Origin: Enchytraeus crypticus
Taxonomy: Eukaryota > Annelida > Clitellata > Enchytraeida > Enchytraeidae
Direction: 5' to 3'
Length of the DNA: 64,000 nt
NCBI GenBank assembly: GCA_905160935.1
Contig: CAJHZI010000431.1
Location: 2,008,001-2,072,000 of the forward strand
Positions 1 to 64,000 of this stretch are shown here, piece by piece. The notes below the pieces were generated by a model. That model was given only the letters and a program-made list of their open reading frames with translations. It was not told the DNA's origin and searched no databases. The translations under genes were made by a program, and so were the position numbers. Numbering within the stretch: the stretch's first letter is position 1; each line of letters starts with the position of its first letter.

Positions 1-7
1 ATGTACA

Positions 8-2848
8 ATGGAAAGGGTGGATTTGAAGACTGAGGAAATTACATCGTCTGACGCCCCTTTTCTTTCAAAAACTGAAATAATTTTACCATCCACAGATACC
101 GCAGAGGTGTATGAAAAGACTAAACGTAAAATGCTAGAGTCAATGGCTAATTTTCAGATGCGGGGTAGTAATTGGAGATTTCGCAGAGTGATGAAATTAG
201 AAATAAATACTGTAGAATACAAGCCACTACGAGGTAGCTCCTACATTCCTCTTCCTGAAGAATTAGCTGATAAAAAGGCTATTATAAATATGAAAAATGA
301 AGACGATCAGTGTTTCAAATGGTGTATAGCTAGAGCCTTAAATCCTGTTGAAAAAAATCCACAACGCATTGATAAACAATTAAAGAAGCAGGCTGAAGAA
401 TTTAACTGGAATGGTATTGATTTTCCGGTTAATTTGAAAGATATTGATAAATTTGAAAAGAATAACAATGTATCAATTCATGTGTTTGGATATGAAAAGC
501 TAGAGGCGTGGGCCAAAGAAGAAGAATTAATACCATTAAGGATTTCAACGTTAAGTAGTCAAAACGTAGTAGATTTGTTACTCATATCAGAAGGTGATAA
601 TAATCATTACTGCTGGATTAAGAACTTCAATAGATTGATGTCAATAGAAGGAAATCACCATGCAATGCATTACTGCAGACGATGCTTAAACGGTTTCACA
701 AGTGAAAATGCTCTTAATAATCACACTGAATATTGTTCACAACACGACGCTCAAAAAATTGTGTTACCTGACTCTGGAACGTTTATGAAATTCAATCACT
801 ATAAAAAATCTATGCGAGTACCATTCATAGTTTACGCAGATTTCGAGTCATTTATTAAACCGATTGATACACGTCAGCCGGATCCAAGCAGGTCAACCAC
901 TATCCGATACCAGAAACATACACCTAGTTCATTCTGTTATTACATCAAGTGTTTTGATGATAGCATTTACTCGCAAGCTCCAGTCACTTTTACTGCAAAG
1001 AATGATGATGACGATGTTGCTCAAATATTCTTTGACACTTTAGAGCAAAATATTAAAGAAATATACAATCAGTTCAAGTTTTCTAAACCAATGATATTCG
1101 ATGAATCTGCCGCGAAGAAATTCAAGGCCGCAAAATCATGTCATATTTGTGAAAAAGAGTTGGGTAACGATCGTGTCAGAGACCACTGTCATCTATCTGG
1201 CAAATTCCGAGGAGCAGCACACGATAAATGTAATTTACAATACAAAATTCCAAAATTCTTTCCAGTAGTTTTTCACAATTTATCAGGATACGACAGTCAC
1301 TTATTTATAAAGAAGTTGGCAGGTGGACAAATTAATTGTATTCCGTGTAACGAAGAAAAGTACATCAGTTTCTCTAGGGAATTGCTGGTTGACAAGTTTA
1401 TAAATAAAACAGGTAAAGAAGTACTAGTGAAACGAGAATTGCGGTTTATCGATAGCTTTAGATTTATGGCTTCGAGTCTTGAGAAACTTTCAAAGAATCT
1501 AAGTAAAGATCAGTGTAAGAATATTGCAAGTAAGTATTCTGGAAAGCAATTGGATTTGCTGTTGAGAAAAGGAGTTTACCCGTACGATTATGTTAGTTCG
1601 TCAGAAAGACTTGATGAAACTAAACTACCGCCAAAGGATGCTTTCTACTCAAAACTTAACGATACCAATATCAGTGATGAAGACTATAAACACGCAGAGA
1701 CTGTTTGGAAAGAGTTTGGTTGTAAAACATTTCGAGACTATCACGACTTGTACAATATATCTGATGTGCTTTTACTAGCAGATGTCTTTGAAAATTTTAG
1801 AGATGTATGTATGACCCACTATAAATTAGATCCCGCGTGGTACTACACCTCGCCAGGACTAGCTTGGGATGCTGCGTTAAGATTAACTAAAGTTGAACTC
1901 CAATTGTTGAGCGATTACGATATGCTGCTGATGATTAAGCACGGAATAAGAGGTGGTGTAAGCACTATTTCAAACCGATATTCAAAAGCTAATAATAAAT
2001 ACATGGATGGGAATTTTAACGTTAATGATCCTTCCAAATTTATCAAATACCTGGATTCGAATAACCTTTATGGCTACTCGATGAGTAAGCCCCTACCCAC
2101 ACACGGGTTCGAATGGATGACAGAAAAAGAACTGGAGAACTGGAAAGAAATGAAGTGTATCCTCGAAGTTGACTTGGAATATCCTGCAGCGCTGCACGAC
2201 CTGCATAATGACTATCCTTTAGCCCCCGAAATTGTGAAAGTGAATAAAGTAGAGAAATTGATACCGAATTTGAATGATAAAACAAAGTACACATTACATT
2301 ACGAGAATTTGAAACTGTACGAAAGTATGGGACTGAAAATTACCAAAATACACAGAGGCATAAAATTTGAAGAAAGTCCATGGCTTAAAACTTACATCGA
2401 TTTAAATACACAGCTACGCACTAAGGCTGCCAACGACTTTGAGAAAGATTTCTTTAAACTAATGAACAATAGCGTTTTTGGAAAAACTATGGAGAATATT
2501 GAAAATAGGATAGATTTCAGATTGGTTGATAATAGAGAAAAGGCTGTTAAATTGGCTGCAAAGCCCTACTATGACCGAACAATGATATTTGACGAAAATC
2601 TTGTCGGCGTCCACATGAGAAAAACTAAATTGCTGTATAATAAGCCAATCTACCTAGGTATGGCAATATTGGATTTAAGTAAAACTTTAATGTACGAATT
2701 TCACTATAATTACATAAAGGAAAAATACAATGATAAAGCCAAGCTGTTGTTTACAGACACGGATTCGTTGATGTACGAAATACAGACGGAAGATTTTTAC
2801 GCAGACATATCTAATGACGTCGAACGCAGATTTGACACTAGCGATTAG
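8..2848 (+). CDS. Protein-primed family B DNA polymerase (Polinton PolB), N-terminal and catalytic part, ends at in-frame TAG
   Basis: This is the replicative polymerase of the element (DNA_pol_B_2 family), which replicates linear viral-type DNA from a protein primer. Domains seen in order: a C2H2-like finger around residues 223-244; the exonuclease I motif YADFES near 275-281; an endonuclease-VII-like cluster CxxC...DHCH...CN near 374-411; the ExoII motif FHNLSGYDSHLF; polymerase motif A DSNNLYGYS near 683; motif B KLMNNSVFGK near 815-825; motif C TDTDS near 916. All catalytic residues are therefore present. The first ATG in frame is at 8, but the true start is probably left of the window. 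A TAG at 2846-2848 interrupts the frame where relatives have an aromatic residue before Pro. The same frame continues to 3238. Confidence 0.93.
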   Translation: MERVDLKTEEITSSDAPFLSKTEIILPSTDTAEVYEKTKRKMLESMANFQMRGSNWRFRRVMKLEINTVEYKPLRGSSYIPLPEELADKKAIINMKNEDDQCFKWCIARALNPVEKNPQRIDKQLKKQAEEFNWNGIDFPVNLKDIDKFEKNNNVSIHVFGYEKLEAWAKEEELIPLRISTLSSQNVVDLLLISEGDNNHYCWIKNFNRLMSIEGNHHAMHYCRRCLNGFTSENALNNHTEYCSQHDAQKIVLPDSGTFMKFNHYKKSMRVPFIVYADFESFIKPIDTRQPDPSRSTTIRYQKHTPSSFCYYIKCFDDSIYSQAPVTFTAKNDDDDVAQIFFDTLEQNIKEIYNQFKFSKPMIFDESAAKKFKAAKSCHICEKELGNDRVRDHCHLSGKFRGAAHDKCNLQYKIPKFFPVVFHNLSGYDSHLFIKKLAGGQINCIPCNEEKYISFSRELLVDKFINKTGKEVLVKRELRFIDSFRFMASSLEKLSKNLSKDQCKNIASKYSGKQLDLLLRKGVYPYDYVSSSERLDETKLPPKDAFYSKLNDTNISDEDYKHAETVWKEFGCKTFRDYHDLYNISDVLLLADVFENFRDVCMTHYKLDPAWYYTSPGLAWDAALRLTKVELQLLSDYDMLLMIKHGIRGGVSTISNRYSKANNKYMDGNFNVNDPSKFIKYLDSNNLYGYSMSKPLPTHGFEWMTEKELENWKEMKCILEVDLEYPAALHDLHNDYPLAPEIVKVNKVEKLIPNLNDKTKYTLHYENLKLYESMGLKITKIHRGIKFEESPWLKTYIDLNTQLRTKAANDFEKDFFKLMNNSVFGKTMENIENRIDFRLVDNREKAVKLAAKPYYDRTMIFDENLVGVHMRKTKLLYNKPIYLGMAILDLSKTLMYEFHYNYIKEKYNDKAKLLFTDTDSLMYEIQTEDFYADISNDVERRFDTSD

Positions 2849-3238
2849 CCGAGAGTTCATCCATCAGGCATTACGACTGGAGTTAACAAGAAAGTCATTG
2901 GAATGTTTAAAGACGAAGCTTGTGGAAAGGAAATTGAAGAATTTGTTGGATTGAGAGCAAAGTTGTACTCTTACAAATTAGCAGATGAGGAGCACAAAAA
3001 ACATAAAGGTGTCAAGAAGAATGTTGTTGAGAGGACAATAGCACATGATGATTACAGAGATTGTCTGTTTGAGAAAAATTACCATTCTAGAAGCATGAAC
3101 GTTATTAGATCACGCTTGCACGATGTCTATACTGAGGAAGTCAATAAAGTTGCTCTCAGCGCAGATGACGATAAGCGAGTAATCATGGACGATGGCGTGC
3201 ACACTCTAGCTTACGGACATTATAGCTTAAATATATAA
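2849..3238 (+). CDS. C-terminal part of PolB, same frame, downstream of the TAG
   Basis: This continues the polymerase frame without an indel. It begins just after the TAG with the conserved HPSG-x-TGVNKKVIGMFKDE region and runs through EFVGLRAKLYSYK to the stop at 3236-3238, about 129 residues. It corresponds to the end of the palm and the thumb region of Polinton polymerases. The first ATG in this part is at 2903, but reinitiation there would not give a working enzyme. The single stop is either a nonsense mutation in this copy or a readthrough codon. I favour mutation, because no known readthrough context follows the TAG. Confidence 0.85.
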   Translation, partial: PRVHPSGITTGVNKKVIGMFKDEACGKEIEEFVGLRAKLYSYKLADEEHKKHKGVKKNVVERTIAHDDYRDCLFEKNYHSRSMNVIRSRLHDVYTEEVNKVALSADDDKRVIMDDGVHTLAYGHYSLNI

Positions 3239-3322
3239 AACATATTTTTATGGATAAAGTTTGCCCCCCTCGTGAGGGGGGGGGCGGACATTATAGCTTA
3301 AATATATAAAACATATTTTTAT
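3214..3322. repeat. 38-bp direct repeat flanking a G/C hairpin
   Basis: Positions 3214-3251 and 3285-3322 are identical 38-bp copies that include the last codons and stop of PolB. The 33-bp spacer contains a C6/G6 foldback (around 3263-3283) with the loop TCGTGA. It looks like a small duplication around an inserted hairpin at the PolB 3' end. Confidence 0.85.
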
Positions 3323-3325
3323 TAA

Positions 3326-3355
3326 TATTTTCAAACCACATTTGGTTTGAAAATA
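3326..3355. terminator. Perfect 13-bp stem-loop between convergent genes
   Basis: Arms 3326-3338 and 3343-3355 are perfect inverted complements with a CATT loop. It lies between the 3' ends of PolB (+) and the OB-like gene (-), so a bidirectional 3'-end or terminator role is plausible. That role is inferred. Confidence 0.5.
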
Positions 3356-3360
3356 ATTCA

Positions 3361-3693
3361 TTAAAACCAAGCAACTTTAGGATCATCTTTGTCTGTATTA
3401 AACCCATCAATCTCTGCATATAGATGTCCTGTGTATTTTCCGGAATTGATTTCTCTTACTGTAAACTCAAATCTTTTAGGCTTCTTTACCAAATTCTCCT
3501 CTTTAATGTATTCATTAATCTTATTTGTGGACCAAACTTTTATATGGTCGTGGTCCTCGTTTTGCACAAGATACAGAATATATGATTTACCGTAATTTGT
3601 GTTTATGGATTTCAGTCCTTTGACAATATATCTTTCTCCAGCATGAAGCTTTTGAAACTCGAGTACTTCCGAGTTTACGTTTTTAGTTGCCAT
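3361..3693 (-). CDS. Small OB-fold-like protein, possible single-strand DNA-binding protein
   Basis: The ORF encodes 110 residues. The pattern GERYIVKGLKSINTNYGKS followed by alternating hydrophobic segments, YILYLV and IKVWSTNKINEYI, resembles the small beta-barrel proteins found beside polymerase in Polinton-like elements. I infer an ssDNA-binding or replication role from this resemblance and from its place next to PolB and integrase. No catalytic motif is visible. The start ATG is immediately preceded by TATATAAA, the start motif shared by most genes of the element. It is convergent with PolB. Confidence 0.6.
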   Translation of the reverse strand: MATKNVNSEVLEFQKLHAGERYIVKGLKSINTNYGKSYILYLVQNEDHDHIKVWSTNKINEYIKEENLVKKPKRFEFTVREINSGKYTGHLYAEIDGFNTDKDDPKVAWF

Positions 3694-3730
3694 TTTATAT
3701 AGTCCAAGAAAATATTTAAATAGAAATTTT

Positions 3731-4717
3731 TTATGAATCTAAATTTTGTAAATTAGATATGGGAATCCATTCATTAAATTTCTTGTTGTAACCCACCCAT
3801 TTAACCAAGGCATGTTCCACACCTTTAATCTTTTTCCGTTGTAGAACCTTCTCAATTCTATAAGTTTCTTGATTTGTTTTCTGCAATTCTTCTGCGTAAA
3901 AACCTCCTTCTATCTCTTCGCCTAACGAATCTGTCAATTTATAAGTGATCGGGGATGTGTATTGCACTTTGGATATCTTGTACACCGCTTCAGACCAATT
4001 GGGTAGGAATCCCTTTTCAAATACACCCTTAATCCGACTAATTCTAACTCTATCGCCAACCTCAAATTTTCGATTCGTTTCCAAATTTCTATACTTCCTA
4101 CTGTTAATTATAAATGCTTCGTTTTCCTTTTTACTCGCCTCAATTGGAGTCATTTTTACAGTCGAATGTTTCGTGTTGTTATACTCTGCAATTAAATCGT
4201 CAATCATATCAATCCAATTTCTCGTATTTTCCGCAGTAAATCTTTTCCACATCTTTTCCTTGATACTTCTATTGAATCGTTCGACGACTGCTGATTTATG
4301 TTCACCAAATGTAGAGTATCTATTGATATCAAGTTTCTTTAACCAATCATCCAAGTTTTTGTTGTAAAATTCCTTACCCTGATCAATCCATAAATGTTTA
4401 GGCTGTCTTCCCGACGATGACACTATTTGTTTAAATGCCTCTGCAGTTGTTTCACCTCTCTTGTCTTTCAACGGAATGCTCTACGCATACTTTGAAAACA
4501 CATCAATGACGTTAAGCATGTATCTGTAGCCCTTATTTACTCTACTCCACTCCTGCATTTCGATTAAATCTGCTCCCCATATCTCATCAACTTCAAACAC
4601 GTGAACTTGTCGTCTTGTAAATTTTCTGCGAATCGGTTTGTGTAATTCTCTAGCCAATTCTTCAAAGGGTCCAACGTTTCGCTTCAAACCTCTTTCTTCG
4701 CTGGACCCCTCTATTCG
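3731..4717 (-). CDS. RVE-superfamily integrase with C-terminal chromodomain, entered by -1 frameshift, one in-frame TAG
   Basis: This is the DDE integrase that inserts Polinton DNA into host chromosomes. Catalytic residues are visible: D in WGADLIEM, D in LWIDQGKEF, E in VVERFNRSIKEKMW. A C-terminal chromodomain follows (YRIEKVL...LVKWVGY...FNEWI, about the last 45 residues), which is known to guide integration in such elements. The frame is open from 4717 but has no ATG near its natural N-terminus; TTG at 4687 is the only near start. It lies in the -1 frame of the PLA2 ORF, whose last codons hold a slippery heptamer, so I infer expression as a PLA2-integrase fusion. A TAG at 4481-4483 sits where relatives have Trp (TGG). 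Downstream of it the frame is open to the stop at 3731. Confidence 0.88.
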
Positions 4718-4723
4718 TTTTTT
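4665..4723 (-). promoter_or_regulatory. Putative programmed -1 ribosomal frameshift signal (PLA2 to integrase)
   Basis: Seen: the heptamer A AAA AAC at 4723-4717, in the correct phase of the PLA2 frame (last base of TCA, then AAA, AAC), two codons before its TAG stop. A 6-nt spacer follows. Then a stem pairs 4710-4702 with 4665-4673, nine pairs with one G-U and a perfect GGGTCCA/TGGACCC core; the loop is about 28 nt. Shifting -1 enters exactly the integrase frame with no stop in between. Known: A AAA AAC is the retroviral type of slippery site (MMTV, HTLV). Confidence 0.8.
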
Positions 4724-5241
4724 GACTCAACACCAAGACCAAACTTTGCCTTATTTTTCATGATGTGGTATACAAATCGAGCCATATTTCTTTGTGCACT
4801 ATCAAATCTTGAATCATTAGCAATTTCGTATGCTCGATGAGCCAAAGCTTCGTCGCTTATATTTCTGCTCGCTGTATCGGTATTTGCAGTATAAAACTGG
4901 TCGTGCAATTTACACATTCCATCCAACTCATTTATACCCTGATAACCTTCGCGATTTCTCAGTTCGTACTTTGTGCCTGGACCGCAGTACGAATACTTGT
5001 TGAGATTATTAAATGAACCGTTAGGTACGTACTCTCCACGTCTGGCAGGTAAATGTAGTTCTCCAACTGTATTTCCAACTGCCGATAACACATTATTAAA
5101 CACACCCTGACCCGAGACAAATTTTGACTTTTTACTTCCACACACTCCACAAATAGCAAATTGCTGTTTTCTATTATTAGCAGTTAACCTTTCCTGCGTC
5201 TGTGTAGAATCAGTTTTCCTTTTACATTTCAAGCAGTACAT
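4711..5241 (-). CDS. Zinc-ribbon protein with parvovirus-type phospholipase A2 domain
   Basis: The ORF encodes 176 residues. The N-terminus carries two CxxC pairs (MYCLKC near 3-6 and CGVCG near 31-34), forming a zinc ribbon. The middle carries a secretory/parvoviral PLA2 signature: the calcium loop YCGPGT (about 83-88) and the catalytic LDGMCKLHDQFY with the His-Asp pair (about 106-117). In parvoviruses and adintoviruses this enzyme is virion-associated and helps breach the endosomal membrane; I infer the same here. Its 3' end contains the slippery site, so a fraction of product is predicted to extend into integrase. The start is preceded by TTTAAAA rather than the fuller TATA form. Its upstream neighbour on the same strand is the major capsid gene. 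Confidence 0.87.
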   Translation of the reverse strand: MYCLKCKRKTDSTQTQERLTANNRKQQFAICGVCGSKKSKFVSGQGVFNNVLSAVGNTVGELHLPARRGEYVPNGSFNNLNKYSYCGPGTKYELRNREGYQGINELDGMCKLHDQFYTANTDTASRNISDEALAHRAYEIANDSRFDSAQRNMARFVYHIMKNKAKFGLGVESKNE

Positions 5242-5294
5242 TTTTAAATTACATTATAAAATTTTATAACGTAATTTTCATATTAGAAAACTTA

Positions 5295-6674
5295 TTAATC
5301 TATAATAATCGGAGTCTGACCATCGGATGTTAGGTACATCACTCTATCGGAAAGTATCGTAACATACATATGAGTATGTTCTGGAACATTTTGACTAAAT
5401 TTAAAATTAAGTTTCATATTCATAACATCAGTTTTGATTCTTTCACTCTGATGTCTTACATCAAAGACTACAAGTGGAAATAGCTTTTTGTAATTCATCA
5501 TATCGATCTGTGTACCTCCAATTAAATGATTAAAACCAAAGTGTTCCTTCTTAAATTCATCCGCCATAGCGCAGAAATCTACATAGTCATTTGTAGCAAA
5601 GTTTATTCTCGGTTCATCTGCAGGATATCTCTGATCATTCAATTCAACAAAAGCACTAGTCAAGTTAAGGTGATCAAACACAGCTGGATTTTGTTCCTGT
5701 GTTCTTGATTTGTCAGTTTGAAATCCAACAATTATCCATCTAGGCTTTTTACTTCCAGCGTCTCTATTGATCATCCATTCAAATTCCTGCACGTTGTGCG
5801 TAACTATAGTATGTTGATCAGTTCTTCTGCTAAAACTTACTGGAATTTTCCTTTTACTTACAACATACTCTCGCAGTGAAGTTATCATTTCAACTGACGG
5901 TTTTATTCTTGGTACCATCCACCTAATATCCGTTAGTGAAACTTTACCTTCAAAAACGTTATTCGCTTTATGAATAGTCGAATTATTAATCACTCTAGTG
6001 AGTCGCAACGTATGTCGCAAATTGTAAAGTACTTTGTTATAATCGGAAAATCCAAATAGATGCGAAAATGGAATGTTGAATGAAAATTGACCTGGCGCAT
6101 CGTTGTTCATTAGAAGTTGTCGGCGAATCGCAAATCCTTCATTGTAATCTGGATTTTCTTGCGGTGTAAAATGATTGGCAACAATGGCTGCGCCTCCTGC
6201 AACTGCTGGAGATTGTCTATATTTAGAGGACACTGCACCGACGTTTGTGTCCTTTCTCCAACATTGATTCAATCCCGCGCTGCTATTGAAATCGTCAGGA
6301 TAAGACAAATAACCCAACATTGATGTAGTCTGTCCTGGAAAACGTAATATTTCAATTGATTTACCTCCTAGAATATATTCAATATTTTCAAAGAAGTAAG
6401 GAATAGCATTATTTATCAAAGCTATTTGAGCTGTTCTATCAAAAGCATCGCCATTGTCATTTCGAACTAATCTTCCCTTTATTTTAAGGAAGCTTTTAGC
6501 TGGGTTGTAATACGAATCACTTGCAGGAATATCAATTTCAATAACATGACCATTAGAATCAAAGTCGGCTTTAGTCTGTGAAATAAAAGACGAGTATTGA
6601 CAACTTTCTACACTATTGTCTACAATAATTGACGTTGGTTGAGAGAATATTTCGTTTGGCAATTCAGTTTCCAT
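5295..6674 (-). CDS. Major capsid protein, double jelly-roll (hexon-like) type
   Basis: The ORF encodes 459 residues and matches the Polinton/adintovirus capsid protein family known from many animal genomes. The N-terminal region shows the typical IEIDIPASDSYYNPAKSFLKIKGRLV pattern in two pieces (residues about 45-70), then NNAIPYFFENIEYILGGKSIE, as in the F54H12.2-type proteins. Length is normal for this branch. It would form the icosahedral shell with the penton protein encoded at 7011-7742. The ATG is directly preceded by TATATATAAA, the strongest example of the element's start motif. The reading frame is intact. Confidence 0.85.
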   Translation of the reverse strand: METELPNEIFSQPTSIIVDNSVESCQYSSFISQTKADFDSNGHVIEIDIPASDSYYNPAKSFLKIKGRLVRNDNGDAFDRTAQIALINNAIPYFFENIEYILGGKSIEILRFPGQTTSMLGYLSYPDDFNSSAGLNQCWRKDTNVGAVSSKYRQSPAVAGGAAIVANHFTPQENPDYNEGFAIRRQLLMNNDAPGQFSFNIPFSHLFGFSDYNKVLYNLRHTLRLTRVINNSTIHKANNVFEGKVSLTDIRWMVPRIKPSVEMITSLREYVVSKRKIPVSFSRRTDQHTIVTHNVQEFEWMINRDAGSKKPRWIIVGFQTDKSRTQEQNPAVFDHLNLTSAFVELNDQRYPADEPRINFATNDYVDFCAMADEFKKEHFGFNHLIGGTQIDMMNYKKLFPLVVFDVRHQSERIKTDVMNMKLNFKFSQNVPEHTHMYVTILSDRVMYLTSDGQTPIIID

Positions 6675-6690
6675 TTTATATATATAATAA
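6675..6690 (-). promoter_or_regulatory. TATATATAAAATG-type promoter/start motif of the capsid gene
   Basis: A TATA-like run ends directly at the ATG. Similar TAAAATG or TAAAAATG contexts precede the starts at 3693, 6989, 7742, 8637, 9483, 10506, 10538, 12187 and 12301. A late-promoter role like that of TAAATG in large DNA viruses is inferred. Confidence 0.6.
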
Positions 6691-6701
6691 TAATTTTTAA
6701 A

Positions 6702-6989
6702 CTAAAATCGTTTTAATCCACTGCCCGATTTTTGTAGTTGTTCTAGTATCTGTTCCGATTCTGGAGTTAGACGACTATTTTTGCTTGCTATCTTTCTAAT
6801 TAATGCTTTGCCGCCCTCTGTCAAACCGAATGCAGCAATATCACCTACTGCTCCTAACATTGGCTTTGCAATTAAATCTTTATTCTGATAGACGTACGAA
6901 CCCATATCTTTCAGTGTATCGACAAATCCCCGTCCATGTACCAGAGTTTGTTTTGAACTGTATGCTTTGCATTTCTCTTTGACAATCAT
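6702..6989 (-). CDS. Small basic virion-type protein, C-terminal GSGLKRF
   Basis: The ORF encodes 95 residues and sits between the major capsid and penton genes. It is basic, with a central hydrophobic stretch (IAKPMLGAVGDIAAFGLTEG) and a C-terminus ending SGSGLKRF. Small proteins with Gly-rich, hydrophobic ends are common among the minor virion proteins of Polinton-like viruses, and I infer such a role from position and composition only. The start has AGTAAAATG. I do not recognise a specific family. Confidence 0.6.
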   Translation of the reverse strand: MIVKEKCKAYSSKQTLVHGRGFVDTLKDMGSYVYQNKDLIAKPMLGAVGDIAAFGLTEGGKALIRKIASKNSRLTPESEQILEQLQKSGSGLKRF

Positions 6990-7010
6990 TTTACTAAATA
7001 CAATATATTT

Positions 7011-7742
7011 TTAATTAGATTTTTCTCTAATTAGTAATACAATAGTAAGTCTTTCACCCATCAGATCGATAAGTTTGTTGTCTTGATCGGTCAGCCGCAG
7101 TTTTATACTATCAATTTCATGCCTATTAACTGTTGGTAAAAATATCAATTCAGGAGTAGGATTCTCTATTATCTTATAGCCTGGATTTACTCTTTGGGTG
7201 AATGTATGAATAACATTAGATCTTTTACCATTAAGATAGTTACCAATAGCAATATCGCAATGGACTTGTATCGAATTGACTTTTTCTATATCAATTATGT
7301 TGGGAGACAGATGAGTTCCATTTGACAGTTTTTCATCGGTGAATCCTAGAGTAGACCCTAATGAATTGTCAATTCCAAAGTCAACCATGTACTTTTCGTG
7401 TGATATAGTCAAAATTGTTTTGAAAATTAAATGACTTATATTTATGTAATATTTTTCATTAATTGTATCGTAGTCACCGTTTTCTCGCATTTCCCTTTGA
7501 ATCGTAGCGTTAATATCTTTTAATTCGTAAGCACCTTTTGAAAGCGTGATTATTTTCCAAGTACTTCCACCGTCGGTGGAATATTTAAATTTATTGTTGA
7601 CTTCCGTGATGTTAGGAATTGAATTGTACGTCATCAGAGATATAAATGCTACTTCATACTTTTTCTTAGGATCCAAACTTATTGGAGGGTGCAGATATGT
7701 AGTAAAATCTGTTGACGTGCTCGACTGAGTTAATTTCACCAT
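7011..7742 (-). CDS. Penton / minor capsid protein, single jelly-roll type
   Basis: I choose the ATG at 7742 (MVKLTQSS...), giving 243 residues. It follows TATAAAAAAA and does not overlap the upstream gene, whereas an earlier in-frame ATG at 7841 would overlap that gene by over 80 nt. The pattern ISLDPKKKYEVAFISLMTYNSIPNI, then KGAYELKDINATIQREMR, and the C-terminal beta strands ending LTIVLLIREK are typical of Polinton penton proteins, which cap the five-fold vertices. It lies next to the major capsid protein, as in related elements. Confidence 0.82.
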   Translation of the reverse strand: MVKLTQSSTSTDFTTYLHPPISLDPKKKYEVAFISLMTYNSIPNITEVNNKFKYSTDGGSTWKIITLSKGAYELKDINATIQREMRENGDYDTINEKYYINISHLIFKTILTISHEKYMVDFGIDNSLGSTLGFTDEKLSNGTHLSPNIIDIEKVNSIQVHCDIAIGNYLNGKRSNVIHTFTQRVNPGYKIIENPTPELIFLPTVNRHEIDSIKLRLTDQDNKLIDLMGERLTIVLLIREKSN

Positions 7743-7758
7743 TTTTTTTATAGCAGGA

Positions 7759-8637
7759 TTAAATTTTAAACTGGATATTTGAGAGAATTTCGAAATGGTT
7801 TTTATATATATCATCATATTTCCCCTTGGTGATTGCACCAATTCTTAGCAGTTCATCCAATATACCAACTGCGGTATTGTATGCTCCATTGTTTCCAGCT
7901 TCTAGAGCTGCAAGATTTTCCACCAGCAGATGGACCAATTGATCTGGATTTTCATAGTGTACAACTTGATCTCCTTTTGGTCTACCTCGTCCACGTTTTT
8001 GTTTACCTGCAGGCATTACAAGTTTTCTCTTCTTCTTAAGTCCTTCTCCGACGAGTTCACTCCCTGCTTTTACCTTAGTCAATATGCTCTTGTATTTTTC
8101 CAGTGTTTTCTGTTGAGACTCGCATATCGTTTTCTCAGCTGGAGTCTTTTTACTGTTGTTTCCTAAAAACTGCCCTATTCGTCTATTATGCGTTTGAATC
8201 TCCTTTAATGTTGCTTCAATTTCATTATTTTTATAGACTTCACTTGGAAGTTTCAGGTCGAGTAGATCTAGATTCTCTCGATCACTTTCATTGAGATTCC
8301 TGTCTAAATTAATAATTAAAGGATCCCTCCTTGGTGTGGATTCACGTTCAGGAATAGGTGAATCATAAAATGGCATTGCCTGTATAGCCTCTCTCTGATC
8401 ATTTGAACGCATCAATTGATTAGTAAAGGGAACTAAAATATCACTCAAGTTTTGTTTGTTGTCGACAATCTTTTGTTCTAGAATTTGAGCCGTTTCCTTT
8501 GTAGTGTCGATTAACGGTTTGAATAACTTTGCTTGACTCTCATATGACTGTTGATTGCCTAGTTTCTCATTCAGAAACATTTGTTTGACTTCGTTCTTGG
8601 CCTTGTTATACCGGTTAATATCAAACTCCACCATCAT
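7759..8637 (-). CDS. Minor virion protein with AT-hook, function unknown
   Basis: The ORF encodes 292 residues. The N-terminal half is helical and charged with coiled-coil character (IDTTKETAQILEQKIVDNKQ). Around 195-222 there is a basic segment with an AT-hook core, KRGRGRPKG, and a conserved C-terminal block (DQLVHLLVENLAALEAGNNG...ILDELLRIGAI) that I recall from Polinton-type genomes without a proven function. LVGEG near 195 fits the adenain cleavage pattern (M/I/L)xGx-G, suggesting processing by the element's protease. A DNA-binding core or minor capsid role is inferred. The ATG follows TAATAAA. Confidence 0.72.
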   Translation of the reverse strand: MMVEFDINRYNKAKNEVKQMFLNEKLGNQQSYESQAKLFKPLIDTTKETAQILEQKIVDNKQNLSDILVPFTNQLMRSNDQREAIQAMPFYDSPIPERESTPRRDPLIINLDRNLNESDRENLDLLDLKLPSEVYKNNEIEATLKEIQTHNRRIGQFLGNNSKKTPAEKTICESQQKTLEKYKSILTKVKAGSELVGEGLKKKRKLVMPAGKQKRGRGRPKGDQVVHYENPDQLVHLLVENLAALEAGNNGAYNTAVGILDELLRIGAITKGKYDDIYKNHFEILSNIQFKI

Positions 8638-8654
8638 TTTATTACATACATATA

Positions 8655-8790
8655 TTTATTTATTAGGTATTTTTAGGTGTATTATTAGGTATTTTTATGT
8701 ATTATTAGGTATTTTTATGTATTATTAGGTATTTTTAGATATTATTAGGTATTATTAGGTACTATTAGGTATTATTAGATATTTTTCAGG
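8655..8790. repeat. TTATTAGGTATTTTTA-type minisatellite at the ATPase 3' end
   Basis: About six imperfect units of roughly 20 bp (TTATTAGGTATTTTTATGTA), shortening to TATTAGGTAT units, fill the space between the 292-residue gene and the ATPase. They also encode the last codons and stop of the ATPase. Confidence 0.85.
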
Positions 8791-9483
8791 TATGTACATT
8801 GCATTGTAATTTAACAAATATCTACCACATTCAGGTTCCTCCCACAGATTTACAACAACGTAACCGTGCTTATTCATCCAAGCTTCATTACATATTTTTT
8901 CAAACTCTTCAAATGACATATCACCACTTACGTGAGTGTCATAGAAATATTTAAGCGATTTTTTATCGTGTCGAAATAGAATAAAAATATTAGCATTTTG
9001 TCGAATTCCATGTTTTTTCAGCTTATGAATGCTCTGACATAAATAGAATACATTCGCATTATTATGTCGACCTTGACAGAAGTAATCTGTCATATCTTTC
9101 TGATTTTCATTCATGACGTCATCAAATATTACAATATGTGTTTTATTTCTATCGAGTTCAGAAGGGTGAACTATTCCATCATCTGGGTTGTGAAAAGTAA
9201 CAATATCTTGACTTGTTTTAGACTTCTTCCTTGATTCATCATTACAATCCCGAAGGAATTTATACGCGTCTTGATCGGGTGTCATTGTGTACACCATCAT
9301 ATCATCATAGTACACTAATTTTTTCATAATGAAGTTCATCATTAGATTTGTCTTGCCACAACCGGTGCTGCCAGCTAGTATCATAAATATATTTTTAGGA
9401 AATATATCGTGATGCTTGCTCTCATAGTTGCTACCGTAAATTTTTTGATAAATTTTCGAATAGTTAGTATTCAAGTCTATCAT
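8755..9483 (-). CDS. Packaging ATPase, FtsK/HerA (A32-like) family
   Basis: The ORF encodes 242 residues. Walker A GSTGCGKTN lies at about 38-46 and Walker B THIVIFDD at about 114-121, followed by NENQKDMTDYFCQGRHNNANVFYLCQS in the sensor region, as in genome-packaging ATPases of Polintons, virophages and large DNA viruses. It would pump DNA into the preformed capsid. The length is usual for the family and the frame is intact. The start follows CATAAAA. The C-terminal codons run into the minisatellite, which may have altered the last few residues. Confidence 0.92.
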   Translation of the reverse strand: MIDLNTNYSKIYQKIYGSNYESKHHDIFPKNIFMILAGSTGCGKTNLMMNFIMKKLVYYDDMMVYTMTPDQDAYKFLRDCNDESRKKSKTSQDIVTFHNPDDGIVHPSELDRNKTHIVIFDDVMNENQKDMTDYFCQGRHNNANVFYLCQSIHKLKKHGIRQNANIFILFRHDKKSLKYFYDTHVSGDMSFEEFEKICNEAWMNKHGYVVVNLWEEPECGRYLLNYNAMYIPEKYLIIPNST

Positions 9484-9499
9484 TTTTATGTAGTAGTTA

Positions 9500-9955
9500 T
9501 TATTTTAAATTGTTTCTTTCGTATAATTCATCTAATACATCCTTGAATAGACTCCCATTGTTCAGTTTATATAGCACGTAAATACAGTAATGACCGCAGA
9601 TGACTTCGTTTGGTGCTTGAATTTTAAAAGTGTTAAAATAATTTTCCTTTCCTTTACAATAATGTTGAACTTCTGATGGAGGTATGAAGCCGTAACTATC
9701 AAAATATAGACATTTGCCATTCTTACTATAAAGAAATACCCAATGGGTCCCGTTCCCTTCGCTGTCATCAATATTAAGAATTAAACTTTCGTTATTACTA
9801 ACTGATCCCTTTAGCTCATCTCGCATGAATACACCTTTGAAATTTTTTACATTTAGCTCTTTACATTTTTTTATTATATCAAAGTTGCTTAGCGGTTTAA
9901 GAGATTTGAATGAGTTTAAAAATTGGGGGAAGTTTATGCCTCCCCCTGTCTTTCT
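9500..9955 (-). CDS. Adenain-like cysteine protease (PRO), entered by -1 frameshift
   Basis: This is a maturation protease of the adenovirus C5 type. With the internal Met at 9826 as 1, the catalytic residues are His28 (GTHWV), Asp43 (YFDS), Gln70 (KIQ) and Cys76 (ICGHYC). The first in-frame ATG at 9826 falls inside the conserved GVF-M-RDEL block, too late for a complete enzyme: about 43 further residues of recognisable protease N-terminus, including LSNFDIIKKC, lie upstream in the same frame with no ATG. That frame opens exactly at a slippery site near the end of the upstream ORF. I infer translation as a fusion with the pVI-like protein. It also lacks the TAAAATG start motif of its neighbours. 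Confidence 0.88.
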   Translation of the reverse strand, partial: RKTGGGINFPQFLNSFKSLKPLSNFDIIKKCKELNVKNFKGVFMRDELKGSVSNNESLILNIDDSEGNGTHWVFLYSKNGKCLYFDSYGFIPPSEVQHYCKGKENYFNTFKIQAPNEVICGHYCIYVLYKLNNGSLFKDVLDELYERNNLK

Positions 9956-9961
9956 AAAAAA
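9925..9961 (-). promoter_or_regulatory. Putative programmed -1 ribosomal frameshift signal (pVI-like protein to protease)
   Basis: Seen: the heptamer T TTT TTA at 9961-9955, in the correct phase of the upstream ORF (GTT TTT TTA). An 8-nt spacer follows, then a stem of eight pairs (9946-9939 with 9925-9932; GGGGGAGG against CTTCCCCC, one G-U) with a 6-nt loop. The zero frame stops six codons after the heptamer, while the -1 frame runs straight into protease. Known: U UUU UUA is the HIV-1 gag-pol slippery sequence. Confidence 0.8.
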
Positions 9962-10506
9962 ACTCCTGATCCACCTCTTTCCAAATACAATCCATTACCC
10001 CACTGAGCTCCTTTCAAATTCTTGACGCATCCACCGAGTCCAAATTTCTTCAACGCATTTGATAGCGTTTTACCTATAACGGGGATTGGAGCTATTGCGT
10101 CGCTGATTAAGCCTGCGCCGAGTTGTTGCTTGGTTATGTTTTCCAATTCTTGATTATGTCTCTTCAATTCATTTGTCTGTCTAGTCGAATTCACTGCCGA
10201 GCTAATTCCACCTGCCAATCCACCTATAGCTCCCACGATGGCGGGAATGGCTGCTGCCAACAACGGCAGAAATCTTCCATTCTTTTCCATGTACTTTAAT
10301 TGTGCTCTACTCAGACACAATTCTATTCCAGATGTAGCCTTTTTAATTTTATTAATTTGAGTTTGGGTGAGAGGAAGATTCGTATTACCCGACAAATTCT
10401 TTTTTAATATTCGTATTTTAACCTCTCTATCATGATCGCACGCGCTCTTTAGTTTTTGGACCTGACCTTTAGTCAACGTTACACCGTAGTTTGTATACTT
10501 TGACAT
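9934..10506 (-). CDS. pVI-like hydrophobic virion protein upstream of protease
   Basis: The ORF encodes 190 residues. The N-terminus has a motif repeated among Polinton/adintovirus proteins (YGVTLTKGQVQKLK...LPLTQTQINKIKKA). It is followed by a strongly hydrophobic Ala/Gly-rich helix (about 79-106) and a second one (GAGLISDAIAPIPVIGKTL), ending with GNGLYLERGGSG repeats. LAGGI fits an adenain cleavage pattern. Hydrophobic or amphipathic content and adjacency to protease suggest a counterpart of adenovirus pVI, a membrane-lytic cement protein and protease cofactor; this is inference. The ATG follows TATATAAAA. A -1 slippery site near the end links it to protease. Confidence 0.72.
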   Translation of the reverse strand: MSKYTNYGVTLTKGQVQKLKSACDHDREVKIRILKKNLSGNTNLPLTQTQINKIKKATSGIELCLSRAQLKYMEKNGRFLPLLAAAIPAIVGAIGGLAGGISSAVNSTRQTNELKRHNQELENITKQQLGAGLISDAIAPIPVIGKTLSNALKKFGLGGCVKNLKGAQWGNGLYLERGGSGVFLERQGEA

Positions 10507-10537
10507 TTTTATATAACATTTAAATTTTTATTATAAA
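10507..10537. promoter_or_regulatory. Divergent promoter between pVI-like and fibre-like genes
   Basis: Only 31 bp separate two divergent ATGs, and each reads TATA-like sequence directly into its ATG (TATATAAAAATG on minus, ATTATAAAATG on plus). This places the core promoter within tens of bases of the start codon for both genes. Confidence 0.6.
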
Positions 10538-11734
10538 ATGAGTACTATATCGAAAACTGGTGGCAAATCGCATTCAACAACTGGTGATTTGATGGAGCAT
10601 GTAGACTCAGTTTTCAGACCAATTGTCAAGCTTGTTGATAGACTCGACAGTACAAAAGTTGACAAATCTGGAGGAGATATCACTGGAGACATTAATATGA
10701 GCAACAATAGAATTTTCAATGTTAAGCAACCTCCAGAAAGTGATTTGGATGTCGTTACAAAGGGGTACTGCGATCGTTATGTTAACCAATTTGGACAAAA
10801 TTTAAGAGTAGGTATCCTAAAAGAAGTAGAACAAAACGTAGTTGCTAATGACATTGCTCTACAAAAAAATATTCATACGAAACTCAGTGTGAATGGTGGT
10901 TCAATGAATGGAGATGTTGATATGAGCAACAATAGAATTTTCAATGTTAAGCAACCTCCAGAAAGTGATTTGGATGTCGTTACAAAGAGGTACTGCGATA
11001 GTTTTGTTAACGAATTTGGACAAAATTTAAGATTAGATATCTTAAAGGATGTAGAACGAGATGTTGTTGCTAATGACATTGCTCTACAAAAAAATATTGA
11101 TATGAAACTCAGTGTTAATGGTGGTTCATTGAATGGAGATGTTGATATGAAGCATAATTTAATTTTTAATGTTGGTTTCCCCAGTCAAACATTTGATGTG
11201 GTAAACAAGAAGTATCTACAGATTGCTAGCATGAAAGATAATGTTGATTTTAAGAAATTAATGGCTATTTGTTTTCATCTTTTAGCTATTATGACAAAAT
11301 ATTCTGGGGAACTAAGCGAAATCAATAATTACAGGAAAGAATTTCAAAGAAAATATACATATTTGGAAAATATTAACTCGATACATATGAAATTGTATAA
11401 TGGCGAAGAAATTCATTCTGACGTGGGAGGAATTCTTTCACCGTTTACTACTGATTTGAAATGTTTACTTTTAACAATAATTGAAAAACTACCGAGAAAT
11501 ATGTTTAGTGACTTGGAAATAACTCTAGGTCGCGCTAATTTAATAGCAACACCTGAAGAGGATACACCTTTATTGAAAATTAGGCAATTTATTTCAAAAC
11601 TTGTAAGAGATCTAGATCCAGATCGAAAGAAATCAGACTTGAAATTAATATTACGAAAATATTTAACGTTTGTTGGTTTAGGATTTCATTACGTTTCAGA
11701 TTCTCTACTAATGAGGTTTGTGATGGAAGTGTAG
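10538..11734 (+). CDS. Fibre-like repeat protein resembling phage tail fibres
   Basis: The ORF encodes 398 residues. Three repeats (about 46-120, 121-195, 196-235) start with GGD-x-TGD-x-NM-x-NNRIFNV-x-x-P and end with DVVTK-x-YCD, the pattern of short repeats in phage tail-fibre and baseplate proteins (GGxMTGxLxM...I..LxxP...DAATKxYVD). Repeats one and two are almost identical at DNA level over a 225-bp period. Between the repeats are heptad-like segments consistent with a trimeric shaft. The C-terminal 160 residues are unique and could form the head. I infer a host-attachment fibre. It is transcribed opposite to the capsid genes from a divergent TATAAAATG start. Confidence 0.72.
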   Translation: MSTISKTGGKSHSTTGDLMEHVDSVFRPIVKLVDRLDSTKVDKSGGDITGDINMSNNRIFNVKQPPESDLDVVTKGYCDRYVNQFGQNLRVGILKEVEQNVVANDIALQKNIHTKLSVNGGSMNGDVDMSNNRIFNVKQPPESDLDVVTKRYCDSFVNEFGQNLRLDILKDVERDVVANDIALQKNIDMKLSVNGGSLNGDVDMKHNLIFNVGFPSQTFDVVNKKYLQIASMKDNVDFKKLMAICFHLLAIMTKYSGELSEINNYRKEFQRKYTYLENINSIHMKLYNGEEIHSDVGGILSPFTTDLKCLLLTIIEKLPRNMFSDLEITLGRANLIATPEEDTPLLKIRQFISKLVRDLDPDRKKSDLKLILRKYLTFVGLGFHYVSDSLLMRFVMEV

Positions 11735-11782
11735 CCGTAAATTGCGATATTTAAATTCGTTAATAAATGTATTAACAAATTT

Positions 11783-12187
11783 TTATGTAAATTCAGAAAT
11801 AATCTGATTATAGGCTGCCTCAGCAAGATTTCCGTTACAGGAGACAACAAAGTCAAATCTTTCATTAAGTTTATTTAGTTTTTCAATTTCTGTATTTAGT
11901 TTATTACTTTTAGCTTGAAAATTAAATTTATTGGCGAAGGCTGTCAATATACCGCTTGAAGTGGATAACACTATTATAGCAACGGGTGGAATTACAACAG
12001 CTGTAGCAGTTGCAGCTAGCACTGCGGAAATTACGATCGAAGCCACCGCGGTAGTGTAGGAAAGTGTTTTTACAATCTTTCGCTTTTTCTTTAGTTTTTT
12101 AACAACTGTTTGCCTTTCTTCAAGCTTTCTAATTAAAAATGCTTTCAGTTTACTTGAAAGCGTAGTACCATCAACGGTGTCTAACAT
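11783..12187 (-). CDS. Small membrane protein with long hydrophobic hairpin
   Basis: I choose the ATG at 12187 (MLDTVDG...), preceded by AATAAA as in the element's other genes, rather than the in-frame ATG at 12223. The product is about 134 residues. A basic N-terminal part (KKLKKKRKIVK) is followed by some 45 hydrophobic residues with a Pro-Pro turn (SIVISAVLAATATAVVIPP then VAIIVLSTSSGIL), probably two membrane spans, then a charged coiled-coil segment (NKLNTEIEKLNKLNERF). I do not recognise a family. A role in membrane interaction of the virion is possible. Confidence 0.6.
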   Translation of the reverse strand: MLDTVDGTTLSSKLKAFLIRKLEERQTVVKKLKKKRKIVKTLSYTTAVASIVISAVLAATATAVVIPPVAIIVLSTSSGILTAFANKFNFQAKSNKLNTEIEKLNKLNERFDFVVSCNGNLAEAAYNQIISEFT

Positions 12188-12300
12188 TTTATTATTTGCA
12201 ATTATTATTTTAACATAAAACATTTACAAACGAGAAAATTATTTGTTTATTGTTTGTAAATTTTGAATTTTATTTAAATATTTTTTCTTACATATATAAA

Positions 12301-12789
12301 ATGAAATACTCGGCCGCCGAATTGAGACAAATGTTGATCGATGCTGAAATCACACCAGCTCTACGTGCTGGAAAAACAGTGTTGTTGTTTATGACTTTTG
12401 AAAATGGACTTTTGAAGAGAGAAGAAGTGTTTCCTCCAAAGGATGAAGATACGACAACAAGAAAGAGAGGAAGACCTAGAAAATATCCACTAAAAGAGGT
12501 TGATCCACAAAATGAAGAAGACAAACCTAGAAGAGCAAGAGGAAGACCAAGAAAATATCCACTAAAAGAGGTTCAACCAAAAAAGATTATAGACCAGAGG
12601 CATGAGTACTTGAGAGGTATAAGAAATAACCCTAAACCTGTCAGATATGAAAATAATGAAACTGGAGAAGTTAAAGAATTTAAGTCTTTATATGAAGCTG
12701 TTAAAAAAACTAAACGCAGTGTATTATTCTTTAAAAGAAACAATGGAGAGATTGTTAATGGATGTCATAAATATACAATCATTGAATGA
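12301..12789 (+). CDS. AT-hook DNA-binding protein with C-terminal nuclease-associated-type motif
   Basis: I choose the ATG at 12301, directly after CATATATAAA, not the in-frame ATG at 12250. The product is 162 residues. Two AT-hooks occur as near-identical repeats, RKRGRPRKYPLKEV (about 55-68) and RARGRPRKYPLKEV (about 79-92), implying minor-groove binding to A+T-rich DNA. The C-terminus (GEVKEFKSLYEAVKKTKRS...NGCHKYTI) resembles the small helix-turn-helix repeats (NUMOD/IENR type) seen beside phage and viral homing nucleases; this is a weak resemblance. It may organise or regulate the element's A+T-rich DNA. Confidence 0.7.
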   Translation: MKYSAAELRQMLIDAEITPALRAGKTVLLFMTFENGLLKREEVFPPKDEDTTTRKRGRPRKYPLKEVDPQNEEDKPRRARGRPRKYPLKEVQPKKIIDQRHEYLRGIRNNPKPVRYENNETGEVKEFKSLYEAVKKTKRSVLFFKRNNGEIVNGCHKYTIIE

Positions 12790-13336
12790 ATGCTTCAATA
12801 GTATATTTACTATTAAGACAGGCTGTGACCATAATTGTGCTGATGAAACAATGGTTATCATACTTTCAGTACATACGTTGATGACAAGGCTAATATATAT
12901 ATAAGCTTAGGTATCAAGGCTAAAGATGCCTGTTGAAATGATTTTGTCTCTGCCTTGTGGATGAAATGATGTGAATTGAAATCGTTTTTGTCCTCGTGAG
13001 CTGTGGGCGTGCTTGATTTTACGCTTGTGTGTTAGATTATTGATAGGCAAGGCTATGCTTCAATTGCAATGGTGTAAATTTTAAGGCAGAAAATAGAAAT
13101 GAGCAAGACTCAAGGCATGTCTGTGCTTAATATTCATGGAACATTTATGCATCAAGGCTAAAATAGAATTTAGCTATGTTTTAAGGCTATTCTATTTTAG
13201 CCTTGAAATGATTAACGTTCATCTCAGTATGCTTAATCAAGGCAGGGCAAGGCTAAAAAGGAAATTTAGCTAGGTTTTAATCTTAGGTTGTGCTTAAAAA
13301 TCATAATGTGCCAGCCCCCCAATAATCCTACTACTT
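12790..13336. repeat. AAGGCTA-rich region beyond the last Polinton gene, with an 18-bp inverted repeat
   Basis: There is no gene here. The motif CAAGGCTAA or AAGGCT recurs at least eight times. A perfect 18-bp inverted repeat lies at 13152-13169 and 13189-13206 (CAAGGCTAAAATAGAAT core) with a 19-nt loop. It is probably part of, or next to, the element's right terminal repeat. Confidence 0.5.
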
Positions 13337-13587
13337 GTGTTGATGTTGTTTAAATTTTGATTTTGCTTAAATCGTTGTGTATATAGCTTGCATTGTAACT
13401 AAGCTTTTTTATGAACGCCTCGTTGCGCAGTGGTGAAGAGCTTGCTTCTTGCATGAGAGGTCGCGGGTTCGAGACTGCGTAGCGATGTGAGTTTTTCTAT
13501 TCCAAGAGGCGAATAAAAACCTATCGTGTACACATGGTGGTATCAGGTCGATGGATAGCCGACCTTAATGTTCCATTTCCCATCTAG
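13337..13587 (+). repeat. tRNA-derived SINE, family 1, copy 1
   Basis: The copy has a box-A-like TGCGCAGTGG and a box-B-like GGGTTCGAGACT followed by a conserved body. The same 250-bp sequence recurs at 27184-27435, including about 75 bp upstream of the tRNA-like part. It marks host DNA to the right of the Polinton. Confidence 0.7.
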
Positions 13588-13984
13588 ATCCCTCCGTGTC
13601 GACCCTGAATAGGGATAAACTGTACGCTAAAAAGACGTTTTTTGTAATGATGCTTTTTATATTTGAAAGACTCTGCTTTCATCGTTGTTTTATCTGCCAT
13701 CCTTTTGCATTGTGACCTATCCAAGCGACTAATTTTAAATTAGACTTGACTTTGTTTCTCTCTATCACTCTCTCTCTCTCTCTCTCTCTTATATTGCACT
13801 GCTTAACCGATATCCATGCCATTTAACTCTTCCAATAAATTCTATCCTCAGCTTTCCTACTATCTCATATACGAGTTTGTTATCAAATCATCTCACATCC
13901 TGCATCCTGCTCTACCTCTAACTATTTTCTCTGTCATTCTTCCTTCTATAACATGCTTTAGCAAATCACCTATAATATGTCCTA
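13588..13984. other. No gene seen
   Basis: A+T-rich sequence with a short (TC)n run near 13766-13790. No coding or repeat identity recognised. Confidence 0.4.
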
Positions 13985-14690
13985 TCTAGCTTTTCTTGCT
14001 ATTCCATAACATATTTATTAACTGTATACCGACTCTCTCAAGAACTTCTTCGTTTATAATTTTGAGACACCAACTCTAAGTCTTTCTCCATAACCACATT
14101 AAATGCCTCCAGTTTCCTGATATTCTCTTTCTTTAACGTTACCGTTTTACTTCCGTAGCACTACGCGAGTGTCGTTCACACAAACGTTTTCACAATCTTT
14201 AACTTTTTGTTTATCATAAAAGCTTCTGTAAGAAGTTTTCCACTTTCCGAAAGTATTCTTTGACTGTTCAGTTCTTTATTTACATTTTGTTTCACACTTT
14301 CCTAATCTCACCATCCGTAATGGTGTGGCCCAGATATTTATAGCTTCTTACCTGTTCTAAGCGAATGTTTTTCAATGATATATTTGCATCTCTGCAACTC
14401 CTAGATAGTCTCATCACCTTTGTTTTTTATATTAATCTTCATGGTATACCTCAATGCCGTATCATTAAAACATCCGTAATCTTTTGCAACTTTACTTCAC
14501 TACTAGTCAGGATGCCTTGATCATCTACAAACCTCATATCTTTCAGTAATTTACCTCCAGTAACTATTCCTTCCTCAATATCTTCAATCGTCTCAATCAT
14601 TATAGCCTCTCCAATAAAGGTTGAATATATTGGTGAAATGCTACATCATTGTTCTACTCCGCCCCATTTCACTTCCTCTGAAAACTTGCT
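13985..14690 (-). pseudogene. LINE reverse transcriptase remnant, minus strand
   Basis: Conceptual reading of the minus strand in shifting frames gives an RT segment: YSTFIGEAIMIE, then RFVDDQGILTSS (the F-x-DD catalytic box with Val), then SLKNIRLEQVRSYKYLGHTITDGEI. This order is typical of RTE/R1-like non-LTR retrotransposons. Several stops and frameshifts show it is dead. Confidence 0.65.
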
Positions 14691-15184
14691 GAATTTTTGC
14701 TCTTGAATTCTGATTCATGTACAAATTTTAAGCCACACCTGCGTGTCCTACAAATCTGATTATACGTCACTGATCGAGCCTGTGCCTGTAGCCTATAAAA
14801 AAACTACCGGTATTGTCTGTTAGTCGCTTGTTTAACCTTTTGTTTTGTTTAAATTGATCTCTCTTTGGTGTTAGATTATTTTCAGATCCACCTTGTTGTT
14901 ATTTAATACATATTACAAGTAGGTCTTTTTATCTCGAGTTATTTGCTATTTTATATCTTTGTATGTATACTGTAGTAATTTTACCAATGTTGTGTCCGGG
15001 TTGCTTAAGAATTGACCGACCTTAGACTGTACTTGTCGCAAATGGCGTCAAAGCACTAAGATCCAAACCAACCTCAGAAAGGGTGTTCGGTTGTTGAGAG
15101 CCTAGGCTCCAGAAGTAGCTACAAAATTTTCTAAAGCGAATGGAAAAGTTGCTCTCCCCACAGAGAGGAGTGGAAAAAATCAAA

Positions 15185-15282
15185 GAGCTGGTAAAGCTAA
15201 GGTTTACGTCAGTTTCCTCTCTCGAAAGCGATGTCAGTGACGGTCGCGAACCCAGGATTTGAATCCCGCACAAACTGATTCG
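15185..15282 (-). repeat. tRNA-derived SINE, family 2, truncated copy
   Basis: The tail (AGCTGGTAAAGCTAAGG) and body up to the box B region of family 2 are present; the box A end is missing. Confidence 0.7.
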
Positions 15283-15366
15283 CAAAAAGAAGATCTATTC
15301 ATATCCCGACCCTAGCTAAACTGGGATTCAAGGGAAGAAGATAAAGACGAAGACGATGATGATGAT
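15283..15366 (+). repeat. LINE 3' end with (GAT)n tail
   Basis: The sequence matches the 3' ends of the fragments at 19290-19368 and 23577-23640 (CCCGACCCTAGCTAAACTGG, then GGGAAGA, then (GAT)n). It is a 5'-truncated insertion. Confidence 0.65.
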
Positions 15367-15399
15367 AACTATGTATATTTTTGAAAAAGTATGATATTG

Positions 15400-16060
15400 T
15401 GGCGGTCTTCGCCTGTATAACAGAGTGTAAAAGAAGAGGTTGTGATCGATTGGTCACGTGAGGGGAGGAAAAGAAAAGATGGCGGAGTATGTTTGTAAAA
15501 ATGACAACGTGTTGATCAAGAACAATTCTAATCTAGAATAGATTGTAACATTAATTGACAATTAATTAATTATATGTGTAACGATACTGGATAAGTCTAT
15601 AGAAATTAAGTTATGTTTGTATTAGAAATCGGAACAAGGCGATTGGTAGTGAGGCTGATCGATAGAAGTCGTTGAATTTCTTTAATTCTAGTGGTAAGAT
15701 ATATTGTTGCAGTCACGATAATCTACATGTATGTTCGATGCTCGTGATCGTCGAAATTTTAGTTCGCATAATAAAAGTTTAAAGGAGTGTAATACCTGCT
15801 TGTGTTGTCGTGAAACAATATAAATGCTATATATCTTTATATTGAGATAATCGATGGTCATAGAAATATTAGATTATTCCACAGTAATTAAGGGATTACC
15901 CAACTAAGATATTCCATCCGTTTCAGCAGACACCAGGTAGGTGAAGACGAGTACGTATAACTCTTAATCTTTAGATCAGATTGAACTGTCAACTTAAATT
16001 TGGCAAACATAACATATAGAGTGGTTCCACAGATACCCTACGTACTCAGCATCAGAACCG
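15400..16060 (+). other. Possible LTR/leader of a retroelement
   Basis: The stretch includes AATAAAAG near 15768 and precedes a gag-like open frame at 16069. No second LTR is visible, so identity as an LTR is speculative. Confidence 0.25.
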
Positions 16061-16068
16061 CCTAGAGC

Positions 16069-16461
16069 ATGAATAGTTTACTTCTACATGCAGAAATGGA
16101 TATAGGCGCTAATGAGATCTACTCATTAGAGTTCACCTTGACACTCCCCAGAGATGACTCGAGTCGCCTAGATTCAAGTACTAGCATCTCTCCAGGGAAA
16201 CCCCCAAGCACAGATACACAAGATAATGTTCATACGACATTCAGGCCGGCTCTTTCAGATAAGACAAGCCATACCCTAGATCGGGCAAATCAAGATAGGA
16301 TCATGTTTTTCGACTATGATGCCGTACGGGGTGAAGATATCCTAGGTCCCAGAAATCACCAAAACCGTGATAGCTGTCAGAGTCGATTGGAGGAATTAAC
16401 AATCGATTCAAGTGGGAGAAACCGAGATAACCGAGACAACCGAGACAACCGGGATATCTGA
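16069..16461 (+). CDS. Open frame of unknown function running into the 9-bp minisatellite
   Basis: The ORF encodes 130 residues, rich in Ser, Asp and Arg, and ends NRDNRDNRDNRDI inside the repeat. No domain is recognised. It could be the start of a retrotransposon gag-like gene, given the leader-like region upstream, but there is no zinc knuckle or protease motif. The frame continues with similar composition beyond the stop in other frames. A chance ORF is possible. Confidence 0.3.
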   Translation: MNSLLLHAEMDIGANEIYSLEFTLTLPRDDSSRLDSSTSISPGKPPSTDTQDNVHTTFRPALSDKTSHTLDRANQDRIMFFDYDAVRGEDILGPRNHQNRDSCQSRLEELTIDSSGRNRDNRDNRDNRDI

Positions 16462-16640
16462 GACAACCGAGATAACCGAGACAACCGAGACAACCGGGAT
16501 AACCGAGACAACCGAGATAACCGAGACAACCGAGACAACCGGGATAACCGAGACAACCAAGATAACCGAGATAACCGAGATAACCGAGATAACCGGGATA
16601 ACCGAGACAGTCGAGACAACCGAGATAGACAAGACTAGAT
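16423..16640. repeat. 9-bp minisatellite (ACCGAGACA units)
   Basis: About 24 units of consensus ACCGAGAYA, with some ACCGGGATA, follow one another at a 9-bp period. Because the period is a multiple of three and the units lack stops, long frames stay open on both strands; those are artefacts of the repeat. Confidence 0.95.
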
Positions 16641-16869
16641 AGACAAGACTACGGAGTGGACCGAGCCCATCGGGATAAACGTAATAATCGAGGCGCGCGA
16701 GTCCAACTGGCGGTTAGACCGGCGGATCGATCGATCTCGCCTTTCCCGGGGGAGGCAACGCCCCAGCCCCGAAACGCGGCGGCCTCAGTTGCCGGAGATG
16801 GCCGCAGCAATATTTATAGATTTCCATTCTATATGATCTTTATTTATCAAAATACATGTCAGTAACAAC

Positions 16870-18130
16870 AGAACAAGAAATTAGAATTAATAACGAAAAG
16901 AATAACAGAAAATACGAATTAACCGTAGAATAAAGTAAATTGAACTTGTCTGATCCTTAGATTAATAATAATCAGTTTTGGACAATATTCCTTCCAAATA
17001 GATTCAAAATTTGTATTGTATTTTACGAATAGAATTATCAACAATTATCAGAATTATCAATAGAATTTTTATTTTGCGTTGAGATGATGTTTACAGTGTC
17101 AAGTATTAGCGTCTGTAACTGTAGCAGTCTCTACGTTGTATGATACAGGTTGCAGTGTGTTTTTAATTTATTATGTCGCCTAAATGATACTATTATTAAA
17201 TATACCTGTACAAACATCGTTAATGTTAATATTCGACCTAAGTAATTTACCTTTTCGATAGAATAGTAGCCTACGTAAGATAAAATGCAATTGAATACAA
17301 ATAGTCGTCATTGGTGTTGTAACATGCATAATCTTTTGATTTGCATGTGTCTAATGTTTATATTCGCCTATAGTGTTACATATAGCAAAACGCACATGTC
17401 AACAGTCTCTTTAGCTTGCTGGTAGTAATGTGTTTCTGCTCTTGTTCTGTTCTAACTGAGCCATAATTATTCATAGCGGATTTATTTTTGCTTTTTGTTA
17501 ACACTTAGACTATTATTGTTATCGGTCATCTAAAAATAATCTTTCATCGCCCCTGGAGTTACTCTTTGCTGATTATACTGAAATTTAAACACATACCTTC
17601 CGATTTAGAGGCAGGCTCCCTATAAATGTTCCAACATCCGTCAGTATTAGTCCAAAGAGATGTTTTAAATCTGAAAGACTTAGTAAATTTCTTTTTGCAG
17701 ACTGTATAGTAGCCAAGATTTATAGTCTTGCAACAAGTTTACTATTTGGTTACTGAGCTTTTCATTAAAACGAAATATGTATTATTTCTCAAAATAAAAC
17801 AACCCTTTCAGAGAGTCTAGGCTTATTGATCCTTACTGTGGACCTTATGGTGTGTGGACCTTATTGAAACTTAAGAAATGATGTTGTAAACGGAAACTCT
17901 CTCGTTACAACGGAAGCTTAGTAGTTTTAATAGAATGATAATTATTCCATCAGTCAGTGAAAGTTCACTACACCAGCCGAGAGACATGGAGAGTCCAGGG
18001 GCTGGCCCAGTGGGTCTCGGGGTTCGGACTACCCCTCCCCCCCCCCAAGCCATGGCCTAGGCCTTGGCCACTTACACAATTCGCATAAATTAGAAGTTTT
18101 TATGGAGGAAGATAATTTAATTAAGGTTAG
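16870..18130. other. No gene seen
   Basis: A+T-rich non-coding sequence with a short C-run near 18035-18045. I see no recognisable repeat or exon. Confidence 0.4.
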
Positions 18131-18180
18131 GGCAAACAAGCAAATGATAAATTAAGATTTAACGTCAGATTTCTCTGTAC

Positions 18181-18234
18181 CGGTGACCACTTCCTAAGCG
18201 GAAGGCACTTTTCTCAGCTTCGTCAGCACAAAAC
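18181..18234 (+). promoter_or_regulatory. Candidate promoter with paired ETS-like sites
   Basis: CACTTCCTAAGCGGAAGGCAC at about 18189-18209 contains TTCC and GGAAG in inverted arrangement, as in promoters of TATA-less housekeeping genes. It lies 25 bp before an ATG with a good context and a downstream splice donor. The promoter role is inferred. Confidence 0.4.
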
Positions 18235-18303
18235 ATGTCAACGACGTGTGATGAACGGTTGACAAAACTGGCGATGCTCGCCACTTCTAAAGATTTATCC
18301 ATT
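18235..18303 (+). CDS. Candidate first coding exon of an unrecognised host gene
   Basis: The ATG sits in a favourable context (A at -3) and opens a 23-codon frame, MSTTCDERLTKLAMLATSKD and three more residues, ending in phase 0 at a consensus donor GTGAGT at 18304. Composition is protein-like. A phase-compatible exon is seen at 25005. I do not recognise the protein, and no other exon could be placed with confidence, so this may be a partial or wrong model. Confidence 0.4.
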
Positions 18304-18814
18304 GTGAGTAAGCTGATCGTTGATGAATTTTTGAAAGATTCGCTTTGGAATTTTCATCACTAGCAGCAAATTACAATTTACAATAGCATGGTTCCTGTGC
18401 CGGACTGTCGGCTATTCTAATTTGAGATGACCTGTCTGAAAGCTCTTTTATTAAATTTTATTTTATAGTTGAGCTTCGGATTCAGGTTATATTTTCGCAT
18501 GTCATGACTAGAGACAACTGCAAATGCTTTTTGTATTGTCTACTTTTGAATTTTTGAAGTTTACTCAGTTTCAAGTATAATTGACAGTATTATGTCATGA
18601 TGTAGGCAAATTGCAAACGTTTCATTTTAATGCATAGGTCTTATTTAAAAGTATTAAGTCGACAAATTTCTACGTTACATTTTTAGGTATTTGTAAATTT
18701 TAAACTTTACAAACCATATAATTGGATGTGGGATGCAGTCTAACATCCAACTATGATGCTTTGGTCACAAAAAATTAGTTAGAATTTGCTAAGGTCTTCG
18801 AATTGCTATATTTA

Positions 18815-20470
18815 TTATTCAGAACTGTTGAGGTTACAGTATTCAGTCTGATGAGTTAATATTCATGACTATTTTATGTTTATTGAACTGATACATGTAT
18901 ATAGGCCTATATTTAATTGTAAAGTCTTTTTAGCGATAAATTCTAAAATCAAAATAATTCGTTATTCATGATGAAAGTTTGCATGTGGCACAAATAAGAA
19001 TGTTACGTCTGATGTGTGCGGTAAAACTAGACAGGACAGAATGGAAAATGAATATGTGAGGATGAATTTGAATGTTGAGGTGATCAGGGATAGGTTGGCT
19101 CAGTCGAGATTGAGATGGAATGGAGATATTGGGAGGACGTAGTAAAAAGAGCTTGAAGGTACCTGTAAGAGCTGGATGTTAAGCTAGAGAGAGAGGTAGA
19201 CCACAACTGACATGGGATGTGTTGATTTAGAAGGACAGGAAAAATAGGGAATTGACTGATGTGATGATACGGTGTGGGACAGAGATGATAGGAGAAGTCT
19301 ATTCGTGTCCCGTCCCTGCGTGGTTAAACTGGGATTTAAGGGAAGATGATGATGATGATGATGATGATGCATTATAAGATTCTCTAAAAATAAACCGGTG
19401 GTCTCTTCTTCATGGAAAAGGTGCAGCAGCTCCCTCCCCGTACCCCACCCCTGTGCGCCGCCTTTATTTTTATCGTCCACATAGCATTCTCCTCCTCCTT
19501 ATAAAATATTTCCTGCCTATATTCCTCATGTAAGCCTTCATGCCTGTTCACATTTATGTGTGTTTGTATGTGTATGTCACAGTATCTATGTGTGTGTATG
19601 CGTACATGTGCGTGTGTGTAGATATCTCAGAGAAAAAAGTTAGCTACGCCCCTGGAAGAGTTCTATTTTTATAGGATTCATTTCTAAGTTTCTTTCTAAA
19701 ACAGTCTCACATGAAAAATACAAATAGTACTATTATGCTGCTCTGTAGAAGCTGTCATTAATTCTCCAAATAGATAGTGTTTTTATTCTATTTGTTTGTA
19801 TTGTATTTAATTACTTTGTTTTGTTTGTATCTGTAAAATTATTAGTAGTGTAATGTACATTATGGCAGATTTTTGATATTAAACAAGCATGTAACGTATG
19901 TAGCGCATTGGCTTCAGTATTATTTATTTTTGCCTGCTATATCATTATGGAAATTTAAAATAATGTGAAACATAGGGCTTGCTAACAATACTATTTGCAA
20001 TTATAACAAAATAGAAAAGAACGGATGCAACATTTATAATATCATCTATATGTAAATATTACACTTAGAAATTTTAATATTCGCTTTAATGCATTAGACG
20101 TTTTAATGTAATTAGTATTAGTCGTGTTGGTGTATATGTAATTGCTTAGCCGCTATGCGTTAATGGATTTCTATGGCTTAGATAGTATGCCTGTATTCAA
20201 GACTATTTATAAATGTAGCAGCTTTATGGAGAACTAATTAAAGGTTAGTTTGTGTACTATATTTCTAGTGTGTATTCAGATAACTCCCATAATTAATTAT
20301 ATCATACAGAAATATTCTAAAAAAATTGCTAAAAAACTAGTCCAATATACGGATTCTTACTCGCATCTGCATTCATGCTCTTCACAAATATTCCAAAATC
20401 TTCGATATAAGTAGGCGATCCTTTTAATGCCCAAATTTAATATTGTACATAAATTGTACCAGATAGGTTT
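18815..20470. repeat. Segmental duplication, copy A (with LINE insertion)
   Basis: The sequence aligns along its length with 27515-30390: for example the blocks at 18820-18975, 19382-19560, 19660-19900 and 19930-20450 match 27525-27670, 27671-27850, 28010-28165 and 29755-30390. Each copy carries a different retrotransposon insertion. No gene is evident in it. Confidence 0.8.
18975..19368 (+). mobile_element. 5'-truncated LINE 3' end with (GAT)n tail, inside copy A
   Basis: Conceptual translation gives the typical C-terminus of LINE ORF2 (MLRLMCAVKLDR, then ARERGRPQLTWDV, then WRD-like words in broken frames), followed by GTTAAACTGG-x-TTTAAGGGAA and (GAT)8. It is absent from copy B at the matching position, so it inserted after the duplication. 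Confidence 0.65.
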
Positions 20471-21080
20471 ACTACTATAAATAGATTTCTAAATTAAGTA
20501 TATGAATAACTATAGTTTCTGAAAAAAAATAATTTGTAAATCACAAAGTTATTTTCTTGGAGAATAAATATTGTATTTCTTTTATAGTTTGTTGCCAAAA
20601 TATACCAACAAACCTTAACAATAACCGTTAAGCCCTTTGCTAATTTAAAGTTGGTTCAGAAACTTAAGCATATTGAAATGCCAAAAATAGTAGTAAAACA
20701 TTCATCATCATCATCCTTGGATGCCAGATTCCTAATTTGAGTCATGATGAAACTGATAAAGAAAACAGAAAAATTATGTTTCATAAATTGAGACTGACTG
20801 ACTACATTTAGGAATCAGATTCAGGAATCAAGATTCATGAGTCAGTAACTGAGAAATACTCTATTAGTACTGCATTTCTACATGTAATTTGTACAGGGCC
20901 TACTAATGATTAGTTGTTTACAAAAGATACCACACAGACTACGAATGAAACTCGATTGGTCCTTTAAATTTTTTTTATAAAACTGTCTTTTTGTTTCTTT
21001 TATGTTAGTTTGTTTTTTATTTGTTGTTTTAAAACAAAATATGGTTTTTTTAATAAAAAATATTTGTTTTCAAATAAGCT
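20471..21080. other. No gene seen
   Basis: A+T-rich sequence with a short (ATC)n at 20700 and T-rich runs. No coding potential recognised. Confidence 0.4.
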
Positions 21081-21600
21081 CACATCTCTAATACCCAATC
21101 TGTAATTATTGAAGACACTTTATCACCATCTTGCACTCTATCTTGTGGAGTCCCTCAGGGTTCTGTGCTTGGTCCCCTCCTTTTCACCTTATGTTCCACC
21201 CCCTTAAGTCACTTGCTAACTGATTCGACGGTGAAATTTCACTTTTACGCTAATGATACCAAATCTTTCATCTCGTTCTCTTGTCCCGATTCCTTTGATG
21301 CTCTGTCCAAGCTTACATCTACCCTTGATCTAGTTTACTCCTGGTTTTGTGCTAATCGGCTTGCTGTCAATCCTTCAAAAATTTAATACCTTCTCATCGG
21401 CACCGTAGCAGCAGCGTAGTAAAGCACAGCGTAGTAAAGCACAGCGTAGTAAAGCACAGCGTAGTAAAGCACTTCTCACAGCAGCGTAGTAAAATAACTA
21501 GCTCAACCACAACATTTAAAAATATCCCCTTATTACCCTCAGATTCTGCACGTAATCTTATTGTAATTTTTTATTTAAATCTAAACTTTAAAACATATTT
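21080..21600 (+). pseudogene. CR1/L2-like LINE reverse transcriptase fragment with internal repeat expansion
   Basis: The RT motif region SCGVPQGSVLGPLLFTL is visible, then KFHFYANDTKSFISF (catalytic YADD changed to YAND) and YSWFCANRLAVNPSKI followed by a stop. It is the same family as the copy at 28168-29693. The frame is broken and contains a tandem expansion at 21403-21495. It is non-functional. Confidence 0.75.
21403..21495 (+). repeat. 15-bp tandem expansion (CAGCGTAGTAAAGCA) inside the LINE
   Basis: About five units interrupt the segment matching IGTPQQRSK of related RTs. The unit itself derives from that coding stretch (CAGCAGCGTAGTAAA). Confidence 0.8.
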
Positions 21601-22184
21601 CAGCAGTCTCTCGCTCTTGTCTTTTGTATATTCGTCTATTACGCCGAATTCTTAAGCCCCTTGATATCAATTCTGCCACCGTATTAGCTAACGCGCTTTT
21701 CCTTATAAACTTACATTCTATAAACTATAAACTAATATTCAATACGACTATATTTAATGCATATTCTTTTAATAATATCATCATCGGTGGCTTTGGAGAA
21801 AAGACTCATTGGTTTTAGCTTGTGTTAACGGAAGTCTTACGTATAGCTTTGTTGTTATTGGTCAGCAAGTGAGAGTGGCCTTTAAAGTTTAAAGGGAACA
21901 TTGGATTTTGTAAATAAACTGAGAATTTTTAGATTTATCATTTGTTTTATAATAATTGTAATAATATTACGAAACTTTTAAGCGCTACTCAAGATAGTTT
22001 TTCTGCAGTTTATCATAATGATAAACAATGGAAAAGTTAATGGGATTGCATGCGATTAGTTGCACAGCTTAAAGATTTCATAGGTTAAAATTCCGAACAC
22101 CGAGATGTTGAATGATTTGAAAACTGATTCATGTGTTAATATGAAGAGAAAGGCAGAGGATTGAAATATATGGATAAGTTATAT

Positions 22185-22260
22185 GCCATGGACCTGCCAA
22201 TAGGCAGTGCACTAAGAAATAGAGAGAGAGAGAAAGAGTGTGTGAGATAGAGGTTACAAC
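22185..22260 (+). repeat. Dispersed repeat family 3, 3' end fragment
   Basis: It shares ATGGACCTGCCAATAGGCAG and then TGCACTAAGA with copies at 23240-23465, 46085-46290 and 50150-50290. Confidence 0.55.
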
Positions 22261-23235
22261 TATTCGATTAGGGTATCAAGTAAGGCTCAAGGCTTTGAAA
22301 ACCAAGAATTATTAGGATTTGCCAAGAGGCTATCTGATGCGTGGTAGGCAGCTTCAAGCTACCGTCTTGAAAATAAGCCATGCGGTCTTCTGATCTTGAA
22401 GTAATACCCACTCCATCAACATCAAGGCGTTATTCAGTTTTGCCATGATATGATCAGGCTGGTGAAATCTGCAACAGTTTATATTTTTATCAACTGTTAT
22501 ATTTATATTTTTTATTTTTCAATTTTTTTTGCCTATGCCCGACATATTCAGAATTTTCGTAAAGTTTCTTCTGGACGTTTTCTTAAGATTGCCTGGCGAA
22601 GCTATGCTCTATTAAATGTGAGGAGGAAAGTGATAGCTGTTAGAAAGAAGAAAGGATATATAAAAATGTAAAATTTGTAAATTAAAAGTTTTATAATATA
22701 GGATTTTTTATTTAATAAATTATCGACTGAACGCCCTGTAATGATTAAATATGTGTGGTATTAAGTGATAGATAGCATCATAGATGAACACTGAGCTCCA
22801 ATTTGCCTCTTTTTGTAGGGTATGGATTCATAGTTCTGGAATATGTCATGGGTAGTAGTTAAACGCTATATGCACATTTTCCTTTAATGTGGAAATTTAT
22901 ATATAAACATAATTTTTAAACATACAAATTTCATAAAATCTTTATCTAACCCAACCCTAAGCCGTATTCATATCCCAACCTTAATCGTGACCATGTAATG
23001 CCCCTGTCTCTGAAAATTGTACCAAGGGTCAGGACAAGGTACGTTAGCGTAATAGCCCCAATTATTAAATTTCTTTTAGGAACCTGGGTTAGGTAATTTA
23101 TCTTAATTTATGCGTACAAGCATGTGTTATAAAAAGTTGACAATTTTAAACGTAAATTAATTATTATTGAATTTTTAAAATCAATTCTATAACTTTTGAA
23201 TTTTATTTTCGAAATTGCTTATTTTATTTTATAAG
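22261..23235. other. No gene seen
   Basis: A+T-rich. A 73-codon open frame at 22450-22671 has no recognisable motif, and I treat it as chance. Confidence 0.35.
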
Positions 23236-23239
23236 TAAA

Positions 23240-23465
23240 AAGGATTGTTTTCTCAGGGAATGAAGCCCCTGCCAGTAGAGGGCCCATCTCGTCATAAGCA
23301 GAATCCCCCAAAAATATTGGTATGAGCTTATCAAAAGGAATGTTATAGATGATTTAAAGATCCACTCATATGTGGACAACCGGACATGAACAGGAAAACT
23401 TAGATAGTGCTTAGTGGAGGCGTTAAATATCATGGACCAGTAGGCGGTGCATTAAGAGAGAAAGA
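23240..23465 (+). repeat. Dispersed repeat family 3, longer copy
   Basis: It matches 46085-46290: GTCATAAGCAGAATCCCC, GATGATTTAAAGATCCACTC, GGACATGAACAGGAAAA and the GTGCATTAAGAGAGAAAGA end. The class is unknown. Confidence 0.6.
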
Positions 23466-23576
23466 GATTCAGAGAAACTCTTTCATGAGAGAACCTATTT
23501 ATTAAAGATTTTAAATTTTTAGTAGGGTTTTTAATATTGTTTATAGAATTAGTCTTGAGTTATTAATTGATAGCAA

Positions 23577-23640
23577 TCTATTCGTAGCCCGATCCTGGTT
23601 AAACTGGGATTTAAGGGAAGATGATGATGATGATGATGAT
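23577..23640 (+). repeat. LINE 3' end with (GAT)n tail
   Basis: Short 5'-truncated copy of the family at 18975-19368 (CTATTCGTAGCCCGATCCTG, TTTAAGGGAA, (GAT)n). Confidence 0.6.
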
Positions 23641-25004
23641 TAATTGATAACAAAAGTCAGAAATCTTACCTTGAGGTGCAGCATTATGATACCTTGTACT
23701 CATCTTTATGTCTCCCGTTACTGAAACAATTTATATGCGTACTTAAGGTGCAATGCGCTATATTTTCAAGTAAATCTGATTTGACGGAATGTAGTAGCTT
23801 TTAAGCGTTCACTTTCACTAGCATTCCATCAGCGGATAAATTGCTCCGATTTTTATATATACTTATTATGCCGTACATGTATATACCTACTACCACTACT
23901 ATACTTCTTCATAGCGTATGTCCCACTCGTTCAAACATCGTTTAACAACTTCATCACAGTGTTTTGACGAGCCAAACCACCATCGAGCTTTGACATAGGG
24001 CACTCTTCCATAGTGTGATGTTAGTTTTGCAGCAGAGCCCCATACAGACACTCGCCATTTCTTTTCAAACCACACCTATAAACTCTTCCCGGTGCGAGAC
24101 TAGTTACGAGGAGGAAGTTCGAACTTTGAAGCCAGCAGATTTAGGTCCAGGGTCTGGCATTCAATGATTGGCCTCGTCTGACATTTCCAACATTTTCTCC
24201 ATCTTATTTCGACTGGGCATTCAATTAATCTTTCCTAATAAAATTTATAAGACATTGAAGATCTACGATTCTAGGAATAGATCTAGGATCTAGAACAGGT
24301 TTGCATGTTGTAAACCTGTTTTCATTTATATAATAGAATTAAAACCATAAAGTAATGAACTTTAGCCTTTTTTCTATATACCCCAATACAATGTGCATAT
24401 ATGTGTGGGTGCTTGTAAGTTATTTAAATTCCTAGTTTTTAAGTAGGCCTAACAAGTCTATCGCTATTAATTATCTAAGTCACTTCTTAAGTTTTGAAGT
24501 TTTTAACAATTTAATCTTTACTGTTATGTATTATAAGCCTGGTGTCATTTTAAACTTTTAACTCTTTAGGAGAACTATCTACTAATGATTTTAAATATGG
24601 ATACAATGATTTGACAAATTACAAACACTAAATTGCATCTCAATTGGAGTCATGATTGATTGTTTTGTGATATAATCTACATGCTTTCTAGTACGAAGGG
24701 TCCTTGTAAGTGCCAAGAGCCTTAGATCTACCAATGACTTTGCATTCGTGTCTTACTTTTACGATTTTATGATATTATTTTGCAAGTTGAAATAAAATTA
24801 AAATTAAATAAAATTTTCGTTTGAGCCTTCATAATTTATTCCTGTTATATGAATTTAAGAGTAAATTGTTTAATTTCTCGGGTAAATGGCCATGTGCACC
24901 GTGCAGTTTGCCTTAGTGTTCATTCACTATTCCTAAATAAGTTTGTACAGTGGCTCGTGATATTTTACTCCATAAATATTTACATTCTGATATATTTTCT
25001 GCAG
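23641..25004. other. No gene seen (possible intron)
   Basis: A+T-rich non-coding sequence with a slightly more GC-balanced part at 23930-24140 that I cannot identify. Confidence 0.35.
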
Positions 25005-25108
25005 GAGCTGGTATATAAATGTCAAAAGTTGGAAAAGCGCCTGCCTGGAAGACTGGATGATTTACTTAAGAGTTTCGCATGCTCTTTTAAAGACTTCTCA
25101 TTGACCAG
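25005..25108 (+). CDS. Candidate internal exon of an unrecognised host gene
   Basis: The acceptor TATTTTCTGCAG at 24993-25004 and the donor AG-GTATCA at 25109 bound 104 nt of protein-like sequence (ELVYKCQKLEKRLPGRLDDL, then LKSFACSFKDFSLT). It starts in phase 0, compatible with the exon ending at 18303, and ends in phase 2. Its helical, charged composition differs from flanking noise. The family is not recognised. Confidence 0.4.
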
Positions 25109-26165
25109 GTATCATACTAGACTGTACTAGTACAGTGCATGGATATGCATTTCATGCTTCATTAGTTTTATCCTCAGATTTTTACTGAAATATTGCATGA
25201 GTTCACTAGTCGCGTAGCTGATTTCTTTCTAAACAAGAATGAGTGAGTTCTATATTCAGTCGATTCTGTCTGCAGGTCATCATGTAATTTATTGCTTTAA
25301 CTGGAATAGTTATCAGATACGATTTCTCAAAATTTCTTTCAATGGTTAATTTTAAAGCTACCCCATTTCACTTGTGACTGTTTGTGTTTGATGGATAGTT
25401 TGGATATGGTAATATCTAATAATGTAAACTTAAAATTATTTAAAAGCTTAAAACGGTTAAAATAGCAATTTCATTATATCCCGGTATTAGCTTCCCAACT
25501 TTTCCAGTAGATTTGGAGTTGTTAAATAGTTCTTTGCGCTCCTTATTATTATTATTTTAATTTCAAATAGAAAGAAATTGAAGAAATTTTAAAACAATAA
25601 TTATTATGTCATTTTTGCCTCTGTTAGCTACATATTTGCATCGTGGATGAAGTGGCAGTGGCAGTTTCTTTTGATATAGCAACTCGTTAAATGTATTCAT
25701 ATGTTAGTTTACTTAACTTTACCCTTCCTTTGGGCGTCCAACTTCCATATAACGACAAATAGGCTTAAATTTTAACTAAGTTTGGACATCTAACATTCAT
25801 GTACACTGACTGATGTATATTCGGACTAGAAAGGAGAGCGAGAGAGAGGATGTGCATGAGCAGCAGGACTGAAGATGAATATAAAGAGAAAGAGATAGCA
25901 GGATGAAGAACTGTCTATTTTTTACGTTTTATAAACTTGTTTTAGTTTAAGCCTTTCTTAATATTTGAAATATGACATCACAAGCCATCCTGAACTCTTA
26001 GCTCCTGTTTAAATTTATTCATACTTTCTTGATAACAATTGTTTTCAGTGAATTGCTACTGTAACATTGATTTTTAAAAATATATACCTAATATATGTAA
26101 TTGCTGTTCCTCGTGTGATGGAGATTAATAATAATAATAATAATAATATTAATAATAATAACAAA
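25109..26165. other. No gene seen; (AAT)n near 26127-26160
   Basis: A+T-rich sequence ending in a (TAA)n microsatellite. Confidence 0.4.
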
Positions 26166-26215
26166 GGTTTAACGTTTGTTTCCTCATCAAAGGATGATGC
26201 CAGTGACGTCCCCAC
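26166..26215 (-). repeat. Decayed SINE family 2 fragment
   Basis: TTAACGTTTGTTTCCTCATC followed by a diverged GATGxCAGTGACG matches the family 2 body. Confidence 0.4.
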
Positions 26216-26433
26216 ATTATTATTCCTATCGCCTGATCAAATATTTAATTCTGATATTTGTCTGTTTATTATTGCAGCTATGAAGGCGACGTGTATCGTA
26301 CTTAGTGAACTTAGGCAGCCTGAATTATACAACTCTAGAAGATGAGCTGCCACATACAGTTCAACTGTCAGTAGTATATGATGATATTATCACAATCAAG
26401 AGTCACAGTATATGATTACAAGATGATATTGTC

Positions 26434-26778
26434 TTAACACTAGAAACCCTAACGTGGGTCAATTGACCCAGACGCTACTTTCGAACAGCACTACACCGTA
26501 GTTCCAACAACCATCTAACTTGGTGACTTTTATTTATTTAATCACGAGTCGCAGTCATGGCAACGGCTCAGTCTCTTGACAATAGTCTGCAGTGAATCTT
26601 TGAAATCATGAGAAAACTTAATATCATCATCTGTATAATATCAGTTTGGGTTTGTTGCTTTGAAATGTCTTCTGCCGAAGCCTTTGTTATACCTAGTCAG
26701 AAAACATTATGTTTATTTTATATACAATATGAACAGCAAGCATTAATTGCAGATGCCAGAGTCAAATCTTAGTGTTAA
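26434..26778. mobile_element. piggyBac-type non-autonomous element (MITE)
   Basis: It begins TTAACACTAGAAACCC, then ACGTGGGTCAATTGACCC, and ends TCTTAGTGTTAA, giving short inverted ends beginning and ending with the TTAA target typical of piggyBac elements. About 345 bp with no transposase. Confidence 0.5.
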
Positions 26779-27183
26779 AAACTATTGTGATATGTTAAAT
26801 TGTTCGAATTTGTCATTCGTAGAACTTATTCATGGGTGGGATTAAAAAGGGAGTTGATTGACAGTTTGGGTACACCAGAAGAACAGAACGGCTTTTAATT
26901 TAATTTAATTTTTATTTATTTAAATTAATTTAATGTAGCCCTCTCTGAAGGTTTTCCTTTTATGAAAATAGTAACAAACAGACAAATGAATAGCCTAGTA
27001 TGAACAAATATTGGTAGAAAGGTACGCGTACTGAAGTGTCTCACCTCCATTTTTTAGTATGAAGCTTTTAACAGATCTTCAGAAATCAACATTCTCCGTT
27101 TAAGAAACTTTTTCTTTTTATTTAATCGTATTCCTTTACTTTCACTATCCGATATTCAAGTAAGCCTGTAGTACAGTAATCGT
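26779..27183. other. No gene seen
   Basis: A+T-rich, including an ATTTAATTT-rich stretch near 26895-26935. Confidence 0.35.
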
Positions 27184-27435
27184 GTGTTGGTGTTGTTTAA
27201 AATGTGATTTTGCTTAAATCGTTTTGAATATAGCTTGCGTCATAATAAAGCTTTTTTATGAACGCCTCGTGGCGCAGTGGTTGAGAGCTTGCGTCTTGAA
27301 TGAGAGGTCGCGGTTCGAGACTGCTTAGCGCCGTTGGTTTTTCTCTTCCTAGGGGCGAATAAAAACCCAGTCTTGTACACTTGGTGGTGTCCGACCGATG
27401 GACAGCCGACCTTAATGTACCATTTCCTATCTGAA
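27184..27435 (+). repeat. tRNA-derived SINE, family 1, copy 2
   Basis: Box A TGGCGCAGTGG and a box-B-like GGTTCGAGACT are clear. It matches 13337-13587 throughout and lies just left of duplication copy B. Confidence 0.75.
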
Positions 27436-28167
27436 GTAAAAGTAAACACGCTTTATAGTGAAATGATTTGATACTTGGATATGGGAATGCACTAGGGTCG
27501 CCGACTTGCTGTATACTATTATTAAGAACTGTTGACTTCAGAGTATTCAGTATCATGAGTTATAATCATGATATTTCTATGCTTCTTGAACTCATATCAT
27601 CATATTTAATTGAAAAGTCATTTTTAGGGATAAATTCAAAAAATAAAATGTAATCCATTATTCATTATGAGACGCTCTAAAAATCCATTGGATAACTCAC
27701 CAATTTACAATAAATTTCCCCTTCGTGGAGCGGGTGTAGCTAACCCCTCCACGTACCCTTCCTCCTTTCGCCGACATCATTTTTATCCGTCAGTTAACAT
27801 TTCCCTCCCCTCTGAAATGTTTTCCTGCCTATGTTTCCCATGTATTCCTTTGTATCTAGGCCTATTTTTGTGTGTATGTATGTGTCGCAGTATGTGCATG
27901 TATATGCGTGCCTGCTTAGCCTATGTGTGCCGGCTTAGCCTATGTGTGTCTGCTTAGTCTATGGGTATGTGTGTGTTGAGACCCCACAGAAAATAGTCAG
28001 CTACCCCCGGGGAGAGTTCTTCTTTTTTATAGAGTTCATTTTTAAGTTTATTTCAAAAATAGTCTCGAATGAAGAATACAAATAGTATTACTATGCTGCT
28101 CTATAGAAGCTATCATTAATTCTCAAAATAGATAGTGTTTTTATTCTATCTGTTTGTATTGCATTTT

Positions 28168-29693
28168 ATTTCCAAAGTCCCATTTCCAACTTAAATTTCA
28201 TTTCCAAAATCTTGGAAAAAATAATCTACACTCGCTTATGCAGCCATCTCGAATCTTTTCCTTCTCTAACTTTTTTCCAATCTGCATAGCGAAAGCTTCA
28301 CTCCACTGAAACTGCCTTACTCAGCATTCATAATGACCTTTGCTTAGCCTTAAACTCTCAAAAGGTATCAGCCCTTGTACTACTTGATCTTTCGGCTGCC
28401 TTCCACACCATCGATCATAACATTCTTACCAGTAGACTTAAAACGTGCTTTGGTATCTCTGATTCCGCTTTCTCTCTGATCTCCTCCGAACTTTCTGGTC
28501 GCACTCAATCTGTTATTATAGACAATGAACGCTCCCCTGAACTACCTCTTCTTCGTGGTGTGCCCCAAGGATCTGTATTTGGACCTTTACTTTTTTCCCT
28601 CTACACTACCCCACTCAGTTATGTTTTAGATAATTCTTCAATAAAATTTCACTTCTATGCTGGTGATACTCAGCTGTACATCTCATTTTCTAGCTCAGAT
28701 TCTGACTTGAAATTGCAACATCTTTCATCTGTTCTTGACAAAGTGTATTCATGGTTTTGCAGTGATCGTCTCTCTGTCAACCCCACTAAAACCGAATATC
28801 TTTTAATCGGCACTCCCCAGCAAAGAACCAAAATTGCCAATTCCTCCGTCTATTTTCAAAATCTTGCTCTCACTCCTACTCCCAAGGCTAAAAACCTTGG
28901 TGTCATGTTTGATGAAAACATTGATTTTAAATCTCATATCTCATCTGTCTGTCGTTCATCTTTCTTCCAGATTCGTCAAATCAGACAGTTATCTCTTGAT
29001 AAAAATTCATCCATAATTCTTGCCAACTCAATAGTTCATTCTAAACTTGACTACTGCAATTCATTGCTATATGGTTTACCTTCTTCTTCTTCTCTTATGC
29101 GTTTGCAACGCGTTCAAAATACTCTAGCACGTGTTGTCTGTCCATCCTCGAGGCTTCAGGCCACCTCTAGTTCCTTGCTTAATAACCTTCATTGGCTTCC
29201 TGTAGTTCAAAGAATTAAGTTTAAAATTGCTCTTTTAACTTTCAAAACAATACTTTTGGGTAAACCTTCTTACCTTTCTGATCTCCTAATCCAATATCAA
29301 CCTTCTCGTAAGCTTCGTTCTTCTGATACCAAACTGCTCAAAATTCCTAATATACTCACTTCTTTAGGTAGACGTTCATTTTCATTCTCCGCTCCTACCG
29401 TTTGGAACTCTCTTCCTCCTGATCTTCGCTCATGTTCTACTACTTCCACTTTCCGTTGTAAGTTGAAAACACATCTCTTCCCACCATAGATTTTATTTCA
29501 TCTTGCCTGACTGTTTTTTTGATCACCGGACCGGCACTGTTTAGGATCTTTTATTTCTCTTCAGCACGTGTTTTTTCAGATCGTTTGGGGTGAATCAATT
29601 TGTAGTGACATGTGATGGGGGGACGTCCCTGACATCAACCTTGTATGAAGAAACGGACGTTAAACCTTTATTATTATTATTATTATTATTATT
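28168..29693 (+). mobile_element. 5'-truncated CR1/L2-like LINE with (ATT)n tail
   Basis: It starts in the RT domain (PISNLNFISKILEKIIYTR), and its 3' end reads GGACGTTAAACC then (TTA)n. A stop and a frameshift precede the long open frame. Its insertion splits duplication copy B, and copy A preserves the empty site. Confidence 0.85.
28560..29489 (+). pseudogene. Reverse transcriptase C-terminal part of the CR1/L2-like LINE
   Basis: The frame encodes 309 residues. It holds MPQGSVFGPLLFSLYTTPLS, the active-site box FHFYAGDTQLYISF (YADD changed to YAGD, losing a metal-binding Asp), then YSWFCSDRLSVNPTKTEYLL, LGVMFDENIDFKSHI, LDYCNSLLYGLP and the C-terminal RSFSFSAPTVWNSLPPDLR typical of CR1/L2 ORF2. 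The upstream RT part (28170-28560) is in the same family but broken by a stop and by AAFHTIDH in place of AAFDTIDH. The element is inactive despite the long open frame. Confidence 0.88.
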
Positions 29694-30118
29694 AATTACT
29701 TTGTTTTGATTAATTGTATCAGAAAAATTATTCATAATGTGATTTCTACATTATGCCAGATTTTAGATATTCAACGAACATGTAGGCCTAGGCCTAACGT
29801 ATATAGGCCTACTGGCTCAGTATCATCTATTTTTGTCTGCTATGTAATTATGGAAATTTAAAATAATGTGAACATATATAGCCTATTAATAATAGGCTAC
29901 TATTAGCAATTATATCAAAATTAAAACGAATGGAAGCGATATTTATCAGATCCTATATTTGTTATAGCGCACTAATGCATTAGAAGTTTTACTGTATTCA
30001 CTTCAGTATTATTTATGTTGGGGTAGGCGTATATGTATTTTTGGATTATGTTTGGCCGTGATCGTATGCCTTTATTCAAGATTATTTATAAATGTAGCAG
30101 TCTTGTGTCGTATTAATT

Positions 30119-30213
30119 TAAAGGTTAGTTTGTGAACAATAACCTGTTTGTATTTCTAGTGTTTGAATAAACACTAGAAAGACAAACAGGTATTTTACAC
30201 AAACTAACCTAAC
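30119..30213. repeat. Long imperfect palindrome, present only in copy B
   Basis: AGGTTAGTTTGTG...CACAAACTAACCT forms the outer arms, and ACCTGTTTGT, TTCTAGTGTTT pair with AAACACTAGAA, ACAAACAGGT inside. Copy A has only one arm at the matching place. Confidence 0.8.
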
Positions 30214-30589
30214 TAACATCCCATAGTTTATTATATCACTCAGAGAATAATCTAAAAAATTGCTGTAAAAACTGGTCCAATGTAGGCCCCTATACGGATT
30301 CCTACTCGCATATGCTTCATAAATATTCCACAACCTTGAACCTACAATATGAAATGCAATCCTTTTAATGTAAAACGTTAATATTGTAAATAAATATGGC
30401 TACCGGCCATGTGTAGCTTATCATCGTAGGTACACTAAAGTTTATTTCCCTACAGGGACCATGCACCCATTTTCTTAGCAAGCTGTTCAAACGTTTCTTC
30501 CAGCATATTCTATTGTTACTGTTGCTTTTCTATTTTTCAATGGGGCGGATCGATTTAGCGCACTCATTCGGTTATGGCTGCACGTCAAC

Positions 30590-30835
30590 TGAACGAAGTT
30601 TTAAGCTATAACTCGCGACCGGTTAGTACATTAAATTTTGTGGACGACCACATTTAAAGACCGAGTGTTGACTGCTTTGAATGAAAATCCGAGGGTGTCG
30701 GAAATGATTTAGTAATCCGTCCAGGCTGCATGCAATCGATGCGCCGATTAACAAAAGGCAACGAATACTAATGTAGCCATGGAAGGAAAGGAGGAAGTAA
30801 CGAAAACGAAGAAAACAGCACCAAAGAAGGAAGCT
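30590..30835. repeat. Two-copy unknown repeat, copy 1
   Basis: It aligns with 53748-53935 (GCG-x-CCGGTTAGTA, GAGTGTTGAC, TTTGAATGAAAA, GTGATGGAAG-like and GGAGGAAGTAACGAAAA words) in the same orientation. It is CpG-containing and of unknown class. It is followed by a C-run at 30945-30957. Confidence 0.55.
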
Positions 30836-30839
30836 TTGT

Positions 30840-32215
30840 AAACATATTTCGTTGTCATGTAAGTGGTGTAACCTGCCGTATAAGAACATAAAATACTGTT
30901 CCCCATCTCTGGAATTCTAGCTCTTCCTTCCAATTTGTTCCCTCCCCCCCCCCCCCTCTGACGTCCTCCGTCATTCAACTTCCCCTTATCAGCCATTAAT
31001 TCTTTTTGAGCAGTTTCATTGCGTATCCATTCAATGTACGTAGATCTATAGAACTCTTATAAAACTTGCTTACTTTGAAAAAATCACCTACATTATATGC
31101 TAACCGGTCGAAATTTTAAAGGAAGCCGCCAGCAGCTGCTGCTGCAGATGTTTATGTTTATGAAGCAGCAGCAGCTGTTTGGTGTTTTATTCGCAAATAG
31201 TGTACTATTATTACTCTAATTAGTGATTTCATGACGTTAATGTAATAAATGAAATCTAAACTAGCTAGGTTTACGCGTATTCATTCTTACGTAGTGTATG
31301 ATTCTGCCGTTTGTTAGATCATATGTAGGCTTTTAATTAAATTTTGACCTACAAATTATCAAAACAATAATTGATATGACCTAATTGCCAGATTCATCTA
31401 TTGTGCAGTTAAGGTCACTGCAAATTTGCGGGTTTAGGGAGTAAATTTTCGTAGAACTTTCTCTTCTGAAATCAATAGCAATACATTAAATTTGAAGCTT
31501 TACGTGACCGTTCGGTAAACATGTAAAATTTAGCTTTCTAAAAATTATTTTTACGTAACGTTGCTAAAGGGTCATTGTGAGTGGAATGTGTACTGTAAAA
31601 TTTGCGAATTGCTTCCAATATTTATGTAAGCTTTGAATCCGGTTATATTCGTCTTAATTTTTGTTGAATTTGATGCTTTTGTATTAGCAAGAAATCAGTG
31701 AAATTAATTCTTGCTGATCAATTTGAAATTATTGATGAATTTAATAAACAATAAAATTAGTGTTTTTAATTGAAATTAGAGGCTATACCTTACTGGATGA
31801 GATGGGTAACTGATCAGAGAGCTATCAAATTTTGAAAGTCCAGGGAATGTTACCCAATAGTGTTACATTGGTCGTCTATTGAATCGTTGACCTTTTTCAC
31901 CCTCCAGTACCCGCATACTCTTTCTTGATCATCATCATCATCTTTCCTTAAATTCCACTCCGGCATACTCTTTCTCTATAAATTCACAAAAGTGTATAAG
32001 AGTTATAGCCTACCATTAGGACACTTTAACAAATTATGTTTTATCAAGAGTGTAATTTTCAGACTTTAGATATAAGCCTGTATTTAACCTTTAGGATGGT
32101 TGCATATTGATCTGAAAATATATTGTATATAACATCGTCTTGCAATAAAACTTTTGTTTTTAAAGTAATAGGTTTTGGATGGGAAATTTGCCAGTTACTT
32201 GAGACCTACAGATAA
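30840..32215. other. No gene seen
   Basis: Non-coding A+T-rich sequence. It includes CAGCAGCTGCTGCTG words at 31130-31180 and a minus-strand (ATC)n LINE tail near 31926-31960. Confidence 0.4.
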
Positions 32216-32217
32216 AT

Positions 32218-34400
32218 ATGAGCAGTATTGGAGCACCTTACATTCCAGCTTCTAATTCTACTCCTCACTCTACAATGCAGACTCATTCCAATGTTGAGCT
32301 TTCTGATTTCACTCCAGTCTCTACTGAAGAGATTACTACATTAGTTTTAGACTCTCTAGCCAAACATTGTGACTTAGACCCTATCCCAACCACTCTTCTA
32401 AAGAAGTTTGTTCACTTACTTGTCTTGTCATGTCATCTGACCGCTAGGGCTGGTTCCAGCTGTTCATTCTTTTTCTTCCTTCTCCTCTCCAATAAATGCT
32501 AATTCTAGCAGCCTTCAGGCCCTCTTCGAGGCAGTTATTCCATCTTTTAGGTCTTCCCACTGTGCTTTTGCCATCTGCTTTGTAGTGAGATTTCTTTTGA
32601 GAATTTCTGTTTTCTTCCATGTGCATCACAAGTCCGTTTCATTCCTCTTCTCTTGATGATGTCACTAATTTAATGATTTGTTTTTATCTTAGTGTTCTCA
32701 TCTTTTATGTGCTTTTTGTAATTGAATTTTAATATTCTCCTTAGCCCATTGTTTTAGGTGGAATTCAATTTCTTTTCCATTTCATTTGTTAATTCCCACC
32801 ATTCACATCTGTAGATTTGTACTGGTATCGCGCAGGTCGTCGCTGGAGTAACTAAATAAGTAAACTATGAATTCCTAGTTTAATCTTAAGTTTGACCTCA
32901 TGTCTTCTCATGATTTTCTTAAACTTTCTAAATGTTGCTCTTGCTAGAACATTTCGTTTAATTTCACTTACTTGCTCCTGTACTAGCATTGATTGTTAAT
33001 CATTATGGAATTACAGGTCTATATCCAATCTGTCATACCTCTCTAAACTCACAGAAAGAATTGTCATCAGAGGCTCTCTTCTCATCTCTCTTTCAATGAT
33101 CTATTTTATAAGCACCAAGTTGCTTCTACTAAGCATCATTCAACTGCAATTGTTCTTCTATCAGTGTGCAATTCTATTGTTAGCGCTATGTGCACTCAGC
33201 GATAACTGGATTATGTCTGCGTGATCTCTCGGCTGCATTTGATAGATCACAATATTATTCTTATGAAATATTGTTGTTAATATCTACTCCTGGTATGGCA
33301 TACATGGAGTTGTTCTTGATTGGGTTTCATCCTTCCTTTGTGTGAAAGTACAGGAGTACATTTCTTCACCTTCCCACCTAAAGTATGGCTTGCATCAAGT
33401 CTATTCTCTTCAATCTCTATGCCACACCTTTTTCATTCTCTTGATCATGAACAATATGCTGATATCACTCAATTATACACTTGCTTCACCCCCAACTCCT
33501 ATTCTGATACTGAAACCCTCCTGCAGCAATCTTGTCAGTCAATATCCTCTTGGAAGTCTGCTAATTTCTCAACACTTTATCCTTCTACAACTAAATATTT
33601 GTTGCTTGGGACATCTCAAGAGCGTCTGTAGCTGAATGCCAAATCCTTTCACTATTTATAGGTATTACAATATCATCCATTTCCTCAGTTATGCAATCAC
33701 AATACATGCCACCCGTTTCTTCAGTGAAGATCGAATTTTGGTCTTATCTTTTATAAACACCTCCTGACCTTCCATGAACGTATAACTAAAACTTCACAGG
33801 CATGTTTCTTCCTTATCCGTGATCTTCGTTGAATACGTCCATATTTGTCACGTGAGACAGCTACTACAATTGGTGCTGCTCTTTTGCAATGAAGGTTGGA
33901 CTACTGCAATTCTCTGTTTTTAAATTTCCTTAGCTGTGAGATTGATCGGTTGCAGTTTGTTCAGAGTTCTCTTGCATGAGCTATTTCTGTAGTCCCAATT
34001 ACATATTACACTTATTTTAAGGTCTTTGCACTGGCTAAAAATTAAAGAGCATATCATTTACAAAGCAGCTTCGTTAACGTATAAGTCCATCGCCACCCCT
34101 GAATAAAGCTGCAAGTCTCACTTGATTGAAGTGATGCAGCCTGCTGTTACTCAATCTTCTAAATTAATTACTCTTGTGAGACTTAGCTTACCTTCAAGCA
34201 CTAAGCTATCTAATCTTTCTTTCCAGCATGCTGATGGTAGATCTGGAATTCTCTTCCGTCCACTCTTCAGAAGAATTCGTTTCAATCACATCAGTTTTTG
34301 CATTCCTATGAGCAGTTCCAAAGGCAGGTGAAGACCAACCTTTTCATTTCTCTTTTCCATCCAGTGACAATAAGCTGAGACCAGCACTTAACCTCACTTT
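32218..34400 (+). pseudogene. Decayed CR1/L2-like LINE ORF2, interrupted by another LINE
   Basis: Readable pieces in broken frames: the pre-RT linker (FTPVSTEEITTLVLDSLAKH, then CDLDPIPTTLLKKFVHLL), RT start words near 33010-33080, LSAAFD-like words near 33225, YADITQLYTCF (YADD lost) near 33460, SISSWKSANFSTLYPSTTKY, and LDYCNS near 33897. A minus-strand LINE lies inside it from about 32445 to 33010. Many stops make it clearly dead. Confidence 0.75.
32445..33010 (-). mobile_element. LINE 3' fragment nested in the plus-strand LINE
   Basis: The minus strand encodes a typical ORF2 C-terminus (MEENRNSQKKSHYKADGKST, VGRPKRWNNCLEEGLKAARI, NSWNQP). The same family occurs at 49420-49960. Confidence 0.7.
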
Positions 34401-35220
34401 CTTTAATTCCCTTTGTCTTTGAACTGATTTTCTGGATTTTGGAATTTACACTGCTTTTGTACCTTCATTTTGCTCGCTGGCTTGGATTTGTCTCAATAAT
34501 GCTCGATGCTGTCATTGATGACAGCATCACTCTAAATGTTGTAATATGTTATCAAGTTTTAAATGTGGCCCTCCTTAGCAAACGTTTGCCCACCCCTGCT
34601 GAATGCATACATTTTTCTCTCAAACACTAGGTTGCATAACTTTTCAGAACTTTGATTGCCAAACCACTATAATTATAGAAACAGTGAATGATGTGAAACA
34701 CAAACATTCTCTGAAGTCAGTTTTGTTCGGATGCAATCTTATGAAATGAAAATATCTAAACTTGCCTTTGATACTGTAATTAGCTACTGTTTTGAGGCAA
34801 TGCCGTACATTAAATCGTATCAAGTGAAGTCCTATGAAGTATATTTATTATGATTGGGCTGCAGTATTAATCATGATTATGCTTGTGATTCACTCAGATT
34901 ACTGACTCGTTTCTGCTTAATAAGTAAATTAGTGTCAGCAATGGGCTTACTGTAAGCGAAAAAATGTATGAAATATCCATATGATATCAGCTTGTTTTAG
35001 GATACGGCCATATATTGATTTAGCAGAGTTCAATCATCGGCAACTGAACTGATAAAACCATCAAGGCGCTGATTGTTCTATTGCTGTAGCGTCATAGGCC
35101 GGCTGATTGGTCTTCCAGCGTGAATATTATTAGCAATAATGATTAATGACGTTGATACATAATGGTATTAAATTGTTCTCCGATATCTCGTTGCATGTTA
35201 ATGGTAACCTCTCCTGCTAT
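34400..35220. other. No gene seen
   Basis: Non-coding. A 63-codon frame at 34439-34630 shows no motif. Confidence 0.35.
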
Positions 35221-35356
35221 AAAAGCTGGTAAAGCTAAGGTTAACGTCAGTTTCCTCATTCGAAAGCGATGTCAGTGACGGGCGAGCCCAGGATTCGAAT
35301 CCCGCACATACTGATCCGCGGTCGAGTATCTTACCGACGTCGCCACTGGCTCCAGC
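35221..35356 (-). repeat. tRNA-derived SINE, family 2, full copy
   Basis: Read on minus: GGAGCCAGTGGCGACGTCGG (box A TGGCGACGTCGG), box-B-like GGATTCGAATCC, then a conserved body (GTCACTGACATCGCTTTCGA) and a TTACCAGCTTTT tail. Confidence 0.85.
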
Positions 35357-35867
35357 TAACATTAATCGTATCAACATTAATCATTACTATGTAAGTTACC
35401 TTTTAGCTTAAATGGTACATGATTGGTAACATAGGTTGGAATTATTAGCTCATAGCCGAGTATACTGTCATTTTTTCGACTAAACTGCAGGCTGCATACT
35501 TTCTAAATCACTGAAATTGTTTAACCAGAGCAAGGGTTTGGCCGTATTAAAGCCGTTTCAGTTTTGGGGTCTTTTGGTAGAGATCTATTAGTAATCTACA
35601 TGTAGGCTTATAACTTGTGCTAACGCGAATTGAATATTGCAGTCATTAAACAGCGATTGTTTTGTTTAATAATAAAATCTCTTTTTACAGCATGTCTTGT
35701 TTATGTTGCAATTTAGAACTCTTAGACCTACCACTTTGATTCTTACTTTAACTTCTATTCATTTCTCTGTTTTACGAAAAAAACAACCATCGAGTTCGAG
35801 CGTATGTGCTGTGAGGATTGAAATGTAATGCTGAAAGTAAATACTATCAAGTTGGATCTGATATGAT

Positions 35868-36110
35868 GATGTGATAGCATGATCACATGATCTGATCTCT
35901 TGATGATATTATCTGATCACATGATCTTATCTATTGATGATATTATCTGATCACATGATCTGATCTATTGATGATATTATCTGATCACATGATCTGAACT
36001 CTTGATGATACTATCTGATCACATGATCTGATCTCTTGATGATATTATCTGATCATATGATATCTGATCTCTTGATGATATTATCTGATAACATGATCTG
36101 ATCTCGTGAT
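35868..36110. repeat. 34-bp GATC-rich minisatellite
   Basis: About seven imperfect units of TGATCACATGATCTGATCTC then TTGATGATATTATC. Each unit holds several GATC or TGATCA palindromes. Confidence 0.9.
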
Positions 36111-36754
36111 ACTGTTATGATTATCGCATCTAGTAATCAGAGCTTGGATCAGATCACTAGATCAAATTATTAAAAATGAGATCAGTGTAAGTATACTATT
36201 CTCCCTTGCTTGGCGCCCGAAATGCTGATGTTAATGTTATTATTATCCTATATTAACATTATTTTATGCTATATTTAATTTTCTTTTTCCTTTTCTAGAA
36301 ATTTGAGAAAAAATTCCTTCCTTTATCATATTCATCCCTAAAACTGGACGATTTCTTTGCAATTATTTTTTATTATTTTGATGTATTTGTTAGCAAATCT
36401 AACACTTCTTCAAGAGGATTAGATTTTCTGTTGTCGTTTTCAGTTCCCTGCCTTGCAGTGAAACTCTCTCCTGAATTTTGATATATAGCAGCAAGACTCA
36501 CATCTCGCATGAAGCAGCCTCGATTATTATATGTTAGAGAAATCTGGAAGCTGCCGGTTTAATCAGAGGAAGGCATCTTTGCTGGTCAAGAATCGATTAA
36601 AACGAGATGATCAATGAGGACGTCGCTGTAACGAACGTGGTCATTGGTGTATTGAATATGTTACACGACTGTTGATTGAATGTTTGGATTACGTATTCCC
36701 GAGATAAAGCGCCAGAATCATATGAGCGCAATATCTGGGGTCTGATGGAATCAA

Positions 36755-37045
36755 TTATAAGAGAGACGGAGAGAAGGAGAGATAGAGAGAGAGAGACTGA
36801 GATAGAGAAAGTGGAAGTTAGAATAAGTGAAAAAGAAAGAGCGTGAGATAGAGAAAGAGAGAGAGAGAATGAGACAGAAAGAGAAATATAGAGGGAGATT
36901 GAATGAGAGAGAAAGGGAGGAAGAAGGAGTGCGAGTGGAATATTCTTTGTCTTACAGAACATTGACATTGAGCTGAGCCGGGCTATTGAGTGAACAGATA
37001 GATGGATAGATAGATTGTGAGAGAGAAAAAGAGAGAGAGAGAGAG
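36755..37045. repeat. GA-rich (purine) tract
   Basis: A strand-asymmetric GAGAGA-rich block about 290 bp long lies upstream of the OATP gene. The long minus-strand frame here is a low-complexity artefact. Confidence 0.85.
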
Positions 37046-37167
37046 GCTGGCTAAACAACAGCATTGCAGTCAAGGTTCAGTCAGCATCCAGGACAATATC
37101 GAGCACTTTGATGGGAATGCCTGTCTTCCTGTCTTGAGGTTAAAGTGACCAAGTCACGCTCAGAAGT

Positions 37168-37169
37168 TA

Positions 37170-37241
<72 letters not shown>
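37168..37241. repeat. (TA)n microsatellite
   Basis: About 35 uninterrupted TA dinucleotides, 260 bp upstream of the OATP start codon. Confidence 0.97.
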
Positions 37242-37244
<3 letters not shown>

Positions 37245-37504
37245 CACCGTATATATATTTATATATACGTTTTGAATTAAGATATAAAATAACATATATA
37301 TGATAACATTTAGTATATTTATATCTTCCAATTCCTGTGTTATTTTGGTGATATTTTTATTTTGTGTATATTTGTATAAATTTCTATAATAAATGTCTTC
37401 TGCTTATATCTCAATTTACAGATATTTAAACAGTATTATAAACAGTATTATGACACAGAAATATGTGAACGTTTCGAGGTTGATTGTATATTTTTCTGCG
37501 AAGG

Positions 37505-38870
37505 ATGTCGGACAAATCTGCTGAAATAAATCTTGAGAACAATTATATTCAGAATCTCACCATAGATAGCAACAAGAAGAATCTCAATAGCAACCATCAG
37601 GAATCTTTAGATAATTTTTCTTCTATTGATCTTCGTAACAAGGAACGAGTTATAGATAATTCTAGAACTGATTTCGATAAGAACAGGCTTGCTCTTGATA
37701 AGGATAGGAACAGTCTACTGCTAGATAAGAGCCAGATAAGGTTGGATGGTGACAAATCTTTACCAGGATTGACTCTGAAGAGGACTGCTGTAGGTGAACC
37801 TGATAGTCTGGAGGCTGGTTCTGATCGTTATCAGTCAGTATCAGATCGACTTGACGTAGGATCTGCAGGATTTGAAGAGGATTGTTTGGGATTGGAGGCG
37901 GGATACGATAGATTAGGTGCTGAATCTGGTATATTAGAGGCAGAATCTTGTAGATTAAACTCGGGTTCTGATATATTGGAGTCAGGATCACAGTTTGGAA
38001 GACTAGAGGTAGGGCCTGCCCTACTTACCACACAGTCCAGCCTGATGGAGGTAGAATCTGAACTGGCAGGCGTTTTGAAAACCTTGCAGGACAACGCCTT
38101 GCCAGACGACACTGCATCGTACGTCCAGATGCTGAAGGTTGATCAGAACTCCAGCGACCAGGGAGGGGCTGGGGGCTCTGAGATGGGTGATATCGAGTCG
38201 GATGTGGACGGGCAGGACACCGCTCTCACCTCGGACCAGCCGGGCGGCTCATGGCGTAGCCGCGCTGAAGCAGGCGGAGATTTTCTACCGGAATCTAGAA
38301 TAAAGACGGCAACCACTCCCGTGGGCGGACTGTCGGAAGAAGACGTTGATATTCTTCTCTTAAAGGCGGGGCTGATTCGATCCAGTAAGTCTCAGAGAGC
38401 GGATTACGAGGGTGCCACCTCGTCAGAAGATGACGTGGCAAGCATAGCCAGCCGGTCAGAGTGCCGGGTGGGAGGCTGTCGGCTGACCTGCCTGCAGCCG
38501 CTGGCGACTATCGTAGCGTTCACGACGATGTGCTGCGCCCTGGCCACGCTCAACGGCGCCCTAACCGCCGGATACGTCAACTCGGTGATCACGACGATCG
38601 AGAAGCGCTTCGAGATCGGAAGTTCGTACAGTGGGCTGATAGCCGCCTCGGTGGAGATGGGCGGAGTGATGTCGGTGGTGGTGGTGAGCTACTTCGGATC
38701 TACGCGCCACATTCCTAACTGGATCGGTTTCGGCGCGCTCATCACGTGCGCGGGCACGCTCGTGTTTACCGTCCCGCACATGATGGCACCGGCGTATACA
38801 GTCACCGGTGGGTTGAACTCCTCACAGCACGACGAAAACACCTGCAGGAAACCTCAGCTGTCGAGTAGAG
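37505..38870 (+). CDS. OATP exon 1: long disordered N-terminus plus TM1-TM3
   Basis: Residues 1 to about 320 are acidic and Ser/Leu/Gly-rich with degenerate LEAGSDRL-type words, unlike known OATP N-termini. The transporter domain starts near [15 protein letters not shown]. The donor is either AGAG-GTCTGT (38871) or CGA-GTAGAG (38865); both give phase 1. Confidence 0.85.
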
Positions 38871-41800
38871 GTCTGTGGATATTGTCTGTCTTGTTTGTTC
38901 TGTTTCTGTGTCTTATCTCTCTTTCTCGCTCTCTCTCTCTCTCTCTCAATCTCCAGTATTCTCACATTTTTCAGGTTCGAGACAAACGAATCTACTCACT
39001 GTCTGCTTTTCTGATTGACCATTAAGTTGATCTCGCCACAATGGTTAAGCTTTGAATATAACTTGGAAGAATATGATTTCTGAGGTGGTTTCCAAATATT
39101 TTGGACAGAGCTTTCTGGCCACACACGTCACGGAACATTTCTGGCATATAAATTAATTACTGTTTTCTATAGACAGTATAAGACACAATATTATCTAAAG
39201 CAGCCTCTGTTCTGATAATTTAATGAAATCAGCTTACTCTGAACAAAAGTTTACGGATCCAGTAGGCCTATAGCAGTCGCACTTAGATAAAATAATTTAT
39301 TCAGGAATACGATTAAAATACCTATTAGCTATCTGTTATTATCGGCGGTTGATTGTATGATTGATTGAGTGGCTGACAGATTGCTCAGCTGTATTATTAT
39401 TTTTTTATATTCTCAGCTGCCGCTAGGAGCTCAAGCCCTAGCCACAGCTGTAAAATATTTATATTTATTGAATGATTGATTGATTGATTGGGCACGTTGA
39501 TTGATTGATTCATTGATTCATTGATCGATTGATTGTACAGATGCAGGTCTCGCGGGTCCGCTCATTAGATCCTCTGCTGCTTCAGCAGCTGCAGCAGTTC
39601 CCGCTGCTGTAGGCCCAGCTGCTGCGGCTGCTGCTGCTGCCGCTCGCATGTATCAGGGAGGGGGTGTGATGGGTGGGAGAAGTTCAGTGGGGGCAGGAGA
39701 GGACTGGAACTGCTTATCTAAAGAGTCAGGGCAGATAGGTTACGTGCTGATACTGGTGCTGGCTCAGATGCTGATCGGCATTGGAGGGTCGCCTATCTAC
39801 ACTCTGGGCACGACCTATATAGACAACCATGTCTCCAAGCTCAAGGCTCCTTCTTACATAGGTATTGAATTGAATTGAATCACGTTTATTTCACTACGGT
39901 AAAATCGCACACCAGAAACACACAGAGACAAGTAAAAAAGGGCACAAATGCCACGAAAGCACTAACATGAGCCCTTAAGACATATAGCAAAAATAAAACA
40001 TATAAAGGAGTTAAAAGCTTATAGCAATCAAGATATTCAATCTAAGCCTAATATTACTTACTTCAAAATATCCCTGCACATTAGCAGGAAAGCATATTTC
40101 ATATTTACATTAAAAACCTACTTACGAATAAAATTTAAAACACTAGCATATACACTAGCAGGTACATCCCATCATCGCACTTAATCCTCTGTTTAAATCG
40201 GGTGGGGTTGAGCTAATAGCGTGGTCGTTTAGCTATATGACTACGACTGTGTAAGTTAAGGATTCATATCCGGTTTTTGCAACATCACTGACATGCTTTT
40301 TGAAGCTGAATATCACATTAACTAATTGCAATAGTTACAGTAAATTACATTACATTAAAGGTAAAAGCTGGTATAGCTAATGTTAACGTCAGTTTCCTCA
40401 CTCGAAAGCGATGTCAGTGACGGGCGAGCCCAGGATTTGCACCCCGCACATTCTGATCAGCGGTCCAATAACTTATCGACATCGCCACTGGCTCCAGCCA
40501 GTGGCATTACTCTCTCCTATACCTTCTATACAATAAAGGTATGGGAGAGAGTAGTGGAGAGTAGGTTGAGAGGTTCAACAAGCATTGAGGGCAACTAGTT
40601 TGGGTTTATGCCCGGAAGGTCAACAATAGAGCCGATCTTCATGTTGAGGCAATTGATGAAGAAGTATAGGAGAAAGAGAAAGAAGACAAAGATGGTATTT
40701 GTGGATATGTTTTATTGCTGAAATATTTTAATACTGAAATATGTAATATTTTTGTTTCAGCTTTCATTTACGCCTCTGGTGTATTCGGCCCAGTGCTTGG
40801 TTTTGCACTCGGTGCCCTCATGCTGCAGTATTACGTCGACTTGTTTACCTTTGACTCTGTAACCTTGAACTTGACCTCGAGTCACCCCAGATGGGTGGGC
40901 GCGTGGTGGGGAGGGTTTATATTTATCGGGGGGCTGCTGTTTCTGGTCTCAATGCCCTTTTACGGATTTCCTCGTATGCTGCTGCCTGCCATTCGAAGGG
41001 TTTGTATTTTATGTTTTATCTGTTAAAAGTCTAATATTCAGGAGTATATTTTGTACTGTATAATAAAAGTTAAAGGTAAAGATAATGTTAACGTCAGTTT
41101 CCTCAATTGAAAGCGATGTCAGTAACGGGAGGGCCCAGGATTTGAACCCCGCACATACTGATCCGCTGTCGAATATCGAGATCTTACCGACATCGTCATT
41201 GGCGCCAGATGCTATAATACTTACTTATCTTGTTATGTTTAGTTTTACTTCGTGTTGTGTCCTTTTGAGTCGTAGAATTGACAATTTGGCTACTACAGAC
41301 ATCGTAAAAGGAATGGCTAAGCATTACTAATAGCAAAATATTCAAAACTGTTCTTGTTGAGGCATGACTTTGAACAGAATGTTTTCGTAATGAAAATTTA
41401 AAGAATGTTAGCTTTGTTATTTTGCATAATTTAAGAGTGATTTAAGCAAGTGATTGCCGATCTTGAATTGTTGTGATTGATTAGTTGATTGATGATTGAT
41501 TGAATGATGATTACTAAGGTGATTGATTGGTGGATGAATTGGTGATGGTTCGATTGTCTACTATATGTATAAGTACATTCAAATACTACGGAAGAACAGA
41601 TTTATATTCTTACATTTACACTCCCATGGCTATGCTTGAATCATGTAATTGATTTATTAATCAATTGTGATTGATTGATGATTGTTTAACATAATAACTT
41701 GTATTTACTGATGCTAATAAAAGAGTTGATCAGATTTTATTCATATACACCCCTATAGGCTATATACACTTGCTATTTAGGTAATTAATTGTTTGGTTGT

Positions 41801-42236
41801 TCGATTAATTGATTAATGGATTGATAGATTAAATGACGATTGGTGGATATAGCTAATATAAGTACACATGCTAATGAAAGAGCCAAATAAATTTTACAAT
41901 TTTCTACTCCCATAGCTATACTCATTTTAAATTAATTGTTCGATTAATTGATCGATTGAATTAGTTGATCGATGAATTAATAATCGATTAATTGATGGTT
42001 TGATTGATTTATAAATTGGTTGATTTATTGATTGAAGATTGATAGTCGTAACTACTATAATATATACACAGGTGTTAATGGAAGAGCCAAACAGATTTTA
42101 CAATTATTCACTGCCATAGCTATACTTGGTATTTAATTTAATGTTTGATTTATTGTTTGATTAATTGGTTGATTTATTGTTTGATTGATTAATTAACTGA
42201 TTGATTGATCAGTTGATTGACTATTAGTAGACATAA

Positions 42237-42287
<51 letters not shown>

Positions 42288-42318
42288 ATATATACGTATA
42301 TATCTATATATTTATATA

Positions 42319-42370
<52 letters not shown>

Positions 42371-42418
42371 CTGCATATATATATGCATATATATACATGT
42401 ATATACATATATATATAA

Positions 42419-42485
<67 letters not shown>

Positions 42486-45400
42486 CATATATACACACAT
42501 GTACTCACACAGGTGTTGATGGAGGAGCCGAACAGACTGGACGCTCTGATCCACTCGTACAGGAGGGCGAGTGACTGTCAGGACTTGATGATAACCATGC
42601 CGGCACCTGACCCCGCTCAGCAGCAGCTGCAGCAGCAGAAGAAGAAGCAACAGCAGCATAAGAAGCAGCAGCAGCAGCAGCAGCTGGGTGGTAGGGGTGG
42701 GAGAGTGGTGGGAAGGGGTGATAGTTATAGGAGTAGATCAGGCAGTGGGGGAGAGAGGGGGAGGGGTGGAAGCGTAGGCGGAGAGACGACTGTCAGCCTG
42801 AAGAAAAATATTCAGGGTATGATAAACTGGTCGTGACGTTTTTAGCGCATGTTTAATTAATTGGCTGAAGCCAGTGGCGATGTCGATAAGGTACTCGACT
42901 GCGGATCAGTAAGTGCAGGGTTCAAATCCTGGGCTCTCCCGTCACTGACATCGCTTTCGAGTGAGGAGACTGACGTTAATATTAGCTTTACCAGCTTTAG
43001 CTTTTTAATTGTTATTCAAAATAAATTTTCAGTTATTTTAATGAGAAACTTTTGAACTCACTAGTTAACCCAGCCATTGCACTTGTGATGTCTCCGGGTC
43101 CTGAGTTGTAGAGGATCGTAATGCATCATGTCATAACGTGGTGTATTGTGAAGTATTAGGCTACATGCATTATAATGCATCATAACATAATGTGATGTGT
43201 TGTAAAGTAATATATGCATCATAATGCATCATAACATAACGTGATGTGTTGTAAAGTAATATATGCATCATAATGCATCATAACATAACGTGATGTATTG
43301 TAAAGTATTACATGCATCATAATGCATCATAACATAACGTGATGTATTGTAAAGTATTACATGCATCATAATGCATTATAACATAACGTGATGTATTGTA
43401 AAGTATTACATGCATCATAATGCATCATAACATAACGTGATGTATTGTAAAGTATTACATGCATCATAATGCATTATAACATAACGTGATGTATTGTAAA
43501 GTATTACATGCATCATAATGTAACATGTATAGTAATGTAACATAAGAGACAGTCATTCTGTTTGTCATCTGATGCTATTTTTCCTTTAGCCAGTTTTATG
43601 GAATTTTTAAAATAAAACTATAACATAATGTAATAGATCCTCCTAATCGCTTAGTAAAAAGTCGTCGTTAATTATAATAACAACAGCAACAACAATACGA
43701 TTAGAGTGCTACTCTTGTCCATGACAACATCGAACACTGTGGAACCAAATTAAAACCGATGAGCACGAGATAGGGGTCCATAATGTAAGGTAATATCTAA
43801 CGGTACGAGCCATAATCCGGGTAATCAGTCCAAGGAAGGGTACTAGCGGAGTGGAGGTTTAGGTGGTGGTCTCAGGTCATGGACATTTGGTGGATAGGTA
43901 AAGATCTGTTGATATAAAGGTAGATATAAGATCTGTTCTTCATCAGTTAAACAGCGTATCAGTAGAAAATGGCTGCTGAATTAATCTAATTTCAGTGTAT
44001 TAATTTAATCTCATCTTTGATTGATTGACTCATGCAGATTTCCCTGCAGCCGCATGGTCTATCCTAACTAACCCGATATACATAGTGACCTGTATGGGTA
44101 TATGCTGTGAGGTCTGCATCGTTAGCGGCTTTGTCGTCTTCTTGCCCAAATATCTCGAGACTCAGTTTGGCTCCACTAAATCCATGGCCAACCTTCTCAC
44201 TGGTAAGTCTGATCTACGTTAGAGAGACTGCGGTAGCAGTATAGAAGCTTCTGACGGCTGGTTAAAGGCTAAGGCTTAAAGTTTAACGTCCGTTTTCTGT
44301 CTCGAAATTCTGATCTAGACAGACTCAATCCACTCTGGCCATAAGCTGTATGAGTTGCTCAATTCATGAAACCTTTGCTATTCTGGAATGGAATGATATG
44401 TGTCCAAAGTTACTCTGAGTGTAACGTAATCTGTGTGGCGGTAGCTCGAATGTGTTGAGTAGTATTGAAGAGAAGTCTTGTGTTTCTGAAACTTGACGTT
44501 AAGCACATTAAATTCAGTCTGAGTTACTTTCTTACATAGTGAGCCACTTTCCTGAGCTACACTTAAGATATATGCAATCGGTTCTCTGTAAGGTAATATC
44601 TTACCAATATCTTAGAATGTTTAGAATATTAATAGGCTACTGAAGGGATTCATCACAGAGTCAACAAATACAATGCACTGCAATACATTGCAATACAATG
44701 CAATTCTATTCAGTGAATTACTATGCCGTGCAATGCAGTTCAATGCTACGGGAGCCTGACACGCAGGTTATCTTAGTTTCCTCGTATTTTCTATTAAATC
44801 AGTGTTTAAAGATGTCATAAAGAGATGGGTGCATTTATATATTTATGCATTTCTATATTTTGTTTCTGCTAGGTGGCATAGCCATACCTGGAGCTGTGGT
44901 TGGGATATTATTCGGAGGATATTGTCTGCGCCATTTTCAACTTTCACGTAAAGGTTTGATCATAAAGATTTGGCCCCGATTAGTTTATAATTAAAAGTGG
45001 TCAATTGAAAGGTAAACCTTGTCAATTGAATATTGTCAATAGAGTAGTATCACTGTCCTGCATGACAACATCGAGAATGCGAATGTCCGCCAGCGTGTGA
45101 TTGGTTAAACTTTCAACATTCACGCAAAATTGTTATAGGATGGAATAGTTATAGAATATTATAGGATGGAATAGTTATAGAATGTAATATCGAGTAATAT
45201 AGTTTTAGAATAGTTATATCGAGTTATATCGAGTATATATAGTTATATCGAGTATATAATAGTTAGTAATAGCTTGTTATAGGATGCAAAGACAAAATCT
45301 GTCAAGAACCATTACAAGTTTGAGGTACTAAAGAGAGAGAGCGAGAGTACAGGCATTGAAATTAATTTTTGTAAATGGTTGCGGTATGATGATTACTTAA

Positions 45401-48400
45401 TTGTGCATAATCACCGCGCATCTTAAGTTAATTTTAATGACATTTAATTGGATGGCTAGTAACATCTGCTTGTTATATCTGCTAGTAACATCTGCTAGTA
45501 TTGTCCGCTAGAAACATATCAGGCCTCTACTTTCCCTCTTTGAATTATTACTGTTTATTTCTAAATGTTTTAAATATTTGTGATTATCATATATACCTAT
45601 AATATTGCTATAGTAATATAAATAATATGTTTTATTGTATTATACAAAATAAAGCTCTATAGAGCCTACTGTTTAATATAGTATAATATAATACATTTTA
45701 TATATTATTTAGAACTATTTATGTAATTACAATTTTACTATTTCTAATCTATTTTACGATATAATCGTTTTTAATCATTGCTGTTGTTTCGATAGCTTTG
45801 TCAGTGACGGTAGATTTTGCGTGTGTACAGGTGCCATACAACTGACTCTTGTCATGAATCTCATAGCCCTGGCAAGTTTTGGAGTTTTCTTTTCCCTTGG
45901 CTGCGACAATCTGCGCATAGCTGGAGTCACTGAACCTTATCACAACGGGTGGGTGAATTATTTACTATTAATTATTATTCGATATATTCGATAAAATTAT
46001 TATACATTACATTTATTTATTCTTAAATTATTATTCGTATTATTATTATTTATTATTATTTTTTATTTTTAAATTGTCCTGATAAACCATAGGGGGCCCA
46101 CGTCGTCATAAGCAGTATCCCCTAGGAATAATGGTGGAGGGGCCTGGGGGCCTATATCAAAAGGATTATATTATTAGATGATTTAAAGATCCACTCGTAT
46201 GTGGACATGAAGAAGAAAACAGAAGATAGAGATGAGTGGAGGCGTTATTTGCCATGGACCTGCCAGTATGTAGTGCACTGAGAGAAAGATTAATTTTATT
46301 TAATTTTACAATTATTATACCTTATTGAATTACATCTTCTGCATGGGTCTGATTGACCGAAGCCTTTCTATTTTATTAATAATTTTAATTTTTGCTTAAC
46401 TCTATTGATAGCCTAAATCATTTACTTTATATTAAATACTAGAAAATGTTATATCTCTAATGTTTTATCTCTAATGATTTTATCATTTTCTCTCTTCAGT
46501 GCACTTCCAAGTGGCAGGTTCTAGGTACATATTCATACTCAAAGTGTGTCTTCTCGCTCCATAAGAGCACTCCTTAGATCAACACGTTAATCCCATCCAA
46601 AGTCTATGACTTATCCATACCTTATGTAGCCTATAGCTTGAGAAAAGTATGGCTTCATTTTTCATTTATTTATCATATTATAATAAAATAATTATTAATT
46701 ATAATAATAATTATTAATTATAATTATTTTACAGAACTGAGTACCACAGACTGCGCTTAGAGCTTCAGAAGCACGGCGGTAGGTCGCTGGATGACGTTAT
46801 CTTCAGCATCAACCTGACGTCAGAGTGTAACGCTGACTGTCGGTGTGACGACAACATGATGGAGCCTGTGTGCTCAGAGACCGGTCTGACTTACTTCTCG
46901 CCCTGCCACGCCGGCTGCACCAGCGTTAACAGCAAATTCCTTCCGTCACACCTGCAGGTAATCAGTGGATCGGCCAATCAGAACAGAGATAAAATCTTTT
47001 GAAAATTAGTCATGCAGCCAATCAGATCTAAGATAAAATCATTTGGAAATTAGTCAGTCAGCTTAGCCTATCTGTACAAAGATAAAATCAGTTGATCGGC
47101 CCTTCAGAGCAACGATAAAATCATTTAAAAATTAGTCCGTCAGCTAATCAGAGCAAAGATAAAATCAGTTGATCCGCCAATCAGAGCAACGATAAAATCA
47201 TTCAAAAATTTGTCAGTCAACCAATCAGAGCAAAGATAAAATCAGTTGATCGGCCCATCAGAGCAACGATAAAATCATTTGTAAATTTGTCAATCAGCCA
47301 ATCAGAGCAAAGATAAAATCGTTTTAAAATTATCAACCAATCAGAGCTAAGAATAAATTATTTGAGAATTAGTTAATCTGCCAATCAGGGCAAGGATAAA
47401 ATCATTTACAAAATTAGTCAGTCAGCCATTCTGACCAAAGATAAAATGATTTGAAAATTACAAAAGATCGCCGGTATATAACTATTAATATATATGTATT
47501 GTATGCTCTGTTTTGCAGGACCTGGATAAAAATGTATTATAAATTTTAATATATTATTACAGTATTTTTGTGCACAAATTGCAAATATACTCATTTCCAG
47601 GTATTGAGCAATTGTTGGAGAAAAGTGATGTATCTGAACTATTGTAAATTATTTCAATATACTTTCTGCAGTTGTCAACTATTGATATTAGGTCCCACTT
47701 GTGTAGCTATTTATGTTTCAGTAAGATACTTATTTATAGTTTAACAGAATGCAATAGGTGATTTTTTATTGTTTGAATGATTGACGTCATGATTTATTGA
47801 ATGATTAATTTAATGATTGATTGAATGATTGATATTGAATGATTGATTGAACGATTGATTGAATCATTGATTGAATCATTGATTGAATCATTGATTGAAT
47901 TATTGAATGATTGATTGAATCATTGATATTGAATGATTGATTGAATCATTGATTGAATGCAGAATTTCTCAGACTGCGCATGTCTGGACCCGCCCCCCAC
48001 CCAGTCCCCAGGTGGGGCGGGGTACAGGGCTCCCCCCTCTGCTCTTCGTAGTGGACTGTGCAACGAAATCTGCGATACGCTTGTTCCCTTCATGGCAACA
48101 CTGTTCATCATGACGTTCTTCATATGCGGCACACAGATGCCTCTACTTATGATTACCATGAGGTAAGTTCTTCATATACGGAACACAGATGCCTCTACTT
48201 ATGATTACCATGAGGTAAGTTCTTCATATACGGCACACAGATGCCTCTACTTATGATTACTATGAGGCAAGTTCTTCATATACGGCACACAGATGCCTCT
48301 ACTTATGATTACCATGAGGTAAGTTCTTTATATGTAGCACACAGATGCCTCTACTTATGATTACCATGAGGTAAGTTCTTTATATGTAGCACACAGATGC

Positions 48401-51343
48401 CTCTACTTATGATTACTATGAGGCAAGTTCTTCATATACGGCACACAGATGCCTCTACTTATGATTACCATGAGGTAAGTTATTTATATGTAGCACACAG
48501 ATGCCTCTACTTATGATTACCATGAGGTAAGTTCTTTATATGTAGCACACAGATGCCTCTCATTGTGATTACAATGAGGTAAGTTATTTATATGTAGCAC
48601 ACAGATGCCTCTCATTGTGATTACCATGAGGTAAGTTAAATATATGTAGCACACAGATGCCTCTACTTATGATTACCATGAGGTAAGTTCTTTATATGTA
48701 GCACACAGATGCCTCTCATTGTGATTACAATGAGGTAAGTTATTTATATGTAGCACACAGATGCCTCTCATTGTGATTACAATGAGGTAAGTTATTTATA
48801 TGTAGCACACAGATGCCTCTCATTGTGATTACAATGAGGTAAGTTCTTTATATGTAGCACACAGATGCCACTACTTATTATTACTATGAAGTAAGTCAAT
48901 CGAAGCTGGTGTCACTAAAAGATATGATATAAATATGATAAAGATATGATATGCTTTTTAGATTAAAGAAAATTTTAATTCTAGATAGCTTTATATTGAA
49001 ATTTATGCCGGAAGCTAATATCTTGCAATTGAAATAAGAGTTTAATATTTATTGAAGTTTGTGTTTTTTTGAAAATGTTAAACCTTAAGCAAATCAATAT
49101 TGACGATGGAAATAATTTTGATTCACATTCTCACAAGCATTTAAAGACTTTGTTCTTTGTTTCTTCTTTCTACAAAGTGTATTACTTTATGAGATTAGGT
49201 GCTTGTTGTTTTTTTAAATAATAATAGTTGTACAAATTAAGCAGTGAGCACCAATACTCGAATATTGCCTTGAAATGTTTTAGGTCTGTGAAAGAAGAAG
49301 AGAAAGCATTTGCTCTGGGTATTCAGTTTGTTATGCTGAGAGTTTTCGGTGAGATATTCTATTTTCCTCTTTTTAATCATGCTATACATTATATACATGT
49401 CATGTCTTGTGATTAGCCTAAGACTGGTTCCAGTCAAAGCTTTCTCTATGATGTTCCGCCATAAAACTCTATTCTTCGCCATTTCATCGATATTCATTCT
49501 TTTTCTTCCTTCCGTTCTCCCATAAATGCTAACTCCAGCAGCCTTCAGGTCTTCTTCTAGGTAGTCTTTCCTTCTTCATTTAGATCTTCCCGCTATCCTT
49601 TTTCCATCTGCTTTGTAGTTGTAGCACCTTTCGAAGGTTTTTAATTTCTTGCATGCGCATCACATGTCCGACCCATTTTGTTCTTCTTTTCTTGATAATT
49701 TCATTTAACATTTGTTGTTATGTTCTTGTTCTAATGTTTTCATTTTTTACGTGCTCTTTGTAACTGATCTTAGTATTCTCCTTAACCATTTGTTTTCAGT
49801 AGAATTCAATTTCTTTTCCATTGCCTCTATTGCCTATATTGCCTTTTCTTTTTTTCTATTGCCTTAATTTTCTCGATTCGCACCATTAAATTGGTACTGG
49901 TATCACACAGGAGTTAAGAATTCTTAGTTTAGTCTCAAGCTCGACCTCGTGACTTCGCGTACATGTTATACACGTAATGTATGTTGTATATTTTGTACCG
50001 CTTATATACTTGATTCACCGAGTTGTGTCGAGACTCTGAAGAATAGAGCAACCGTTAATCTGCACGTGTCGTAGGAGACGACAAAGCAAAAACTAGAGAA
50101 GGCAATGGGAAACCACCTCAAAAGCCATATTTTTCCCAAGCTGTAGGTTACATATGGTATGGGTAAGACATAACCTTTTGTGAAGCGATTAACGTGTTGA
50201 TCTATGGAATGCTCTATATGGAGACTGAAAGCAGACTTTGAGTATGAATATGTACCTTGGACCTGCCAATTGGCAGTGCACTGTGAGAGAAACATACTTA
50301 CTACGATCTTTTATGGCAAATGTTTACAGCTCCATACATAGAGCCATGTCTAGCGTTTCTTGTCACAGTTGATGGTAGCGCCCTAACTCTTGTTGTTGTT
50401 GTTGTACAGCCTACATACCGTCTCCGATCATGTACGGTAAGTGCATAGACAGCACTTGTGCTCTGTGGACGGAGCAGTGTGGAGCTCCTGGTAACTGTCT
50501 GCTCTACGACCTCGAGCTCTTCAGATACAAATATGTGGGTGAGTTGAAGAACTGCACTATTGCGAAGTCTTGTTGAAGAATTGCACTATGGCATTGTCAT
50601 GTTTAAGAACTGCACTGTTGCATTTTTTTCATGTTGAAGAGCTGCACTATGGCATTGTCATGTTGAAGAACTGCACTGTTGTAGAGTCCTTGTATTACAG
50701 TTTATTAGAGTAGTGATCGTGTTAATAATTGCTATTAAATTACTACTATTGCTGCTCAATTTATGCTGTTGCAATATTATATGTAGTAAACTGTAAAAGG
50801 AGTACATCTTAATATGTTATATATTTATAATATTTAGTCATTAATGAATTATTGGGTGATTAATTATTTATTGACTCATAATATTGTGTTTTTTATGTAG
50901 GTATGTAATTTTTGCTCATTTTATTTGTATTCTCTGTGCAGATATGTCGTTTGTGCTCATTTTATTTGTATTCTCTGTGTAGGCATGACGTTCGGGCTCA
51001 TTTTATTGTATTCTCTGTGTAAATATGTCGTTTGTGCTCATTTTATTTGTATTCTCTGCGTAGATATGTCGTTTATGCTCATTTATTTGTATTTTCTGTG
51101 TAGATCAGTCGTATATGCTCATTTTATTTGTATTCTCTGTGTAGATATGTCGTTTGTGCTCATTTTATTTGTATTATCTGTGTAGGTATGTCGTTTGTGC
51201 TCAAGAGCTTGGCAGCAGTGTTCTACCTCTGTATCTGGTTCCTGCTGTGTAGAAGAAGATTTGGTGATGAGAGCAACAACAAGCTGTCACAGGATCAGCA
51301 TCATCCACTGCAGCAAGTCCAGCAGCAGCAGCTGCTGTCATAG
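37505..51343 (+). CDS. Organic anion transporting polypeptide (OATP/SLCO family), 12 coding exons
   Basis: This is a 12-span membrane transporter for amphipathic organic anions. I place exons at 37505-38870, 39541-39861, 40761-40999, 42513-42816, 44038-44202, 44873-44953, 45831-45948, 46735-46957, 47963-48162, 49284-49348, 50410-50538 and 51186-51343. All phases match, and they sum to 3369 nt, giving 1122 residues against about 650-720 usual. The excess is an N-terminal extension of about 320 residues, a poly-Ala loop and a poly-Gln/Gly loop. Family marks: [53 protein letters not shown], a Cys-rich Kazal-type loop in exons 8-9, and a C-terminal CALW...C. The member is not identified. The ATG at 37505 has A at -3; an ATG at 37484 is less likely. 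Confidence 0.9.
39541..39861 (+). CDS. OATP exon 2: poly-Ala loop and TM4
   Basis: It follows the acceptor TTGTACAG. An Ala-rich run (nine Ala in a row near 39622-39647) lies in an extracellular loop, then [20 protein letters not shown] and TYIDNHV. The donor is GTATTG, phase 1. Confidence 0.85.
40361..40499 (-). repeat. SINE family 2 copy in OATP intron 2
   Basis: Full-length copy from the AAAGCTGGTATAGC tail to the GGCTCCAGCC end. Confidence 0.85.
40522..40705 (+). pseudogene. LINE RT fragment (RTE/R1-like) in OATP intron 2
   Basis: Encodes [13 protein letters not shown], then [20 protein letters not shown] and [17 protein letters not shown], the RT0-RT1 region of a different LINE clade. 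Both ends are truncated. It ends about 55 bp before exon 3. Confidence 0.75.
40761..40999 (+). CDS. OATP exon 3: TM5-TM6
   Basis: Acceptor TTTTTGTTTCAG. It holds [20 protein letters not shown] and [20 protein letters not shown], the family signature around TM5-TM6. Phase 0 donor GTTTGT. Confidence 0.9.
41070..41210 (-). repeat. SINE family 2 copy in OATP intron 3
   Basis: Diverged full-length copy with an extra ATCGAG insertion near the box A end. Confidence 0.8.
41571..42110 (+). repeat. Diverged tandem copies of the intron 3/exon 4 junction
   Basis: Four copies near 41571, 41705, 41866 and 42070 resemble the start of exon 4 (GTGTTGATGGAGGAGCC). The nearest (42066-42095) keeps ACACAG-GTG and codes the same eight residues as the true exon before stopping. 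TTGATTGATTG-rich spacers separate them. Confidence 0.7.
42238..42484. repeat. (TA)n tract at the 3' end of OATP intron 3
   Basis: Long TA dinucleotide runs with interruptions end about 28 bp before exon 4, so the acceptor lacks a normal pyrimidine tract. Confidence 0.95.
42513..42816 (+). CDS. OATP exon 4: cytoplasmic loop with poly-Gln and Gly/Arg-rich tract
   Basis: It starts [20 protein letters not shown] and then carries a Gln/Lys/His-rich stretch and a Gly/Arg/Ser-rich stretch before SLKKNIQ. This loop between TM6 and TM7 is much longer than in typical OATPs. Donor GTATGA, phase 1. Confidence 0.85.
42858..43005 (+). repeat. SINE family 2 copy in OATP intron 4
   Basis: Plus-strand copy with box-A-like TGGCGATGTCGA and box B GGTTCAAATCC. 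Confidence 0.85.
43130..43530. repeat. 49-bp minisatellite in OATP intron 4
   Basis: About eight units containing ACATGCATCATAATGCATCA and TAACATAACGTGATGTATTG. ATGCAT palindromes recur. Confidence 0.9.
44038..44202 (+). CDS. OATP exon 5: TM7-TM8
   Basis: Acceptor CATGCAG. Encodes [37 protein letters not shown] and SMANLLTG, strongly conserved in the family. Donor GTAAGT, phase 1. Confidence 0.92.
44873..44953 (+). CDS. OATP exon 6
   Basis: 81 nt encoding [20 protein letters not shown] and FQLSRK. Acceptor TTCTGCTAG, donor GTTTGA, phase 1 at both ends. Confidence 0.88.
45831..45948 (+). CDS. OATP exon 7: TM9
   Basis: Encodes [20 protein letters not shown] and [18 protein letters not shown]. 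Donor GTGGGT at 45949 (phase 2) is chosen over GTGAAT at 45953 because it fits exon 8. Confidence 0.85.
46085..46290 (+). repeat. Dispersed repeat family 3 copy in OATP intron 7
   Basis: Matches 23240-23465. A short inverted copy of the family end (CACTTCCAAGTGGCAGG) lies at 46500-46600. Confidence 0.6.
46735..46957 (+). CDS. OATP exon 8: first half of the Kazal-type extracellular loop
   Basis: Encodes [15 protein letters not shown] and the Cys cluster [30 protein letters not shown]. The cysteines match the large loop between TM9 and TM10. Donor GTAATC, phase 0. Confidence 0.9.
46970..47465. repeat. About 46-bp minisatellite in OATP intron 8
   Basis: Roughly ten imperfect units of CAGCCAATCAGAGCAAAGAT then AAAATCA, starting only about 12 bp after the exon 8 donor. 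Confidence 0.85.
47775..47958. repeat. TTGATTGAATGA tandem tract before exon 9
   Basis: Degenerate TTGATTGAA/TCA units run up to the exon 9 acceptor. Similar tracts precede exons 2 and 4. Confidence 0.85.
47963..48162 (+). CDS. OATP exon 9: second half of Kazal-type loop and TM10
   Basis: Acceptor GAATGCAG. Encodes [13 protein letters not shown], a Pro/Gly-rich stretch, [20 protein letters not shown] and [11 protein letters not shown]. Donor AG-GTAAGT at 48163, phase 2. The last 32 nt and the donor are repeated 14 more times downstream. Confidence 0.88.
48121..48896 (+). repeat. 52-bp minisatellite built from the exon 9 3' end and its splice donor, 15 units
   Basis: CAGATGCC recurs at exactly 52-bp steps from 48134 to 48862. 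Each unit contains the exon 9 end (CACACAGATGCCTCTACTTA, TGATTACCATGAG) and a donor: GTAAGT in most, GCAAGT in units 3 and 6. The first unit is the real exon end. Confidence 0.97.
49284..49348 (+). CDS. OATP exon 10
   Basis: 65 nt encoding [22 protein letters not shown]. Acceptor TGTTTTAG, donor GTGAGA. Phase 2 in, phase 1 out. Confidence 0.88.
49420..49960 (-). mobile_element. LINE 3' fragment in OATP intron 10
   Basis: Same family as 32445-33010. The minus strand reads [27 protein letters not shown] at its end, with GRSK and adjacent words upstream in broken frames. Confidence 0.7.
50150..50290 (+). repeat. Dispersed repeat family 3 copy in OATP intron 10
   Basis: It ends CCTTGGACCTGCCAATTGGC, AGTGCACTGTGAGAGA and shares the family 3' end. 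Confidence 0.6.
50410..50538 (+). CDS. OATP exon 11
   Basis: Encodes [40 protein letters not shown], the conserved C-terminal loop before the last span. Donor GTGAGT, phase 1. Confidence 0.92.
50895..51190 (+). repeat. 40-41-bp minisatellite built from the exon 12 acceptor, eight units
   Basis: Units start at 50901, 50942, 50983, 51023, 51064, 51104, 51145 and 51186. Each contains TTTATTTGTATTCTCTGTGT, AG and the first exon bases ATGTCGTTTGTGCTC. Six of the seven decoys retain a terminal AG; the one ending at 51022 has AA. The last unit is the true exon start. Confidence 0.95.
51186..51343 (+). CDS. OATP exon 12: last span and C-terminus
   Basis: Encodes [32 protein letters not shown] and a Gln-rich tail ending QLLS, stop at 51341-51343. 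It is the last of eight similar acceptor units but the only one that reads on in frame into the conserved span. Confidence 0.88.
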
Positions 51344-51850
51344 GCCGGGCAGCTGTGCTCTTATGCTCAAGCAGCTGCTGTCATTGACTTAACAGTCGAA
51401 TTCAGGCATAACTGCTGTTAGCATATTCCCTAGCAGCTACTGTAATTGATCAAGCAGCAGCTGTTATAGGCTCATTAGCTTTTTTCCTATGCTCAAGCAG
51501 CTGCTGTCGTTGAATTAGCTGCTACTCTCATAGGCCGAGCTGCTGCTCTCCTATACTGCAAAACAAGATCTATTTGCATTGGCCCGCAACTGATTTCATT
51601 GGTTAGAATTGTTCAGCAGCTGCAATGGTAGGCCCATTAGCTGAGTATATACATTTAGCAACTGCAGACGTAACCTTAGCATTTACCAGAAAGAGAATGA
51701 TGAGAAAAAACGAGTTTTGAACTTTTATTCTAGGATGAGTTTTCATGGTTCACGTCAGCAGCCTTGCTGTAGCTGCTAAGCTGATGCTTTACCACATAGT
51801 TTGCTAAGCTGTCGTTGACTGGACTTCCTTACTTTCATATGAATATTTAC
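51344..51850 (+). other. OATP 3' flank with CAGCTGCTGT words
   Basis: No further coding seen. AGCAGCTGCTGTCAT-type words recur at 51330-51560, apparently spreading from the Gln codons. Confidence 0.5.
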
Positions 51851-51852
51851 TT

Positions 51853-51992
51853 ACTGGCTGGAGCCAGTGGCGAAGTCGGTAAGATACTCGACCGCGGATC
51901 AGATGGTGCGGGTTCAAATCCTGGGCTCGCCCGTCACTGACATCGCTTTCGAGTGAGGAAACTGACGTTAACCTTAGCTTTTTAGCTTTTTA
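51853..51992 (+). repeat. tRNA-derived SINE, family 2
   Basis: Near-consensus copy: box A TGGCGAAGTCGG, box B GGTTCAAATCC, conserved body and an AGCTTTTTAGCTTTTT tail. Confidence 0.9.
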
Positions 51993-53030
51993 TGAGCATT
52001 ATTTTTAGGTGACAAGATATAATTAACATAAGTATCGCATTTAATTTTTAAGATATTTAGAAATAGAATTTTCCTTAGTTTTTTATTGTATGGATTGATT
52101 GATTTGATGTTTTGATCTATCTGTGGATTGATATTATATAAATATCTGAACGCTGAAGTTGAGATGAATATTTACTGTGTTTTTGTAATTTATTTGTGTG
52201 AGAAAACTTGGATAATATATGTCATAGTTTAATCATAGTACTTATTTACTGTGTTTTTATTTTGTGTATCTAATTTTAATTCCCAAGTTCTTTACTGTGC
52301 TGTTCAAAGAAACTTATATCGTATGATTGTATTGTTTATAGCTAGATGAGTATCTAAAATTAACGTATTTCCTTTCATTTAGTCTTGAATCTTGTACGTA
52401 TTTAAAGCATGTTTTCTGAGGAAAATGTAATAATTAATTTGTCGATAAAAAATATCTTTGCAATTATTATTGTAGATTCTATCAAGATTCTAAATGAAAA
52501 CGTTTCTCTTCGAGACACCTGACGTATTCTAGCTGTGGTCAGGGTAATTGATATAAATATTTTAGAGCGTAAGCTCGGTTTACGTCTCTTCTGTACACTG
52601 AGAAAACTTTGATTGTTTTCATTGATTTCCAATCGTTATAACGGATAAACAATTTTAAATTATTAAGTGGCAGAAGATTTCACAACATTATGCTATGATA
52701 GTACTGATTTATTGTATTATTTTGCCCTGTTGACTTCGTCTATGATAGGTACTTTTGAATTGTATTCTGTAGTGTAGGAAAGACTTTGGTCAGCATTGTC
52801 TTTTTTCCTTCCAGATCGTTTTTCTCTTCTTTCTTTCTCTGTAAGCTAGTTCATTGGAGAGATTCAGAACAATTTCTGTCCAGCATATCACAGATTTTTC
52901 TTAATTAATACTGAAACATTGGAAATGATTTTAAATATGAAATTTAAAAAACCTTCTGCTCTACTCGCTGTACTAAATCATTATGTCATATTTGAATGTT
53001 TGCGTTTGGGGACTAGAAAGTTATAGCTTA
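51993..53030. other. No gene seen
   Basis: A+T-rich non-coding DNA. Confidence 0.4.
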
Positions 53031-53112
53031 CTATTTCAATTTTTATGTGATGAAGTAATGTTTTTCAATTATAATTTTAAAACATTACTTCATCACATAA
53101 AAATTGAAATAG
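53031..53112. repeat. Perfect 34-bp inverted repeat with 14-nt loop
   Basis: Arms 53031-53064 and 53079-53112 are perfectly complementary. It is a recently formed foldback or the source of a small hairpin RNA. Confidence 0.95.
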
Positions 53113-53747
53113 TGAATGAATTAATGATTAGTTATTAATTATTCATTGGTATTGCATGTATAGCTAATTTCTTAAATGTTCATTTATGTTAGTAACTAAT
53201 AGATTTAAATCTGTTTAATCATTTGATTTATTTACATGATTATTCGATTGATTTATCAAATTAATATCTGATTTATCTAATTAATCTGTTCACTCATTTA
53301 ATTAATCTCTTGCCTACAAGTAATTATTTATTTTGTTTGACAGCTTTACGTTTACCCTGATAGAATTATTTTTCCATGATATGCGCCTGCTTTATTTTAA
53401 TTCAAGCCAATTAGCTATTAGACTAATTCTTGTTTTCCGTTGTCTTCATTAGGTGATTAATGCTACCCACAGCTTTATTTTGTGAGACTTATTGATTTCG
53501 TCACATTTTGTAGTTTTAAGCAAATTTCTGTTGTGCTAAATTCCGAACGTGTTAAGATATGGTAATTAATTATTAGTAGGAGTTTTGTCTTTAACTGACA
53601 CGGTTGCTTGTTTAATATTTTAAAGAAGTAGTAAGAAATGTACTTTATTGTGTTCAGTTTGGTACTGGTTTGATGCGAAATGGTGGCTAAATTGAAACAC
53701 GGGACGGGATTTAGATCATTTAGTGCACGTATTTTGTTTCGCACGTC

Positions 53748-53935
53748 GGGCGCGGTTAGTATATAGTTGAGTGATAACCCTGGAAGACGCGAGTTTTGAC
53801 ATGTTTGAATGAAAAAATATCCCTAGAGTGATGGAAGGTTATTCTTAAATCCGCGCCGGTTGCCATCAGTACGCTATCGTAGGCAACGATTGGGAATAAC
53901 CACGGAGAGGAAGGAGGATATAACGAAAATTACAA
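53748..53935. repeat. Two-copy unknown repeat, copy 2
   Basis: Diverged homolog of 30590-30835 in the same orientation. Confidence 0.5.
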
Positions 53936-56900
53936 ACCATGGGTCTTAAGAAACGAGCATCTGTGCTTCCTGATCCAGTGTGCTGTTAAAAAGTCGATGA
54001 TGTATTACACGTTATTTTAGCTGAATCAAGTCAAGACTGTACTTAGCGGTAATGTTTATGCGGTTGTTTGACTGTGTGTTTCGTTAGATATTTCTGTCTA
54101 TATAAACTGATTTAGCAGCATTCTTAGCTCTTAAGCAAGAGGCCGCAGGTTCGGTGCTCTATCGAATATGCTTGCCAAATCAAATGTTAGGAAACTGATG
54201 TTTACTTTGCAATCTTGTTCATATATTATGATTGCACCGTTAAAGATCTCATCTGTTTCTCCAACTAATAATTTTACAAAGCAGTTTTGATAAATGAGCA
54301 AGATAATTTTGCATGCTGCACTGACATCGCTGCCTTGGATTTGAAATCTGACGTTATCCGATATCCATCCGGATACGGATATGTAATTAAAAGGACTTAG
54401 TGGCGGTTGCTATGCTGTTCTATAGGCCTATGTAAAATTGCCTACTTGGATATACAGTGTACTGAAGAAATTTGATGATAATTTTAAAGAGTCTAAATTT
54501 TGCGAGATATTTATTAGTATTTAATTAGCGTTATCAATCGTTTTCTTTTATCAATGTAATATTCTCATTTTCTATTCGTTACTTGCACATTGTGCGCAAT
54601 GCACCTGTTTGTTAATTTCTTGCATATAAATTGTGATACATATGTATAGGGACTCTAATATTATTAATGTTGTTGTTGTTGATATGGGTATATTGGTAGC
54701 ATATTTGTTACGCATTTAATTACTGGTTGATCTATATTGAGGTTCAAATCTCAAATGCGTCCGTCTCAGTCTGCTTTACTTGCTGTAATTAATTTAAATG
54801 GTATAATTTTGGAAAAAGGTTCCATTTGAAAATAACTAATGATAGTTGCGATTATTTAAGTTGATAGAGAAATTAGTAACTACGAGTGTATAATAATGTT
54901 CATTGAAAGTTTATGTTCAAGTGTAATGGGTTAGGAGTTAAAAACATTTTCAGTGTCTAATGTATTCTCAGTTAACCCCCGAATAAAGACTTTATAGAGG
55001 TAGCAGTGTTTAAGGCACAGTTTTCATCGTGACTAAATCACAGTAGTCAGTATACACCCCGGACTACTTCGCAGTATACACCCCGACGAGTGAGTGCCGA
55101 ACAATTTCTATGGCACATGGTGATCTTATATCTACGTAGTTGTATATTAATTTTATTATAGGCTAAGTTTAGACGTCATATCCTGTTGATAAATCTCATC
55201 TTTTACGCGATTTTCGAAACGATTAGGAATCGTAGAGATTTGTAAATTTAAACTTATTAATTTTATAGTATTCAATTAGTGCATTTGTGGTTAGTGTCAG
55301 TGGAATATTCAGTGTGTGTGTATGTGCGTGTGTGTGCGCGCCTGTGTACGTACATGGGGATATCTGTCATTTATTATTATATTTATTTATTCGCCGTTTC
55401 GTTTGCATCACACGCATAGATATTACATATAGTTTATCAGACTGCATACTCTGGACAATTAACGTTGTATCTAGAGGTGTCCTGTTGTTCGCATGTACAA
55501 GTCCATCATCTGATCAGCTAGTCGTTTGTATTTTGTGATATATAACTATTTAAGTTTCTCTGTTAATATTATTAATCTGCTTTCGTTGTGTTCATACGTT
55601 TATATCTTTTTGAGTATTACGTATTTAAATTTTCCGCTGTGTTCAAATAGGCTAATAAATATCTCAGCTGTCTTCGAGCATACAGGACGCAGTGACTTTA
55701 GTCAAAGGGAGGTTTTGAAAACAATATTGAACATTAATATCCTGCTTAGGTCAGTTTTGAAATAAATCTAAACTAAATTTAAAACAATCAAATCAAAAAT
55801 AATCCAACCCCGCCATCAGAACATTCTGGCTTCGGCTTTGTATAGGCATCCAAACTTTATTACTTCAATTGCAAATCTTTCTGCTTCAAGCAATTTGGAC
55901 CTGAGATCTAGTGAGAGGACTGACATTAAGCGCTCTTTATTTTTGTGTGTCGCTCCAGAATGAGTGATTGCAAACAGTTAGTTGTCTAAAAGAGTAAACT
56001 AGTTTTCAAACAACCCAAAAGTGAGTTCCACTCCAGAACAAACTTTGAAATAACAATAAGTGATCTATTTCTGTAGATCGTATTTGGTACTTGTACCCGA
56101 TTCTTTCTGTTGCAACGTAAAACTTTGAAATGAATGCTTCTGTAATTGATCAGATTCTTACCTTGTATGGATCTTTTCGTTTTGCTCATCCATCTGACTT
56201 GATTCTCTAGTGCTCGATGTTGCAAAGGACGACGGAACCACATATTGAGTTTTTATAGTTGTTGTGGTCTTGCCTAGTGTTGCCGTGTTTTGCCTGCAGG
56301 CTGATTTTATGTTGATTTAAGATTGACTCAGTCGTCAAGACCTTACACTGACTTAATAGGACGAGTGATTTTGCTTATACAGTTTTTCGTGACTAGGAAT
56401 TATCTTCGTCTGTGACACAATTTACACAACGGGCGTTAAACTTTCGTTGTGTTTAATTGGATTTCATTTCTAGGAGTAGACGGATATGTGAGATGAGTCG
56501 GAAACGTTACAGGCGAATTAGAGAATTTACGATTGCACTTAGGACGACACGAGTCCATGACCTCTAGTTTTCTGTTGGCGCTTCGATATTAACCACTAGA
56601 CAACTTCGTTGAACTAGTCACATTGTAGAAATTAACTGCGTGTTGAATATAACCTGTGATGTTGCAAATTGCTCCATAGTTCAATGTGTAATCGTATATA
56701 ATGCAATTTTAATGAAACAGTATTCTTGATTTGATAAAGACTTGTCTGCAAGAGCGTGTTATGAAATGGCACTCTTTTGGAGTTCTTTTGCAATTGATAT
56801 TAAATTGAATGTAAAGTCTAATGATAGAGTTTCATTATGTAATCAAAGAAATTGATTCTATTTTGACGTCTAGAAGCCAACGTCTGGGTTTTTGCGTCTG

Positions 56901-57450
56901 GGTTTTTACGTCTGATGTTTTTTGCGTCTGTATGTTTTTATTTGCTTGGTTTCACCTATTGAATTATTTTGGAGCAGAGAAGTTATATGACAGCTGGTAT
57001 TGTTGGTTATACTACGATGTGATAGTGTAAATAGCTGATGACTTAGCCTAGTTACTAGAACGTAGCCTAAATGTATAGCGAGTGACGTACGTGTAAAATG
57101 TAGTGTATTGTATATTGTTTTGCATATCACCTATATAAAAGAACTGGGAAAGCACTTCAGTGTTATATTTTTTGTACTGATTGACATCATACTGTGCGGG
57201 TACGAGAAAGTTGTAAATTGATTCACCAATGACTGCATTTGTTCTAAATAATTTTATTCTTGTAAATTATTAATGAACGTAAGAAGGAATTCAATGGGAA
57301 TTCATCTCAGATATCTTTTTATTTTCTTGGACGATATGTACGAAGGCCGACTAAACGCATTGGTTTAATGAATGAATGCTCATCTGTGAGCGTGATAGTA
57401 ATATCTACTGCTTGAATTGTGTTGTGAACCCTCACGCATCACGCAGAGAA
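53936..57450. other. No gene seen
   Basis: A+T-rich sequence with weak tRNA-like fragments (GGTTCGG near 54150, GGTTCAAATC near 54742) that may be very old SINEs. No exon with convincing splice sites was found. Confidence 0.4.
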
Positions 57451-57454
57451 CAAA

Positions 57455-57553
57455 ATAACGGGATCAAGTAACTAAATTACGGGATCAAGTAACTAAATTA
57501 CGGGATCAAGGAACTAAAATAAACGGGATCGAGGAACTAAATAACGGGATCGA
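57455..57553. repeat. About 24-bp tandem repeat (ACGGGATCAAGTAACTAAAT)
   Basis: Four to five imperfect units. Confidence 0.85.
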
Positions 57554-58094
57554 CTTATGATACAAAATTTTTAGATATAATCGAAAAAATTTTAGTATCA
57601 TTCGTACAACTTCAAAAGATGACAATGGAAATCTACCTGATTGACATTTTTATATTCTTCGTTTTATTAAGCGGATCAACTACGATATTCTTTGTGGTTT
57701 AAGGCATTTAAACTTAACGCGGAGAGTTCAGTTCATACCAATAGAAACTTATAACCAGTATTAAAAGCTAGGTAAAATCTTAAATACACGGTAGATTGAC
57801 TATTACCTGGTGATTTCAAACTAGTATTGCATGTAACTGTATTGTATATAGCGTTTGAATTGTGTTGCAAGAACTGCACGCTGTAGCTATTAGTATTTTG
57901 TAGCATTATATTGTAGCATTACACTGTAGGAATTGTTTGTTTGATAAGTGCTTATGGAAATGCATTGAAGAATCCAGTATTACTGAACAATTGGTTGTAC
58001 GACTAAATGAGCAATATTGTCATCGATTAAACAAAATTACATTGCTAAAATATTAGTATTGGCTGTCAAATTTGTTTTGTTTGAGCTAGACGAG

Positions 58095-58190
58095 CCATGT
58101 GTACAGTATGCAGGCTTACGTGCACAGTGTATGTGCAGGCTTACGTGCACAGTGTATGTGCAGGCTTACGTGCACACCGTGTATGCATGT
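58095..58190. repeat. 25-bp tandem repeat (GCAGGCTTACGTGCACAGTG)
   Basis: Three to four units with GTGCAC palindromes. Confidence 0.85.
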
Positions 58191-58949
58191 TTGCATAGCT
58201 TAAATATTGATTTATTGTAATTTTGGTCCAATTGATTGTTATAAAATTGATTGTAATGCTATATAATCGATTGTAATTGTAGACATATAATAAAATTGAA
58301 TTATAAAGTAATTGAAATCAAATTGTTTGTTGTACTTATATACACTATAAATCTTTTTTTAAAACATGCGGTCACTTATTATAGCATGACTGTGCATAGT
58401 ATATCAGTCACTGCATACTGCATAGTAATGTTTTTGGGTCCTATTATCACATCTGATGGCCTTTATTTAGGAAACAGTTGCAGAAATGTAAAAATTTATT
58501 ATTCCTGTGACGAGATACTTTTAAACAATTAAGTATATTAATAATTATCAGTCAATTTTCAGTATTAATACAGAAAGATGCTGAATGTAAGTAAGTGCAC
58601 TACATTTTCCACAAACTTAAATTGAGATCACATTGAAATTATATTATGTAGGGGCCTAGGAATTATTCACGCACAATTGGTGGATCACACTCTATGTAAG
58701 ATTATCTGTTTTTAACATGAAACGTACAGCTCTTGCAAGTATAGAGAACATTACAGTACGGTCCAATATAAAAGGACTCCTTGTAACGTTATCTATATAG
58801 GCCTACCACGTATCTCAGTGTCTTAAATGTATTAAAAGGGAATTTAGTGTAGTCTGTGGAAGACCACAACCGATGTGGTGAAATCTCTGAAAATCTCAAA
58901 TTTTAGGGACTATAGCTATTGCAGTGAATAGAGATTACACCGGTTACAC

Positions 58950-59092
58950 TGGCTGGAGCCAGTGGCGAAGTCGGTAAGATACTCGACCGCGGATCAGTAT
59001 GTGCGGGGTTCATATCCTGGGCTCGCCTGTCACTCACATCGCTTTCGAGCGAGGAAACTGACGTTAACCTTAGCTTTACCAGCTTTTTAACT
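58950..59092 (+). repeat. tRNA-derived SINE, family 2
   Basis: Full copy with box A TGGCGAAGTCGG and a TTTACCAGCTTTTT tail. Confidence 0.88.
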
Positions 59093-59466
59093 GCAGTATC
59101 TGCGCCTGCTGTCTCTTTAGAACCGAATATTATTTTCGGTTGGTTTAATCTAGACAATTGAGGATCAATCAAAGTATAATAAGCAACAACTATGTACACC
59201 AGCGAAAATATACCATTACTCAAATAAGATTGCAAAAATTAATATAATAATATAATATATAAATAGGCCTAGTAACAACAATCAGTTACTAAAATAATTT
59301 TAGCGAATAAGCAAGTGTTACATTTATGTAAATTCGTAGTTATATGAATACTTCGCTGATTTTTACATCGTATGTCTGTTTACTATGTCTTGTTTTCGTT
59401 GGAATACATTAAACCATTTTTAAAAGTGAAATGCTTTTAAAAGGTAGCAAACTCAGATTAATTAGA

Positions 59467-59570
59467 CTACTACACTGAATGATTATCATCAAGAACTGAA
59501 CAAGATTCTATTAAATATCTACTACACTGAATGATTATCATCAAGAACTGAACAAGATTCTATTAAATAT
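59467..59570. repeat. Perfect 52-bp tandem duplication
   Basis: CTACTACACTGAATGATTAT and the following 32 bp occur twice back to back. Confidence 0.9.
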
Positions 59571-60443
59571 CCAGCTGATGATACACCAATCATTACATTA
59601 ATTTTCCCTGGATACTGGTACAGAACTGTTCACTCTATTTGTGCACTTCTACTTTCTTCATGATTAATTATATTATATTAGCTGCAGCTGAATCTTCTAA
59701 TTTCTAGAGAAAACTCCTACTGACTGATCATTGCTGGTCGGGAATATAAATCCCGGCTTCACCGTTCAATCAGAGATGCATATGATATCACCTGCGCTAT
59801 GCCCTGACATTACTCTTTACTGAAGCTTAAAATCATTCAGTTCCCCTTTCTTAACAAAATAATTTGTAGTCATTCAAAGCTTTGACTTTCCGTTTCCCGT
59901 AAAACTCTCGAAGCTTCCCTTTTTACCGACTCCAGATACGAACCTCTGCGCACCTATTACAAATAAGAAGTAGCCATTAATTAGTTCAGTAATCAATTAT
60001 ATAATTATTATAAATGATCTGCTTTAAACCAGTCAGCCAAATATGTAACTTCAGTATTTACAAATAAAACATTCAGTAGGCCTATTTGCTAAAACAAATC
60101 GATTGACTCAGTATGGTTACAAATTAAAATGTAAGGAAGCACAAAATTTGATGTTAATTTCTTCACATTTATTATAAAAGAATATCCAATTTTCTGATAG
60201 AACTAATTTTTGATAGATGGATTTCTCTTTACGTCGCATAACGGTGGAGAGTGAGTAAGAAAATGTAACTCGAACCATCAATTCCAAGTGAAAAGCTACT
60301 AAAGCTGCTAAATTTATCCTCACTTCAAAGGGTTTTGGTCACTTACAGCTGGGGCTCTCTATTTCGTTTCATGGGCAGTTAGAATATGGCCAGAAATTAT
60401 ACTTTCACGCAGTGATAAAAAATAGATTCCAAGCAGTACAAAC
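59571..60443. other. No exon recognised
   Basis: Downstream of the last crotonase exon I can place. The terminal coding exon of that gene, expected to contain GRHG-like sequence, was not found here. Confidence 0.35.
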
Positions 60444-60617
60444 CACGAACGGATTCAGCACTGACAACGTGAATGCTGTTATTAAATTCGTACTCCATGG
60501 CTTCGCGTAGTGACGCTGCGTCAAAACAAGAATTGTACGCAGATATTCGATCTCGCCTCAAGCATTCCTGTGGGAAGTTACACAGAGTCTGAGCAAGTTT
60601 AGTTGCTTCTCCAAGAG
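60444..60617 (-). CDS. Enoyl-CoA hydratase/crotonase family, exon (C-terminal helical part)
   Basis: Acceptor ATATTGCAG, then ALGEATKLAQTLCNFPQECL and DRISAYNSCFDAASLREAME, matching the helical C-terminal part of crotonases. The incoming codon is split so that G plus CT gives Ala, matching the exon at 61510-61659. The 3' end is uncertain: a donor GTTTGT at 60443, or read-on to a stop at 60397-60399. Confidence 0.75.
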
Positions 60618-60825
60618 CTGCAATATAGATAAATCAGTCTAGTAAATATCAATTACCAATACAAAATACTAAGAAGGCAATTTTTAAACTAAGAAATAAA
60701 TCTCTATTGATATTTTAGATAGTGTATAAATGTGAATTAGTAATAAAGAAAACTTAGGCAACAAATGGAAAGAATCAATGGATTTTTGAATAAAGAACAT
60801 AATCAATATAAGACATAAATAATAG

Positions 60826-60832
<7 letters not shown>

Positions 60833-60887
<55 letters not shown>

Positions 60888-60948
60888 ATAATCAATATAG
60901 ACATAAATAATAGATAAATAGAATATTATATATATATAATATATATAC

Positions 60949-61016
<68 letters not shown>
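60833..61016. repeat. (TA)n microsatellites flanking a duplicated ATAATCAATATA segment
   Basis: Two TA runs (60834-60882 and 60957-61013) with a repeated ACATAATCAATATAGACATA, AATAATAGA segment between and before them. Confidence 0.95.
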
Positions 61017-61509
61017 TATATGAATTTTGTAGTAATAATGCCTCTATACATATAATGATAAAAGCAATAAATAATAATATTAAGACACATAATGAAATAG
61101 AAAAACTAAAGAAACAAAACAACCCTATTCGAATAGTTATAATCAATTAATTAATGAGTCAATAGATAGGCCAATTATTCGAGATGACAAGATATTCATT
61201 CCTTTAAATAACTTTTATAGGAAGTCCCTATCCCGTATTTTATGTTTTGCTCAATGTTGTCATTGACGAAAACAGAACTCTAAGTGATGTAGTTGTGCGT
61301 TCTACCTATTATATAATTAGGAAAAAAGTATTACAGTAGTTACGACAATGTGACTACTTCCGGTACAGTTTGGTCTTGTCAAGTCAAAAAATAATATATC
61401 AAACTATCCTTTATTAGTTCATAGCAGCTGCTTCTACAAAATCTTCAACCTATTTTTAATAACTAATAATGAAATAATGTGATAATTATAATTTTAAAAT
61501 ACACACAAC

Positions 61510-61659
61510 CTGTGCCATTAGGTACAACTCTATTGGCTAAACCCATGTCTAAGGCTTCTTTAGCAGTCACTGGTCGTCCAGTAAGAATGAGATCAAGCGC
61601 TCTAGATAGACCAATCAACTGCGGTAATCTCACTGTGCCGCCATCTAACAGTGGAACTC
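61510..61659 (-). CDS. Enoyl-CoA hydratase/crotonase family, exon
   Basis: Encodes VPLLDGGTVRLPQLIGLSRA, LDLILTGRPVTAKEALDMGL, ANRVVPNGT, the classic crotonase segment containing the region of the second catalytic acidic residue. Acceptor TTGTTAAAAG, donor GTTGTG. Phase 1 at both ends. Confidence 0.9.
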
Positions 61660-61749
61660 CTTTTAACAAAATGTAAAATACAAAAATTGGCTCCTTGAAG
61701 GTTGGAACTAAATAAAAAAGCAAACACTTTAAACAATCTTCAGAATCAA

Positions 61750-61950
61750 TTCAAACAAAGCTAAGTTTAACGTCCGTTGTCGTACACTGAGTAAGGTCGG
61801 AGATGTGAAAAATTTTGGAAAGAGTAACAACTGAGCCAATGCATTGTTGGCAAGTTGTGTGACAGCAGATAAGTAGGTGCAGGGTTCAAATCCAGCGCAC
61901 ACCTCATCACTAACAAGCTATCGAGCAGGAAACTGAAGTTAGACCTGGTA
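61750..61950 (-). repeat. SINE-like fragment related to family 2
   Basis: Contains GGTTCAAATCC (61881-61891) and ACTGAAGTTAGAC-like body words. Diverged. Confidence 0.4.
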
Positions 61951-62500
61951 GTAGATTTAGCTCTTAGTTGGCATGGCCGGGTTCTGAGCCACTGACCTCT
62001 GGCTCATCAGGCAAGATTGCAACCACTAGTCAGTAAAAGAGACCGATTAGTTTAATATTAAAGATATATAAAATACAATACTATACGTAAATAAAGTTGC
62101 AAAAACTCGTGTTGTTAGCTTCAGTGGTTCATTTATTCCTGATGATCTTCGAGTAGCTGACCCAGTGGTTTTATGCCTTCTTTAGATTAGATATCAGTCA
62201 AACCTTATAGGCTTGACTAATATTTAACTCTACGGGTTAATTTTTTAAAATAATAGTGATATTAATAGTAAATCGATAAAGATAAGCTTCACAGAAGTTA
62301 AAGCATCTCAAGAAATCTCTGAACTCCTGCATTAAAAATAAATTTTAAAGTTACTTATTAAAATGGACAAAATTAGTCACAAATAAAAATCATAAAACTT
62401 TATCGGACAATTAGTAAAATACACGAATTTAACAAAATTACATCTCAGAAAATGAGATGCCACCTATAATTATATAATGCCAGCGTGTGATACTATAAGA

Positions 62501-62643
62501 GCTAAAAAGCTGGCAAAGCTAAGGTTAATGTCAGTTTCCTCACTTGAAAGCGATGTCAGTGACGGGCGAACTCAGGATTTGAACCCGCACCTATTGATCA
62601 GCGGTCGAGTATCTTACCGACTTCACCACTGGCTCCAGCCGGT
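62501..62643 (-). repeat. tRNA-derived SINE, family 2, inside the crotonase gene
   Basis: Full minus-strand copy in the intron between exons 61510-61659 and 62708-62852. Confidence 0.85.
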
Positions 62644-62707
62644 AAAGATATATAGCAATATTAACTTAAACGATGATTTCAGGAGAGATTAAATGACAAT
62701 TATTTAC

Positions 62708-62852
62708 CAAAACGTCTGCAGAACACGCCCATAATGGCGGTCTCATCCAGTACACGTAGGTCACACATACAAGCAAGCTCTAACCCCCCAGCCACCGCAT
62801 AGCCCGATACAGCTGCTATCACTGGCTTGCTGAACATCTTACGTGAGGGACC
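62708..62852 (-). CDS. Enoyl-CoA hydratase/crotonase family, exon with oxyanion-hole segment
   Basis: Encodes GPSRKMFSKPVIAAVSGYAV, AGGLELACMCDLRVLDETAI, MGVFCRRF. The SGYAVAGGLELA motif forms part of the oxyanion hole, and E in GLELA is the usual catalytic Glu. Acceptor ACAATTCAG, donor GTAAAT; enters in phase 0, leaves in phase 1. Confidence 0.93.
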
Positions 62853-63287
62853 CTGAATTGTCACATAGGTTGAGCACAATCATAATACATGAAAGTATCG
62901 AGCACTGTGAAGTTCAGCATCATCTAGCTCCATAGTCTAATCGAAATGATGTAGAGTCAAAAATGTAAAATCAAGATGTTGGAAAACATAAATTCTTAGA
63001 AATAAATACATTTTCTCAAATCTGACGAAGTATAGACCTGCTTCAATATCCTAGAATACAAAGGATTTTTTATCCAAACTAGAAATATAAATGAGCGAGC
63101 CAATAATCAAATCGCCCAATCTCTTAGTTAACAGAAAAGTACTCTATCAGCTATACCACTTAATCAACTTATAATTTACACATTAGTAGCACTCATAATT
63201 TGAAATTCATCATGAAGTAACAAGTTGCCTATAGCACTTGAATAATAGAGAAAATAACTGAGTAAATAAAGTGCTTTCAGTGGTTAC

Positions 63288-63397
63288 CATAGGTCCATAG
63301 CCTTTCTGCAGTTCAACACTTGGTACAGCAGTAGACCTCGCTGTACTGTCACTTCCAGCTACCTCAGAAAGATCATATCCAGCACAAAAAGTTCCAC
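63288..63397 (-). CDS. Enoyl-CoA hydratase/crotonase family, exon with first oxyanion-hole strand
   Basis: Encodes GTFCAGYDLSEVAGSDSTAR, PSVELQKGYGPM. F-C-AGYDL corresponds to the CoA-binding F-x-AG-x-D crotonase signature. Acceptor GCTTGTAG, donor GTAACC, phase 0 out. Earlier exons lie to the right, outside the window or unrecognised. Confidence 0.88.
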
Positions 63398-63561
63398 CTA
63401 CAAGCAATTGTAAGTCCTATACAGTATTTGACAGAGAAGATTTGACATCCTGCTCCTCACTCGTCGGAGACGTGGGAGACGTTTCAGGCGGAATACAACT
63501 ATAATCTACTAATCTAACTATTTTAAGATCATAACATAATTATAACCTTATTCCACTTACA

Positions 63562-63593
63562 ACTGTTTTGCAGTTCAGCAAAACAGTTGTACT
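63562..63593. repeat. 13-bp perfect inverted repeat
   Basis: ACAACTGTTTTGC and GCAAAACAGTTGT are separated by AGTTCA. Confidence 0.8.
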
Positions 63594-64000
63594 CTGGCAG
63601 AAAGGGACCAGAAATGACATTGACAAGAGAGAGATTTTGAAAATAGACTCAATACTGTATGACTAGGATATCTTAAACATTTAGAATTTGCTAAATAATC
63701 TGTCCCAACAAATTCAAGAAGAGTATCCCAGTTTCTATTACAAATTTTTCAGTTATCATGAGCAAAAGCATACAACCACTTTATACAATGAAATAATTTA
63801 GATTATTTTTTATTACTCATTTGATTCAGATCTATTTTACACAAATCACATTCAGTATTTTTAAAAGAACAAAAATTACAAACCAAATCATAGGATTAGG
63901 ACCCTGAATAAAAAAATATCAGACAAAATTAAATATGCATATAATATGCACAGTATGCATATGCATACTGTGGAGCAGTTAATCAGAATGTATAGCATCT

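Follow-up and report, generated by a model that had tools for sequence, protein, structure and literature searches.

The first 13 kb of the analysed window (64,000 nucleotides of contig CAJHZI010000431.1 of Enchytraeus crypticus) comprise most of an animal Polinton. In the direction of transcription, on the minus strand, the genes are ORF197, an adenain-like protease, an ATPase, a 298-aa ORF, a probable minor capsid protein, a 102-aa ORF, the major capsid protein (MCP), a phospholipase A2-like (PLA2) ORF, an integrase and a 125-aa ORF. The features on which the argument depends are as follows.

2..3238, plus strand: PolB-like frame in two open stretches, one from the window edge to 2845 and one continuing to 3238, with a single stop at 2846-2848 between them
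3731..4480, minus strand: C-terminal piece of the integrase, with the remaining rve core and a chromodomain (Chromo E 1.6e-7; rve E 3.1e-5)
4481..4483, minus strand: in-frame TAG interrupting the integrase, read from the sequence
4484..4726, minus strand: N-terminal piece of the integrase, in the -1 frame, with no ATG before 4558 (over 60 aa it is 52% identical to its counterpart in a distant relative, L046)
4664..4711, minus strand: possible stimulatory hairpin, predicted (13-bp stem, 22-nt loop, 5-nt spacer, -19.9 kcal/mol)
4711..5241, minus strand: PLA2 ORF of 176 aa, with DUF5679 (E 2.1e-9) and a phospholipase A2-like domain (Phospholip_A2_4, E 5.2e-7)
4717..4723, minus strand: slippery heptamer A AAA AAC; the stop-to-stop PLA2 frame has 181 codons (stop counted), and the heptamer is at codon 177
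5295..6674, minus strand: major capsid protein, double jelly roll (Pfam PF21738, E 4.7e-43)
7011..7742, minus strand: probable minor capsid protein, so named by position, with no credible family match
8755..9483, minus strand: packaging ATPase (Pfam Pox_A32, E 1.3e-5)
9500..9994, minus strand: adenain-like protease ORF, in the -1 frame of ORF197, with no ATG before 9826; the domain begins near residue 33 (about 9898)
9925..9946, minus strand: second possible stimulatory hairpin, predicted (8-bp GC-rich stem pairing 9946-9939 with 9932-9925, 6-nt loop, 8-nt spacer)
9934..10506, minus strand: ORF197, carrier protein with a hydrophobic segment and a weak likeness to adenovirus core protein X (Adeno_PX, E 0.018, below cut-off)
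9955..9961, minus strand: second slippery heptamer T TTT TTA, in phase, at codon 189 of 198 of ORF197 (stop counted)

The gene content is that of a Polinton/Maverick (eupolintovirus). An rve integrase with a chromodomain is present in two pieces with the TAG between them, the chromodomain scoring above the Pfam cut-off and the rve domain of the partial C-terminal piece below it (24.6 bits), and the double jelly-roll MCP and packaging ATPase are accompanied by the adenain-like protease, which is assigned from weak sequence matches and a modest model. The plus-strand frame may encode the protein-primed DNA polymerase B, judging from PolB-like motifs spotted by eye. The sole Pfam match of 2-2845 is Endonuclease_7 (E 9.5e-5, below cut-off), the PHROGs match in the frame is also endonuclease VII, with the endonuclease VII-like stretch at residues 377-412 of the piece, and a search for relatives of solved structure up to E 1 returned none. 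To describe this region as a fragmented PolB would be wrong, as it is a single frame with one stop that runs off the window start, and the left end of the element therefore lies outside the window. Among the 25 longest of 41 pairs of inverted repeats in 1-16000 (longest arms 44 nt, 70%) there are no long terminal inverted repeats. Because the integrase has an in-frame TAG and the PolB-like frame has one stop, the copy must be considered lightly decayed; the remaining ORFs of the element are open, and the copy is a fossil, if a young-looking one. Of the ORFs treated as genes, the protease and the integrase lack an AAAATG start, which the 11 others all have. At 11 ORF starts within 3693-12301 the context is AT-rich, nearly uniform and ends in AAAATG, sometimes TATATAAAATG; it is probably a common promoter or leader motif.

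The PLA2 ORF joins a DUF5679 part, zinc-ribbon-like by eye, to a phospholipase domain in which what we take to be the Ca-loop (YCGPGT) and the HD dyad are visible. Close to its end, AAAAAAC (4723-4717) is read xxA AAA AAC in the PLA2 frame, which is the slippery phase given in the initial annotation; one codon (GAA), and not the two claimed there, precedes the TAG at 4713-4711. Relative to PLA2 the integrase frame is indeed -1, as had been proposed. A TGA lies shortly before the heptamer and the frame opens after it, at 4726, which limits the stretch shared by the two frames to 16 nt; the heptamer falls within this overlap. It is likewise correct that the integrase has no usable ATG, the first possible in-frame one, at 4558, being inside the catalytic core. 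Codon usage favours the integrase frame for the N-terminal piece, whose match to L046 begins at residue 22; Pfam returned no family for this piece. However, the integrase frame is not open from the heptamer onward as had been thought: the TAG at 4483-4481 follows after 81 codons, inside the rve core, and the integrase of the present copy consequently cannot be made whole.

A stem downstream of this heptamer is indeed predicted, and it is longer than originally described (13 bp after a 5-nt spacer, as opposed to 9 bp after 6 nt), with 13 contiguous pairs, three of them G.U, formed between 4711-4699 and 4676-4664. Measured from 5 nt after the heptamer, its stability gave dinucleotide-shuffle p values of 0.002, 0.004 and 0.01 for lengths of 50, 60 and 80 nt, respectively (500 shuffles each), and 60-nt windows placed at six offsets of 0 to 8 past the heptamer gave p of 0 to 0.035 (200 shuffles). 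Equally stable 60-nt windows make up 0.2% of the 2,588 minus-strand windows of the element. A pseudoknot downstream of the stem was discarded, the 6-bp pairing between loop and downstream sequence being at the level of chance (30% of 2,000 letter shuffles). Readthrough of the PLA2 stop codon was also rejected, because the zero frame runs only 8 codons beyond the TAG. No frameshift family was among the Rfam matches up to E 5 in 1-14000, and four sub-threshold matches of other kinds were taken as chance.

A second signal of like design, which is new here and had no mention in the initial annotation, lies between ORF197 and the protease. These two frames overlap by 61 nt, and T TTT TTA is inside the overlap. 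The stem that follows has a predicted energy of -15.5 kcal/mol, and in each of six 40-nt windows 0 of 200 shuffles were as stable. The first protease ATG (9826) falls behind residues that are already shared with relatives, as does that of the integrase (4558). Since this junction was absent from the initial annotation it constitutes a fairly independent test, whereas the probability computed for the PLA2/integrase junction itself is inflated by its having been picked for its looks. The evidence thus supports the earlier proposal that a -1 signal links PLA2 to integrase, and the second signal strengthens it, with the reservation that the integrase here is cut by a stop. Three features expected of programmed frameshifting were found at both junctions: an X XXY YYZ heptamer in zero-frame phase within an ORF overlap, a predicted structure 5-9 nt downstream beyond chance, and a start-less downstream ORF in the -1 frame.

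The background of such motifs was estimated by scanning the 13 kb element on either strand and in any phase for heptamers, scoring for each the best stem starting 5-9 nt downstream. The best two of 134 heptamers are those at 4723 (-19.4) and 9961 (-14.0), the next being -11.8; the T run at 9961 is counted also at 9962. That these two sites would occupy the top two ranks by chance has a probability of about 1 in 8,800, with the T run treated as one site and other overlaps unmerged. What is unusual is that the element's two best sites are in phase, have the right direction, lie in ORF overlaps and precede the two start-less ORFs. A heptamer followed by a stem is by itself not rare, given that in the whole 64 kb a stem as strong as -12 follows 23 of 589 heptamers (about 4%). 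In-phase heptamers are also plentiful, the 14 frames examined containing 21. Among these, AAATTTA (3746) near the integrase end and TTTAAAA (9509) near the protease end have no -1 partner after them. The MCP ORF has no in-phase heptamer, and the probable minor capsid ORF has none close to its 3' end. Other same-strand overlaps between genes of the element have a different character: that of the 298-aa ORF with the probable minor capsid ORF (86 nt stop-to-stop) is not a -1 relation, its upstream ORF having no in-phase heptamer and the downstream AAAATG lying past the overlap, and the overlaps of integrase with the 125-aa ORF (8 nt) and of protease with ATPase (5 nt) are not -1 either, the downstream ORF having its own start.

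The main rival is random indels, whether by decay or by sequencing error, according to which an intact element would have single fused ORFs whose frame was broken, in this copy or in the assembly, by a change of one base within each homopolymer run. Both heptamers are homopolymer runs (A6 and T7), the usual places for indels, and the copy carries two nonsense changes; with nonsense changes in the integrase and the PolB-like frame it has certainly undergone some decay, and this, like the reliance on a single copy, counts against frameshifting. Nevertheless, 18 runs of at least 6 occur in the 11,827 nt of coding sequence scanned, 16 of them inside open frames, and since only two sit at a frame change, namely the two junctions, decay by random indels is not the first explanation to suggest itself. 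Random indels would explain the positions, but they would explain neither the presence of the element's two best stems at the right spacing after both runs nor the matching -1 sense of the shift at both junctions. We regard this explanation as improbable. Programmed -1 ribosomal frameshifting is the preferred reading: argued from the sites, their phases, the frames, the predicted stems and the missing starts in the one copy examined, the lineage of this element would express its start-less protease and integrase in this way, with a probability of roughly 0.78. The predicted PLA2/integrase signal, in particular, is very likely functional in the lineage.

Relatives were sought by pattern scans of viral contigs and genome contigs, which yielded 67 loci that were compared by tblastn with 11 queries from the window. 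Three of the 67 loci gave a clear match (E below 1e-10): L046 for the integrase, and the near-identical L060 and L061 for the protease. Further scans of viral contigs found no relative, the integrase piece had no match in phage records, and none of the 11 queried pieces has a second copy in the window (E up to 0.01). The integrase of L046 (38% identity; E 7e-53 for the C-terminal piece) starts at an ATG of its own and carries an additional N-terminal domain, and its ORF scores above the Pfam cut-off for both rve and chromodomain. An ATG-initiated integrase in a related intact element had been named beforehand as evidence against the frameshift, and one does exist, but only in this distant locus. 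The protease relatives, also distant, lie within a longer ORF, which in L061 is an ATG-started ORF of 229 aa. The frameshift arrangement is accordingly not universal, both the L046 integrase and the L061 protease ORF being ATG-started. L046 also invites a different explanation, in which this lineage or this copy suffered a deletion that removed the N-terminal domain, promoter and ATG of the integrase, the junction with PLA2 being accidental: the 54 residues that precede the shared region in L046 have no detectable similarity in the present element. Such a deletion would leave the heptamer, the stem and the parallel arrangement at the protease unexplained, and it is considered very unlikely.

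Codon usage bears on the stretches ahead of the first Met of each enzyme. In the integrase linker the -1 frame scores 2.0, against -1.6 and -3.2 for the other two frames, and in the protease ORF before its first Met (9898-9829) it scores 3.6, against -9.7 and -27.1. Past the stop of ORF197, the protease frame (0.17) trails the third frame (0.55), and inside the ORF197/protease overlap the ORF197 frame (0.16) is slightly above the protease frame (-0.38), the test being weak on short stretches and giving weak or no support for the protease-side linker. That the -1 frames are instead reached by splicing, a near-cognate start or termination-reinitiation is hardly credible: the host is eukaryotic and weak near-cognates can be seen by eye (TTG and ATA in the integrase linker; ATT, ATC and ATA in the protease stretch), but neither frame has an ATG near the junctions, no CTG, GTG or ACG codon was seen by eye in the -1 stretches ahead of the conserved domains, and splice signals were inspected by eye, unscored.

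Under programmed frameshifting, ribosomes translating PLA2 would pause at the 13-bp stem, slip one base back on A AAA AAC and enter the integrase frame, and ribosomes translating ORF197 would slip on T TTT TTA ahead of the GC-rich hairpin and enter the protease frame. The slippage that we infer would generate minor PLA2-integrase and ORF197-protease fusions, in which the enzymes are C-terminal extensions of upstream, probably virion, proteins. Through these fusions the enzymes would be incorporated into the particle at a constant, low proportion, perhaps to be released there by the protease, and intact relatives of the present copy would be expected to behave in the same way. On balance we lean towards a wider reading as well, that of an animal Polinton lineage with a Gag-Pro-Pol-like plan, in which two -1 signals would place protease and integrase on virion proteins as minor tails and particles of a DNA virus would carry integrase.

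In retroviral Gag-Pro-Pol, protease and integrase are reached by a -1 shift from ORFs for virion proteins. The resemblance extends to the kinds of heptamer (A AAA AAC and U UUU UUA), the short spacer, the downstream structure and an integrase of the same rve superfamily. Unlike retroviruses, the present element is DNA with a PolB-like gene and a double jelly-roll capsid, it has two separate upstream ORFs as opposed to one Gag, its protease is an adenain-like cysteine protease, and no reverse transcriptase was found among the element ORFs searched. If the proposed reading is true, retroviruses and Polintons would both combine an rve integrase with control of protein ratio by frameshifting, whether through convergence or through common history.

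Related DNA viruses offer further comparisons. In the available portion of PMC11071296, KnotInFrame predicts slippery sites in the Penton ORFs of some adintoviruses and a comparable arrangement of Hexon and Adenain. As here, these predicted sites lie near the 3' end of ORFs for virion proteins, and in one case adenain is the downstream partner (PMC11071296, same portion); in contrast, the carriers here are ORF197 and PLA2 in place of Penton and Hexon, and the integrase would be reached too. The Polintons/Mavericks Sf Maverick 1 and 2, which have PLA2-like ORFs, resemble the present element in having POLB, an rve-chromodomain integrase, ATPase, an adenain-like protease and an ORF with a PLA2 domain, and the endonuclease VII domain listed for their POLB corresponds to that found in the PolB-like frame (PMC5803895, in the text available). 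Unlike here, INT, PRO and a PLA2-containing CAP are listed for them as separate ORFs, and both occurrences of the word frameshift in the text available belong to the section on errantiviruses (PMC5803895). In the literature covered, available in part, on frameshifting, Polinton gene content, mavirus packaging and DNA viruses, no frameshifting to integrase in a Polinton was found. Within that literature the statement that such an arrangement is undescribed in Polintons holds for integrase, but it must be qualified in view of the published -1 predictions for adintovirus Penton and Hexon-Adenain (PMC11071296, as available). Translational control by -1 frameshifting is known; its proposed use twice in one Polinton, with integrase as a target, is probably new.

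According to the accessible part of PMC8097293, Maverick particles had not been observed up to 2021. If particles do carry the PLA2-integrase fusion, integrase would arrive with the genome, as may hold for the mavirus particle according to the part of a review that was available (PMC6723459). The proposed arrangement would also provide a directly testable rule of expression that accounts for protease and integrase genes seemingly lacking a start, and it would warn annotators that seeming frameshift decay in Polintons can be function.

Several further observations were made on the element and its surroundings. ORF405 (10679-11128, plus strand) contains two tandem 225-nt units that are 91% alike. 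By eye it looks similar to a segment that is repeated within a 527-aa ORF of L061, and it is perhaps a fibre protein. A 43-nt stretch occurs twice (95% alike) at 3214-3327, flanking a segment of C/G runs between the end of the PolB-like frame and the end of the 125-aa ORF, and an array of 10-bp tandem repeats (GTATTATTAG-like) at 8659-8798 lies directly upstream of the 298-aa ORF. The L046 contig, WPAE01000166.1, is filed under an Ignavibacteria MAG and carries a Polinton-type integrase with chromodomain; it is probably misbinned eukaryotic or viral DNA. Elsewhere in the window, two ORFs were recognised by eye, one for a CR1-like reverse transcriptase (28290-29489, plus strand) and one similar to an organic anion transporter (37484-39025, plus strand); both are consistent with an animal host.
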